Shown here piece after piece: positions 1-50,930 of a stretch of 50,930 nt of DNA. Source of the DNA: Methanolobus vulcani (GTDB lineage: Archaea; Halobacteriota; Methanosarcinia; Methanosarcinales; Methanosarcinaceae). Made by a program: the position numbers and the translations under genes. Positions within the stretch are counted from its first letter, which is position 1; every line of letters begins with the position of its first letter. The notes below the pieces were generated by a model that saw nothing but the letters and a program-made list of their open reading frames with translations, was not told the origin of the DNA and did no database searches. Where the stretch lies: NCBI RefSeq assembly GCF_006546655.1, contig NZ_VIAQ01000014.1, forward strand, positions 1 to 50,930, in the 5' to 3' direction.

Positions 1-104
1 GTTAATCTGAATCCTCTATAGAATAAAATATTAAATTTATTCACATTAAAAAATAAGCAGTGATTTATATAATAATACATACATGTAATTTGATAGTAGT
101 ATTG

Positions 105-139
105 AAAATCCATCTAGTAGGCCATAATGATGGATTTTT
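105..139 (+). terminator. Perfect 10-bp stem-loop followed by T run
   Basis: AAAATCCATC at 105-114 pairs exactly with GATGGATTTT at 129-138 around a 14-base loop, and a short T run follows. It could be the terminator of a gene lying before the window, or a leader hairpin of the kinase gene at 197. The T-rich 3' arm favours a terminator. Confidence 0.5.
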
Positions 140-178
140 CCTTATAGAAATCCAAATCATCAGGAAAAAAGGATTAGT

Positions 179-189
179 GGGGGGGGGGG
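179..189 (+). repeat. Homopolymer of 11 G at the ribosome binding site
   Basis: Eleven consecutive G residues end seven bases before the ATG at 197, which is exactly where a Shine-Dalgarno sequence is expected. No other such run was noticed in this AT-rich window. It either serves as the ribosome binding site or lengthens the spacer. Slippage would change its length, as would sequencing error. Confidence 0.85.
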
Positions 190-196
190 AATTATT

Positions 197-3100
197 ATGG
201 GAATAAATGAAAACGGATACAGGACATTATTTGACAATGCCCATGTCATTATGTTACTCATGGACCCTGATAATCTTGATATTGTTGATGCAAACCATGC
301 TGCCTGTGAATTTTACGGATGGAATTTTAAGGAACTCACTGGCAGGAATTTTTCCCAGATCACTTTAATGCCTGAGGATGAAATCTCAGCGGCAGTCCAA
401 AAGGCAATGAATGAAATACAAAATCACTTTTTCTTTAAACAGCGGATTGCCAGTGATGAAATAAGAGATGTTGAAGTAAATACATTTCCAACAAGCGTTG
501 AAGAAAAAAACCTGCTGTGCTCTATTATTCGTGATTTTACAGAACCAAAAGAAATTGAAGATAAATATGAAAAACAATTCCAAAACATTCAAAAACAACT
601 GCACACGTTTATAGATACTCTTCCTGATATAGTATGGCTTAAAGATATCAATGGTGTGTTCATCACATGCAATACTAAAATGGAACTATTGTTTAATGCA
701 CCTATATCAGACATCATTGGAAAAACCGACTATGACTTCCATGCTAAAGAGCTTGCAGATTTTTTCAGACAAAAGGATATGGAAGCATTAGAAGCGGGCA
801 GGCCTCTGGTTAATGAAGAAATGGTCACCTATGCTGCAGATGGACATATGGAATATCTGGAAACAATCAAAACTCCGATGTATGATTTAAGTGGGAATAT
901 TATAGGTGTATTAGGAGTTGGCAGGGATATTTCCAAAAGGAAACAAGCGGAAAAAGATCTGTTAGAAGAGAGTCAACGCCTTGAAAACATCATTGAGAGT
1001 ACAAATGTCGGAACATGGGAATGGAATGTTCAGACAGGTAAAACTTCATTCAATGAACGTTGGGCAGAGATAGTAGGATATACACTGGATGAACTGATAC
1101 CTCTTGATTTTCAGACATGGGAAGAACTTGTCCATCCGGAAGACGTGGAAAAAGCAGAGTTACTTCTTAAAAAACACTTTGCGAGGGAATTGGACTACTA
1201 TGAATGTGAAATACGTATGCTGCACAAAAATAGGGAATGGGTATGGGTACTCACCCGTGGTAAAGTAATAGAATGGGATGAAAATAGTAAACCACTTCTC
1301 ATGTATGGAACTCATGCCGATATCACCGAGAAGAAGAAAGCTGAAGCAAAGCTTGCAGAAGAAAACATCAGAAGACGTATTTTCTTTGAGCAGGCAAACG
1401 ATGGGATTGTTGTTATCAATCAAAATGGAAAAATTGTGGAAGCAAACCAGAAATATGCGGATATGCTTGGATATCCAATGGATGAATTACTCCAGTTACA
1501 CATATGGGATTGGGATAGATCATTAAATAGAGACAATCTAATTAAAGTAATTAAAACTAATGATAAATCGTTTACACATTTTGAGACAAAGCACTTCCGT
1601 AAAGATGGTAGCTCATTTGATGTGGAAGTTACTACTAACAATGCAATAATAAGCGGGCGGAATCTGGCATATTGCATCTGCAGGGATATTACTGAAAGAA
1701 ATAGAACTGCGGAAATATTAAAGCAAGCAGAGCAGAAATACAGGCAGGCACATGAAATTCTCCAGGAAGTTATAGAAAGTCCGAAAGATGTTGTTATATT
1801 TGCTCTTGATAAAGATTACCGATATATTGCATTCAATAAGAACCATCAAATGGCAATGAAAAGCATATGGAACGCTGATATCAAGATTGGTGCCTGTATG
1901 CTTGATTACATCAAACATTCTGCTGATTTTGAAAAGGCAAAACACAATTTTGACAGGGCACTTGCAGGCGAAGCTTTCACCCTTATTGAAGAATACGGCG
2001 ACTCTTTACTTGAAAGAAGATGGTATGAGACTGCCTATAGTCCTCTTGAGGATGACGAAGGTAATGTCATCGGACTTACTCTATTACTGACAGATATAAC
2101 TGAACGTAAAAAATCAGAGATGGAATTACTAAGGAAAGATATGCAACTGCGTGCAGCACAAAGTGTTGCAAATGTAGGAAGCTGGGAAATTAACCCGAAT
2201 ACACGAAAAGTCGATACATCGGAGGAAGCAAGGAAAATATACGGACTTGATGATGATAAGGAATATACTATTGCAGAGATCCGTGAAATGCCATTACCTG
2301 AATATCACCCTATGCTTGATGAAGCTATGACTAATCTTGTTCAGAAAAATCTCCCTTATGATGTTGAGTTTAAGATAAAAAGAAAAACTGACGGCCAAAT
2401 TCGTGATATTCACTCTGCTGCTGAATATTTTGCTGAAAGAAATGTGGTTATTGGAATGATCCAGGACATTACCGAGAGAAAAGAGACAGAGAGGAGAATT
2501 GCAGAAGAGATTAAACGAAGACGTCTCCTTATTGAAAATTCCAATGATGGTATAGTTATTCTGGACAAAAATAGCAAAATACTGGAAGCTAATAAAAAGT
2601 ATGCTGAGATGACGGGATATTCTCCTGATGAACTTCTGGAGATGAATGTATGGCAACTGGATGCCAAATGGACATGCGAAGAGATAACTTTTTTCTTCAA
2701 GAATTTCAAAGAAAGACCACAATATGTAGAGACAACTATTCGCCGAAAAGATGGGACTTTTATTGATGTGGAGATCAGTACCAGCATGGCAACTTTAAAT
2801 ACGGAAACACAAATTTTCTCCGTGTGCAGGGACATTACTGAACGTAAAGAAACGGAAGTGGCTTTACTTAGAGCTAAAGCCCTGGCTGAGGAGTCAAACC
2901 AGATAAAATCCGAGTTCATTGCCAATATGAGCCATGAGCTTCGCACACCACTTAATTCAGTAATTGGTTTTTCCCAGATGTTGAATGAACAAATATTTGG
3001 TGATATGAATGAAAAACAAATGCATTATGTTTCTAATATACAGAAAAGTGGCAAGCATTTGTTGGAACTTATCAATGACATTCTTGATATTTCAAAAATT

Positions 3101-3592
3101 GAATCCGGCAATATGGAATATACACCTGAAATAACAGATATCAGAGAAATAATGGATGAAATTATAGTGCTAACGGAACCTCTGGTTACAGATAAGCATA
3201 TTGATTTTGAAACCAACAGTGAATTCGATAAGCTGGAAATAAATGTCGACAGAATGAAAATCAAACAGATCATGTTTAATCTTCTTAGCAACGCAATCAA
3301 ATTTACTCCTAAAAATGGGAAAGTGTGGTTTGATTCTAAAATAATCAACGGAAATGTCCAGATATCTGTATCCGACAATGGTATTGGAATTCCTTTGAAT
3401 GAACAAAAAACTATTTTTGACCCATTCAAGCAAGTAAGTTCATCAAATAACCGCACTCATGGAGGAACAGGACTCGGGCTTGCAATTGTTAAATATTATG
3501 TAGAAATGCATTCAGGGGATATTTATGTTAAAAGTGATGTTGGCAAAGGAAGCACGTTTACGTTCATTATCCCAATTGACCCAGGGAAATGA
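197..3592 (+). CDS. Seven-PAS soluble sensor histidine kinase
   Basis: This is a cytoplasmic signal-transducing histidine kinase of 1131 residues with no membrane segment. Seven PAS/PAC modules follow one another from about residue 8 to 885, most ending in a DITERK-type PAC motif. A HisKA domain follows, with phosphoacceptor His at about 913 in SHELRTPLNS, and then an HATPase domain with NLLSNAIKF (N box), DNGIGIP and GGTGLGLAIVK (G boxes). The stimulus is unknown; PAS domains in this family bind ligands, haem or flavin, but no cofactor can be assigned here. The HisKA and ATPase region is closely similar to the kinase at 5672, and PAS2 closely matches PAS2 of the kinase at 8547, so the three are related by duplication. 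No response regulator is nearby. The start is the ATG just after the poly-G tract. Confidence 0.95.
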   Translation: MGINENGYRTLFDNAHVIMLLMDPDNLDIVDANHAACEFYGWNFKELTGRNFSQITLMPEDEISAAVQKAMNEIQNHFFFKQRIASDEIRDVEVNTFPTSVEEKNLLCSIIRDFTEPKEIEDKYEKQFQNIQKQLHTFIDTLPDIVWLKDINGVFITCNTKMELLFNAPISDIIGKTDYDFHAKELADFFRQKDMEALEAGRPLVNEEMVTYAADGHMEYLETIKTPMYDLSGNIIGVLGVGRDISKRKQAEKDLLEESQRLENIIESTNVGTWEWNVQTGKTSFNERWAEIVGYTLDELIPLDFQTWEELVHPEDVEKAELLLKKHFARELDYYECEIRMLHKNREWVWVLTRGKVIEWDENSKPLLMYGTHADITEKKKAEAKLAEENIRRRIFFEQANDGIVVINQNGKIVEANQKYADMLGYPMDELLQLHIWDWDRSLNRDNLIKVIKTNDKSFTHFETKHFRKDGSSFDVEVTTNNAIISGRNLAYCICRDITERNRTAEILKQAEQKYRQAHEILQEVIESPKDVVIFALDKDYRYIAFNKNHQMAMKSIWNADIKIGACMLDYIKHSADFEKAKHNFDRALAGEAFTLIEEYGDSLLERRWYETAYSPLEDDEGNVIGLTLLLTDITERKKSEMELLRKDMQLRAAQSVANVGSWEINPNTRKVDTSEEARKIYGLDDDKEYTIAEIREMPLPEYHPMLDEAMTNLVQKNLPYDVEFKIKRKTDGQIRDIHSAAEYFAERNVVIGMIQDITERKETERRIAEEIKRRRLLIENSNDGIVILDKNSKILEANKKYAEMTGYSPDELLEMNVWQLDAKWTCEEITFFFKNFKERPQYVETTIRRKDGTFIDVEISTSMATLNTETQIFSVCRDITERKETEVALLRAKALAEESNQIKSEFIANMSHELRTPLNSVIGFSQMLNEQIFGDMNEKQMHYVSNIQKSGKHLLELINDILDISKIESGNMEYTPEITDIREIMDEIIVLTEPLVTDKHIDFETNSEFDKLEINVDRMKIKQIMFNLLSNAIKFTPKNGKVWFDSKIINGNVQISVSDNGIGIPLNEQKTIFDPFKQVSSSNNRTHGGTGLGLAIVKYYVEMHSGDIYVKSDVGKGSTFTFIIPIDPGK

Positions 3593-3604
3593 TTGATTAC
3601 AATA

Positions 3605-4450
3605 TCACATTGATATAAGAACAATAGCTGTAATTGAAGCTATCACTCCTACCCATTGACGCGGAGCAAGCTGTTCTTTTAAAATAATGCATGCCAGTAA
3701 TACTGTGACTGCTGGGCTTAATGATGAAAGAATTGTGGCTACATCCAGCCTTCCTGCTACAGAAGCCAGAGCAAAGAGGACAACACCTCCTGTATTTAAT
3801 ATTCCTGCAAGGATCACTAGCAGAAATGCATCAGATGTCGGTTTACTGGAAGCCTTTGTTAACATCATAAATCCTGTGAGCATGATAAGTGCTGTTATTC
3901 TTGAAAATGTCAATGGCCAGTAAATTCCAGTGGAACTGAATTTGTCAATGGATATAAAAAACAGGCCGAACAATATACCTGCAACTGCTATGTATTCTAC
4001 ATCTTTGTTTTCTAAGTTTAATCCTGCATTCATTCTGACAATGAACCATATGCCAATGAGTGCTAAGATAAAACCCGCAATTTTAAATGTGTCAGGAATT
4101 CCTTCATTTATAGCGGAATAAATTACAGGTATAATTATCGCTATTATGGCAGCCAGTGTAACAACGATGCTCATTTTTCCCCTGGCCATACTCATATAAA
4201 GTAAAATAAGTCCTGAGGCTCCGAAAAATCCTGCGAGGCCACCCCACATGAGATTGTTCAGTGAAGGTAGGTTCTCTGAAAATGCTAATGCAAGAACCGG
4301 AAACATAATTATGCCTGTTAACTGTGTGGCCATTACAGCAGAATAGGCATTTGTCCTCCTGGTAGCACATCCACCTACAAAATCTCCGGCACCCCATGAT
4401 AATGCGGCTAAAAGCGCAAAGACATTTGCGAGATTGTCAACTAAGAGCAT
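3605..4450 (-). CDS. EamA/DMT-family membrane transporter
   Basis: This 281-residue polytopic membrane protein has about ten hydrophobic segments arranged as two EamA repeats, the usual size and shape of drug/metabolite transporter superfamily exporters. The N-terminal ALLAALSWGAGDFVGG segment and the C-terminal VLLACIILKEQLAPRQWVG motif are typical of the family. Substrate cannot be read from the sequence; family members move amino acids, nucleotide derivatives or other small metabolites. The ATG at 4450 is preceded by CCGGAG at a suitable distance. The gene is convergent with the kinase before it, with only 12 bases between the stops. Confidence 0.9.
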   Translation of the reverse strand: MLLVDNLANVFALLAALSWGAGDFVGGCATRRTNAYSAVMATQLTGIIMFPVLALAFSENLPSLNNLMWGGLAGFFGASGLILLYMSMARGKMSIVVTLAAIIAIIIPVIYSAINEGIPDTFKIAGFILALIGIWFIVRMNAGLNLENKDVEYIAVAGILFGLFFISIDKFSSTGIYWPLTFSRITALIMLTGFMMLTKASSKPTSDAFLLVILAGILNTGGVVLFALASVAGRLDVATILSSLSPAVTVLLACIILKEQLAPRQWVGVIASITAIVLISM

Positions 4451-4620
4451 TTTGTTTCTCCGGTAATTCCCAGAATGATCGTTTTGTATATTATGTTTAG
4501 GTTTGTAGATGGAGAATAAGAAACATTAGAAGCATTTAGATATAAAGATCTTGAACTTATATCCTTATTAGCATCAAAATATTTGATGTATGCTTTTAGA
4601 AATTAATAAAAAGAAGTAGT

Positions 4621-4640
4621 AAGAGAATGATCATTCTCTT
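4621..4640 (-). terminator. Perfect 20-bp palindrome at the end of a small ORF
   Basis: AAGAGAATGATCATTCTCTT is its own reverse complement. It touches the stop codon of the 44-residue minus-strand ORF at 4640-4774, so it may be that gene's terminator or a dyad operator. There is no clear T run after it on the minus strand. Confidence 0.45.
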
Positions 4641-4774
4641 TATTGCAAATATTTAGTAGATGTCTTACGCCCACATTTTGGACAATAATATAGAACATTA
4701 GACTGGATTCTCAGACGTTTCAATGGAATTTTGCAATGAGTGCATAATTGGTATTGAATACTTAACAATTGCAT
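4640..4774 (-). CDS. Tiny two-knuckle zinc-ribbon protein (44 aa)
   Basis: Translating the minus strand from the ATG at 4774 gives 44 residues with two CxxC knuckles, CTHC at 11-14 and CPKC at 31-34, separated by 16 residues and followed by a basic tail (GRKTSTKY). This is the spacing of a rubredoxin-type or zinc-ribbon fold and is unlikely by chance in an AT-rich gap. Such mini zinc ribbons are common in archaea and often bind nucleic acid or protein partners; the role here is unknown. The ribosome binding site is weak. A 20-bp palindrome abuts the stop. It lies alone between a transporter gene and a gene remnant. Confidence 0.6.
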   Translation of the reverse strand: MQLLSIQYQLCTHCKIPLKRLRIQSNVLYYCPKCGRKTSTKYLQ

Positions 4775-4953
4775 TTATTTCTACCCCGTTCCCGTATAAT
4801 TATAGTTAACTCCTATAAAGCAAAATCATTAGCTATTACAATACTAATTGTTAGTATTACCTCATATAAGTTATGCCCTATAGAAATGTTCGATAGTATG
4901 AAGTAATTTACATGTGCAAATAGCGTTTCAGTGATTTTGCCTGTATAACCCGT

Positions 4954-5133
4954 GGATTTATCTGGAAATATACGGATGAAGACAAGGTAGATGGTTTCAG
5001 AAAAGCTTTCAAGTTACAGGAACATGTAAGTCCCCTTGGATTTGTACCTATTGGATATTCTGCACAGAAAGCTGAGCCATAGGATAGGTATATGGAAGAA
5101 AAGGTATACTACAACTCATACGATAAAAAATAA
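4954..5133 (+). pseudogene. Nitroreductase-family C-terminal remnant
   Basis: One reading frame gives about 59 residues resembling the C-terminus of nitroreductase-family flavoproteins, including HVSPLGFVPIGYSAQKAEP, then an in-frame TAG at 5080-5082, then DRYMEEKVYYNSYDKK and a TAA stop. The family usually has about 170-200 residues. Neither the FMN-binding N-terminus nor a start codon is visible before 4954. The remnant is therefore both truncated and interrupted. It lies directly before the small monooxygenase-like gene at 5162. Confidence 0.65.
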
Positions 5134-5161
5134 TGACTATTTTTAGTATCAGGATGATTAC

Positions 5162-5452
5162 ATGACAATCAAAGTCGTTGCAAAGCACTATGTTAAACCT
5201 GAAAAGGTAGAAGATTATATTGGTTTAAGCAAAAAATTGGTCAAAGAGACATTGAAAGAAGAAGGCTGCATTGAATATGGTCTTTATCAGGATTCAAAAG
5301 ATCCACTAGTCCTGACCATGATCGAGGAATGGGAAGATAACAATTGTCTGGAAAGACACTTTGATTCTGCGCATTTCAAAGAGATAGTTCCTTTGACAAC
5401 AGAGTGCTTTGAAAAAGAAGTTGAGATAAATATTTACAATAAAATTGTGTGA
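5162..5452 (+). CDS. ABM-domain protein (putative quinol monooxygenase type)
   Basis: This 96-residue protein has the antibiotic biosynthesis monooxygenase (ABM) dimeric alpha/beta barrel pattern: an N-terminal strand (TIKVVAKHYVKPEKVEDYIG), a helix with KKLVKETLKEEGCIEYGLYQD, the LTMIEEWED strand and the LERHFDSAHFKEIVP helix. The length and motif order match YgiN-like proteins, which can oxidise quinols or simply bind small ligands. The substrate is unknown. AGGATG lies a few bases before the ATG. A nitroreductase remnant sits upstream, so the pair may once have formed a small redox operon. Confidence 0.85.
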   Translation: MTIKVVAKHYVKPEKVEDYIGLSKKLVKETLKEEGCIEYGLYQDSKDPLVLTMIEEWEDNNCLERHFDSAHFKEIVPLTTECFEKEVEINIYNKIV

Positions 5453-5671
5453 CACTTTACGGCCACTTTACATATGAAGTAAAAGATCGTATAAGTATCG
5501 CAACAAACATAAAATTATCCTCCCCATTCTTTTTTAACCAATTGAAACTAATTCAATTAGATTAATTATATATAACTTAATTCTCTATTGAGAGAGAATC
5601 TTGCGCAGAAGTTAACAAATTGGGTAGCATACCTAAAACTCGTTTTCTAAAGTTCTCAGTTAAGAGGGATT

Positions 5672-8368
5672 ATGAAAAATAACAACATGCCTTCCAAAAG
5701 CATCCTGGATGAAATAAAACCAGACTATGCTCAATTGCTTAATAACAATAATGCTGTTATGTTTTTTATTGATCCTGAGAGCCTGCAAATCATTAATGCA
5801 AACAATGCTGCTTCTAATTACTATGGTTGGTCATGTGAAGAACTCAGACAAATGAGAATAAGCCAAATAGACATTTTGTCTGAAGAAGAAATAAGATCTG
5901 AATTCTCAAAAGCGACAAAATTGGTAAAAAACAACTTTACTTTCAAGCACCAACTGCAGAACCATGACATCCATGATGTGGAAATTTGCGCAGTACCTAT
6001 CAACACTGAAGAAAAAAATTATCTTCTCCTCACAGTCTATGATATAGCTAAAACAAATGAAAGTGAAAAGGGGTCACATCTTCCGGATAAATCGACTAAA
6101 AATTATTACAGATACACTTTGAAGAAATTAAAAGCATTATTTGACAATGCTATCATTGGAGTATCCGTCCAAAAAATGATTTTTGATAAGAGTGGCAAGC
6201 CAATAGATTATGTATTTTTAGAAGCGAACAACGCATTTGAGAAATACACTGGACTGAAAGTAAACGATATTATTGGAAAACGTGTTACCGAAATTCTTCC
6301 AAGTATTGAAGAAACCTCCCTAATCGAAACCTATGGAAATGTTGTCCTAACAGGTACCCCTATTAATTTTGAAACATTCTATCCAGAATTAAATAAGCAT
6401 TATAATGTTCATGCTTATAAAGTTGATAAAGATTGTTTTACATCCGTTTTTCAGGATATTACTAAACATAAAGAAGCAGAAAACGCTATTCTGGAAAGAG
6501 AGGAACAATATAGAGCGCTTTTCACAGAAGCACCGATTTCAATAATTATACATGACATTGAGAGCGGTGAGATCATCGATGCCAATCTTAAAACCTGTGA
6601 GATGTATGGTCTTACTTCACTTGAGGAACTAAAAGCAAATGACTTCTGGACGAATCCTCCATATTCCTTTGAAGATGCACTGAGATGGATACATAAAGCT
6701 GCAGCTGAAGGAACTCAGGAATTTGAATGGTTGAACAGAAAGGTAACAGGAGATACTTTTTGGGAGCATGTCCGATTAAGCCCTGTAACCATCAACGGTG
6801 TAGAAATGGTTATGGCGGCAACAATTGACATAACCGAGCGCAAGAAGACTGAAGAGACACTTAAAGAAAAGAGTACCGAACTGCAGAAAAGCTATGAAAG
6901 ATTTCGGGTAGCAGTGGATGGTTCACAGAATGGAATATGGGACTGGGACCTGTATACCAATGAAATATATTTCTCGCCCAGATGGAAGGCAATGGCCGGT
7001 TATGAGGACCATGAACTCCAAAACAAATTTTCGATATTTAAACACATGATTCATCCTGATGACAGAAAGAAAGTGATGAATCGCCTTGGAAAATACCTGA
7101 AAGATGAAATATCCGATTATGATCTTGAATTCCGCTTACGCCATAAGAATGGAAATTATATATGGGTACTGTCAAGAGGAGCAGCTCTGAGGGACGAGAA
7201 CGGATATCCTTACAGGATGGCAGGTTCACTCACTGATATCACTGAAAGAAAAAGAGCTGAAGAAAAAATAAAAGAAGAAACTCTCATGAGGCGTATCCTC
7301 ATTGAGCAGTCTCAGGATAGTATCGTTATCATTAACCAGAAGGGAGAGGTTGTAGAGGCAAACCAGAAATCTGCTGATATGCTTGGATATAGCATGGAGG
7401 AATTCCTCAAGTTACATGCCTGGGATTGGGAAGCCAAATTAACACGTGAAGAAATACTTGAAATACAAGAGAATATTCCTGATAAACATAGTACGTTCTT
7501 TGAGACATGCCACCTACATAAAAATGGGACTATTCTTGATGTGGAGCTCAGCGCAAACACAGCTATTCTAGGTGATCAAAAACTTACATTTGGCGTGTGG
7601 AGGGATATTAGTGAAAGAAAAAGAGCCGAAAAAGAATTGGTAAACTCCAAAATAGAGGCTGAAAATGCAAACCAGATAAAATCTGAATTCCTTGCAAACA
7701 TGAGTCACGAACTTCGCACACCACTTAATTCAGTTATCGGTTTTTCCCAGATATTGAATGAAAAAATAATGGGAGATCTTAATGATAAGCAAATGCGATA
7801 TGTTTCTAATATACTGAAAAGCGGCACTCACCTTTTAGATCTGATCAATGATATTCTTGATATTTCAAAAATAGAATCCGGCAACATGGAATATGCACCT
7901 GAGATAATAGATATCAGAGAAGTAATGGATGAGATCATTGTACTAACGGAACCCCTGGTCAAAGAGAAGAATATTGATTTTGTAAGCCGCAGGGATTTCG
8001 AAAAACTAGAAGTAAATGCTGACAGAATGAAAATCAAGCAGATCATGTTTAATCTTCTTAGCAATGCGATCAAATTTGCACCTAAAAATGGAAAAGTGTG
8101 GTTCGATTCTAAAGTAATGAACGAAAATGTTCAGATATCTGTATCCGACAATGGTATTGGAATTCCTCTGGATAAACAAAAAACTATTTTTGAACCTTTT
8201 AAGCAAGCAAGTTCATCTACAAGCCGTACTCATGGTGGAACAGGACTTGGACTTGCAATTGTTAAACATTATGTAGAAATGCATTCCGGAGAGATTGCAG
8301 TTGAAAGTGAAGTTGGTAAGGGAAGCACTTTCACTTTTACAGTGCCAATTGATCCGAGAAATGATTGA
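5672..8368 (+). CDS. Five-PAS soluble sensor histidine kinase
   Basis: This 898-residue kinase has no membrane segment. Five PAS/PAC modules span roughly residues 20-125, 150-265, 275-390, 405-525 and 530-650. They are followed by HisKA (phosphoacceptor His about 679 in SHELRTPLNSVIGFSQ) and an HATPase domain with NLLSNAIKF, DNGIGIP and GGTGLGLAIVK. The first PAS, the last PAS and the whole kinase core are near-copies of those in the kinase at 197, while the middle PAS modules differ. This shows duplication followed by exchange of sensory modules. GAGGGA before the ATG supports the start. The gene stands alone with no receiver protein nearby; the signal sensed is unknown. Confidence 0.95.
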   Translation: MKNNNMPSKSILDEIKPDYAQLLNNNNAVMFFIDPESLQIINANNAASNYYGWSCEELRQMRISQIDILSEEEIRSEFSKATKLVKNNFTFKHQLQNHDIHDVEICAVPINTEEKNYLLLTVYDIAKTNESEKGSHLPDKSTKNYYRYTLKKLKALFDNAIIGVSVQKMIFDKSGKPIDYVFLEANNAFEKYTGLKVNDIIGKRVTEILPSIEETSLIETYGNVVLTGTPINFETFYPELNKHYNVHAYKVDKDCFTSVFQDITKHKEAENAILEREEQYRALFTEAPISIIIHDIESGEIIDANLKTCEMYGLTSLEELKANDFWTNPPYSFEDALRWIHKAAAEGTQEFEWLNRKVTGDTFWEHVRLSPVTINGVEMVMAATIDITERKKTEETLKEKSTELQKSYERFRVAVDGSQNGIWDWDLYTNEIYFSPRWKAMAGYEDHELQNKFSIFKHMIHPDDRKKVMNRLGKYLKDEISDYDLEFRLRHKNGNYIWVLSRGAALRDENGYPYRMAGSLTDITERKRAEEKIKEETLMRRILIEQSQDSIVIINQKGEVVEANQKSADMLGYSMEEFLKLHAWDWEAKLTREEILEIQENIPDKHSTFFETCHLHKNGTILDVELSANTAILGDQKLTFGVWRDISERKRAEKELVNSKIEAENANQIKSEFLANMSHELRTPLNSVIGFSQILNEKIMGDLNDKQMRYVSNILKSGTHLLDLINDILDISKIESGNMEYAPEIIDIREVMDEIIVLTEPLVKEKNIDFVSRRDFEKLEVNADRMKIKQIMFNLLSNAIKFAPKNGKVWFDSKVMNENVQISVSDNGIGIPLDKQKTIFEPFKQASSSTSRTHGGTGLGLAIVKHYVEMHSGEIAVESEVGKGSTFTFTVPIDPRND

Positions 8369-8392
8369 TTGTCATTTTCTCAAAATGCTTTA

Positions 8393-8412
8393 ATATATAT
8401 GTACATATATAT
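8393..8412. repeat. 20-bp perfect AT palindrome
   Basis: ATATATATGTACATATATAT is self-complementary and lies 24 bp after the stop of the kinase at 5672 and about 135 bp before the next kinase. Being made mostly of TA steps, it could be a promoter element for the gene at 8547, a dyad operator or simple low-complexity sequence. Confidence 0.4.
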
Positions 8413-8546
8413 CCATCTATATTCTGACATTGTCATGCTTGCACTTGCATATAGTAATCTTTTTTTATAACTATGATAAATATTATTGTGGATAATGACC
8501 TTTTTGTATACACAATTTGAATGCAGAGTCTGTGTGAGGCAGATGA

Positions 8547-10745
8547 ATGATAAAAGGGGATAAGCGAACAGATGTTGATATCAACTTCATTAAGATAAAG
8601 ATATTTATAATACTGTATGTTTTATTGGCTGGTCTCTGGATATTATTCTCGAATTCTTTACTAAAAGTGTTTGCTTTTGATAGGGAGACCTGTACCATGC
8701 TGGGGACCTACAAAGGGTGGGCTTTCGTTCTTGCAACTGGATTATTGTTCTATTTTTATCTGAAACCACGAGTAGAGGAAATAATAAGGTCAAATCAGGC
8801 TCTTTTTGAGACAAAGGAAGAATTGCGTGAAAGTGAAAGAAAACTAAGAGAAGCGCAGGAAATGGCACATCTTGGTTATTGGTACTGGGATGTGAAAACA
8901 GGCGATGTTGAATGGTCTGACGAAGTGTACAAGATCTTCCAACTTAATCCAAATAAATTCGTCCCTCAAATTGACTCAATACTTGCGTTGTCGCCGTGGC
9001 CTGAGGACCACCAACGCAACGAAGAGTTGATAGATCGGGCACTCAAATCCCATGATCCAGGTTCCTATGAACAGAAATTCCTTCGTCCAGATAACAGTAT
9101 TGGATACTATTACTCGACCTTCCAGGGAAAGTACGATGAAAATGGGGATCTGGTTTTGATTGTAGGAACCGTAATGGACATCACCGCACGCAAACGAGCA
9201 GAAATTGCACTAAGTAATAATGTGGGTCAACTACGCGCATTGCTGAATACTATTCCTGATCTTGTATGGCTAAAGGATGTTGATGGAGCGTATCTCGGAT
9301 GCAATCACAAATTCGAGCGTTTCTTTGGAGCAAAAGAAGCAGAGATCATTGGAAAGACCGATTATGATTTTGTTGATAAGGAACTTGCAGACTTCTTCAG
9401 AAAAAAGGACATTGAGGCATTAGAAGCTGAGAAGCCCAGTATGAATGAAGAAGAAATTACCTATGCTGATGATGGACATAAGGAATATCTGGAGACAATC
9501 AAAAGTCCCATGTATGATTCAGGTGGACAACTAATTGGAGTGCTTGGTGTTGGCAGGGATATTACAGAGCGAAAAGAAGCTGAGGTAAAAATCAAGAACA
9601 AAAAGGAGAAACTGTTCCAAATAATAAATGGTAACCCTACGCCAACATTTGTAATAAACAATGATCATGTAGTCACACACTGGAACAAAGCTATTGAAAG
9701 ATTAACAGGTGTTAAAACTGAGGATGTTATTGGGACAAAAAGAGAATGGACAAAAACTCTCTATGGTTTTGAAAGACCGACACTTGCTGACCTTTTAGTC
9801 GATAATCGTGTAGATGAAATAAAAGAATTCTATGCTAAAAAGAATTTTCAGGTTTCTTTTATAAAAGAAGGATACCAGGCTGAAGATTATTTCCCAATCC
9901 TGGGTAAATGGCTTCTATTCACAGCTGCACCAATCAAGGACTCTGACAACAAGATTGTAGGAGCCATAGAGACATTACAAGATATTACCGTATTAAAACA
10001 AGCTGTAAAGGCAATGTTTGATGCAAAGAATACAGCAGAGCATTCGTCTCGTGTAAAGAGTGAATTCCTTGCAAGCATGAGCCATGAACTACGCACACCT
10101 CTTACATCAGTGATCGGTTTTTCTGATGTATTGCAGGATGGGGTAGCAGGAGAGCTCACTGAAAAACAGCTTGGATACGTAAATAACATCAATTCAAGTG
10201 GAAAACATCTTCTTGCTCTCATAAATGATGTTCTCGATCTGTCTAAAATAGAAGCAGGTAAAATGGACCTTCAGTGCGAGAAGTTCGTATTTTCTGCAAT
10301 CATGAATGATGTTAATGAATCCATCACTTTTTTGGTAGCTAAGAAAAATATTGATCTTAAATTTGTAGATGAGATAAAAGATATTGAGATATTTGCAGAC
10401 AAATTGAAAACCAAGCAAATATTGCTAAACCTGATTGACAATGCAATCAAATTTACTCCTCCCAACGGTATAATTTCAGTCATTGCAAAGCAGACAGGCA
10501 AAGATGTCCAAATATCTGTATCAGATACGGGTATTGGAATCCCTCATGATAAATTGAAAGAAATATTTGACCCTTTTAGTCAGGTTGATGCATCACATAC
10601 AAGAAGATACGCTGGCACAGGTCTTGGACTGGCACTGGTAAAGCAATTTGTGCAAATGCATGATGGAAGGATTTGGGTTGAGAGTGAAGAAGGAAAGGGC
10701 AGTACATTTACATTTACGATACCTATTGAACAGAGAAATGCTTGA
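8547..10745 (+). CDS. Membrane-anchored three-PAS histidine kinase
   Basis: This 732-residue kinase begins with two membrane segments (about 12-33 and 48-66) separated by only a short loop, so it is anchored but has no real extracellular sensor domain. Three PAS/PAC modules follow (about 100-210, 225-345 and 355-480). Then come HisKA with His at about 513 (SHELRTPLTSVIGFSDVLQD) and an HATPase domain with NLIDNAIKF, DTGIGIP and AGTGLGLALVK. PAS2 closely matches PAS2 of the kinase at 197 (both have IIGKTDYDF and GVLGVGRDI). An earlier ATG at 8542 runs into a stop within seven codons, so the ATG at 8547 is used. No response regulator is adjacent. Confidence 0.93.
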   Translation: MIKGDKRTDVDINFIKIKIFIILYVLLAGLWILFSNSLLKVFAFDRETCTMLGTYKGWAFVLATGLLFYFYLKPRVEEIIRSNQALFETKEELRESERKLREAQEMAHLGYWYWDVKTGDVEWSDEVYKIFQLNPNKFVPQIDSILALSPWPEDHQRNEELIDRALKSHDPGSYEQKFLRPDNSIGYYYSTFQGKYDENGDLVLIVGTVMDITARKRAEIALSNNVGQLRALLNTIPDLVWLKDVDGAYLGCNHKFERFFGAKEAEIIGKTDYDFVDKELADFFRKKDIEALEAEKPSMNEEEITYADDGHKEYLETIKSPMYDSGGQLIGVLGVGRDITERKEAEVKIKNKKEKLFQIINGNPTPTFVINNDHVVTHWNKAIERLTGVKTEDVIGTKREWTKTLYGFERPTLADLLVDNRVDEIKEFYAKKNFQVSFIKEGYQAEDYFPILGKWLLFTAAPIKDSDNKIVGAIETLQDITVLKQAVKAMFDAKNTAEHSSRVKSEFLASMSHELRTPLTSVIGFSDVLQDGVAGELTEKQLGYVNNINSSGKHLLALINDVLDLSKIEAGKMDLQCEKFVFSAIMNDVNESITFLVAKKNIDLKFVDEIKDIEIFADKLKTKQILLNLIDNAIKFTPPNGIISVIAKQTGKDVQISVSDTGIGIPHDKLKEIFDPFSQVDASHTRRYAGTGLGLALVKQFVQMHDGRIWVESEEGKGSTFTFTIPIEQRNA

Positions 10746-11222
10746 TTATTGGCCATAAGTATTACGGTTCTACAAGCACTGTTCTTTTATAGATAACACT
10801 ATTTTTTTTAAGAGTTTGCGTATCCTTAATGGTTATTTGACGCAATATTAGAATCAATAGTTCAACTTCATCAATATTCTGATTCTATGTCTATGACAAA
10901 ACAAACAACTGCATATATAATTTACTTGTAATTAATATTTTATGCTAAAATATCATGAAAAAATTATGAAATTGGTATGAGTTGATGACTTTGTCAAAAA
11001 ATAACTTAATAGGGGCAATAGTTCATTTTATAGCATCTATAAAGTTACTTAATAAATTTATGATTACCTGCTACAAAGTTGCACATTAATATACAAATAA
11101 TTATATATAAATAAATGCCATATATTTTTTTGTAATTATACTATGTTTAATTAAATTATTTGTTTAATTTGGCATATTATAAATGCGGGAAATAAATCTC
11201 TTTGAAAAGAGGTGTTAGGTCA
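10746..11222. other. AT-rich gap with promoter before the FIST operon
   Basis: No convincing coding frame is seen in about 480 bases. The 3' part holds a likely TATA box (CATATTATAAATG around 11172-11184). A small stem CTCTT/AAGAG just before the start at 11223 overlaps the ribosome binding site GAGGTG, so it could partly mask it. Confidence 0.55.
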
Positions 11223-11432
11223 ATGGCAGGTAAAATAAAGAAAATGATAGAACACATAATATCAAAAAAAAGTGGTAATGATTCTACACTAGCTTCTTCG
11301 TTAAACGCTAAGTTATGCTTGCAAGGTGTTATTCCTAAAAAATATGATGCTTCATCTCCAGATGATCCAGTAATAATAGGAAAATTACAAACAATTGCAG
11401 CAGAATGGGGAGTTAGTCTGGCTGGAGTGTGA
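11223..11432 (+). CDS. Small protein of unknown function upstream of FIST
   Basis: I do not recognise this 69-residue protein. It starts with a basic helix (MAGKIKKMIEHIISKKSG) and then has a compact domain containing LNAKLCLQGVIPKKYDAS, SPDDPVIIGKL and AAEWGVSL, which suggests a small helical module. The ATG at 11223 is chosen because GAGGTG sits at the right distance; an upstream ATG at 11202 has no such site. The stop is only four bases before the ATG of the FIST gene, so the two are almost certainly translated from one message and may act together. No membrane segment or metal motif is present. Confidence 0.8.
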   Translation: MAGKIKKMIEHIISKKSGNDSTLASSLNAKLCLQGVIPKKYDASSPDDPVIIGKLQTIAAEWGVSLAGV

Positions 11433-11436
11433 GAAA

Positions 11437-12543
11437 ATGAACATAGTAAAAGCAAAATCTGATAAAACAACAACAAAAGAAGCTGTCGAGGAGATTAAAA
11501 GTATCTTTGGCAACTTTGAACCAAGAATGGTCCTTTTCTTTGCATCATCTAATTATGAGTCTGAAAAAATAAGTGCAGAAATGAAAGCCACTTTCCCAAG
11601 TAGCGATATTATAGGATGTTCTACAGCTGGAGAGATCACTAGCGGTGAAATGCTTAAAAATTCAGTTGTTGCAATGGCTTTTAATTCTGATGTCTTGAAC
11701 AATGTGAAAATCGAAATTGTTGAAGGTATTTCTGATGGCGTAGATATTTCTGATGCAATGAATTCCTTTGAATCATTCTATGGCAAAAAGATGACTGAGA
11801 TGGATTACAAGAAATATCTTGGAATGGTGCTTATTGATGGATTGACCTGTGCTGAAGAAAGCCTGATGGAGAACATAGGCAATAAAACCAATGTTTTCTT
11901 TGTGGGTGGCTCTGCAGGAGATGATCTGAAGTTTGAGGCAACACATGTTTGTGCAAATGGCAAAAGCTACAGTGATGCAGCTGTGCTCGCATTAATGGAT
12001 GTTAAATCCGGTTTTGATATAATAAAGACCCAGAGCTTCAAAGTGCTGGACAAGGTTTTGGTAGCAACAAAAGTCAATGAGTCATCAAGAGAAATTCTAG
12101 AGTTCAACAACGAACCTGCAGCAGTTGCTTATGCAAAAGCACTCGATGTTCCAGTGGATGAACTTTCAAGTCATTTTATGAGTAATCCTCTTGGACTGAT
12201 GATAGACGATGAACCTTATGTAAGAAGTCCACAGGCTGTAGAAGGATCAAGTGTTAAATTCTATTGTTCAATTCTCGAAGGCATGGAATTATCCCTCCTG
12301 GAATCTGCAAATATTATAGAAGAAACTGCAAACGCTCTCCAGCAGAAAGTTGAAGAGTTCGGAGAGATCAGTGGTCTTGTGAACTTCAATTGCATTCTGA
12401 GAACTTTAAACCTTGAAAGTGACGGTAAGAGCAAGGAATATGCTGAAATATTCAATGATATACCCACAACTGGTTTTAGTACTTATGGAGAGCAATATCT
12501 GGGACACATAAACCAGACTGCAACCATGATCATTTTCAAATGA
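11437..12543 (+). CDS. FIST N and C domain signal-sensing protein
   Basis: This protein of 368 residues (from the ATG at 11437) shows the FIST N-terminal domain (FASSNYESEKISAEMKATFP, IIGCSTAGEI) and the FIST C-terminal domain (SHFMSNPLGLMIDDEPYVR, LVNFNCILRTLNL, TGFSTYGEQYLGHINQT). FIST proteins are ligand-sensing partners of kinases, chemoreceptors or cyclic nucleotide enzymes and are thought to bind small ligands such as amino acids. Here it stands without a fused output domain, only with the 69-residue protein upstream. GGAGTGTGA before 11437 decides the start; the open frame extends to 11395 but would overlap the upstream gene. A strong hairpin terminator follows the stop. Confidence 0.92.
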   Translation: MNIVKAKSDKTTTKEAVEEIKSIFGNFEPRMVLFFASSNYESEKISAEMKATFPSSDIIGCSTAGEITSGEMLKNSVVAMAFNSDVLNNVKIEIVEGISDGVDISDAMNSFESFYGKKMTEMDYKKYLGMVLIDGLTCAEESLMENIGNKTNVFFVGGSAGDDLKFEATHVCANGKSYSDAAVLALMDVKSGFDIIKTQSFKVLDKVLVATKVNESSREILEFNNEPAAVAYAKALDVPVDELSSHFMSNPLGLMIDDEPYVRSPQAVEGSSVKFYCSILEGMELSLLESANIIEETANALQQKVEEFGEISGLVNFNCILRTLNLESDGKSKEYAEIFNDIPTTGFSTYGEQYLGHINQTATMIIFK

Positions 12544-12555
12544 AGTAAAACATTT

Positions 12556-12579
12556 GTTCCCTATTTAGGGAACTTTTTT
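12556..12579 (+). terminator. Hairpin terminator after the FIST gene
   Basis: GTTCCCTA and TAGGGAAC form an 8-bp stem with a two-base centre (12556-12573), directly followed by six T. It starts 12 bases after the FIST stop codon. Confidence 0.8.
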
Positions 12580-12618
12580 ATTTTCAATCTATTTATTAAT
12601 AATATAATACCTGTAAGT

Positions 12619-12682
12619 CTTGTATGCATTCAAAATACAAGTGCTTCCTGCCAGATCAATCACTTAAATATCAGTCTGGCAG
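12619..12682 (-). repeat. Two inverted repeats at the 3' end of the DUF2283-like gene
   Basis: CTTGTAT/ATACAAG (12619-12641) and CTGCCAGA/TCTGGCAG (12648-12682) are perfect stems. The second spans the stop codon of the minus-strand gene at 12660. They may end or protect its transcript, although no T run follows on the minus strand. Confidence 0.5.
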
Positions 12683-13037
12683 ACGCTGGTGCTAAGTTCA
12701 TATCATTTGTACCTGCCGCAGAGGTTGTTCTGACAACAGGATGATTTCTTTTTTTGACAGTTAACTTCAATTCCACTCTCACTACATTATCAGATATCTT
12801 GATATCATAGTCAAGTCCAATTGGTGATAGTAACTCATGCTTGTGAACCCCATATTTTTTAGATGCTTTTGGAACTTCAACCCCGATGAATTTGTTGTCT
12901 TCGTTCATATCCAGGATAATATCATCCAGCATCATCGACGAAACACATTCGCATTCCACGTGGCGAACATGTAATGTATCATTCAAGAGATCATAGTCAA
13001 ATTTTCCGGATTGGGAATCTCTTTGTTTATCGTTCAT
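12660..13037 (-). CDS. DUF2283-like protein
   Basis: The first 70 residues of this 125-residue protein fit the DUF2283 pattern: FDYDLLNDTLHVRHV, then DDIILDMNEDNKFIGVEVPKASKKYGV. That family consists of small beta-rich proteins of unknown function, usually about 60-70 residues long. The C-terminal half here (HELLSPIGLDYDIKISDNVVRV and a basic tail) is an extension I do not recognise. GGGTGA lies before the second of two overlapping ATGs; the first ATG runs into a stop after four codons, which settles the start. The gene is convergent with the FIST gene. Confidence 0.8.
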   Translation of the reverse strand: MNDKQRDSQSGKFDYDLLNDTLHVRHVECECVSSMMLDDIILDMNEDNKFIGVEVPKASKKYGVHKHELLSPIGLDYDIKISDNVVRVELKLTVKKRNHPVVRTTSAAGTNDMNLAPASARLIFK

Positions 13038-13454
13038 TCATTTCACCCGTCTTTTTGCTTCCTGTTTAAACAAAGGAGAAACTAGCTTGAAAGCCAGCGT
13101 TTTATAATGTCCCTATTCAATAGAATAGCAAAAATCCAACCACCTGCAAAGGATCGTACCATCATATATTTGTCCTTGGGTAATCCTGTTATACTCAAAA
13201 TGTCTATTTAATTCTATTGTATTGAAACTATATACAAACATAGCAAAAAATTGTATTAAAACCGAAATCAGAAGAATCAAAAGAAGTAGTTGAGTGTGGG
13301 GTGGGGTCGATGCCATTCGCAACCTAGATAACGCTTCTCCAGATGACGCTTCTGGAGCGCGGATCGAGGTGCTAAGCTGCGCTCAGCACCGCAATAATAA
13401 GAAGAAAAACGTTGTGACTCTGCAAGAACAAACTACAAGAGAAATAGATAATTG
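13038..13454. other. Non-coding region with GC-rich stem-loops
   Basis: No convincing gene is seen. The segment at about 13288-13412 is much richer in GC than its surroundings. It contains CTCCAG/CTGGAG and GGTGCT/AGCACC stems in close succession (about 13338-13393). It lies downstream of the minus-strand tRNA-Val, so it may be part of the tRNA transcript's trailer, a separate small RNA or a decayed mobile element. A 69-codon open frame across it was rejected. Confidence 0.5.
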
Positions 13455-13531
13455 TGGTGGGCCCGATGAGATTCGAACTCATGACCCCCGCCGTGTAAAG
13501 GCGATGTCATAACCGGCTAGACCACGGGCCC
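13455..13531 (-). tRNA. tRNA-Val (anticodon TAC)
   Basis: The minus strand gives a complete cloverleaf. The acceptor stem GGGCCCG pairs with CGGGCCC. The anticodon loop TTTACAC has TAC as the anticodon, which reads valine. The T arm carries GTTCGAATC, and the D arm contains TAGCCGGTTA. The CCA end is encoded (13455-13457). No intron is visible. The gene is flanked on both sides by GC-rich hairpins. Confidence 0.95.
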
Positions 13532-13856
13532 ATTGCTTGCGAATAAAGTTGTTCGGTGGCGCTTTCGCCCTCGAGCAACCCATAAATGTAACTAGTTGTA
13601 TATAACCTTTTTTGGTGAATGAGCTGGAAAAAAGGATAAAACTGTGAATATCACAGAAAATCCGGTATAAATCTAGAAATCTGACGTAGTTGTGATGTGG
13701 GGTTTAAAAACAAAAAGATAAAATCAATCTTTTTCACTGCCGTAAGTGGAGGGCCTGGGATAAACTGAGAACTTGCCCGTCATCTTAGTGATCTCAACCT
13801 TAATTATAGCAACTTTATTGATAAAAAGGAAAAAGAAAAATGAAGAAATGAAATTA
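13532..13856. other. Gap upstream of tRNA-Val with a strong hairpin
   Basis: At 13548-13579 a long GC-rich hairpin, read on the minus strand as GTTGCTCGAGGGCG, a short loop, then CGCCACCGAACAAC, forms about 14 pairs including G-U pairs. It lies 17 bases before the tRNA 5' end and may be a processing signal or part of a small RNA. The rest is AT-rich. A frame from 13773 encodes a hydrophobic stretch with a KRKKK tail but has a stop directly before it and runs into the antisense of the next gene, so it is not called. Confidence 0.5.
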
Positions 13857-14159
13857 TCACACGAAATAATCTACAACTACTCTGTTATCATTGATCTTTC
13901 CGACGAACCCAGCAACTTTCAGGTGTTCAGGATGTACCTGGTAGGTCTTGAAAGCTGACTCATCACTAAACTCTGAATAAAGAGTGACATCATAAGCAGC
14001 ATCAGAAGGAATTGCATTAATTCCTACTTCGATAACACCAATCTCAGGTATCTTAGATTTAAGAGCCTCAAGCTTCTCCTTCATGAGTTTTGCATTCTCT
14101 TCCTTGCTGTTACCTTCTGCACTTTCCTTCAATTTCCACATAACTATATGCTTTAACAT
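13857..14159 (-). CDS. Dabb-family protein (dimeric alpha/beta barrel)
   Basis: This 100-residue protein matches the stress-responsive A/B barrel (Dabb) family. It starts MLKHIVMWKLKE, has a central helix with LEALKSKIPEIGVIEVGIN and ends with the YQVHPEHLKVAGFV motif including the family's HPxH. Members form small dimeric barrels; some act on polyketides, but most have no known reaction. No cofactor or substrate can be inferred. It is a single gene, divergent from the cation transporter operon at 14284. Confidence 0.9.
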   Translation of the reverse strand: MLKHIVMWKLKESAEGNSKEENAKLMKEKLEALKSKIPEIGVIEVGINAIPSDAAYDVTLYSEFSDESAFKTYQVHPEHLKVAGFVGKINDNRVVVDYFV

Positions 14160-14248
14160 ATGATTTCCTCGATTCTGGAAAGGAAAGCATTGGTTTTATG
14201 TTTAACTATAGAAACAAGAAACTTTGAGAAAAAGCAATGATGCTGATA

Positions 14249-14260
14249 TGTATAAATAAT
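14249..14260 (+). promoter_or_regulatory. TATA box placing transcription start near the first codon
   Basis: TGTATAAATAAT centres near 14254. Counting about 26 bases downstream puts the transcript start at about 14280, next to the ATG at 14284. This agrees with the lack of a clear ribosome binding site and suggests a leaderless message. Confidence 0.5.
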
Positions 14261-14283
14261 AACAAAGTAAATAGGCCACTATA

Positions 14284-14907
14284 ATGGCTTACGACACAAG
14301 TGATGAAGACGAGGACTATGAAATAGAAGTCGTCGAGGAATACATTGGAGATTACGGAAGCGTCCGCTCCATAGTGCGTGAGGCGTTGCCATTTGAACTT
14401 ATGGCAACAATAGGAGGAGTAATATCCGGACTTATACTTTCGGGAATGAGCAAAGAGTTAGAACTAATCCCCGGACTTATTGTAATAACACCAGCAGTAC
14501 TTGGAATGCGCGGAAACATTTCGTGCACACTTGGCTCCCGTCTTGGAAGTGCCATACACATGGGTCTTATCACAAAAATAGACCGCAATCCCGAACTTAT
14601 CAATAACGTATCAGGATCTCTTTTTCTAAGTTTTATTATGTCGCTGGTTCTAGGAATTGCCGGCCATTTCATAACCATTGCACTTGGAATGCATAGTGCA
14701 GGTGCAATTACCCTAACACTTATAGCAGTCCTTGCAGGAGTTTCCTCAGGACTTATTCTTTCAGTTGTTGCAGTGCTGCTGGCACTTGGTATGTTTCGCT
14801 TCGGATTTGACCCTGACAACGTTGTAACACCTGCTATTGCCACCATTGGTGACATAGTATCCATGATAATGATCTTCCTGGCGGCAAAGGTGGTGCTTAT
14901 GATATGA
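14284..14907 (+). CDS. MgtE-like divalent cation transporter, half-size subunit 1
   Basis: This 207-residue membrane protein resembles the transmembrane half of MgtE/SLC41 magnesium transporters. It has an acidic N-terminal tail (TSDEDEDYEIEVVEEYIGD) and then about five membrane segments, with the motifs PGLIVITPAVLGMRGNISCTLGSRLGSAIHMG and, near the end, GFDPDNVVTPAIATIGDI. The P-A-L-GMRGN and DPDNVVTP motifs are typical of the family's pore. The regulatory N and CBS domains of bacterial MgtE are absent. The stop overlaps the next start by four bases (ATGA), so the two halves are co-translated and probably pair. Confidence 0.87.
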   Translation: MAYDTSDEDEDYEIEVVEEYIGDYGSVRSIVREALPFELMATIGGVISGLILSGMSKELELIPGLIVITPAVLGMRGNISCTLGSRLGSAIHMGLITKIDRNPELINNVSGSLFLSFIMSLVLGIAGHFITIALGMHSAGAITLTLIAVLAGVSSGLILSVVAVLLALGMFRFGFDPDNVVTPAIATIGDIVSMIMIFLAAKVVLMI

Positions 14908-15461
14908 CCTACTACACAGTCAGAGGCATAGTAGGAAGGGGATTCCCCATCCTGCTGGTAACATCCATCATAGGCATATTCTCTGGCCAGGTACTTAACA
15001 TTGAAATCGATAAAATAGTATCAATGCCAATTATACTGGTGCTCATCCCGGCGTTTATCAAAATTGGAGGAGACACCGGCAGTATGCTTGGAGCAAGACT
15101 TTCCTCATCCTTCCATATGGGTTTTGGAAGTCAGCTGCACAGGAACCCAGTTGTTCGAAACAGTGTTTACGCTGCCCTTATAGTTGGCCTGGTTGCGTGT
15201 GTGTTTGTCAGTATCACAGTCTGGATAACCGGAATGCTATTTGACATGAAGATCGCATTCTTCACACTTCTGGTGCTCTGCCTTTTAGCAGGTACATTTG
15301 AACTGCTGGCAGTTTTCTCAGCCACCATTGCCATCGCATTTGCATCACATCGGTTCGGAGTTGATCCTGATGACACCGTTATTCCGCTTATTGCCACACT
15401 CGGTGACCTGATAGGAGTCAGCGGAATTTTCATGGCAATGCACATCATGAACCTGATATAA
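14904..15461 (+). CDS. MgtE-like divalent cation transporter, half-size subunit 2
   Basis: This 185-residue protein is the second of two tandem MgtE-type membrane proteins, with about five membrane segments. It shows IILVLIPAFIKIGGDTGSML, a counterpart of the PAVLGMRGN motif in the first, and FGVDPDDTVIPLIATLGDL near the end. The repeated architecture indicates a duplication; eukaryotic SLC41 proteins carry two such halves in one chain. The start overlaps the upstream stop by four bases. Magnesium is the likeliest substrate, but cobalt or another divalent cation is possible. Confidence 0.87.
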   Translation: MTYYTVRGIVGRGFPILLVTSIIGIFSGQVLNIEIDKIVSMPIILVLIPAFIKIGGDTGSMLGARLSSSFHMGFGSQLHRNPVVRNSVYAALIVGLVACVFVSITVWITGMLFDMKIAFFTLLVLCLLAGTFELLAVFSATIAIAFASHRFGVDPDDTVIPLIATLGDLIGVSGIFMAMHIMNLI

Positions 15462-15524
15462 CTATAACTATAATGAAGATAAAAACCAATAAAAAAGTAA
15501 GAATATAATGAACGGTAGAAATTT

Positions 15525-16730
15525 ATGAGTCCCAAGGAAATTAGGTATATTCCACGTAATCTCAAGGACCTCCTGATAGAGATGAAGGATACATCCGAAC
15601 TCATGGTGGATCTGGCATACTCAGCTATGATCTATGATGACGAGGATATTGCGGAAGAGGTTATTCGCCTCGAAGAAAAGATGGATACACTTGATTATCA
15701 TATGAAAATCGCTGCCATGCTCAGTACAAGACGTGTTGAGGAAGCAGAGGAAATGTCAGGTGTGCTTCAGGTTGCACGTGCATCTGAAAACATCGCAAAC
15801 GCAGCAGGTGACATTGCCCAGATCGTTGTCAGGGATGTTGGTATTCCAATGGAACTAAAACTGGCAATGAGAGAAGCTGAGGAAACCATCTCAAGAGCAA
15901 CAGTAAGCGAAGATTCAAAACTTGCAGGTATGAATCTGGAAGACATTGAACTTGACACCGAAGCCGGAATGTGGATTATCGCAATACGCCGCAATGAAGA
16001 GTGGATATATGATCCAAACCATGCGACTCGTATAAGACCGGATGATGTCATATTTGCCAGAGGGCATGACGAAGGTGTTCCTCTTTTCATAGAACTTGTT
16101 ACTAATCGCAAGTATGTGCCAAGGACAATGGAACATGAGAGGTTCCTGATTGACCTTGAAAGAGCTGTTGATATCATCGTTGAAATGAAGAATATGGGAG
16201 AACTTTCAGTAGGACTTGCATATTCTGCCCTGCTTTTCAACAATGAGGACATCGCTCACGAAGTAAAGGCTCTTGAGTCGGAAATGGATATTATGAAGCA
16301 CGAACTCCAGCACTGGGTACTTGAAACTGCAAAACACGTACCTGATGTGAATACTCTCCGTGGCCTGCTTCAACTTGCAAACTCTGCAGAAGCGATTTCA
16401 GATGCAGCATACACTATTGCAGATACGGTTCTCAGGGATATAGACCTGCATCCGATCATCACAATTGCTGTAAGGGAATCCGATGAAGTTATAACAAAAC
16501 TCGTAGTTCAGGACTGCTCACCAATAATTGAGAAGACATTTGGCCAGCTGAAACTGGAAACCGAAACCGGTGTACATGTGATGGCTATCAAAAGAGATGA
16601 CAGGTGGGTCTACAGGCCTAACAAGAGAACTGTTGTAAAAGCCGGAGACATCCTTATCGCAAGGGGTTCACACACTGGAGAAGAGGCATTATTCGAGCTG
16701 TGTGCATGTCCGCTTGACGACGATAATTAA
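15525..16730 (+). CDS. Duplicated PhoU-like / RCK_C (TrkA-C) regulatory protein
   Basis: This 401-residue soluble protein consists of two similar halves. Each has a PhoU-like helical bundle (residues about 1-125 and 200-320; compare MVDLAYSAMIYDDEDIAEEV with VGLAYSALLFNNEDIAHEV). Each bundle is followed by an RCK_C domain (about 125-190 and 325-395; compare TEAGMWIIAIRRNEEWIYDP with TETGVHVMAIKRDDRWVYRP). RCK_C domains bind ligands that gate cation channels and transporters. Together with the two MgtE halves upstream, this suggests a regulator of divalent cation uptake. It follows by 63 bases in the same direction, so an operon is likely. Confidence 0.88.
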   Translation: MSPKEIRYIPRNLKDLLIEMKDTSELMVDLAYSAMIYDDEDIAEEVIRLEEKMDTLDYHMKIAAMLSTRRVEEAEEMSGVLQVARASENIANAAGDIAQIVVRDVGIPMELKLAMREAEETISRATVSEDSKLAGMNLEDIELDTEAGMWIIAIRRNEEWIYDPNHATRIRPDDVIFARGHDEGVPLFIELVTNRKYVPRTMEHERFLIDLERAVDIIVEMKNMGELSVGLAYSALLFNNEDIAHEVKALESEMDIMKHELQHWVLETAKHVPDVNTLRGLLQLANSAEAISDAAYTIADTVLRDIDLHPIITIAVRESDEVITKLVVQDCSPIIEKTFGQLKLETETGVHVMAIKRDDRWVYRPNKRTVVKAGDILIARGSHTGEEALFELCACPLDDDN

Positions 16731-16760
16731 AAAGAGTGGAATAACTTAAAATTTTTGAAA

Positions 16761-16780
16761 CCTGATCTGAAAAGATCAGG
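16761..16780. terminator. Bidirectional hairpin between convergent genes
   Basis: CCTGATCT, a GAAA loop and AGATCAGG form a perfect 8-bp stem that covers the stop codon of rpiA. T-rich sequence follows on the minus strand, and the plus-strand cation operon ends 30 bases before it. Confidence 0.75.
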
Positions 16781-17468
16781 CCATTATTTCTACAGAACCA
16801 TCTTTCTTACCAATATAGACCTCGTCCACATTGGTGAAAATACCGTGTTCCACAACTCCGGCAACCTGTGAGAGAATAGCTGCTATTACTACAGGATTCT
16901 CAATTACACCAAGACTTGCATCGATAACGAAGTTACCGTTGTCTGTTATTACAGGACCGTCCTTTCTGGCTGCAAGACGAAGTTCCGGTTTCCCACCTAT
17001 TCTGCATACCTGCTGTGAAACGTACTCCTTTGCATATGGAAGTACTTCAAGAGGTACATAGTGGTTGAGCTGCTCACTGTATTTTGATTCGTCAGCAACG
17101 ACAACAAAACGCTCTGCAGAACGTGAAACCACCTTCTCGCGTGTGTGTGCAGCACCGCCGCCCTTGATGACATTCAGACCTTTATCGATCTGGTCTGCAC
17201 CGTCAATGGCGATGTCAAGATTAGGATGTTCTGCGAGTGATGTGAGTGTAATTCCTGCCTGAATTGCAAGCATCTCGGACTGGTATGATGTTACAACTGC
17301 AAGGATATCAAGGCCTTCGTCAACACGCCTGCCAAGCTCGGCTATTGTGTAAGCTGTTGTGGAGCCGGTACCAAGACCGACAACCATGCCATCCTGCACA
17401 AGGTCTGCTGCTGCAATTCCTGCAGCTTTCTTCTCAGGACTTTCTCCTGTTGGATTCCTTTCCTTCAT
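16776..17468 (-). CDS. rpiA: Ribose-5-phosphate isomerase A
   Basis: RpiA interconverts ribose 5-phosphate and ribulose 5-phosphate, supplying ribose for nucleotides. The 230-residue length fits the family. Visible motifs are the phosphate-binding loop [15 protein letters not shown], the catalytic DGADQID and the [11 protein letters not shown] segment containing the conserved lysine. The ATG at 17468 is preferred to the upstream frame start at 17552, because CAGGAT precedes it and the longer form would overlap aspS. It follows aspS by 22 bases, so the two are probably co-transcribed. A hairpin covers its stop codon. Confidence 0.97.
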
Positions 17469-17490
17469 AAGTATCAATCCTGAAAAAGAA

Positions 17491-18822
17491 TTATGGGGAA
17501 AGTCTGCGCCTGTCCCTTGGGAAGAGTACAACGTCACGGATGTTCTCAACACCGAGCATAGTCATGACAAGTCTCTCACAACCGATACCCCATCCTGCAT
17601 GTGGTGGCATACCGTATCTGAAAGCTTTGAGATAAAACTCGAATCCATCGGGGTCAAGACCCTGTGACTCGATCCTCTCGATGAGAAGTTCAGGAATGTG
17701 AATACGCTGTGCACCGGATGAGAGTTCCATTGTCCTGTGCATCATGTCGAATCCCTTTGACAGGATCGGGTTATCCTCATATGGCATCGCATAGAATGGC
17801 TTGATCTCTGTTGGCCAGTCGATGATAAAGTAATGTGATTCCCCTGTTTCCTTAAATACATATTCACCGATTGCATGTTCGGCTGCTGTACCAAGGTCGT
17901 CTCCCCAGTTAAGCATCTCATCTGTATTTGCGTTGACGATCTCAATTGCCTCGTCATAAGTTACTCTCTTGAATGGTACCTGTGGAACCTGAAGTTCAAC
18001 ACCAAGCACTGCAAGTGAATCAGATGCGTTTGCAATTACCTGCTCGTAGATGTAGGCAACCATTTCCTCAAGAATTTCCATTACATCAAAGTGGTCACAG
18101 AAACTTGCTTCGATATCAATGGATGTTGCTTCGTTAAGGTGTCTGCGGGTGTCGTGTTCTTCTGCCCTGAAAATAGGACCAATCTCAAAGACCCTGTCAA
18201 GTCCACCTGACATGAGTATCTGCTTGAAGAGCTGCGGACTCTGGTTAAGGAAAGCCTCTCTGTCAAAGTATGTAATTGGGAAGAGTGATGTTCCACCTTC
18301 TGTTGCTGTTGCTACAACCTTTGGGCTGGAAGTCTCAATGAAACCGTTATCAGTAAGGTAGCCTCTGACTGCCTTGAGGACTTCGTGTCTTATCTTGAAA
18401 ATGGATGTTGTCCTCTCACGTCTGAGGTCGATAAACCTTGAATCAAGACGAGTGTCAAGTTCTGCTTCTACCTTTCCGGTTGTGTCCATTGGAAGTGGTG
18501 AATCTGCCTCGTTGAGAAGTGTGATCTCATCAGGGATAAGTTCGTAACCGTTTGGTGCCTTTCCTTCCGGCTTTACACTTCCTGTAATTGAAACCACGGA
18601 TTCCCTTACAAGTTTTCTTGCCTGTTCCAGAAGCTCCGAGTCGGTCTTCTTTTTCACCAGTGTGATCTGGGATTTTCCTGTACGGTCCCTGACCACAACA
18701 AAACAAATTCCACCAAGGTCACGGACCTCGTGAACCCATCCTGCCACGGTAACCTTCTGGTCACCCAGTTCCTCGGGTTTGATCTGTGACGCATAGTGTG
18801 TCCTGAGATTTGCTAATGTCAT
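17491..18822 (-). CDS. aspS: Aspartyl-tRNA synthetase, archaeal type
   Basis: This class IIb synthetase charges tRNA-Asp. In many archaea lacking AsnRS it also charges tRNA-Asn, which GatCAB then converts; the sequence alone does not settle which applies here. From the ATG at 18822 it has 443 residues: an OB-fold anticodon-binding domain ([15 protein letters not shown]), motif 2 ([14 protein letters not shown]) and motif 3 ([15 protein letters not shown] near the end). The start is set by AGGTGA seven bases upstream; the frame extends 16 codons further without support. Its C-terminal PRDRRRLSP is typical of archaeal enzymes. Confidence 0.97.
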
Positions 18823-18986
18823 AATATTCACCTGATTAATGTATTTATATAATAGACTGATTTGCTTCAATAGCTAATTTATTCGTAATAAAGGTTTGCG
18901 AATTGGGATTGGTGAGGAAATCTATAGTAGTAAAATAAAGACCCATATAATGGAAAAATAGTAATGATAGTAATGTGAACGAGAAG

Positions 18987-19925
18987 TTAGATGTTCAATT
19001 CTTGGATGTGCTTTTTGAAAGCTCTTTCAAGGCGAATCATTGCATCAATCAACTTATTCTGTAATGAATCCCACTTATCTTGGTTGAAGAGTCCAGAATC
19101 ATAGGTGTCCCATCGAATTCCACAATATCTTCTGCCTTCAACAACATCCCATATCAATGGACCACCGAAATTAGCTTCAATGTCGTCTTTTTTATCATGG
19201 AAAATATTGAAGATTTGCCTATTAATTTCCTCAGAATCTTTCCCTTTGTCAATGTATAATCCAACTGATGCTGCATCTTTTGTGATATTGTAGATATATG
19301 ATAACCCAGGCCTACCTGCTGTAGTTGATAACCAATAATTTTTGGTTGGGGACTTGTTTGAATGTAATTGAGTTCTGCCTTTCATTTTTTCTAACATTCT
19401 TTCCCAAAATTCTAATCTTAACTTATGCCTTTCTGCAAACTCTTCTTTATTTTTTCCCATTTGTTTTATATCTTCACTTGGAGCACATGTGACCGTAAAT
19501 AGTGGAGCAGGTAATGAATCCCCAATCTTAATACCTTCTACTTTAATTAAATAGAACAGCATGTCTGCAGGTGTGATTTCATTTAACCAGTTAATTACAT
19601 TGACATGTTCTTGCCGAGCGTCGCTACATATCCATATAGCAGTCTTTGCATCAAGCCCTATCATGTATACAAGCACTTGACCTAAATGTTTGTGATCCGT
19701 TGTCTCCAATTGGTTTTCAATTATCACTTTATTGCTATCAGCATCTTCAGCTAGCAGGTCAAGTGAAAAAGTACCTATTGTTTTTTCTCTTTCAACAACT
19801 GACAATTGTAAACCTATAACTTCACCCAATATTTCGATATTTTCTTCGAGCCACGGAGTAAAGTCTATCGCTTCATGAGACCAGATTTCTCTAAGTGGCA
19901 GTTTTTCAATTTTCCCAACTTTCAT
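18987..19925 (-). CDS. DUF4268-domain protein, PD-(D/E)XK nuclease-like
   Basis: This 312-residue soluble protein has two parts. The first 150 residues resemble a PD-(D/E)XK nuclease fold: FSLDLLAED, then VIIENQLE, then HLGQVLVYM, giving D, E and Q positions typical of the active site. The second part matches DUF4268 (residues about 165-305; FWERMLEKMKGR, PLIWDVVEGRRYCGIRW). Family members are often found near restriction or defence genes, but no methylase or defence partner is seen here. A GAGGCGG site precedes the ATG. The target and biological role are unknown. It sits alone between housekeeping genes, consistent with insertion by transfer. Confidence 0.82.
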   Translation of the reverse strand: MKVGKIEKLPLREIWSHEAIDFTPWLEENIEILGEVIGLQLSVVEREKTIGTFSLDLLAEDADSNKVIIENQLETTDHKHLGQVLVYMIGLDAKTAIWICSDARQEHVNVINWLNEITPADMLFYLIKVEGIKIGDSLPAPLFTVTCAPSEDIKQMGKNKEEFAERHKLRLEFWERMLEKMKGRTQLHSNKSPTKNYWLSTTAGRPGLSYIYNITKDAASVGLYIDKGKDSEEINRQIFNIFHDKKDDIEANFGGPLIWDVVEGRRYCGIRWDTYDSGLFNQDKWDSLQNKLIDAMIRLERAFKKHIQELNI

Positions 19926-20096
19926 ATAACCGCCTCAAAACTATATATAGAAATATAAACTTTGAATATTTCTATTTATCGTATTGAATCTGTTTTATAG
20001 AATAGACATTGTGACGCTGTTACAAGCATCTATGTTTAAAGTGAAAAAAATACTATTCTATGATGAAACTCAATCATAAAACAAAAAATAGATGTA

Positions 20097-20113
20097 AGCC
20101 TCTATTCGAGGCT
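20097..20113 (-). terminator. Hairpin over the gatD stop codon
   Basis: AGCCTC and GAGGCT pair around a five-base loop that contains the gatD stop. On the minus strand a T-rich stretch (ATTTTTTG) follows ten bases later. Confidence 0.55.
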
Positions 20114-21361
20114 CCTCTCATTAATCTCGCACCTGATATCCTGTTTAAGGATATCAACTGCATCATCATAATCCTGTATCTGACCAAGAGTCCACATCAT
20201 CTTAACAAGTGCAACCTCAGGAAGCATATCCTCACCTTCAATTGCTCCAGCTTTTAAAATGTCTCTGCCTGTGTCATATACTCTGTCACATATTCTCCCA
20301 TTAAGGCACTGGGAAGTGATTATTACGGGGATCTTCTGTTCGGTGGCTCTCTCTATCTGTGGAATCCAGTCTGTAGATACATGACCAAGTCCTGTTCCCT
20401 CGATGACGATGCCTTTGTAGCCTGCATCAATGAAATAACCAAGAATATCCGGGCTTGAACCAGGAGTGAATTTCACAAGGGCGCATTTTGGTTCGATTGA
20501 ATCCATAAGTGTCAGTTCCCTTTCATTCCTCTTTATGAAGGAAAGACCGGTTGTTATTTCCCCGGTGGAATAATCAACATAGCCTATTGGCTCTGAGTTA
20601 ATTGATCTGAAAGCATCCCTTCTGGAAGTGTGCATCTTGCGTACTTTGGTTGCACGGTGTATTGAACACTTATCATCTGATGACTCACTGTGCATAACAA
20701 CAGTCACTTCTGCTATCTCACTTACAGCAACCTTTGCAGCACAAATTGCATTCATGGCATTGTCACTGCTTGGCCTGTCAGCACTTCTCTGGGAACCAAC
20801 AAACACGATAGGCACAGGTGTGTCAATCATAAATGACAATGCTGCAGTGGAATACATCATGGTGTCAGTACCGTGAGCGATAATGATACCGTCAGCACCG
20901 TTCTTGATCTCTTCAACAACAGCTCTTGAAAGCTCCTGCCAGTAATCTGCCTTCATGTTCTCTGAGAGAATGTTGTAGATAGCCTTTCCACTGAAATTTG
21001 CAATCTCTGTAAGCTCAGGAATTGCCTGCAGGATATCATCTGCAGAGAACTGTGAGGTCACAGCACCTGTCCTGTAGTCTATCTTACTGGCAATGGTACC
21101 ACCTGTTGAAAGGATGGAGACCTTTGGAAGACCTTTTTTGGGTTTTACTTCAGCTTTTACTGATTTCTTTGCTGAAGTTTCCATGTCTGATTTTTTCTGT
21201 ACTACAGTTACAGTGGCACCCTCTGGTTCAATTCCTGCGTTATAGCCACTGACCATCTTGATAATAATATGACCGGTTGTACTTGGCATAACAATGCCTT
21301 CATATTCCACACCGGACTTCTCGACCTTTACTTTGTCGCCCTCTTCATAATCCATGATCAT
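20102..21361 (-). CDS. gatD: Glu-tRNA(Gln) amidotransferase subunit D
   Basis: GatD is the asparaginase-like subunit of the archaeal GatDE complex. It releases ammonia from glutamine so that GatE can convert Glu-tRNA(Gln) to Gln-tRNA(Gln). An N-terminal small barrel ([19 protein letters not shown]) is followed by a type I asparaginase domain with [10 protein letters not shown] and [18 protein letters not shown], which carry the catalytic threonines. Three close in-frame starts exist (GTG 21364, ATG 21361, ATG 21355). AGGTAATC lies five bases before 21361, so that one is given. GatE is not in the window. The neighbour argH is in the same direction 69 bases upstream. Confidence 0.96.
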
Positions 21362-21430
21362 CACTTGATTACCTGTAAGTTTGAATATTCATTTCTAACT
21401 GTATGATAGGAATAAACTGTAAATAAGTAT

Positions 21431-22912
21431 CTAAGCCTTATTTCCTGTATACTTTTCAACAATTCCGTAAAGAACCTTCAGTGATTCTTCAATACCGGCA
21501 TTCAGCTCTGAGATACCTGCCTTTGTACCCTCGAGTCCTTCAAGGCGGATTTTTATTGCCTTTTCCATTTCAGAAGGTGCAGGACCACCTGTAATTGAAC
21601 GCCTATTGATGTTAAGAACAGGATCAAGAGCTTCCTTTACCATTTGCTCAGTAAGACCTCTGGAACTCAAAGTTTCCCCGATCACATCCTTTGCTACTGT
21701 ATCAACATCAGCCAGTGTCGGGTTTCCATCTCCTCTTGCCAGTACACCGACTATCTGATGAGCTGTCCTGAAAGGAATTCCACCGGCCCTTACCATTGTA
21801 TCTGCAAGTTCCGTTGCTGTTGTAAAACCAAGTACTGACTTTTCAGCCATTGACTCGGTGTTAATCTTCATAGTAGCGATCATGCCCTTTGTGATACGGA
21901 CAGCACTCCTAGTAGTCTCCACAGCACGCCACATATTTGGTGTTGCTTCCTGAAGGTCACGGTTATAGCTCAAAGGAAGTCCCTTGCAGAGAGAAAGCAG
22001 AGCCATAAGTGAACCAATAACCGTGCCTGCCTTGCCCCTGACAAGTTCAGCAGAATCAGGGTTCTTCTTCTGTGGCATTATTGATGATGTGGATGCGTAC
22101 ATATCGTCAAGTTCAACGAAAGAGAATTCGGAACTTGACCAGATGATAATTTCCTCTGCCATCTTACTGAGGTTCACCATGATATTGGACATCACTGATG
22201 CGGATTCTATCAAAAAGTCACGGGTGCTTACAGCATCCATTGAGTTTCCAAGCAGAGAATCGAATCCTAAAAGTGAACAGGTCCTGTCACGGTTGAGATC
22301 AAAACCTGTAGATGCAAAAGCTGCTGAGCCCAGAGGAGACTTGTTCACCCTTGAGAATGCACTGATAACACGCTCAATATCCCTGCCAATTGCATCTGAA
22401 TGTGCAACAAGGTGGTGTGCAAATGTAGTTGGCTGTGCATGTTGCAGGTGAGTAAAACCTGGCATGAGGGTTTCTGTGTTCTCTGATGCACGCTCGAGTA
22501 GTGTGCTTCTGAGACCTGAAAGTTCTTCCATTAAAGAGAGAAGTTCGTCCCTGAGTCTTATACGAATGCAGGTTGCAACTTCATCGTTTCGTGAGCGACC
22601 GGAGTGCATTCTGCCTCCTGTGTCCTCGCCTACCATATCTATAAGCCTGGATTCCAGTGAAATATGGATATCCTCATAACTGTGGTCAAGCTGTTCAATG
22701 CCCTCTTCCCTGATCTTCAGTAGACCTGTAAGGATGCTGCTGCAATCGTTCTCTTTGATGATTCCCTGTTCTTGCAACATGACCGTGTGAGCCATGTCCA
22801 CAAGGATATCCGCTTCAAATATCCATTTGTCAGCAGACATTGATGATGTAAAATTGAGCATATCTTCATCAGGTGTTGAAGATAAGCGTCCTCTGCGTAA
22901 AATATCGCTCAT
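21431..22912 (-). CDS. argH: Argininosuccinate lyase
   Basis: ArgH splits argininosuccinate into arginine and fumarate, the last step of arginine synthesis. At 493 residues it fits the fumarase/aspartase superfamily enzyme. The signature loop SSIMPQKKNPDSAELVRGKAG carries the flexible catalytic serine segment. Other conserved blocks are MHSGRSRNDEVATCIR and PGFTHLQHAQPTTFAHHL, with the catalytic His-containing region. The start is supported by GAGGG before the ATG. It lies upstream of gatD in the same direction and may share its transcript. argG is not in the window. Confidence 0.97.
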   Translation of the reverse strand: MSDILRRGRLSSTPDEDMLNFTSSMSADKWIFEADILVDMAHTVMLQEQGIIKENDCSSILTGLLKIREEGIEQLDHSYEDIHISLESRLIDMVGEDTGGRMHSGRSRNDEVATCIRIRLRDELLSLMEELSGLRSTLLERASENTETLMPGFTHLQHAQPTTFAHHLVAHSDAIGRDIERVISAFSRVNKSPLGSAAFASTGFDLNRDRTCSLLGFDSLLGNSMDAVSTRDFLIESASVMSNIMVNLSKMAEEIIIWSSSEFSFVELDDMYASTSSIMPQKKNPDSAELVRGKAGTVIGSLMALLSLCKGLPLSYNRDLQEATPNMWRAVETTRSAVRITKGMIATMKINTESMAEKSVLGFTTATELADTMVRAGGIPFRTAHQIVGVLARGDGNPTLADVDTVAKDVIGETLSSRGLTEQMVKEALDPVLNINRRSITGGPAPSEMEKAIKIRLEGLEGTKAGISELNAGIEESLKVLYGIVEKYTGNKA

Positions 22913-23159
22913 GTGAACCCTCGTGATTGTGAAATATAACTAAAACTAAAAGTAATCCTGATTTTTAGCGTGGTATTGGTCTGGATGCTTAAATAAGAAT
23001 CGGTTTTTTGCAAGTTACCCGCCGGGAAATACCATGCGATATAATTCAAATGTTTAAGAGAAGCTATATATACTAACTGCAATATAATATTATAAAGAAT
23101 AATTATACGCGAGATGTATTTGTGCTAATACAATTTCGTTTTCACTGAGGTGAGAATTA

Positions 23160-23636
23160 ATGGCTAATGTAACTGAAAGTTATACTGACAACATTGACGA
23201 AGATCTTAACCAGCTTGTTATTTTCAACTTAGGTGTTGAAGAGTTTGGTGTCAACATCATGCAGGTACAGGAAATCATCCGCATGCCTGACATTACAAGA
23301 ATACCAAGAGCTCCTGAATATGTAAAAGGTGTTATTAACCTGAGAGGTAAAATTATCGTAGTTATGGACCTCGACAGGCGTTTTGGAATGCAGGAAACAG
23401 AAATGACAGACGAATCAAGAATTGTGGTTGTTGACATTGAAGGAACAATAGTAGGACTTGTTGTTGATTCTGTGAGTGAGGTCATTCGCCTGAAAGGTTC
23501 TAACATAGAACAGACACCTGAGATCATTACACAGAAGATCAATGCCGAATACCTCAAAGGTGTCGGTAAGATGGATGACAGGTTACTTATTCTTCTTAAT
23601 CTAGAGAATATTTTAACAGAGACTGCAGCGGCATAA
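23160..23636 (+). CDS. cheW: CheW-domain chemotaxis coupling protein
   Basis: CheW links chemoreceptors to the CheA kinase. The 158-residue length and single CheW domain are typical: FNLGVEEFGVNIMQVQEIIRMPDITRIPRAPEYVKGVINLRGKIIVVMDL, then IVVVDIEGTIVGLVVDSVSEVIRL and the GVGKMDDRLLILLNLENIL end. GAGGTG lies before the ATG, and a TATA-like CTATATATAC is found about 90 bases upstream. No cheA, receptor or other che gene is nearby, so this is an orphan copy whose partners are elsewhere. Confidence 0.95.
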   Translation: MANVTESYTDNIDEDLNQLVIFNLGVEEFGVNIMQVQEIIRMPDITRIPRAPEYVKGVINLRGKIIVVMDLDRRFGMQETEMTDESRIVVVDIEGTIVGLVVDSVSEVIRLKGSNIEQTPEIITQKINAEYLKGVGKMDDRLLILLNLENILTETAAA

Positions 23637-23738
23637 TTGCCTGCGGTATCTTCCTTTTTTCTATAACATTTTTACAGGCAACTACTGATGCCTGCTATTT
23701 TCAATCATGAAGAGATTATCGTTTGAGAGGAAATATAA

Positions 23739-24581
23739 ATGAAAAAAATAAACTTTTACCTTCTTTTATTTGTTACTTTACTATCCATTCTGGGAGCAGG
23801 ATGCATCAATGAACAGACAGAAGATGTGACTGCCAATGAAGCTAACGGGGAAAGTCATATTATCAGTACGAAAACCCAAACAGACACCATTTATCAGTTC
23901 TCAGTTATTGATGCACTCCTGGAAGGAGTATATGACGGGGAAATCAGTTGTGGAGAGCTGAAAGAGAACGGGGATTTCGGTCTTGGCACATTTGATAACC
24001 TTGACGGGGAAATGCTGGAACTTGATGGAGCCATTTACCAGATAAAAGTTGACGGCAATGTTTATGAAAAAGATGATACGGAAACATCGCCCTTTGCGGC
24101 TGTTACATTCTTTGAAGCAGATATTAAAGACAACATAAATACAGAAATGACCGGACAGGAACTTGCCTCATATATTGAGGAACTGCTTCCAAGTCAGAAC
24201 CTGATGTATGCTGTTAAGGTCACAGGAAATTTCTCATACATGAAAACACGCAGTGTAGCTGCCCAGGAAAAACCATACCCAAGACTTGTTGATGTGACTA
24301 AGGATCAGTCTGTTTTTGAGTTAAATAATACTGAAGGTACAATTGTGGGATACTGGATGCCTGAATTTGTTGATGGCATTAATGTGCCCGGATACCACCT
24401 GCATTTCATAACAAGAGACAGGACAGCCGGAGGACACATACTGGATTATACTATAAGTTCAGGAACAATTGAAATTGACAGTTGTGATGGTTTCTATCTG
24501 GAACTGCCGGAAAACGAGAATTATCTGAGCACAGGTCTTTCAACAGATAATGAAGGAGACCTTGAAGAAGCAGAGAACTGA
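23739..24581 (+). CDS. Acetolactate decarboxylase-family lipoprotein
   Basis: This 280-residue protein matches alpha-acetolactate decarboxylase, which converts acetolactate to acetoin: YQFSVIDALLEGVYDGEIS, GDFGLGTFDNLDGEMLELDG, and PGYHLHFITRDRTAGGH, which carries the three zinc-binding histidines (HxH and a later H). The N-terminus is a signal peptide with a lipobox (LLSILGAGCINEQ), so the mature protein should be lipid-anchored outside the cell, which is unusual for an enzyme acting on a cytoplasmic intermediate. The last 61 bases overlap, on the opposite strand, the end of the kinase gene at 24521. Confidence 0.87.
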   Translation: MKKINFYLLLFVTLLSILGAGCINEQTEDVTANEANGESHIISTKTQTDTIYQFSVIDALLEGVYDGEISCGELKENGDFGLGTFDNLDGEMLELDGAIYQIKVDGNVYEKDDTETSPFAAVTFFEADIKDNINTEMTGQELASYIEELLPSQNLMYAVKVTGNFSYMKTRSVAAQEKPYPRLVDVTKDQSVFELNNTEGTIVGYWMPEFVDGINVPGYHLHFITRDRTAGGHILDYTISSGTIEIDSCDGFYLELPENENYLSTGLSTDNEGDLEEAEN

Positions 24582-26473
24582 TTTTCCTGCTTTAATGGAA
24601 GGGATATGTGAACATCGGTTCCTGTCCCGTCCTCACTTTCTATCCATATTTTTCCATTATGGCTCTCTACTATTACTTTACTTATATAAAGACCAAGACC
24701 ATTTCCACCATAATTACGGGTTGAAGAACTGTCTATCTGGTGGAATTTGGTGAAAAGTGCAGGTATATCCTCTTCTGCAATACCAATACCAGTATCCCCT
24801 ATGACAACATGTACCCTGTTCTCATCTACGGATGCAAAAAGAGTAATGTGACCGCCCTTAGGAGTGAACTTAATAGCATTATCTATCAAATTATGGAACA
24901 CCTGTGGCAGATAAGTCCTGTCACCATCAATAGAACAGGAATCAAATGTAAAATCTGTCATCATTAACAGGTTTTTCTCATTGATAGAGTCAGTAGAAAT
25001 ATTCACGACCCTATTTAATGTAGAAATAAGGTCAATTTGCTCAAAGTTATATTTTACATCACCACTCTGATTGGTGCTCACAAACAGTAACGAATTAATG
25101 AGATCCTGTAACTTACGTGTCTTTATGACCACACGTTCTATGGCTTTCATCTGATTTTCATTCAATTCGCCAAGAGTACCGTCATAAAGAAGCTCACTGA
25201 ATCCCTTTATTGATGTGAGTGGAGTATTCAGCTCATGTCTCAGATTGGACAGGAACTCGTCCTTGAGTTTATCAAGTGATTTCAATTCCTCATAAGCATG
25301 TTCCAGCTCGGTAGTTGACTTTTTAAGAGCCTCTTCTGTTTCTTTGCGTTCGGTGATATCACGAATGTGACTTACAGCCATCATTACATCACCTTTGGTA
25401 TCATAGACCGGAAATATCCTGAAATCCCTTACCCTATGGTCACTGGGATCAGTGTGTTCAAATTCATTCATTGTGCCGGTTGAGAACACCGCTTTAATCG
25501 GGCAGGGTTCACATGGCATTAAAGATGGACTTAAGGATTCACAAACCTGCGGATGCAGATTATCCGGATTCTGAGGTTCGATTATGTCACCTTTCCAGTT
25601 ACTTGTGACAATTCTCATATCACGGTCAACAACAAGAATCAAATCCTGAAGTGCATTGAAAGTGCTTGTGAGAAGCTCTTTCTGGTTTTCCAGTTCTTCT
25701 GCAAAGTTCTTGTTGGTAGTGATATCTGCTATAAGGCAGATGCCACCTTCTATAATGTTTTGCCGACCTCTAAGAGGCACATAATAAGAACGGAGATGTT
25801 TTTCATTGCCTGCTATACTGGCAGAATACTCGTTCTCATAGAATGAATGCTGATCCATAGAAGCACCAGCCAGCAATCTGTTAAGTGAATCATCATTTAC
25901 AAAATCAAAGATTTCCGAACCCACAACATCTGCTTTTGGAATCTGAAAAATATTCATAAAACTCCTGTTGCAGTGAGTTATGATTCCTTTGCGATCAACA
26001 AAGATACCCAAGGGGGATGCATCAAATATAAGTCTGTATCTTTTCTCAGAATCAAGTAAGGCAACCTCAACTTTTTTCCTTTCAATGACCTTGCAAAGAC
26101 GTGCAGTTATCATATTAAGTAATCTTTGCTCACTACTTAAAAAAGGACCAATTTCATGAAATGGAAGTTCTTTTTTATAGGAAACACGGATCATGCCAGC
26201 TTTGGCTCCATGTACTATAATCTCACTGGACAACGAATCTTTGCTTTTTTCATACCCTTCGGTATGATACTCATTACCGTCCAGAATTGCGCAAGCTTCT
26301 GCAAATTCAGGATACAGAAAAGCTGACGGTAATCTTTGGAGAATTCCTTTTAACAGAGATTCAGTAGGTACATGGAGATCAAAGAGATCAGAGATGCTGT
26401 AAATGCATTCAAGCTCTCGCTCTCTTTTTTCCAGTGTGTCCAGTTTTTCAGCGTCAATAATTGTCCGCACCAC
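24521..26473 (-). CDS. PAS sensor histidine kinase
   Basis: This 650-residue soluble kinase starts with a GAF-like N-terminal region (about 15-145; LECIYSISDLFDLHVPTESLLKGI) rather than a PAS. Two PAS modules follow (about 150-265 and 275-390). The second carries CESLSPSLMPCEPCPIKAVF, a cysteine-rich insert that could bind metal or haem. HisKA has its phosphoacceptor at about 413 in RHELNTPLTSIKGF, where S is replaced by R before H. The ATPase domain has NLIDNAIKF, DTGIGI and GGNGLGLYISK. The start is one of two consecutive GTG codons without a ribosome binding site; a TATA box near 26505 would give a nearly leaderless transcript. Confidence 0.92.
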   Translation of the reverse strand: MVRTIIDAEKLDTLEKRERELECIYSISDLFDLHVPTESLLKGILQRLPSAFLYPEFAEACAILDGNEYHTEGYEKSKDSLSSEIIVHGAKAGMIRVSYKKELPFHEIGPFLSSEQRLLNMITARLCKVIERKKVEVALLDSEKRYRLIFDASPLGIFVDRKGIITHCNRSFMNIFQIPKADVVGSEIFDFVNDDSLNRLLAGASMDQHSFYENEYSASIAGNEKHLRSYYVPLRGRQNIIEGGICLIADITTNKNFAEELENQKELLTSTFNALQDLILVVDRDMRIVTSNWKGDIIEPQNPDNLHPQVCESLSPSLMPCEPCPIKAVFSTGTMNEFEHTDPSDHRVRDFRIFPVYDTKGDVMMAVSHIRDITERKETEEALKKSTTELEHAYEELKSLDKLKDEFLSNLRHELNTPLTSIKGFSELLYDGTLGELNENQMKAIERVVIKTRKLQDLINSLLFVSTNQSGDVKYNFEQIDLISTLNRVVNISTDSINEKNLLMMTDFTFDSCSIDGDRTYLPQVFHNLIDNAIKFTPKGGHITLFASVDENRVHVVIGDTGIGIAEEDIPALFTKFHQIDSSSTRNYGGNGLGLYISKVIVESHNGKIWIESEDGTGTDVHISLPLKQENQFSASSRSPSLSVERPVLR

Positions 26474-26610
26474 ATTATAATTTAGTAATATATAATTGTA
26501 TTATATATTTTTGCTATTAATAGATTTTGTTGCTTTCAAGATCATATAAATAAAAGGAAATGATTTGCCTTTATACCATCATATTAAATAGGTAGGAATC
26601 ATAGGTGAGG

Positions 26611-26631
26611 TGCCTAAGATACCATTAGGCA
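26611..26631 (+). promoter_or_regulatory. Leader stem-loop upstream of dapL
   Basis: TGCCTAA and TTAGGCA form a perfect 7-bp stem around a seven-base loop, 27 bases before the dapL start codon and upstream of its AGGTGA site. It may be a small translational or mRNA-stability element. It is too small for a lysine riboswitch. Confidence 0.4.
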
Positions 26632-26658
26632 AAACATGCTTGAACTACAGGTGAACAA

Positions 26659-27816
26659 ATGTATTCTGACAGGATTAACTCATTGCCTCCATACCTATTT
26701 GCGACAATAGACGAGTCCAAGGCAGCGATTAGAGCCAAGGGAGTAGATGTTATCGACCTCGGAGTTGGCGACCCTGACCAGCCAACACCCGCACATATCG
26801 TAGAATCTATGTGTGAAGCTGTGCGCAACCCGGAAACACATACATATCCATCCTACACAGGAATGATGAGCTTCAGGAAAGCAGCCGCAGACTGGTGCAA
26901 AGAAAGTAGAGGACTTGAACTTGACCCTGCTTCTGAAGTACTTACGATGATCGGCTCTAAAGAAGGAGTTGCTCACATACCATTGGCGTTTATCAATCCG
27001 GGAGATGTGGCACTTTGTCCTGACCCTGCATACCCAGTATACAAAATTGGAACCCAGTTTGCAGGTGGAGAGCCTCACATTATGCCTCTAATGGCAGAGA
27101 ACAACTTCCTTCCTGACTTTGATGCAATACCAAAGGACAAGCTTGAAAAAGCAAAGCTGATGTTCCTGAATTATCCTAACAATCCAACAGCAGCAGTCGC
27201 TGATAAAAAGTTCTTTGAAGAGGTTGTACAGTTTGCAAAGGATAATGACATAATTGTCATCCACGACAATGCATATTCTGAAATGACCTATGATGGCTAT
27301 CAGGCACCAAGCTTCCTGAGTGTTGATGGTGCAATGGATGTGGGAATTGAGCTTTACTCACTGTCAAAAACATATAATATGACAGGATGGAGACTTGCAT
27401 TTGCAGTCGGTAATAAGGACATAATTGCCGGTGTAGGTAAGGTAAAGTCAAACGTGGATTCCGGAGCTTTCGATGCTATCCAGATGGCAGGCATTACTGC
27501 ACTTTCCAGTTCACAGCAGTGTGTTGCTGATATGAACACCATTTATGAAGAAAGAAGGGATGCACTCCTTAAGGGCCTAAATGAAGTTGGACTTGACGTA
27601 AAATCACCTAAAGCAACATTCTATGTATGGGCACCTGTTCCAGATGGATATGATTCCATGGGATTTGCAAAACTACTTCTTGAGGAAGCTGGCATTGTAG
27701 CAACACCAGGTGTTGGCTTTGGAACTTACGGCGAAGGTTATATCAGATTTGCACTTACACGCCCCGTTGACAGAATCAATGAAGCAGTGGAAAGGATGAG
27801 CAAATTGAATATCTGA
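26659..27816 (+). CDS. dapL: LL-diaminopimelate aminotransferase
   Basis: DapL makes LL-diaminopimelate directly from tetrahydrodipicolinate, a shortened lysine pathway found in methanogens, plants and some bacteria. The 385-residue protein is a class I aminotransferase with [20 protein letters not shown], the cofactor region [14 protein letters not shown], and the pyridoxal-phosphate lysine at about 237 in [12 protein letters not shown]. The DPDQPTP and NNPTA motifs fit the DapL group; another aminotransferase specificity is the main alternative. AGGTGA lies before the ATG. It is transcribed alone, divergent from the kinase at 24521. Confidence 0.9.
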
Positions 27817-28052
27817 TATTCAGCCTTTTTCTTTCTTTTTTATTTTCTCATCTTTTCTTTCAGTTGCAGGTTTGTTCTGGTTTTTGTATTTAAATGAGCT
27901 GCAAAGACGTATCTGAAAATATATAGAAACCAATAATTTCAAGATGCAATATATATTTTAATTTTATTTATTTTTGTTTAAGAAAAATATGAACATGACT
28001 TCCTGAAATAACTACATTCCACCAATATACATGAGCAAGCTTCTAAGAAAGT

Positions 28053-28457
28053 ATGCTTCCTAATACCATTAATACACACAACAGAGGATTGTTCAACACA
28101 GAAGCGATATACGAATTCCTGTATGAAGCCAGATACATCATCCTGCTTTACATAATAGGAGATTTCCTCACAACTTTTCATGCCATAAACAATGGATACG
28201 GGTTTGAGGAAAACGGTATTCTCTCAAGTATAATGGGAACCCACGGACTCTGGTCACTGCTAATTGTAAAACTGATGATCCTGACAGTAATCTACTGGAA
28301 CTATTGTTCCATCAAGGCATCTGTCCATTCATACGCCAGAAATCTCTGGAATCTGTCTAGGACAGGAGTAAGCGTTTTCGGACTTGTGCTTGTGATCAAC
28401 AATCTTATGGTAATTACTGTAAGATCAAGCCTGTTCGAGTGCCTGGGCCTCTTTTAA
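28053..28457 (+). CDS. Small four-helix membrane protein, DUF5658-like
   Basis: This 134-residue protein has about three to four hydrophobic segments. It carries IIGDFLTTFHAINNGYGFEENGILSS, a pattern like the D-x-LTT ... E-N motif of DUF5658 membrane proteins of unknown function. No good ribosome binding site is visible before the ATG. The last 33 bases overlap, antisense, the 3' end of the PhoU gene at 28425. A protein with similar topology (41919-42353) adjoins the second PhoU gene, which suggests a link with phosphate regulation. That link is an inference. Confidence 0.7.
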   Translation: MLPNTINTHNRGLFNTEAIYEFLYEARYIILLYIIGDFLTTFHAINNGYGFEENGILSSIMGTHGLWSLLIVKLMILTVIYWNYCSIKASVHSYARNLWNLSRTGVSVFGLVLVINNLMVITVRSSLFECLGLF

Positions 28458-29480
28458 TAAAGTCTGCTTGATATGAGTGGCCTTCATATTGATGACCATT
28501 TCAGCTATATCTGCACTGTATTCTGATATACGCTGGAAACTCTCTATTATTTTTCTCTGGCGCTCCCTTGAGAGACAGTAAGGATTGTCACTATCTTCAG
28601 ACCTCTGGATTATCTTGTTTCCAAGCGCAATTGACATCCTGGAAGTCCTCATCACGTGATTTGCAAGGTCTGTATCAATACCCATAACCGAATTAAAAGA
28701 GTCCTGGAACAATTTCTGGGAAAGCAAGCCCATTTCAATGATATCAGCATTGTCCCCTTTTTCACCATCTATCTGGATTACACTGAGAGATATGTTCTGG
28801 ACATGATCACCAATACGTTCCATGAGTTTTATGATTAAGCGATAACCCAGACAATCTTTGGTGTCTTTTATACCGATCTTGCCTGCAAGTGTTGAGTCAT
28901 CTAAGGCTGCTTTTATTTGCCTGACACTTAAAAGGTAGAACTTGTCAACATCATTATCCCTATGAATGATATCCTTTGCAAGTTCCACATCAGCTTCTCT
29001 TAATGCCACAACGGAATCCTCCATCATAGACAAAATAATACGGTACATGCTCTGAAGGGATTTCTCAAGGGAAATATCCTGAAAATTCAGCAGATTCTGC
29101 ATAATTATCTCTGTTCTGGTCTCCTCTACAATCTCAATACCTATAAGACGCCTGCGTGCAGATTCCTTCAGATACTTGCGCTCTGCAGCCGAGAAACCTC
29201 CTGGGGAAACGATTCTGATTATGTCGTAACCTACAAGATAATTTGCAACAAGAGACCTGAAGTTCTCTTCCTGGTCCTCAGATGCGATCATATCTACCTT
29301 TGAACGGACATTCTTTTTCAATTTACTCTGGTCTGAGCTAATGAGCAATGACCTGTCAGGTCTTGTTGTAAGAACCACAGTGTCGCCTGCAGTGAGTCCG
29401 CCTTCCCTTACCCACTCAATGGGAAGAGAAACAATATACGTAGAGCCACCTGTTAACTGGATCTTTCTTTTGTCTGCTAT
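28425..29480 (-). CDS. AbrB-PhoU phosphate regulator A, apparent ATA start
   Basis: This protein combines an N-terminal AbrB/SpoVT-type DNA-binding domain (RKIQLTGGSTYIVSLPIEWV) with two PhoU helical bundles (about residues 145-345). Such archaeal PhoU proteins are thought to regulate phosphate uptake genes directly. The AbrB domain lies upstream of the first standard start (GTG at 29378). The frame stays open from a TAA near 29505, with no ATG, GTG or TTG before the domain. ATA at 29478-29480, five bases after GGAAGGA, aligns with the initiator Met of the paralogue at 42307 (ATA-ADKRKIQ versus MDTRKVQ). It follows the pilin gene by 21 bases. Confidence 0.85.
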   Translation of the reverse strand: MADKRKIQLTGGSTYIVSLPIEWVREGGLTAGDTVVLTTRPDRSLLISSDQSKLKKNVRSKVDMIASEDQEENFRSLVANYLVGYDIIRIVSPGGFSAAERKYLKESARRRLIGIEIVEETRTEIIMQNLLNFQDISLEKSLQSMYRIILSMMEDSVVALREADVELAKDIIHRDNDVDKFYLLSVRQIKAALDDSTLAGKIGIKDTKDCLGYRLIIKLMERIGDHVQNISLSVIQIDGEKGDNADIIEMGLLSQKLFQDSFNSVMGIDTDLANHVMRTSRMSIALGNKIIQRSEDSDNPYCLSRERQRKIIESFQRISEYSADIAEMVINMKATHIKQTLLKEAQALEQA

Positions 29481-29501
29481 GTGAATCCTTCCTTTTATGA
29501 T

Positions 29502-30641
29502 TTAAAGAATTGTCAGGTTACCCGATACCTGGCTTAATCTGGAGGTCATGCCATCATCATCAGTTAACAGAAGATCGATGGTTACATTATGATCGTTATA
29601 CGGGTCAATTCCAATAGGCCTTACAACCATTCCCTGAAGGTCATAATCATAGAGAGTTGTTGTCCCGTTAGCTGAATCCTTCCAGATGGCCCATTTGTAA
29701 CTGGTAATAAAACCATCAATATCGGTAGAATCCGAGGCATCTAATATCAGGTAGCTACTGGGACTCTGAGTTCCATTTCCATCTTGCAGATATTCAACTT
29801 TGAATTGTACTGCTGCCACTGGCATTGGAGGAGTGAAAACTTCCCTGAAAACGTTGATGTATGAAGTAATAAGTTCAACCCTGACAGGATCTCTTTCAGA
29901 AGGAGAATTACCAGGATATGATACGAAATTCAGTGAATATGAGATATTATAATTTGATGTATTGGTGAGATTTCCGCCTGAATTGTTACCCAGGAATGTA
30001 ATTTGTCGTTTCTCATCATCCATTGTAATGTTGCCGGTTTCGATGCAATTTGTTCCGTTTACATAAGTGAGATTAAAATCGTATTCATATTCACCATAAG
30101 CATCCCATGGATGTTTTTTGAGGGAATATTTGAAGTCAGTACTGTTATTAGACCATGCAGAAGTGTCAATTATTTCAGTTCCCTGAACATCTATATCAGA
30201 GAAATTTAGATGAACTGTCTTGCTTTTAGTAGCAGGAACCTTCAACCTATGATTTGCATTATAAACAGCTGGATATCCGTTGTATGTATCGAATTCATCA
30301 GAGGAATCATCTTCATACGCCCGATAATATAGGAAATATCCATCATTAATCCGTATTGCAGAAATGTAGGAATCCTGCGTATTGAGATTAAGTATTTTCA
30401 GGTCAATGGATTCCCAGTTTGAACCATCCCCAACCGGATCGATAGAAACGATTTTGAGGTTTTCATTCTCAACTGCCTGCTGATGACTTTCAAGATCCAT
30501 TGCCTGTTTTTCGGTAGTAGATATCATGTAGGCAACACTGGAGGCAGCAATAATGGTAATCAGTATCAATAACAGGGTGCCAAATATAACAGTAACACCA
30601 GAATCGTCGTTAAAAAACGCTTTCACATCGTTGCCAGCCAT
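29502..30641 (-). CDS. Archaeal type IV pilin-like protein with PKD-like domain
   Basis: The N-terminus is a class III (pilin) signal: a short charged leader, FNDDSGVTVIFGTLLLIL, then a hydrophobic helix (ITIIAASSVAYMIS) that would form the filament core. The remaining 330 residues are extracellular, rich in Asn and Thr (many N-glycosylation sequons). The end is PKD-like: SYLILDASDSTDIDGFITSYKWAIW, and a final strand with LLLTDDDGMTSRL. At 379 residues it is much larger than usual archaeal pilins, so it may be a minor or adhesive tip pilin. A TATA box near 30669 places the transcript start at the ATG, so the message is probably leaderless. It is followed by an AbrB-PhoU gene. Confidence 0.85.
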   Translation of the reverse strand: MAGNDVKAFFNDDSGVTVIFGTLLLILITIIAASSVAYMISTTEKQAMDLESHQQAVENENLKIVSIDPVGDGSNWESIDLKILNLNTQDSYISAIRINDGYFLYYRAYEDDSSDEFDTYNGYPAVYNANHRLKVPATKSKTVHLNFSDIDVQGTEIIDTSAWSNNSTDFKYSLKKHPWDAYGEYEYDFNLTYVNGTNCIETGNITMDDEKRQITFLGNNSGGNLTNTSNYNISYSLNFVSYPGNSPSERDPVRVELITSYINVFREVFTPPMPVAAVQFKVEYLQDGNGTQSPSSYLILDASDSTDIDGFITSYKWAIWKDSANGTTTLYDYDLQGMVVRPIGIDPYNDHNVTIDLLLTDDDGMTSRLSQVSGNLTIL

Positions 30642-30664
30642 CTTTGATGAGAAGTGTATTACCG

Positions 30665-30673
30665 ATTATATAC
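30665..30673 (-). promoter_or_regulatory. TATA box of the pilin gene
   Basis: On the minus strand GTATATAAT is centred about 28 bases before the ATG at 30641, the spacing expected for a leaderless archaeal transcript. No ribosome binding site is seen. The divergent gene at 30767 shares this intergenic region. Confidence 0.55.
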
Positions 30674-30766
30674 TTTATTTCTGTAATATATATAGTACCC
30701 AATAGTCTATAGATTTGTGGATTTTATTCCAAAACCATTTAAGCAATGATTACTTTAAGGGTTTTG

Positions 30767-31444
30767 ATGGTGCTGACTAGCTTTGGTTTAAAAAACGTAC
30801 CTACCAATGTGGTACTATTAGTAGAAGAAGACATAGGAGATGTAAAAGGTGTCTTTTTCCGCAAAATTACTTCTGATGCTTTAAAATCTGGAAAAAAAGT
30901 ATTTTACATATCTACCAGAAACTCAGAAAGCGACCTGAAAGATGAAATGAACAGGTTTGAATCTTTTGCAAAACCTGAGCTTTTAACAGTAATAGGTAAC
31001 TTTTCAGACCACATTGCTTTACTGGACATGTGCTACAAACGTCACAGGCTTTACAGCAGGCTTCACGGAGAGGACAATGGATCACTTCTGCACAACATAA
31101 GTGAAGCTGATGTCTGCATCATTGACACGTTCGCCGCACTTTTCGTTCATGAAGACACAGAAGTCATATCCGAGACCATTGAAGCACTTATCAGTATCAG
31201 CAGGAAGGAAAATATCACATTCCTGCTTTCAGCAGATATGGGTATACTACCCGAAAGAGCTGAGAAGATAATCCGATCCATGGTTGATGGTGTTATCCAG
31301 TTCAGAACCGAGTACCTGGCTGGAAAAATTAACAGATTCATCAATATCCCTAAAATGAAAGGCAGCATTCCACTGAACAAAATGATCGCATATAATGTAA
31401 CCAGTCAGGGAATCACCATGGATATGAGAGAAAGGGTTGGTTAG
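30767..31444 (+). CDS. FlaH/KaiC-like RecA-fold protein with degenerate P-loop
   Basis: This 225-residue protein has the layout of the single-domain KaiC/RAD55 family that includes FlaH, the archaellum motor accessory ATPase. It shows VVLLVEEDIGDVKGVFF where the Walker A loop should be, KKVFYISTRNSESDLKDEM after it, ADVCIIDTFAAL as Walker B, and FLLSADMGILPERAEKIIR in the sensor region. The canonical GxxGxGK[ST] is lost; only a GDVKG remnant is left, so ATP hydrolysis is doubtful. The ATG at 30767 follows AAGGG. Its position between a pilin and TadC genes suggests a regulatory part of the pilus machine. Confidence 0.75.
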   Translation: MVLTSFGLKNVPTNVVLLVEEDIGDVKGVFFRKITSDALKSGKKVFYISTRNSESDLKDEMNRFESFAKPELLTVIGNFSDHIALLDMCYKRHRLYSRLHGEDNGSLLHNISEADVCIIDTFAALFVHEDTEVISETIEALISISRKENITFLLSADMGILPERAEKIIRSMVDGVIQFRTEYLAGKINRFINIPKMKGSIPLNKMIAYNVTSQGITMDMRERVG

Positions 31445-31510
31445 TCTAAATAATCAATACTCTTTTTGATTTATTTTATTTTTAATTTTTGAGAGCGGAA
31501 AAGAAGGAGA

Positions 31511-32872
31511 TCAATCTCCTCCTCCATTCACAATTATTGTTGCAGTGCCCTTCGATTCACCGGCAGTTGCCGTAACTATGTAAGTTCCTGAATCTGAACC
31601 CGGCATAGGGGATACAGTGACTGTACCATCTTCTTCTGTCATAGAACTTGTAATCTCACCTGAAGGCGTTATTGTCATCTTGACAAATGTACCAGCAGCA
31701 GGATTTCCATCCATATCTGTTACGTTAAATATGATTGGATTCTGTAATGGAAGACCACCCATCATAACCTCCTGCGCATCACCGGAAGCCACAGTTACCA
31801 TATATGAAGTACCTACACCTGCTGGCAACAGCAATGTAACACATGCAACATAACTCAGAGCTATCAATATAGCAGAATGTTTGAACCCATGCTTGATCTC
31901 ACCTTCAGTAATCTGCCCGACTATAAGCCCACCAAAGAGAGCATTGAGTATGATCATATGTAAAAAACCTCTCTCAAAGTCAATATCCGAAAGACCGGCA
32001 CCACCAAGCATCTCCATACCAACCCCCTGAATCAGAGGTAACAGGGATGTTGAAAGAATGTAGGTCAACATTACGATAATACCCTGTGCAAGATAAAAAA
32101 TTACAATATATTGCTTCAGGTTTGCTTCCTTTTCTCTCTGGATAGCAATCACAGACCTCATATCCTCTGAAGTTCGGAACAACAGGTCAGCCACATTACC
32201 ACCAGTGTAGGCAGCCTGAACAACTACATCTATATACCTGGCAACAAGGCGACTATTCATTGAATCTGACATCTTGTGCATGGATTCATCAAAGGACTTA
32301 CCAAGCACCATCGATGATGCTGCATCCTGTGCATGACTGCTGATAGCTCCCAGATTTGTCTTTGAGAGATTGATGAAACCTTTTACAGGATCAATTCCTC
32401 CACGCATGAGCTCAGAAAGCTTGTACAGAAATTCACTAAAAGCAACTTCCCTTTTTTGTAGTTTCCGTTTTTCAAGGAACGAATCAATGGAATATGGAAT
32501 TATAGCTACCAGTACAGCAAATACCATAATGTGATCAAGATCATCCTTCGGTTTTTCTTCCTCAGTTTCTGGCTCTGCCACCTCCTCTTCGGTAGCTACC
32601 ACTTCACCTCTTTCGGCAGCCTCTGCAGCTTCCATTTCAGCCACAAGTGCCTCATATGCTGCTTTTCGTGCATCTGCTTCCTCACTTACAGCACCTCCAG
32701 CTGCGGCTTCATCTGTGACAAATGAATGACCTGTAAATAAAGCCATAACCACGATCATTAATGCAATAAATACAGGTATTCCTAATGTGAGATATTCACG
32801 TTTGATATCATAACGTATAGTCAGCATCTGAACATAGCGCTGCGCTGTCAGACGATATTTTTCAATATTCAT
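31511..32872 (-). CDS. TadC/GspF-type membrane protein with Ig-like C-terminus
   Basis: This T2SS F-domain platform protein has 453 residues. TM1 is at about 30-50. It is followed by an unusual Ala/Glu-rich loop of about 65 residues (EADARKAAYEALVAEMEAAE), probably a coiled coil. Then come TM2, the F domain (LYKLSELMRGGIDPVKGF, AAYTGGNVADLLFRTSED), and about four more membrane segments. The last 80 residues form an extracellular Ig-like domain (VTDMDGNPAAGTFVKMTIT, GTYIVTATAGESKGTATI), which I do not know in usual TadC proteins. The ATG at 32872 overlaps the previous stop (ATGA) and has AAGGAG before it, so it is preferred to 32899. Last gene of the operon. Confidence 0.87.
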   Translation of the reverse strand: MNIEKYRLTAQRYVQMLTIRYDIKREYLTLGIPVFIALMIVVMALFTGHSFVTDEAAAGGAVSEEADARKAAYEALVAEMEAAEAAERGEVVATEEEVAEPETEEEKPKDDLDHIMVFAVLVAIIPYSIDSFLEKRKLQKREVAFSEFLYKLSELMRGGIDPVKGFINLSKTNLGAISSHAQDAASSMVLGKSFDESMHKMSDSMNSRLVARYIDVVVQAAYTGGNVADLLFRTSEDMRSVIAIQREKEANLKQYIVIFYLAQGIIVMLTYILSTSLLPLIQGVGMEMLGGAGLSDIDFERGFLHMIILNALFGGLIVGQITEGEIKHGFKHSAILIALSYVACVTLLLPAGVGTSYMVTVASGDAQEVMMGGLPLQNPIIFNVTDMDGNPAAGTFVKMTITPSGEITSSMTEEDGTVTVSPMPGSDSGTYIVTATAGESKGTATIIVNGGGD

Positions 32873-33786
32873 AGAGTACTCCTTGAATATTTCATCCATA
32901 AAAGAATCAGGAAAACGATGTTTATGAAAGGTAACATGAAGTAAATAAAGAACTGGAACATCTGTTTAGCTGTAAAAGGTCCGAGATCAATTCCAAGAGC
33001 ACTTGTGACCACGATCATCAGAACTACAAGTACTACACTCATAACAACGCCACTCAGGTAGCCTTCACCATAAACTCCCAGAGAATCTACGAACTCCTGC
33101 TGCATTTGTCTTCTCATGTCCATGAGTTCCCTTGACTTCATCTCGAGATAGGTACGTAATCCACCACCGGATTGCATTGCATTTGCAAGGTCAATGCATA
33201 TTGCCCTTAGAGATTCTGAAGACGTGTTGCGTATCAGGTGATTCATGGCACTTACACCATCCTCACCAAGTACATCCACACGGTACATTACTTTACCAAA
33301 TTCGACAGAAACATCACCATAGTCCTCAATCGCAACTTTCCTTATGACATCCATAGGGGAAGAACCTGAACTTGCAAGTATAGTCATGTATCCAAGAGTG
33401 AAAGGCAGCTCCTGCTCGATATTCATGTTCTTGTTAGATACCTTGTTGTAAAGCATGAATGGAAAACCGCTTACAGTCAATCCAAATGTGAGGAAAGTGA
33501 GAACGGATATATAAACAAGTGGAGATGATGATTTTGTAAAAAGCAAAAGGGACAATATAAACACGATCCCTGAAGCCAGGCCAGCAGTAACCAGTGCAAG
33601 AGACATGAACATACCAGGAGTAAGTACCATGTCTGCCTGGTAAAGAGACTTAGCTATGTCATCCTGTGGTTTTTTATCTATGTGTTTACCAAAGACATAA
33701 CAGAACATCTTATATTTTTCAACATACCTGTTAGTAGGCCCATCATTGAATGCCTGATGGACGTTGACATTCTGGGTCTTGACCAT
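32869..33786 (-). CDS. TadC/GspF-type pilus platform membrane protein
   Basis: This 305-residue T2SS F-domain protein anchors the motor ATPase in pilus or secretion systems. Two N-terminal membrane segments (about 55-80 and 90-110) precede the cytoplasmic F domain (YMTILASSGSSPMDVIRKVA, AMQSGGGLRTYLEMKSRELM). Two more membrane segments lie near the end. The start codon directly follows the ATPase stop, and its own stop overlaps the next start by four bases. Archaeal systems commonly use one or two such proteins; here the pair probably forms a heteromeric platform. Confidence 0.9.
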   Translation of the reverse strand: MVKTQNVNVHQAFNDGPTNRYVEKYKMFCYVFGKHIDKKPQDDIAKSLYQADMVLTPGMFMSLALVTAGLASGIVFILSLLLFTKSSSPLVYISVLTFLTFGLTVSGFPFMLYNKVSNKNMNIEQELPFTLGYMTILASSGSSPMDVIRKVAIEDYGDVSVEFGKVMYRVDVLGEDGVSAMNHLIRNTSSESLRAICIDLANAMQSGGGLRTYLEMKSRELMDMRRQMQQEFVDSLGVYGEGYLSGVVMSVVLVVLMIVVTSALGIDLGPFTAKQMFQFFIYFMLPFINIVFLILLWMKYSRSTL

Positions 33787-35955
33787 TTAATGCGTCATCT
33801 CCAGCATCTCATCTTTTTCTCGTGAATACCTTCTAATGGCTCTGGCTACATCCTCATATTCAGTAATTCCATCCCGTGCAAGAGCTTCCAGATACTTTGC
33901 CCGGAGGTCCATTTCCCGTATCAGCTCACTCTGATCAATACCAAATTCCTCGTTGATATCATCAAACATGGCACTGCTGCCACTGTATTCATATTCATCT
34001 GTGATAGGATTCCATTTGAATACAGGGTTTGTAATAAGGTCTCCACGCTCCGGGTCAAGCTCCACTATCTCAACGATCCTTAAAGCACGCCTGAGGAAAT
34101 GTTCGCCCACTTTTATCATAGAATTGAAAATAACCATGTCGACACTGGCAAAGAGATTCCTTGGAACGTTCATCGGTTCTGATTCAACCCTGGAAAGTAG
34201 TTCCTGTATAGAACCTGCGTGTATTGTCCCCATACATGGGTGACCTACGGAAATTGCCTGGAAAAGCGTACCGGCTTCAGCACCACGAACCTCACCAACT
34301 ACTATGTATTCTGGCCTTTGCCTCAAAGCAGCCTTCAGGAGATCGAAAAGTTCGATGTCTCCTGCGGATTTACCTCCCTCACCTCCACCAAAACCAGCTC
34401 TTGTGATAGACTGTGTCCAGTTAGGATGCATGAGGTTCATTTCGGCAGTATCTTCAATAGATACGATCTTGTATTCCGGTGGAATAAATGCACCCAGAGC
34501 GTTCAGGGTGGTGGTCTTTCCAGAAGCGGTTCCGCCGGCTGCTAATACGGAACGTTTATACTCCACCATGAGCCAGAAATATGCAAGGACGGTTGAATCA
34601 TATGTTTTGTAGTTCATCAGATCAATACATGAAACCGGATTGGATCTGAAACGCCTGATGGTGAATGTGGAACCTCTTTTTGTAACCTCTTTTCCAAGTG
34701 TTAGGTTTGCACGGCTCCCATCCACCAGTGTTGCATCCCTGATAGGCTCCAGTACCGAAATATGCCTGCCTGCCGCCTGTGCCATCCTCATGACGAAATT
34801 GTTGAGCTCGATCTCTTCATAGACAACATCAGTTGCCACGGAACCGTATACCCTGTGGTTGATGTAAAGAGGAGTATATGGACCGTTACATGTGATATCC
34901 TCAATATAAGGATCTTTCATCAGGAGGTCCATCCTATCAAATCCCATGTACTTTTTGTGAAGATAATAGAAGAATTTGTCTTTCTGAGTTTCAGTGAGCT
35001 TCAGACGGTAAATATCAACAATGAGATTGAACCTGTCCCTCAGAGCCTCAGCACGATCTTCCTCCTCTACAAGAAGAATCTCTGAGTGTGCCATTTTATC
35101 AAAGGCATTCTGTATAATGAACATTGCTTCTTTTTCAGATTCACTTAAAGGAGGCTCAAGGCAAGTATATTGAAGTGACTCTCCTGTGAATTCAACATGA
35201 ACATACTGGAATCCATAAGTAACTTCATAGGTGATGCTAATTTCTTTTTGTGGAACTCCGGGAACAGGAATTGATATCTCATCAACAATGAACTCCATCT
35301 CTTCGATTATTTCGGGTTTTGGAGTTATTATCTGTTCTATCTTTTTGAGAAGTAAAGAAAACTGAGAATCTTCAGCCAATTCTTGTCCCTGTTTATCTAC
35401 GGATGTGATAGTATTGCTATCTTCGTTTTCTGAATTGTTTTTCTTTTTTTTGCCAAACTTCAGATTCAATTTTGACTCTGATTTCTTTTTTGCAGGTTTT
35501 GAGCTTTGTTCCCCATCCTCAGCTTCTGCAGTGCTTAGACTGTCTTTTTTAGAGGATTTCTTTGACTTCTTTTCCTTTTTGCCTTTTCTGAAACTAAATT
35601 TTTTCTTTTTCACGGCTTTGTCTTTGGGAACAGAGGCTTCAGAATCCTCGACAATAATCTCAGGTTCTGGTTCCAAAGGGATGGAATTAATGTCTTCTTC
35701 ACCATTAAGGAAGAAATCCCCAGATGAATCCTGATTATCTATAATTTCATTCTCATCTGAAAAAGGAATTATTTCCTCTTCACTGATATGCCCATTACCG
35801 GAAAACTCATCATCATCTACTGATTCAATTGTTTTATCTGGCAGATCTGGTACGTGTTTATCATCAGAAACTGATTTTATGTCAGCTGCCACTTCACCTG
35901 ATCCAGATGATGATTTCTTTTTACTGAACCTTGAACGCAGTTGAAGTTTAGCCAA
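33787..35955 (-). CDS. GspE/TadA-type secretion ATPase with charged N-terminal extension
   Basis: This 722-residue type II/IV secretion ATPase should drive pilus or filament assembly at the cytoplasmic face. The catalytic part (about residues 260-690) has Walker A AAGGTASGKTTTLNA (Lys about 480), the Asp box IEDTAEMNL, Walker B EYIVVGEVRGAEAG and the His box GHPCMGTIHAGS. The first 210 residues are a low-complexity tail alternating acidic blocks and long lysine runs (KKKKFSFRKGKKEKKSKKSS), absent from ordinary family members. The TTG start at 35955 has a perfect GAGGAGG site inside the end of pstA, which it overlaps by eight bases. This overlap is strong evidence for coupling to the phosphate transporter genes. 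Confidence 0.93.
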   Translation of the reverse strand: MAKLQLRSRFSKKKSSSGSGEVAADIKSVSDDKHVPDLPDKTIESVDDDEFSGNGHISEEEIIPFSDENEIIDNQDSSGDFFLNGEEDINSIPLEPEPEIIVEDSEASVPKDKAVKKKKFSFRKGKKEKKSKKSSKKDSLSTAEAEDGEQSSKPAKKKSESKLNLKFGKKKKNNSENEDSNTITSVDKQGQELAEDSQFSLLLKKIEQIITPKPEIIEEMEFIVDEISIPVPGVPQKEISITYEVTYGFQYVHVEFTGESLQYTCLEPPLSESEKEAMFIIQNAFDKMAHSEILLVEEEDRAEALRDRFNLIVDIYRLKLTETQKDKFFYYLHKKYMGFDRMDLLMKDPYIEDITCNGPYTPLYINHRVYGSVATDVVYEEIELNNFVMRMAQAAGRHISVLEPIRDATLVDGSRANLTLGKEVTKRGSTFTIRRFRSNPVSCIDLMNYKTYDSTVLAYFWLMVEYKRSVLAAGGTASGKTTTLNALGAFIPPEYKIVSIEDTAEMNLMHPNWTQSITRAGFGGGEGGKSAGDIELFDLLKAALRQRPEYIVVGEVRGAEAGTLFQAISVGHPCMGTIHAGSIQELLSRVESEPMNVPRNLFASVDMVIFNSMIKVGEHFLRRALRIVEIVELDPERGDLITNPVFKWNPITDEYEYSGSSAMFDDINEEFGIDQSELIREMDLRAKYLEALARDGITEYEDVARAIRRYSREKDEMLEMTH

Positions 35956-36841
35956 TTCTGCGCCTCCTCAACAGAAGCCTAGTACCAAGATTGATGAACA
36001 TAACTATGCCAATCAATACTAAAGCTGCAGCAAACCCTTCACCCTGGTCCACCATTGTAGGATAATGATATGAATTGTAGATGGTTATAGGAAGCGTTGC
36101 AAGCAGAGCCTGGAAAGGATATACCTTCACACCATAGACAAGCGCTTCATTTGGTACTATTTTGAATGAAAGCATGTGAATTGAGTAGCCAGCTGTCATA
36201 ATAACAATTGCAGATTCTTCAGCTGCACGACCGATTCCAAGAACGATACCTGTTATTATGCCTGACAGAGCAAATGGCAGGGTAATCTTTGTTATAGTCT
36301 CCCATTTATTAGCTCCAAGTGCATAACTTGCTTCTTCCAGCTCCTTTGGCACCCTGTCAATAGCCTGCTCAGCTGCCCTTTCAATAACTGGGAGGATTAA
36401 CAGGGAAAGAGCAATTGAGCCTGATATCAACGAAAAGCCTCCTGTATAGTACCTGAGATAGAAAACAAGAATCAAAATACCCAATGCACCCAGAACGATG
36501 GATGGAGTACCTGAAATCACTTCTACACAAAAATCAACTAGTTTGATGAAAGGACGATTTTTTGCATAGCGTTTCATATAGACTGCAAGACCGACTGCTA
36601 GAGGAGATGCAATTGCTGTTGCAAAAACCGAAAGGACAAACGTACCTGCTATCGAATTACCGATCCCACCTCCAATACCTGGAGTTTCATTTTCAGATGT
36701 CAGCAGGAAATACCAATTAATGTATGGAATACCGGCCCAGGCAATTTTCCCCATAATAACTATCAATATCAACCCTGAAATGATTCCGGCCAGATAGCTA
36801 ATTCCCTTAAAGATATTTTCTTCAAGCCTTCGACGATCCAT
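35948..36841 (-). CDS. pstA: Phosphate ABC transporter permease PstA
   Basis: PstA is one of two inner-membrane permease subunits of the Pst phosphate importer. The 297-residue protein has six membrane segments. The EAA coupling loop, EEASYALGANKWETITKITLP, would normally contact the PstB ATPase. Other family motifs are GIGGGIGNSIAGTFVLS and SGTPSIVLGALGI. The ATG at 36841 follows GAGTG and overlaps the pstC end by 20 bases; the frame opens at a GTG three codons earlier. Its stop lies inside the start of the secretion ATPase gene. No pstB gene follows, unlike the usual pstSCAB order. Confidence 0.95.
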   Translation of the reverse strand: MDRRRLEENIFKGISYLAGIISGLILIVIMGKIAWAGIPYINWYFLLTSENETPGIGGGIGNSIAGTFVLSVFATAIASPLAVGLAVYMKRYAKNRPFIKLVDFCVEVISGTPSIVLGALGILILVFYLRYYTGGFSLISGSIALSLLILPVIERAAEQAIDRVPKELEEASYALGANKWETITKITLPFALSGIITGIVLGIGRAAEESAIVIMTAGYSIHMLSFKIVPNEALVYGVKVYPFQALLATLPITIYNSYHYPTMVDQGEGFAAALVLIGIVMFINLGTRLLLRRRRIG

Positions 36842-37802
36842 ATGATCCACTCATTAGTTTTATTATAATAACAAAGAATATTTCCATTCCAAAAAGCAAA
36901 GCTGCGATTGCAAATAGGGCACTGACAGCTTCGTCATTGTTGAAGTTTGAACCAAGATCACCGAGTATAAGACTTGTCATTGCAGTACCCGAATCAAGGA
37001 TAGAAACAGGAGCTGTTGCTGACCCACCATACAGCATGAGCACAGCCATTGTTTCACCCATGGCTCGCATGGCACCCAATATCACAGATGCAGTTATCCC
37101 ACCTTTTGCAGCAGGCAATACAACATTTTTGATCGTTTCCCATTTGGTGGCACCAAGGGAAAAAGAAGCATCCCTGTAATCTTTCGAGACCATGCGTATA
37201 GCATCCTGTGAAAGTGTAACGATCGTTGGCAGAACCATCACCGCAAGCACTGTGGAAGCCAGCAACAGACTAAAACCATCATTGGGATTATTATCACGGA
37301 ATATTGGAAGGAAAACTCCCAGAGTACCATTCAGGAACGGATCGATATGATGACGGAAAATATCCTCCAGTATGAAAAATCCAAATATCCCGTACACCAC
37401 TGATGGAATCCCTACTAGGAGCTCGATCAAAGGACGCAGTATTGACTCTATTCTCTTTGATGCAAACTCTGTGAGAAAAATTGCTGCAAAAAGTCCTAGT
37501 GGGACTGAAATCAGAAGCGTAAGAACTGTCAGGTAAATTGTACTGAGGGCATAATTCCAGATTCCATAGGCACTTGCACCATAGTTCCACCTAGTTCCGG
37601 TTATAAAATCTAGCAGACCCACTTTTAATAAAACAGGAGAAGCCACATAGAAAACATATATTATGATAAACAACATCAGGAAAAGTGTCATTCCTGCTAT
37701 TGCAGAGAAGAAGAGATTATCGGCATTTTTAAATTTAAAATTATTGGACAATCCAGCTGTTTCCAGAAGCTTTGTATTCAGTCTTTCAATAAATTGTTGC
37801 AT
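36822..37802 (-). CDS. pstC: Phosphate ABC transporter permease PstC
   Basis: PstC pairs with PstA to form the phosphate channel. The 326-residue protein has six membrane segments, a conserved loop after TM1 (LLDFITGTRWNYG), GIPSVVYGIFGFF and the EAA loop RDASFSLGATKWETIKNVVLPA. The ATG at 37802 is chosen because GAGG precedes it; the frame extends to 37844 across the terminator hairpin and is not supported there. It overlaps pstA at its 3' end. A strong terminator-like hairpin separates it from pstS, so it probably receives only part of the pstS transcription. Confidence 0.95.
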   Translation of the reverse strand: MQQFIERLNTKLLETAGLSNNFKFKNADNLFFSAIAGMTLFLMLFIIIYVFYVASPVLLKVGLLDFITGTRWNYGASAYGIWNYALSTIYLTVLTLLISVPLGLFAAIFLTEFASKRIESILRPLIELLVGIPSVVYGIFGFFILEDIFRHHIDPFLNGTLGVFLPIFRDNNPNDGFSLLLASTVLAVMVLPTIVTLSQDAIRMVSKDYRDASFSLGATKWETIKNVVLPAAKGGITASVILGAMRAMGETMAVLMLYGGSATAPVSILDSGTAMTSLILGDLGSNFNNDEAVSALFAIAALLFGMEIFFVIIIKLMSGSYGSSKA

Positions 37803-37827
37803 CGTTTTCCTCAAAAATAAATAAATC

Positions 37828-37855
37828 AAAAAAAAGGTCTGCACTGTGCAGACCT
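37828..37855 (-). terminator. Terminator-like hairpin between pstS and pstC
   Basis: AGGTCTGCA and TGCAGACCT form a perfect 9-bp stem with a three-base loop (37835-37855). On the minus strand eight T follow at once. It lies 26 bases after the pstS stop and before pstC in the same direction, so it probably lets most transcripts end after pstS while some read on into pstCA and the pilus genes. Confidence 0.85.
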
Positions 37856-37880
37856 AAACATTAAATATTTTTAGTTGTGT

Positions 37881-38879
37881 TTATACAAGGTCAACCATTG
37901 CGAAGTAACCTGCATCCTCGTAGTAGTTTGCGTTGGATGGGTTCTTTGCAAAGTCGATGAAGGACTGTGCGATTGCAGATGGGTTACCAAGGGTGATAAG
38001 GTTGAGTGGTCTTGTCATTCCAGCTGGGAATGGTGAAGTCTCACCGTTGATTGCAGCAACTACATTGTCAGAGTCTGCAGCTTCAGCATTTGTACAGTCG
38101 ACACCAATGATTGTAAGACCATATTTCTGTGCGAATCCGTAGTCGACAAAACCGATTGAACCATCGTGACCTGCAATATATTCAGCTACAGCTGCATTGC
38201 CGTCAAGTTCCTTAGCCTGGATGTCATCAGATTCCATAATATCATCATCAAGACCGATGTATGAACAGAGTGTGTCCTGTGTTCCACTGTCACCGGTTCT
38301 CTTTACAACTGTGTATGTACCAGCTACTGTATTAAGACCTGGGAGAGTAGTTACTGTTTCACCTGCTCTGGCACCATTAGTAGAATCATTATACAAAGCA
38401 AGAACATCTGCACCTGTCATGTTAAGGTCAGTCATGACATCACCTGAAGCATTGTTCATAACCATAACTACTGCACTTGCACCAATCTGGTGTGCCTGAA
38501 GGTCTGGGTATTTTGCAAGTTCTTCTGGCTCAATGTCCCTGGATGCTGCACCGATGTCTACAAGACCCATACCTGCTGAAGCAACACCAGTTCCTGAGGA
38601 AGAGGATGCTACATCTACGCTTACACCTGCATGGGATTTCATGTATTCTTCTGAAAGAGCGAGGGATACTGGGTATACAGTTGAGCTACCGCCGATGAAA
38701 ATCTCGACAGAGGAGGACTGTGCTGCATCGCCTGCGCTTGCACTGTCAGATACTTCGTTTGAGAATGATCCCATGATTGTTCCTACAGCTGCTGCACCAG
38801 CGATTGCTACCACTACTAAGACGAGGGTTGCAACGATAGGTGAAACACCAGCTTCATTGTTGAAAAGTTTCTTAAACAT
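37881..38879 (-). CDS. pstS: Phosphate-binding protein PstS with type IV pilin N-terminus
   Basis: Residues about 55-332 form a PstS-type phosphate-binding protein: IFIGGSSTVYPVSLALSEEY, SSSSGTGVASAGMGLVDIG, ASRDIEPEE, RTGDSGTQDTLC (anion-binding SGT) and the C-terminal FIDFAKNPSNA. The N-terminus is not a lipobox but an archaeal pilin signal: FKKLFNNEAGVSPIVA, then TLVLVVVAIAGAAAVGTIMG and an Ser/Ala linker. The same pattern (FNDDSGVTVI) begins the pilin at 29502. Family knowledge says such leaders are cut by a prepilin peptidase and the protein is assembled through its hydrophobic helix. First gene of the operon with pstC, pstA and pilus ATPase genes. Confidence 0.93.
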   Translation of the reverse strand: MFKKLFNNEAGVSPIVATLVLVVVAIAGAAAVGTIMGSFSNEVSDSASAGDAAQSSSVEIFIGGSSTVYPVSLALSEEYMKSHAGVSVDVASSSSGTGVASAGMGLVDIGAASRDIEPEELAKYPDLQAHQIGASAVVMVMNNASGDVMTDLNMTGADVLALYNDSTNGARAGETVTTLPGLNTVAGTYTVVKRTGDSGTQDTLCSYIGLDDDIMESDDIQAKELDGNAAVAEYIAGHDGSIGFVDYGFAQKYGLTIIGVDCTNAEAADSDNVVAAINGETSPFPAGMTRPLNLITLGNPSAIAQSFIDFAKNPSNANYYEDAGYFAMVDLV

Positions 38880-39219
38880 ATTTATCGTACACCAATTTGT
38901 TTTATGTTCCTATTCAGAGTGGGTTTTAATCACTCTGGCACCTAATTGGAGTGAGAATATATAATGCTTCTACAAGTAATGTATATAGTACAATTATCAA
39001 TATAGAATTCCAATATCTCTATATACTGGTGCATATACATCAAATAATTGCATTTAAGTGTAACATAGAGAACTATATTTTATTATTGTGGAAGAATAAT
39101 TTATAAAAAGAGCTTTGCGCCAGCATATTTTTAATTAATTCAATTTATTAAAAAGTATACAGAAATAAGTAACTGTATATTGAATAAATAAAATATTTGC
39201 AGAAAAGAAGAAAAAGGAA
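38880..39219. promoter_or_regulatory. pstS promoter region with dyad and TATA box
   Basis: On the minus strand a TATA box (TTATATATTC, about 38956-38966) lies about 80 bases before the pstS start, which predicts a transcript start near 38934. A perfect inverted repeat CAGAGTG/CACTCTG (38915-38937) covers that position, and a third GAGTG copy lies at 38949-38953. This is a good candidate operator or leader hairpin for phosphate control. The rest of the gap, to 39219, is AT-rich without genes. Confidence 0.55.
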
Positions 39220-41262
39220 TCATTTGGATATCAAAGTATATACTACAAGGAATACGACAAGTGCTATTCCTATAACAACTGCATACAAATAATTTTCCAC
39301 AGCAGCTATAGCAGAATTTTCAGCCATGCTAAAAACAGAAGCAATCCCGCTAAGAGCACCTCTAAAAATATTGCTTACAAATTGCTGAACCTTATCAAAG
39401 ATACTGCTGATCGGAGAGAGAATCTTTGATAAGAATGAAGTTGATGATTCTGTTTCTACTTCCAGAACAACATCAGAAGTATCGGGTAATTCATCATCTG
39501 TGGAATAAAGGTCATCATCAGTGGTTTCTTCTGAAACGTCAATAACTTCGTGTTCAGACTCAACAACAACAGGCACTACTGCATTCTCTGTGATATTAGA
39601 CTCTGTAACCCACCCACCATTCATAGGCTTCCAGTACTGTTTAACTTCAGCACCATCTACATAATAGGAAGATTGAGCTTCACCCTCATAATCCCATATA
39701 GATTTGAACTCACAGACAGCGGCAGGAAGATTAGGTGCTTCATCAGAAGAGAACTCGTATGACATGGAAAGTGTTGAGCCGGGAGGAAGCAACACACCCT
39801 TTACAGAAACCATTTGCGTACCATTGACAACTGTTGTACTAAGATCCCATTCGCTTAGAGGAAGATCACTCCCTTTCAGGCTTTTCTCCAAACTTCCACT
39901 TACATAGTTTACTTTATCAGGAATAAAATCAGTAAGATTAATCCAGGATGCACGGTCACCATCATTAGAAAGATCAAGAGATACTCTATAATCAGAGCCA
40001 TCTTTAACCAATTTTTTAGCAACTACAATATGTGGACCATGAACAGTCAGACTTTCTGACCCGGAACTCCAGATCAGATTTTCACCAAAGAAATTAGCAG
40101 TAACTACAACTTTGTCAAAAGTGTATTTACCCGGGGCTATGGAGACCAATTTCTGACCAATATAGTACTGACCATCTGGGGCCATGGATGAATAATCACC
40201 AGATTCATAAATCTCAGATATTACAAGGTCATCAGGAATAACAGAAAACTGAACATCCATGTCATCAATTGCATAAAGACCCAGATTGAAAACGCGGGTT
40301 CTCAAAAAAGAATACTCATCAGCACCCCTTATCTCGAAATCAATTGATGCGGAAGTACTGGTACTTTTATCAAGCTGTTTTACATACCAGGTACTCATAT
40401 TTATTTCTTCATTCACAATTTCCATGGTTACTTTAAGTTCTGGATCTGTACACTCAAAAGATATTGAATCGCTGGCATCAAAATAACCATCCTTAATATC
40501 ATACCCACCCGCAGTAGCATTAACATAATAAGTTAAATCATAAGGCGAAATTACACCATCCCACTCAGGCGCCACCACTGTAAAATTCATTTCAACACTG
40601 TCACCTACTTCAAGACAACCTAAATTTTCCTTTAAAATGCCATCCCGGTATTCAAAGTCCTCTTTTGAGCGTACCTTCATCTCGTCAGTGTCAATCTTAA
40701 GAATAACATTCTCAATCCAGGCATCACCAGTATTTGTTACAGTTACATCTATCTTTTTCTCCTCCCCCGGAGCATACTGTTCTGAAGAAACATCCACTCC
40801 ATCTACAGTTTCAGAACTTGCATCAAATTCAATTTCAAGTTCTGGACGCCCCCTTGAATATAACTTAAGACTTGCAGATGGAGTTTTATATCCATCAACA
40901 GAAATACCGGATATTTCCACTTTAACCTCATTGTTCCATTCAAGCCATTGCTTGTCGTATGAACCTGTTAGAAAAAGAAATTCTTTCCTGACAACTCCAT
41001 CTCTTTCTATGGAAATAAGAGCAGCATCAAGGCTTTCGTCAAAGTCATCAGCTCTAAATGTGTAAGATTCACCATTAATCTCAATAGTCTCAACCTGACC
41101 CCACTTAACACTTACACTACCTTCACTGACCCACTCAACACAATCATCAAGGTCATCACATGGACACTCAGTATTTGCAGATGCCAGAGGTAGTTGTGAA
41201 GAGAAAAGCAGTAATGTTGTCAGGCATAACAGGCAGAGTATGCATATTTTCGTTTTTCTCAC
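39220..41262 (-). CDS. Large secreted, C-terminally anchored surface protein
   Basis: I do not recognise a named family for this protein of about 680 residues. It has a signal peptide (CILCLLCLTTLLLFSSQL), a Cys/Asp-rich start to the mature part (ECPCDDLDDC), then repeated beta-rich domains resembling CARDB/NEW-type extracellular modules (YAPGEEKKIDVTVTNTGDAWI; DLSNDGDRASWINLTDFIPD). An acidic linker (EETTDDDLYSTDDELPD) follows, then a final membrane helix (YLYAVVIGIALVVFLVVYTL). It is thus anchored in the membrane with its bulk outside, like archaeal surface proteins. GTG at 41262 follows GGAGTGGAG and is preferred to GTG at 41271. It may interact with the pilus or phosphate system next door, which is a guess from position. 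Confidence 0.8.
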   Translation of the reverse strand: MRKTKICILCLLCLTTLLLFSSQLPLASANTECPCDDLDDCVEWVSEGSVSVKWGQVETIEINGESYTFRADDFDESLDAALISIERDGVVRKEFLFLTGSYDKQWLEWNNEVKVEISGISVDGYKTPSASLKLYSRGRPELEIEFDASSETVDGVDVSSEQYAPGEEKKIDVTVTNTGDAWIENVILKIDTDEMKVRSKEDFEYRDGILKENLGCLEVGDSVEMNFTVVAPEWDGVISPYDLTYYVNATAGGYDIKDGYFDASDSISFECTDPELKVTMEIVNEEINMSTWYVKQLDKSTSTSASIDFEIRGADEYSFLRTRVFNLGLYAIDDMDVQFSVIPDDLVISEIYESGDYSSMAPDGQYYIGQKLVSIAPGKYTFDKVVVTANFFGENLIWSSGSESLTVHGPHIVVAKKLVKDGSDYRVSLDLSNDGDRASWINLTDFIPDKVNYVSGSLEKSLKGSDLPLSEWDLSTTVVNGTQMVSVKGVLLPPGSTLSMSYEFSSDEAPNLPAAVCEFKSIWDYEGEAQSSYYVDGAEVKQYWKPMNGGWVTESNITENAVVPVVVESEHEVIDVSEETTDDDLYSTDDELPDTSDVVLEVETESSTSFLSKILSPISSIFDKVQQFVSNIFRGALSGIASVFSMAENSAIAAVENYLYAVVIGIALVVFLVVYTLISK

Positions 41263-41278
41263 AAACTCCACTCCGCTA

Positions 41279-41458
41279 TTATGATTTTTTGGATACTTTT
41301 CCGGACAGAACGTAGATCAGCAAGGCATATCCCGACAAAGTAACGAAAACAAAGGGTACAGCCACATTAAAAAACGAGGAGGCTGTGTACCAGCATGTAG
41401 AATAGAAGGTATAGAGGGAAAGTACCAACGCTGCCAGCAAACTGACTATTCTCTTCAT
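41279..41458 (-). CDS. Small two-helix membrane protein
   Basis: This 59-residue protein has two hydrophobic segments (about 4-20 and 27-48, with NVAVPFVFVTLSGYALLIYV) and a basic end (SGKVSKKS). No family is recognised. The ATG at 41458 is chosen over the frame start at 41497, because a TATA-bearing motif at 41475-41490 would put the transcript start right at it, which implies a leaderless message. It sits immediately upstream of the large surface protein in the same direction, with about 16 bases between them, so the two are probably co-expressed. Confidence 0.6.
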   Translation of the reverse strand: MKRIVSLLAALVLSLYTFYSTCWYTASSFFNVAVPFVFVTLSGYALLIYVLSGKVSKKS

Positions 41459-41474
41459 GAACTTCAGAATAAAC

Positions 41475-41490
41475 ACGTAATCATATATCC
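41475..41490 (-). promoter_or_regulatory. Promoter motif shared with the PhnD-like/kinase operon
   Basis: The plus-strand string ACGTAATCATATATCC recurs almost unchanged at 46178-46193 (ACGTAATCATATATAC). Both copies lie before minus-strand genes and contain a TATA-like core. A common regulator or simply a shared promoter type could explain it. Confidence 0.5.
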
Positions 41491-41882
41491 CTTGCACAAA
41501 GGAAATACATACAGCCCTTTCTGCTATGAGGTACTAAATAGACTATATAATTGATACAGACAATACTCTTTCTCATTTCCACAAAAACAACTGGCAAGCT
41601 AAAAACAAAGTAACCATCCGCCGAAGGTGCCACATTCCCTTGCTGCTGTGCAGAATATTAGTCATTAGATCATTATATTTATACAAATTATTCTACAGAA
41701 GTACTGAGTATGCAGAAGTCCTAAGAAAAAATTACAAGCTATTAGAATATATTTTTGTTTCTTCTGATGGGAAAACGCCGGCTTCGCCGGACGCTTCGGG
41801 ATAACTCCAGTTATCAAGGAACAAAGAGGAATCTCGTTTGCTGCTTACCTTAAAGTTATGATGGCAGAAATTCTACAAAGCC
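41491..41882. other. Gap with compact GC-rich hairpins
   Basis: No gene is visible. At 41776-41815 a GC-rich island stands out from AT-rich surroundings: CCGGC, TTC, GCCGG (41778-41790) and GATAACT, CC, AGTTATC (41800-41815), both perfect stems. Read on the minus strand the first hairpin is followed by CGTTTT, like a terminator. It may be a small structured RNA or a decayed repeat element. Confidence 0.5.
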
Positions 41883-41923
41883 AAAAAATAACCTCGGCCA
41901 TTTTGATTTTCCCTGAGATTATT
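41883..41923 (-). terminator. Hairpin terminator after the second PhoU operon
   Basis: On the minus strand AATAATCTC pairs with GAGGTTATT (one G-U pair) around a 19-base loop and is followed by six T. The stem begins inside the last codons of the gene ending at 41919. Confidence 0.6.
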
Positions 41924-42353
41924 CCCTTCTGACTATTTCGTATCCAAATACAGATATGGCAATAATTATGGATGTCATGGAAAGCATGAATATCATATTA
42001 GAATACGCCTCGCTGAGCACAAGCCATGACAAGCCACCGAGAACATGTGTCAGACTCATAAGAAGGATTATAAAAACGCCAATTGGATAGATTTCTTCGT
42101 CTTCCAGGAATTTTAGTATGGTGTAACCCATAAAATAATAGAAAATAACCGTTAGAGCAAGATATGGGAGAACTATATCGTGTTTTACAGCAAAGACTAG
42201 CGTTGGACTGAACTCATAATCCAGTATCCTTTCAACGCTGCCGGCAAAATAGAAAGTCAGGGAGTAATCAATAATTACACCCACACAGAGAAAAAGAGGG
42301 ATGAGTCTATAATTGCGATAGATCGATAGCAGACTCTGCAATATTTGACGCAT
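41919..42353 (-). CDS. Small membrane protein, DUF5658-like, overlapping phoU
   Basis: This 144-residue protein has four membrane segments (from about residue 20: LIPLFLCVGVIIDYSLTFYFAG; then VLPYLALTVIFYYFMGYTIL; IGVFIILLMSLTHVLGGLSW; IFMLSMTSIIIAISVFGYEI). The D-x-x-LTF motif after the first helix and a DYEFSPTL loop recall the protein at 28053. The first 47 bases lie inside the 3' end of the PhoU gene, so the two are translationally coupled; AAGGATT precedes the ATG. The start is uncertain, since the frame is open to 42422. Function unknown, but the tie to PhoU suggests a role in phosphate control. Confidence 0.72.
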   Translation of the reverse strand: MRQILQSLLSIYRNYRLIPLFLCVGVIIDYSLTFYFAGSVERILDYEFSPTLVFAVKHDIVLPYLALTVIFYYFMGYTILKFLEDEEIYPIGVFIILLMSLTHVLGGLSWLVLSEAYSNMIFMLSMTSIIIAISVFGYEIVRRE

Positions 42354-43269
42354 AATCCTTAATCCTGCTAAAACTGTCAATAATAAGTTCAATAGACTCC
42401 TCGGTTGGTAGCTGAGTAGCACTTATGAGCATTTTATTGAATATATCCTCTCTTCCAAGTACACGATTTGCAATATCACTTTCAGATTCACGCAAAGCTT
42501 CAGTGCTGTCCATGAAAATAGACTGACACTCCCTGCACAGGTCAACAAGTATTGAAAGTACTTCCTGTGGCAGTGTGATATAAGAGAAATGTAATGATAT
42601 TTTAGAAATGTGGTCACCGATTCGTTCTATGTCATTGGCAGCAAGCCGGTAATAGAATGACTCCACAAGACTTAGTTTATCATGCTTTGAAGGTTTCCTG
42701 AGGTTCAGACGTTCTACATGTTGTTTTGATACAAGAAGGAACATTCTGTCAAGGTCATCATCACGGGATATTATATGACTACATAATTCTTTGTCATTTT
42801 CCTCAAAGGCGGATGCCAGTTCATCAAGCATGAGGTATACGAGTGAAGACATCCTTTTAAGTCCTTTTTCAATGGTGAAGTCTTCAGTGTCCAGAAAATT
42901 CTTGATGATGATTTTCTTCTCGTCACCTTCAACCATTTCCATTCCTACAAGACGATGGCAGAGGTCTTTGATCTCCCTGCGTGCTGCTGCCGGAATATCA
43001 TCCCCGACAATCTCTATTGTCTGATGATCACTTATTATATATTGACCTACAAGATCTCTTTTTATGTGTTCCAGTTCTTTGTTGAACTTTATTTTTTTCG
43101 TTTTCCTGGAAACTTTGGTGCCCGGAGGTTTTAGAAGCAAAGATCCGTCTTCCTGGTAAAAAATAGAAATATGGGAACCAGCTTCCAGTTTTGAACGAAC
43201 TGCCCATTTCTTGGGAAGAGTAACCACATACGTAGATTTTCCCGTGATCTGTACTTTTCTTGTATCCAT
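42307..43269 (-). CDS. AbrB-PhoU phosphate regulator B
   Basis: This 320-residue regulator has an N-terminal AbrB/SpoVT-type DNA-binding domain (MDTRKVQITGKSTYVVTLPKKWA) and two PhoU helical bundles (about 110-210 and 215-318; AANDIERIGDHISKISLHF carries the conserved metal-binding-type ERIGDH motif). It is a paralogue of the gene at 28425 with the same layout. Known role of the family: repressing phosphate uptake when phosphate is plentiful. The upstream region has AT-rich repeats such as GAATCTATAGAATATATATAG. It overlaps the membrane protein gene downstream. Confidence 0.9.
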   Translation of the reverse strand: MDTRKVQITGKSTYVVTLPKKWAVRSKLEAGSHISIFYQEDGSLLLKPPGTKVSRKTKKIKFNKELEHIKRDLVGQYIISDHQTIEIVGDDIPAAARREIKDLCHRLVGMEMVEGDEKKIIIKNFLDTEDFTIEKGLKRMSSLVYLMLDELASAFEENDKELCSHIISRDDDLDRMFLLVSKQHVERLNLRKPSKHDKLSLVESFYYRLAANDIERIGDHISKISLHFSYITLPQEVLSILVDLCRECQSIFMDSTEALRESESDIANRVLGREDIFNKMLISATQLPTEESIELIIDSFSRIKDYASNIAESAIDLSQL

Positions 43270-43391
43270 CTTTTTTCACAATCCGAAAGGAAGATAGAAC
43301 TAATGGACAGGAATTAACCTATAAAGCTTATCTTAATAGATAGGTAGAATCTATAGAATATATATAGATGAAAGCTGTTTATGATTGACTT

Positions 43392-45200
43392 TCAAAAACC
43401 AGGTATCATAAAATAGAATGTACTTCCCTTTTCCAAAACTGATTCAACCCATATCTTTCCTTCATGCTGGTCAATTATGTTTTTCACAATAGCCAGACCA
43501 AGCCCGTTTCCACCATATTTACGGGTCGATGAAGAATCAACCTGATAGAACCTGTCAAAAATCAGTTCCTGCTGATCAGCCGCAATTCCAGCACCAGTAT
43601 CTTTCACATAGACAACAGATCCGCCGTCTTTTGGGAATGTACCTAATTCAATGCTGCCACCTTTGTCTGTAAATTTCAAAGCATTATCTATGATCTTTGT
43701 CAGTGCATATGCCACTTTTTCAGGATCGGCATGCACAAACATGTCAGGACCTTTTTTTACACTGATATCAAGCCCGGATGCTATAAGTTTACCATTAAAG
43801 GACTTGATAGCCATATCAACAATAGAATTGATGCTTGTCTTGACAATGTCCATATCCTCTAATTTATCATCACATCTTGCAACTTCAAGAAGATCCTGTA
43901 TCATCCAGTTCTGTCTATCGAGTGCTTTTAGTGATTTCTCAAGGAATGAATTTCGTTTTTGCTGATCTGGCTCATCAATGGCTATTTCCACAAAACCTTT
44001 CATGATATTTAATGGAGTACGCAATTCATGTGAAATGTTAGCTATGATATTACGTTTCAGTTGCTCAAGTTTCTTGACATCTGTCATGTCTTTTGCAACA
44101 GCAACATATTTGATCTCATTCCTGTATTCCACAACAGCGATGCTCACCATTATAGTTTTATCCCTGCCGTTTTTTGTTTTAAAAGAAAGCTCGTTCATAA
44201 AAGTAGTATCTTTATCAGGAGACTCGAAAAATGAAGTTAGTTCTTCACTTTTTTTCATTACAAAAGAAATAACATCATAACCAATCAATTTATGTTCAGC
44301 TTCTTCAGCTATCTGCATGAATGCTTCATTTACAAATTCGATCTTACCCTGATCATCAATAACAATTATCCCATCAAGACTTCCGGAAACTATCTTGGTA
44401 AGATAATTACGTGTATCAAGTATCTCTTTTGATGCTTTCTCTTTTTCTTCGATAAGATAACCAATATGATCTGCCATATCATTAAAAGAATCAGCTAATT
44501 GCCCGATTTCATTATTTGAACTAATACAGGCTTTATGATCAAGATTTCCTTTCCCGAATATTTCTACGGATTTTTTTAATTCTAATATGGGGTTAGAGAC
44601 AACTGACCCTGCAACATAAGCAACATTCGAACCAACGATAAGAAGCAGAAATACAAATAAAAGAAGATACCGTGTGAACTTATCAGCTGTAGCACTGATA
44701 TATTCCTGAGACATTCCTACATGGACCTCACCTGCATTTCCATCCAGTATAGGATATGAAAAATCCCTTATGTATCCTTGTTCAGTATCTAACAAAAGAG
44801 TATTAACACCATCTGTTGCAGGATTTATACCTAACAGATCAACCGGAAAGCCTCCTGTAAAAGTGTGAACCAGTACCTCTCCATGTTCATTAGTTATAAA
44901 CACATACATAACTTCAGTGTCACTTTCTTTTATGGTCTGAATAAGCCACTGAAGGCGGACAGGGTTATCTGTAAGAATAGGATTTACACTGTTTTCCGCA
45001 AGATTACGTGTAATAGAAATACCCTTTTCGTTCAATTCGGTTTTCATCATGTCTGTCTGAACCACATTAAGGTAAGAACCCATGAGAACACCAAGAACAA
45101 GAATTATACCGACAACTGTGAGGATGAGTTTTGTCCGTATACTGAAATTATCAATACTTGAGACAAATTCTTCCACTATATTCTGTGGTTTATCTTGCAT
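43392..45200 (-). CDS. Membrane sensor histidine kinase with extracellular domain
   Basis: This 602-residue kinase has a TM at about 24-45, an extracellular domain of about 135 residues (45-180; a Cache-like fold is possible), a second TM (YLLLFVFLLLIVGSNVAYVAG) and HAMP (about 210-255). One PAS (about 265-380) follows, then HisKA with His about 391 in NISHELRTPLNIMKGF, and an ATPase domain with KIIDNALKF, DTGAGI and GGNGLGLAIVK. GAGGT precedes the ATG. The lipoprotein gene upstream ends nine bases before it, so the PhnD-like binding protein very likely presents a ligand to this kinase. No response regulator is adjacent; archaeal kinases often act through other partners. Confidence 0.93.
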   Translation of the reverse strand: MQDKPQNIVEEFVSSIDNFSIRTKLILTVVGIILVLGVLMGSYLNVVQTDMMKTELNEKGISITRNLAENSVNPILTDNPVRLQWLIQTIKESDTEVMYVFITNEHGEVLVHTFTGGFPVDLLGINPATDGVNTLLLDTEQGYIRDFSYPILDGNAGEVHVGMSQEYISATADKFTRYLLLFVFLLLIVGSNVAYVAGSVVSNPILELKKSVEIFGKGNLDHKACISSNNEIGQLADSFNDMADHIGYLIEEKEKASKEILDTRNYLTKIVSGSLDGIIVIDDQGKIEFVNEAFMQIAEEAEHKLIGYDVISFVMKKSEELTSFFESPDKDTTFMNELSFKTKNGRDKTIMVSIAVVEYRNEIKYVAVAKDMTDVKKLEQLKRNIIANISHELRTPLNIMKGFVEIAIDEPDQQKRNSFLEKSLKALDRQNWMIQDLLEVARCDDKLEDMDIVKTSINSIVDMAIKSFNGKLIASGLDISVKKGPDMFVHADPEKVAYALTKIIDNALKFTDKGGSIELGTFPKDGGSVVYVKDTGAGIAADQQELIFDRFYQVDSSSTRKYGGNGLGLAIVKNIIDQHEGKIWVESVLEKGSTFYFMIPGF

Positions 45201-45209
45201 TTGAATACC

Positions 45210-46136
45210 TCACAGTTTATTCCCATATGACAGATAGGATTCATGGTCCATTTCAACAAACATATTGAAATTCATTTCTTCAAGAACATTCACACCTTTT
45301 TCAGAGTCGTGCATACTAACCAGAGCATCAGATACAGTTTTTCTTAGTTCAGGATCAATATCCGGATTTACAGCTACAACAGGAACGAGATGATCTGAAA
45401 TGGAATAAATAATGTTTAGGTCATTATAGTCTTCAGAGGAAGACGTGACCATATAATCCCACATAATACGATCTATTTCAGCCCCATCAAGAGTTCCCTG
45501 ATGCACCATGTCTATGAAATTATCCTGGCTGTTACTATAAATGTAACTTGAGAAAAAGGAATCAGGTGATTCTTTTGTAAGATGAAGCATGTATTCCGGG
45601 ACAATTTCCCCCCGATTAAAACGATAACTATTGAATGCAAATTTTTTATCGCGGAAGTCTTCCAATGAGTCGATACCTGAATCAGATCTTGCAATCACAA
45701 ATGATGAGCAATAAAGATCTCCATTGATTACCGGAACAGCGACAATTTCCATTCCAAAATCATCATATCCGGAGATATAATCATCCTCCCTTACAAATAC
45801 AAAATCAAGATATCCGGTTTCAAGCAAATAATTAATCTCTGCGGGATTATCACGCTGGACCAGTTCAAAGTCATAACCGGTCTGTTCAGAAAGGTAAGAA
45901 AGGAAATCATTATAGAATTCCATGGTTGTTTTTGGTGAAGCCATTGCAAAAACACCGATACGCAAAGATTTATCACTAACATTCGATTGCTTTAGAGTCT
46001 CGGTTTTTTCAAGAGACACTTTTAAGGCTTCTTCTGTTTCAAAGCACCCACTTGAAGCAGTTACAAAAACAAAGATCAGAATTAATGAGCTTGCAAAAAT
46101 ACAACTGCTGGTTCGTTTGAGTGCTTTGTTTTTCAT
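45210..46136 (-). CDS. PhnD-like substrate-binding lipoprotein
   Basis: This 308-residue protein has a signal peptide with lipobox (FVTASSGCFETEE) followed by a periplasmic-binding-protein type II fold resembling PhnD/phosphite-phosphonate binding proteins: LRIGVFAMASPKTTMEFYNDF, VQRDNPAEINYLLETGYLDF, NSYRFNRGEIVPEYMLHL and the hinge region VPVVAVNPDIDPELRK. No transporter permease or ATPase gene is adjacent. Instead it is followed nine bases later by a sensor kinase gene, so it looks like a sensory rather than a transport component. The ligand may be phosphate, phosphite or phosphonate, or something unrelated, since this family is broad. Confidence 0.85.
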   Translation of the reverse strand: MKNKALKRTSSCIFASSLILIFVFVTASSGCFETEEALKVSLEKTETLKQSNVSDKSLRIGVFAMASPKTTMEFYNDFLSYLSEQTGYDFELVQRDNPAEINYLLETGYLDFVFVREDDYISGYDDFGMEIVAVPVINGDLYCSSFVIARSDSGIDSLEDFRDKKFAFNSYRFNRGEIVPEYMLHLTKESPDSFFSSYIYSNSQDNFIDMVHQGTLDGAEIDRIMWDYMVTSSSEDYNDLNIIYSISDHLVPVVAVNPDIDPELRKTVSDALVSMHDSEKGVNVLEEMNFNMFVEMDHESYLSYGNKL

Positions 46137-46177
46137 ATTTGTATTCCAACAGTCCTGCCATATATTTAAAAATACCT

Positions 46178-46193
46178 ACGTAATCATATATAC
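46178..46193 (-). promoter_or_regulatory. Promoter motif of the PhnD-like/kinase operon
   Basis: ACGTAATCATATATAC (plus strand) matches the copy at 41475-41490 at 15 of 16 positions. Its TATA-like core is about 50 bases before the start at 46136, a normal distance for a leader of about 25 bases. Confidence 0.5.
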
Positions 46194-46303
46194 CAAACTA
46201 TATCTATGGTAACTTGGCACTAAACTATATAAATTTGCTCATATATATAATAATAGTATGCTTTATATAAGTAAATAGGTATCTAAATAATGGAGGGCTA
46301 GAA

Positions 46304-47227
46304 TTGACCCCAAAAAAGAACTACATGATAATTGCCACTATTAGTGTACTTGTGATATTAATAGCTCTAGTATTTGTGTTTGAACAGAATGATACACAGA
46401 ATACTGATAATTCCTTATCTATTGAAGAACAAAATAACGTAGATATTTATGACAATGATGCAGAAATAAAAAATGAAATATTCATTAAAGGTTCCGATAC
46501 TATTTTACCAGTCTCTATTGCTGAATCCGAAGCTTTCATGAAACTTAATTCCCAGGACGAGGTCATTGTTATAGGTGGAGGGTCATCTCTTGGAATTGCA
46601 AGTTTTATTGAAGGTGAAATAGAAATTGCCATGGCCTCAAGGAAAATTAAAGATTCAGAAATCGAAAGTGCCATGGAAAAGGGAATAAATCCTGTGGAAA
46701 CAGTTATTGGATGGGATGGAATTGCAGTTATTGTCAACAAAAAAAACACATTTGACAGTTTAACCATTGAACAACTTAAAAAAATCTACACCGGAGAAGT
46801 TAGTAACTGGAAAGAACTTGGTGGTGAAGATGAAGAGATAGAAGTGCTGGTGCGTGATACCAGTTCAGGGACATATGCTTTTTTCAAAGAACATGTACTT
46901 GAAGATGAGGAATACACTTCAGAAGCAGTTACTGAACCGAATACAGAAGCCATTGTAGAGACTGTTGCATCAGACAGTTCAGCCATTGGATACATAGGAC
47001 TGGCATATGCTGATAGCAGCGTGAAGATGCTTGGCCTTGAAACCACAGAAGGTACTTTCCATCCTGAACAGGAATCTATCCTTAAAGGGGAATATCCACT
47101 GGCAAGACCGCTCCAGTATTACACTGATGGTGAACCGGATGGAGAAGTGGGGGACTACATAGACTTTGTTCTTAGCGACCTGGGACAGTCCATCATCAAG
47201 GAAATCGGATATCTTCCTATCAACTAA
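46304..47227 (+). CDS. Second phosphate-binding protein PstS, membrane-anchored
   Basis: This 307-residue PstS-type protein has IFIKGSDTILPVSIAESEAFM, IGGGSSLGIASFIEGEIEIAMASR, LTIEQLKKIYTGEVSNWKELGG and VRDTSSGTYAFFKEHVL, the last containing the anion-binding SGT. Unlike the copy at 37881, its N-terminus is a simple signal anchor (MIIATISVLVILIALVFVF) without pilin motif or lipobox, so it would remain attached by an N-terminal helix. Translation starts at TTG 46304, set by GGAGGG seven bases upstream; TATA-like sequence lies at about 46240-46253. It is divergent from the PhnD-like gene and has no permease genes of its own. Confidence 0.92.
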   Translation: MTPKKNYMIIATISVLVILIALVFVFEQNDTQNTDNSLSIEEQNNVDIYDNDAEIKNEIFIKGSDTILPVSIAESEAFMKLNSQDEVIVIGGGSSLGIASFIEGEIEIAMASRKIKDSEIESAMEKGINPVETVIGWDGIAVIVNKKNTFDSLTIEQLKKIYTGEVSNWKELGGEDEEIEVLVRDTSSGTYAFFKEHVLEDEEYTSEAVTEPNTEAIVETVASDSSAIGYIGLAYADSSVKMLGLETTEGTFHPEQESILKGEYPLARPLQYYTDGEPDGEVGDYIDFVLSDLGQSIIKEIGYLPIN

Positions 47228-47265
47228 GGAAGATAAAAATAAGATTTACAAAAACGCACACTGAA

Positions 47266-48360
47266 TCACAGAAGAGAGTCCGGACCAATGCGTTCGCTCC
47301 TTATCATATGATCTGCAAGTACAAGTGCCATCATAGATTCTGCAACCGGAACCATTCTTGGTGGAATTGTCGGGTCATGGCGACCATGTATCTCCACATC
47401 TATCTCTTTCATCTCAGCCATGTCAACACTTTTCTGGGACTTTGATATGGAAGGCGTGGGTTTTACTGCAATCCTGCATACCACAGGCATTCCGGTGGAT
47501 ATGCCGCCTGTTATTCCGCCGGCATTGTTGTTTGAAGGGGTTACCTTACCATTATTAAGAATAATCGGATCATTCATCTGACTTCCTTTCATTCCGGCAC
47601 ATTCAAAACCGGCACCAATCTCAACACCTTTTACGGCTCCAATTCCCATCATTGCACAGGCAATATCGGCATCCAGTTTGCCAAATACAGGCTCTCCGAG
47701 TCCTGCAGGAACACCGGTGGCAATTATTTCCACGATACCACCTATACTATCACCTTCAGAACGGGCTTTATTTACCTGCTCCAGCATTTTTTCGGCTGCT
47801 TGCGGATCGGCACAGCGTACAACATTACTATCAACATTGCTGCGTATTTCTTCAAAAGAGAGAGGTTTTGCTTTAACTCCACCAAGCTTAATTACGTGTG
47901 CAAAGACCTCAATACCTTTCTGTGAAAGGAGTTTTCTGGCAACTGCACCTCCGGCAACCCTTCCAATGGTTTCCCTGCCTGATGATCTTCCACCGCCACG
48001 GTGATCACGAATACCATACTTTTCAGTGTATGCAAGATCAGCATGCCCGGGTCTTGGGATATTCTTTATGTAATCATATGCACTGGATTTTGCATTCTTG
48101 TTCCAGACCATCATGGAAACAGGCATTCCGGTAGTTATGCCATCAATCACACCGGACAGAATCTCTACCGAATCGGACTCTGAACGAGGAGTTGATACTT
48201 CACTCTGACCAGGTCTTCGCCTGTCAAGATCTTTCTGAACATCTTCTTCTGAAAGTTCAAGTCCTGCAGGTACACCGTCAACAACGACTCCAAGAGCTTT
48301 TCCGTGTGATTCACCCCATGTTGTGATCCTGAAAGAATGTCCGAATGAATTTCCTGGCAT
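47266..48360 (-). CDS. aroC: Chorismate synthase
   Basis: AroC makes chorismate from EPSP, the last step of the shikimate pathway, using reduced flavin. The 364-residue length fits. Signatures are [18 protein letters not shown] at the N-terminus, [19 protein letters not shown], and [20 protein letters not shown]. The ATG at 48360 is preferred, since the open frame continues to 48429 into the next gene's end without support; AGAGGT lies before it. The gene is convergent with pstS2 (38 bases between stops) and downstream of the cation transporter. Confidence 0.97.
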
Positions 48361-48385
48361 AACTGTATAGACCTCTTGATAGTAT

Positions 48386-49267
48386 TTATATCGACCGTGT
48401 GTGAGCTGGCTCAATATGAACAAGCACATCCTCTATGCCATCAAAATTTTCCTTGATACGATATTGGACGATATGGGATATGGTATGAGACTTGTAAGTT
48501 GTCATATCAGGATCAACCTCCACATGTAAGTCTACATAAACATTTCCGGGAGGACCACGTGTCCTTATTTTGTGGCAATCAATGACACCTTCAACATTTC
48601 GGACAACTTCTGCTATCTCATCAATATCAATCTGGGACTCATCAGCCAGAATTGATACGCTGTGTAAAATTATCTCGGCTCCAGCATGTAATATGACCAG
48701 TGCGATCAAAACTGAAACAAGAGGATCGATAACAGGATATCCCATATGAATAGCTACAAGACCAATGATAACTGAAAGTGAAACATAGATATCACTTTTT
48801 GTATGAGCCGAATCTGCAAGCAGAACTTCACTGTTAAGCTCAGTACCTTTCTTGTGTTCGTATGTTGTCACACCATAATTCACACACATTGTCCCAAGCA
48901 TTATTGCAAAACTGATCACAGTTACTTCAGGTGCACTTCCGGTTCCAAACCTGTCAAAAGCAGAATGCACGATCTCAAAAGCTACAACTGCCAGTATGAC
49001 TGCTATTACAATAGATGCAAGAGTTTCAAACTTGCGATGACCGTATGGATGTTCCTTATCAGGAGGCTTGGCTGCAATCTGAATACCAATAAGACCTACG
49101 ATATTTGAAACACCATCAAAAAGAGAGTGGTAACCGTCAGATTGCATACTCAGGACATTGGTGTACATTCCGTACGCAATTTTTGCAAAAGAGACGGCAA
49201 GGTTCAGGAACAGAATATAGATCATTACCTTTCTTATCTGCCTGAAACGTGATTCAATATCATACAT
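48386..49267 (-). CDS. Cation diffusion facilitator family transporter
   Basis: This 293-residue CDF transporter exports divalent metals (Zn, Co, Mn, Fe or Ni) in exchange for protons. It has six membrane segments with the metal-site motifs [12 protein letters not shown] in TM2 and [12 protein letters not shown] in TM5, both HxxxD, and a cytoplasmic C-terminal domain ([29 protein letters not shown]). Which metal is moved cannot be told; HxxxD at both sites fits zinc, iron or manganese transporters. It may share a transcript with aroC, 25 bases downstream, although no functional link is evident. Confidence 0.95.
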
Positions 49268-49407
49268 CTGTTATCTATAAGATTATTAACCATTAACAAT
49301 ATAAAGTATATGATTTTTGCATCTAAAAAAAGAAGGAGCACCAATATTAGTTAAGATGAAGTGGTTTAATATATAAATAAACACATACTCCCATATTGGT
49401 GATAGTT

Positions 49408-50124
49408 TTGCTCCCACACAAAAAAAGATTGTTTACGCTTATAACAATATTATTTACTGCCCTGTTGATCTCCGGATGTCTTGAAACTGCACAAACCGTA
49501 CCTGCAACAATTGATGATGCCGCTCTTGAAGCCTATGGGTGGTCTCAAGTGTCACTTGAAGAAAAATCCCTTGAGCAAAACATTACAGAATCCACAACAA
49601 TCGTTTTCAACTCGACTACAGTAAAATATCACAACGACAGGTTGATATCAGATCTTAATGAGCAGGCACTTGAGTTCAAAGAAGAAAATAATCTCCCGGT
49701 TTCCATAGAAATACCGGAAAGCCTCAGTGCACAGATAATCACATATCGCCTTTCATTACCATCGGGAGCACAACTGCCATCTGAACTTGTTTCAAAGATT
49801 GTGGATAGCAGAATGAGTGAGATTCAGGAAAGCAACGATATTGAAAGCACACAGGAATCGTACACGCGTACAATAACACTGGCAGATGATTCAGAAGCTG
49901 TGGTTAAGATATTTACAAGTTCAAGTAACACCACCGATTCTGGAATGAAGATGATGGGATTTTTTACTACATTTTCAAATGATGAGTCCAGTACCATTGT
50001 AATAGGGCTCGTACCTGACGGGGCATATACGGTGGATGCAGGATTTATAAACGGAACTGTATTCTCAATTGATGGTGAAAGTGAAATAGATGAAATGCTT
50101 AAGCTTGTAAGCACCATAGAGTAG
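49408..50124 (+). CDS. Lipoprotein of unknown function, DUF6517-like
   Basis: This 238-residue protein has a signal peptide with a lipobox (FTALLISGCLETAQ) and an extracellular domain that begins PATIDDAALEAYGWSQVSLEEK, a pattern like haloarchaeal DUF6517 lipoproteins. The C-terminus has TIVIGLVPDGAYTVDAGF and FSIDGESEIDEMLKLV. The function of the family is unknown. The TTG at 49408 follows GGTGATAG by the right distance and is preferred to the earlier TTG at 49396, which lacks a site. The gene ends three bases before the end of an IS605-type element. Confidence 0.75.
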   Translation: MLPHKKRLFTLITILFTALLISGCLETAQTVPATIDDAALEAYGWSQVSLEEKSLEQNITESTTIVFNSTTVKYHNDRLISDLNEQALEFKEENNLPVSIEIPESLSAQIITYRLSLPSGAQLPSELVSKIVDSRMSEIQESNDIESTQESYTRTITLADDSEAVVKIFTSSSNTTDSGMKMMGFFTTFSNDESSTIVIGLVPDGAYTVDAGFINGTVFSIDGESEIDEMLKLVSTIE

Positions 50125-50127
50125 AAT

Positions 50128-50222
50128 GTGAACTACTCCACGCTTACGCATGGAGCTTCCTGCTTCATTCTCCTTCCTATCGGAAACAAGTCCACAGGCT
50201 CTTCCCGTAGTTCCTACGGTGT
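50128..50222 (-). ncRNA. Guide-RNA (omega RNA) and right-end region of an IS605-type element
   Basis: Directly after the tnpB stop the minus strand shows CCGTAG/CTACGG, a perfect 6-bp stem (50205-50219), then GCCTGTGGACTTGTTTCCG, then a hairpin CTCCATGC/GCGTGGAG with one mismatch and the end TAGTTCAC at 50128. This order (tnpB 3' end, structured RNA, right-end hairpin, TTCAC) is the pattern of the right end of IS200/IS605 elements, from which TnpB guide RNA is made. Exact RNA ends cannot be set by eye. Confidence 0.65.
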
Positions 50223-50930
50223 CTATGTGATTATCAAATTTTGATTCTGTAATGCGAATTTCTTAATGTTGATAGCGGCATTTATGTCTCTATCGTGTAT
50301 TGTGTTACAGATAGGACATTGCCATTCTCGAATTTTTAATGTCATTTCTTTATTATGAAATCCACACACATTACATATTTTTGTACTTGGCTCGAATTGT
50401 CCTATGCGGAGTATGGTTTTTCCGTACCATTCGGCTTTATATTCGAGTTGATTGAAGAACATACTCCATGAAACATCACTTATAGATTGAGCTAGACAAT
50501 GATTTTTAAGCATACCTGAAACATTGAGAGATTCTACTGCTATGGCTTGGTTCTCGCTAATGATTTTAGAAGATGTTTTGTGCAAAAAATCTGCTCTTTG
50601 GTTGCTTATTTTTTCATGAAGTTTTGAAACGGCTAATCGTGCCTTTACCCTGTTCTTTGAACCTTTTTGTTTCTTTGATAGTCTTTTTTGAAGAACTTTA
50701 AGGCGTTGCATACTGTTTCTTAGATATTTAGGATTATCTATTTTTTCACCATCGGAAGTGATAGCGAAGTCTTTGATACCTACATCTATTCCGATTGTAG
50801 AATCATCATCGAAATATTGTGTATCGGGTTTTTCTTTTCCATCATCGACAAGGATACTGATATAGAATTTTCCAGTTGTAGTTTTAGAAACAGTTGCAGT
50901 TTTAAGTTTGCCTTCAAACTTCCTATGTAA
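50223..50930 (-). CDS. tnpB: TnpB (IS605 OrfB) RNA-guided nuclease, 5' part beyond window
   Basis: The minus-strand frame is open from the window edge to 50223 (235 codons plus the stop), so this is the C-terminal part of a protein usually near 370-400 residues. The RuvC active-site residues are all present: D in IGIDVGIKDFA, E in IAVESLNVSGM and D in HDRDINAAINI. The zinc ribbon is present as CNVC and CPIC. TnpB is an RNA-guided DNA endonuclease that helps its IS200/IS605 element persist. The reading frame is undamaged in the visible part. tnpA, if present, lies outside the window. Confidence 0.93.
   Translation of the reverse strand, partial: LHRKFEGKLKTATVSKTTTGKFYISILVDDGKEKPDTQYFDDDSTIGIDVGIKDFAITSDGEKIDNPKYLRNSMQRLKVLQKRLSKKQKGSKNRVKARLAVSKLHEKISNQRADFLHKTSSKIISENQAIAVESLNVSGMLKNHCLAQSISDVSWSMFFNQLEYKAEWYGKTILRIGQFEPSTKICNVCGFHNKEMTLKIREWQCPICNTIHDRDINAAINIKKFALQNQNLIIT

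Follow-up and report, generated by a model that had tools for sequence, protein, structure and literature searches.

A pilin-type phosphate-binding protein encoded beside a candidate assembly motor in Methanolobus vulcani and related archaea

The window analysed here, 50,930 nt of a Methanolobus vulcani contig (NZ_VIAQ01000014.1), encodes a phosphate-binding protein (PstS) that begins with a type IV pilin signal, followed by its permease and by the ATPase and platform proteins of a pilus-type assembly motor. From these genes and their relationships we consider it likely that the locus specifies a dedicated, bindosome-like phosphate acquisition system, with a pilin-type PstS and a motor of its own. 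Since PstS carries a pilin tag and its gene lies beside its own pilus-assembly motor, cells that carry the locus probably build a phosphate-collecting structure at their surface. The only description of such an arrangement that we found in the open-access literature concerns sugar uptake in an unrelated archaeon.

Six genes lie in a row on the minus strand, exactly as the earlier note had listed them. These are pstS (37881..38879), pstC (36822..37802, with an ATG start; a longer GTG frame runs from 37844), pstA (35948..36850), the gene for a TadA/GspE/FlaI-type assembly ATPase (33787..35955) and the genes for two platform proteins, TadC1 (32869..33786) and TadC2 (31511..32872), the second of which ends in a C-terminal extracellular Ig-like (Big_1) domain. 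The junctions are also as claimed: pstA shares exactly 8 nt with the ATPase gene, which starts with TTG at 35955 inside pstA behind a GAGGAGG ribosome-binding site (35963..35969, minus strand, likewise within pstA), the ATPase and TadC1 genes abut, and the TadC1 and TadC2 genes overlap by ATGA. Pfam and NCBIfam searches of the locus proteins returned BPD_transp_1, PstC, PstA, T2SSE and, twice, T2SSF, with the PstC family model at 276.6 bits (curated cut-off 196) and the PstA model at 250 bits (cut-off 193). Three further genes are conserved members of the block: upstream, that for a secreted or anchored 683-aa protein with CARDB/DUF11-like domains (39220..41271, minus strand), and downstream, those for a KaiC-like ATPase (30746..31444, plus strand) and a second pilin-like protein of 379 aa (29502..30641, minus strand), which is predicted to consist of a long N-terminal helix plus beta domains. 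An AbrB-PhoU protein, probably a phosphate regulator (42307..43269, minus strand), flanks the block on one side and a PhoU-domain protein (28425..29378, minus strand) on the other.

The pilin signal on PstS is the key evidence, and it was absent from the earlier note. Residues 1-40, encoded at about 38760-38879, make up the pilin segment: an archaeal type IV pilin signal opens the protein (EAGVSPIVATLVLVVVAIAG...; N-terminus MFKKLFNNEAG-VSPIVATLVLVVVAIAGAAAVGTIMGSFS), and a phosphate-binding fold comes after it. Against the whole genome, this N-terminus matched pilin-type proteins only: the neighbouring 379-aa protein and three that exceed the Pilin_N cut-off. There was thus no support for the idea that binding proteins of this organism generally use pilin signals. 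Of 20 PstS relatives, 18 are matched by TIGR02537, the model for the archaellin/type IV pilin N-terminal domain, the best at 4.4e-7, and the window PstS scores 14.9, under the curated cut-off of 20; Pfam Pilin_N did not report the window protein. Residue -2, before the last leader residue, is Ala in Methanolobus and not charged, and the cleavage motif is therefore non-canonical there. Outlying relatives have a canonical cleavage context (DKA-VSP, TRA-VSP, KRA-VSP), and the motif is canonical in genome G074, ANME-1 and most ANME-2. A prepilin peptidase is encoded on contig C15.

In the AlphaFold model of PstS, residues 14-40 form a helix, which a flexible linker joins to a periplasmic-binding (PBP) domain; the PDB entries that match this domain best are phosphate-binding proteins (4gd5, 1twy, 1qui and others). 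The presumed phosphate-pocket residues, assigned by reference to E. coli PstS, vary little or not at all among 20 relatives, and the window protein scores 102 with TIGR02136, under its curated cut-off of 207. The PstS of the canonical pst operon, on contig C1, has a lipobox-like leader, and the other PstS-like proteins of the genome have either such a leader or a plain helix.

The earlier note had read the six genes as one operon. A terminator-like hairpin followed by a T-run splits pstS from pstC (37828..37855, minus strand), and the one-operon reading therefore needs care. An equivalent is present in 26/26 related loci, against a mean of 0.1 for shuffled sequence, and the folding energies are -11.6 to -21.3 kcal/mol. 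Binding proteins are usually made in excess over their permease, and the position of the hairpin suggests that pstS is probably expressed in excess over the permease and motor, not on one uniform transcript, through what may be partial termination or mRNA processing. Upstream of pstS, the promoter and 5′ leader (38880..39060, minus strand) are conserved and contain palindromes at 38915-38937 and 39000-39024. We found no other copy of the 23-nt palindrome motif in the genome, nor the promoter motif at the canonical pst operon, and therefore no regulon could be inferred.

Comparison between species showed, unexpectedly, that mature PstS, PstC and PstA are exchanged in place as one cassette, whereas promoter, pilin signal and motor are retained. 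DNA identity between the window and genome G046 is about 0.9 as far as the point where the pilin signal ends (about 38,760), falls to 0.46-0.73 across the rest of pstS, pstC and pstA, and climbs again inside the ATPase gene, reaching 0.75-0.77 from about 35,950 and 0.85-0.9 from about 35,350. Within the genus, PstS, PstC and PstA distances are mutually concordant (rho 0.55-0.83), as are those of the ATPase, TadC1 and KaiC (rho 0.76-0.92), whereas between the two sets rho is only -0.31 to 0.19. The pstS 5′ leader follows the ATPase and TadC1 (rho 0.88-0.90), as does the pilin-signal DNA (rho 0.57-0.60), and both are discordant with PstC and PstA (rho -0.33 to -0.05). In AU tests the grouping seen in the flanks was rejected when imposed on the cassette (p 2e-13), as were the groupings seen in the cassette when imposed on the flanks (p 2e-10 and 5e-51); the groups had been picked after the trees were seen. 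Fast evolution of the cassette does not account for the divergence, as some species pairs are closer in the cassette than in the flanks (for the pair L034/L031, 88% identity in PstS and 93% in PstA against 75% in TadA), and among close Methanolobus relatives the canonical PstA is 82-94% identical while the operon PstA is only 55-58% identical.

As the leader and pilin signal share their history with TadA and TadC1 and not with PstC and PstA, the handle and motor appear to be kept as a match, whereas head and permease are exchanged. Retention of the signal at the exchange points fits such a match, although it may simply stem from homologous recombination falling in conserved DNA. Viruses, competition or the phosphate regime may drive the exchange. 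In-place exchange of head and permease amounts to a natural domain-swap experiment and hints at which parts must match.

The ancestry of the signal bears on the most serious alternative, namely that the product of the motor is an ordinary pilus, made of the 379-aa pilin or of other pilins, which is induced by phosphate starvation and serves, for example, in adhesion. The PstS helix would then be a mere anchor and not a motor substrate, and the linkage would be regulatory. We regard this as unlikely. PhoU and AbrB-PhoU genes do flank the block, a true pilin-like protein is among its conserved members, the hairpin divides pstS from the rest, and some genomes have stand-alone pilin-type PstS paralogues with no motor genes adjoining; however, the signal DNA shares the ancestry of the motor and not that of the remaining pstS, the other PstS-like proteins of the genome lack a pilin signal, and pstA and the ATPase gene remain linked over large evolutionary distances (see below).

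The reading of a dedicated acquisition system also has to accommodate the lack of pstB in the operon, the genome having a single PstB above cut-off, on another contig. With PhoU-type genes on both sides, the locus might instead be mainly a phosphate sensor, in which PstSCA, having no PstB of its own, passes a signal to PhoU-type proteins and the motor alters surface properties in response; elsewhere, PstS-like relatives with degenerate pilin motifs adjoin histidine kinases. We think this improbable, since the coupling loops of PstA and PstC are conserved and similar to their canonical counterparts, so that both should be able to engage a PstB, and since pstB lies inside the same cluster in some relatives and the pocket residues are kept.

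Conservation across archaea points to a functional unit. Wherever the contig extends far enough to show it, PstA is followed by the ATPase in almost all related loci, and a pairing that recurs to this extent is beyond chance; about half of the related loci, ANME-1 included, have the identical 8-nt TTG overlap. Loss of this junction in relatives, which the earlier note had named as an outcome that would count against its idea, did not occur: the pstA-ATPase junction is kept across families. The ATPase belongs to a clade set apart by score (632-834 bits for the region searched, next best 422), which is distributed patchily over five genera, in 25 of 112 genomes of the family Methanosarcinaceae. 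A pilin-type PstS is encoded in the same operon in 23 of these 25. In one of the two exceptions (G052) PstC and PstA adjoin the ATPase and then the contig ends, and in the other (G047) the contig starts inside the ATPase gene. A Fisher test for co-occurrence of the ATPase clade with pilin-type PstS gives 6e-22, a value that overstates the evidence because the genomes are related.

Most loci run, in sequence, from AbrB-PhoU through a small gene, the 683-aa protein, PstS, PstC, PstA, ATPase, TadC1, TadC2, KaiC (opposite strand) and the pilin to PhoU. Carriers include Methanolobus profundi, M. vulcani, M. bombayensis, M. psychrotolerans, Methanomethylovorans, ANME-2, ANME-1 and genome G074. Outside the class, the series PstS (pilin)-PstC-PstA-ATPase is present in ANME-1 and three further families, with the surroundings rearranged. 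The system had been presented as one of a methanogen; methanogens do carry it, but it extends to several families, ANME-1 and ANME-2 among them. In two genomes of another family PstA reaches 910 to 948 aa. We considered that it might be fused to the ATPase and dropped the idea, as the added part has no match to any ATPase.

The block is also lost jointly in relatives. Genome G051 lacks everything between, and including, the 683-aa gene and the pilin gene; polysaccharide genes stand in its place, with AbrB-PhoU and PhoU kept. What this genome has lost is exactly the stretch between these two genes, which outlines the functional block. The arrangement is not accidental: adjacency of unrelated genes is common in archaeal genomes, but a chance neighbourhood of a transporter operon beside pilus genes is scarcely credible: the junction is conserved across families, the co-occurrence holds in 23/25 genomes and assembly gaps account for the other two, the block is lost jointly, and PstS itself bears a pilin signal.

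Under the preferred reading of a dedicated phosphate acquisition system, PstS would be made as a prepilin and its short charged leader cut by the prepilin peptidase of the genome. The remaining hydrophobic helix would hold PstS in the membrane and serve as the assembly handle, by which TadA and TadC1/TadC2 could build PstS, through assembly or extrusion, into a short array at the surface or embedded in the S-layer, with the 379-aa pilin perhaps taking part as an initiating or minor subunit. Such an array would bind phosphate at the surface and hand it to PstC/PstA in the same membrane, presumably powered by the single PstB encoded elsewhere. More tentatively, and with some doubt on our part, we suggest a motor-driven phosphate-harvesting filament or pseudopilus, in which PstS is extruded through the S-layer on its pilin helix and possibly cycled back to PstCA, the exchangeable head-plus-permease cassette being swapped under selection (e.g. 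by viruses or competitors) while handle and motor are kept.

The closest known parallel is the Sulfolobus bindosome/Bas system (GlcS/AraS, BasABC, BasE, BasF), in which uptake through pilin-signal binding proteins depends on BasE/BasF and no appendage has been observed (PMC4187195, PMC2910488, PMC4371748). A class III (pilin) signal on the substrate-binding protein, here recognised from sequence alone, is common to both, as is a dedicated assembly ATPase and platform protein encoded together as a unit, here represented by T2SSE and T2SSF genes that are directly downstream and conserved. A surface array is proposed for both, as reviewed for Sulfolobus in PMC4187195, PMC2910488 and PMC4371748. 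The systems differ in that the cargo here is of phosphate type (PstS-like) and not a sugar, and is exchanged as a cassette; PstC/PstA and the motor occupy a single gene row; there are two split TadC proteins in place of one BasF and one linked pilin in place of three; and the hosts are euryarchaeal methanogens and ANME. Moreover, the ATPase lies far under the curated BasE cut-off (191 bits against 1000), and the BasF model gave 35 bits against 1300, which places neither component in the Bas families. The idea of a phosphate bindosome, as first put forward, is supported as regards the conserved and specific linkage, the PstS pilin signal, the prepilin peptidase in the genome and the ATPase motifs, all of which are intact (Walker A, GGTASGKT; Asp box; Walker B region, VVGEVRG; His box); it is weakened by the BasE score, the operon without pstB and the hairpin after pstS.

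With canonical PstSCAB-PhoU systems the locus shares PstC and PstA above curated cut-offs and the phosphate-binding fold and pocket of PstS, but its PstS bears a pilin signal where a lipoprotein or Sec signal would be usual, its operon has no pstB, and motor genes follow. It also has the features of an archaeal type IV pilus-like system, namely a VirB11/TadA ATPase, TadC proteins, a substrate with a pilin signal and, elsewhere in the genome, a prepilin peptidase. Euryarchaeal type IV pilus loci (census PMC4858521) likewise combine a VirB11-type ATPase, a TadC pair, a pilin and a KaiC-like gene; here, however, the main candidate substrate encoded in the operon is a phosphate-binding protein. 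The ATPase and platform proteins of the archaellum (ArlI/FlaI, ArlJ/FlaJ) are distant relatives: the ATPase of the window scores 420 bits with the FlaI/ArlI equivalog model, below its cut-off of 550, and no archaellin or accessory archaellum genes were seen in the block.

Pilus-type solute-binding subunits are known experimentally from Sulfolobus sugar uptake. If our reading is true, the present locus would be a second case, for an inorganic nutrient and with cargo, permease and motor in one row, and would suggest a general archaeal strategy; its presence in ANME ties the system to the phosphate economy of methane cycling. The idea itself is not new, as reviews already describe substrate-binding proteins with pilin signals in crenarchaeotes and euryarchaeotes alike (PMC4187195). 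We found no phosphate bindosome or pilin-type PstS in the open-access literature searched, and the words phosphate and Pst are absent from the main text of the type IV pilus census (PMC4858521). According to a review (PMC2910488), Szabo et al. 2007 list 33 substrate-binding proteins in their survey of class III signals, and these may include some of the PstS proteins described here.

A second PstS paralogue with an archaeal type IV pilin signal stands alone in five related loci (L035:13132-14220, L039:6682-7857, L048:6684-7808, L055:4750-5868 and L057:8962-10098), where it adjoins a 340-aa AbrB-PhoU-like gene and is without accompanying motor genes (assembly ATPase and TadC platform proteins). 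These paralogues may use the motor of the conserved block in trans. The divergent relative L080 (genome G164) holds the motor, a pilin, the probable phosphate regulator AbrB-PhoU and a PstS-like protein bearing a pilin signal, with no PstC or PstA seen at this locus, and is possibly an intermediate arrangement.

Large histidine kinases adjoin PstS-like proteins in L053, L054, L056, L133, L134 and L135. The pilin motif of these proteins is degenerate or missing, and they are possibly phosphate sensors descended from the pilin-type PstS family. Near the block in the window (43392-47227) lie genes for a histidine kinase and a protein of the phosphonate-binding type, together with a second PstS-like gene, which is divergent; this group is kept close to the block in several Methanolobus genomes.

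Two PstA proteins (L131:10783-13515 and L132:10693-13539) carry a C-terminal extension of ~600 aa comprising a charged linker, membrane helices and an extracellular domain. Lastly, the pstS leader (window 38880-39060) is very highly conserved and contains two palindromes; its 23-nt motif CAGAGYGATTAAAACYYRCTCTG occurs once in the genome, and the window copy shows a compensatory change.
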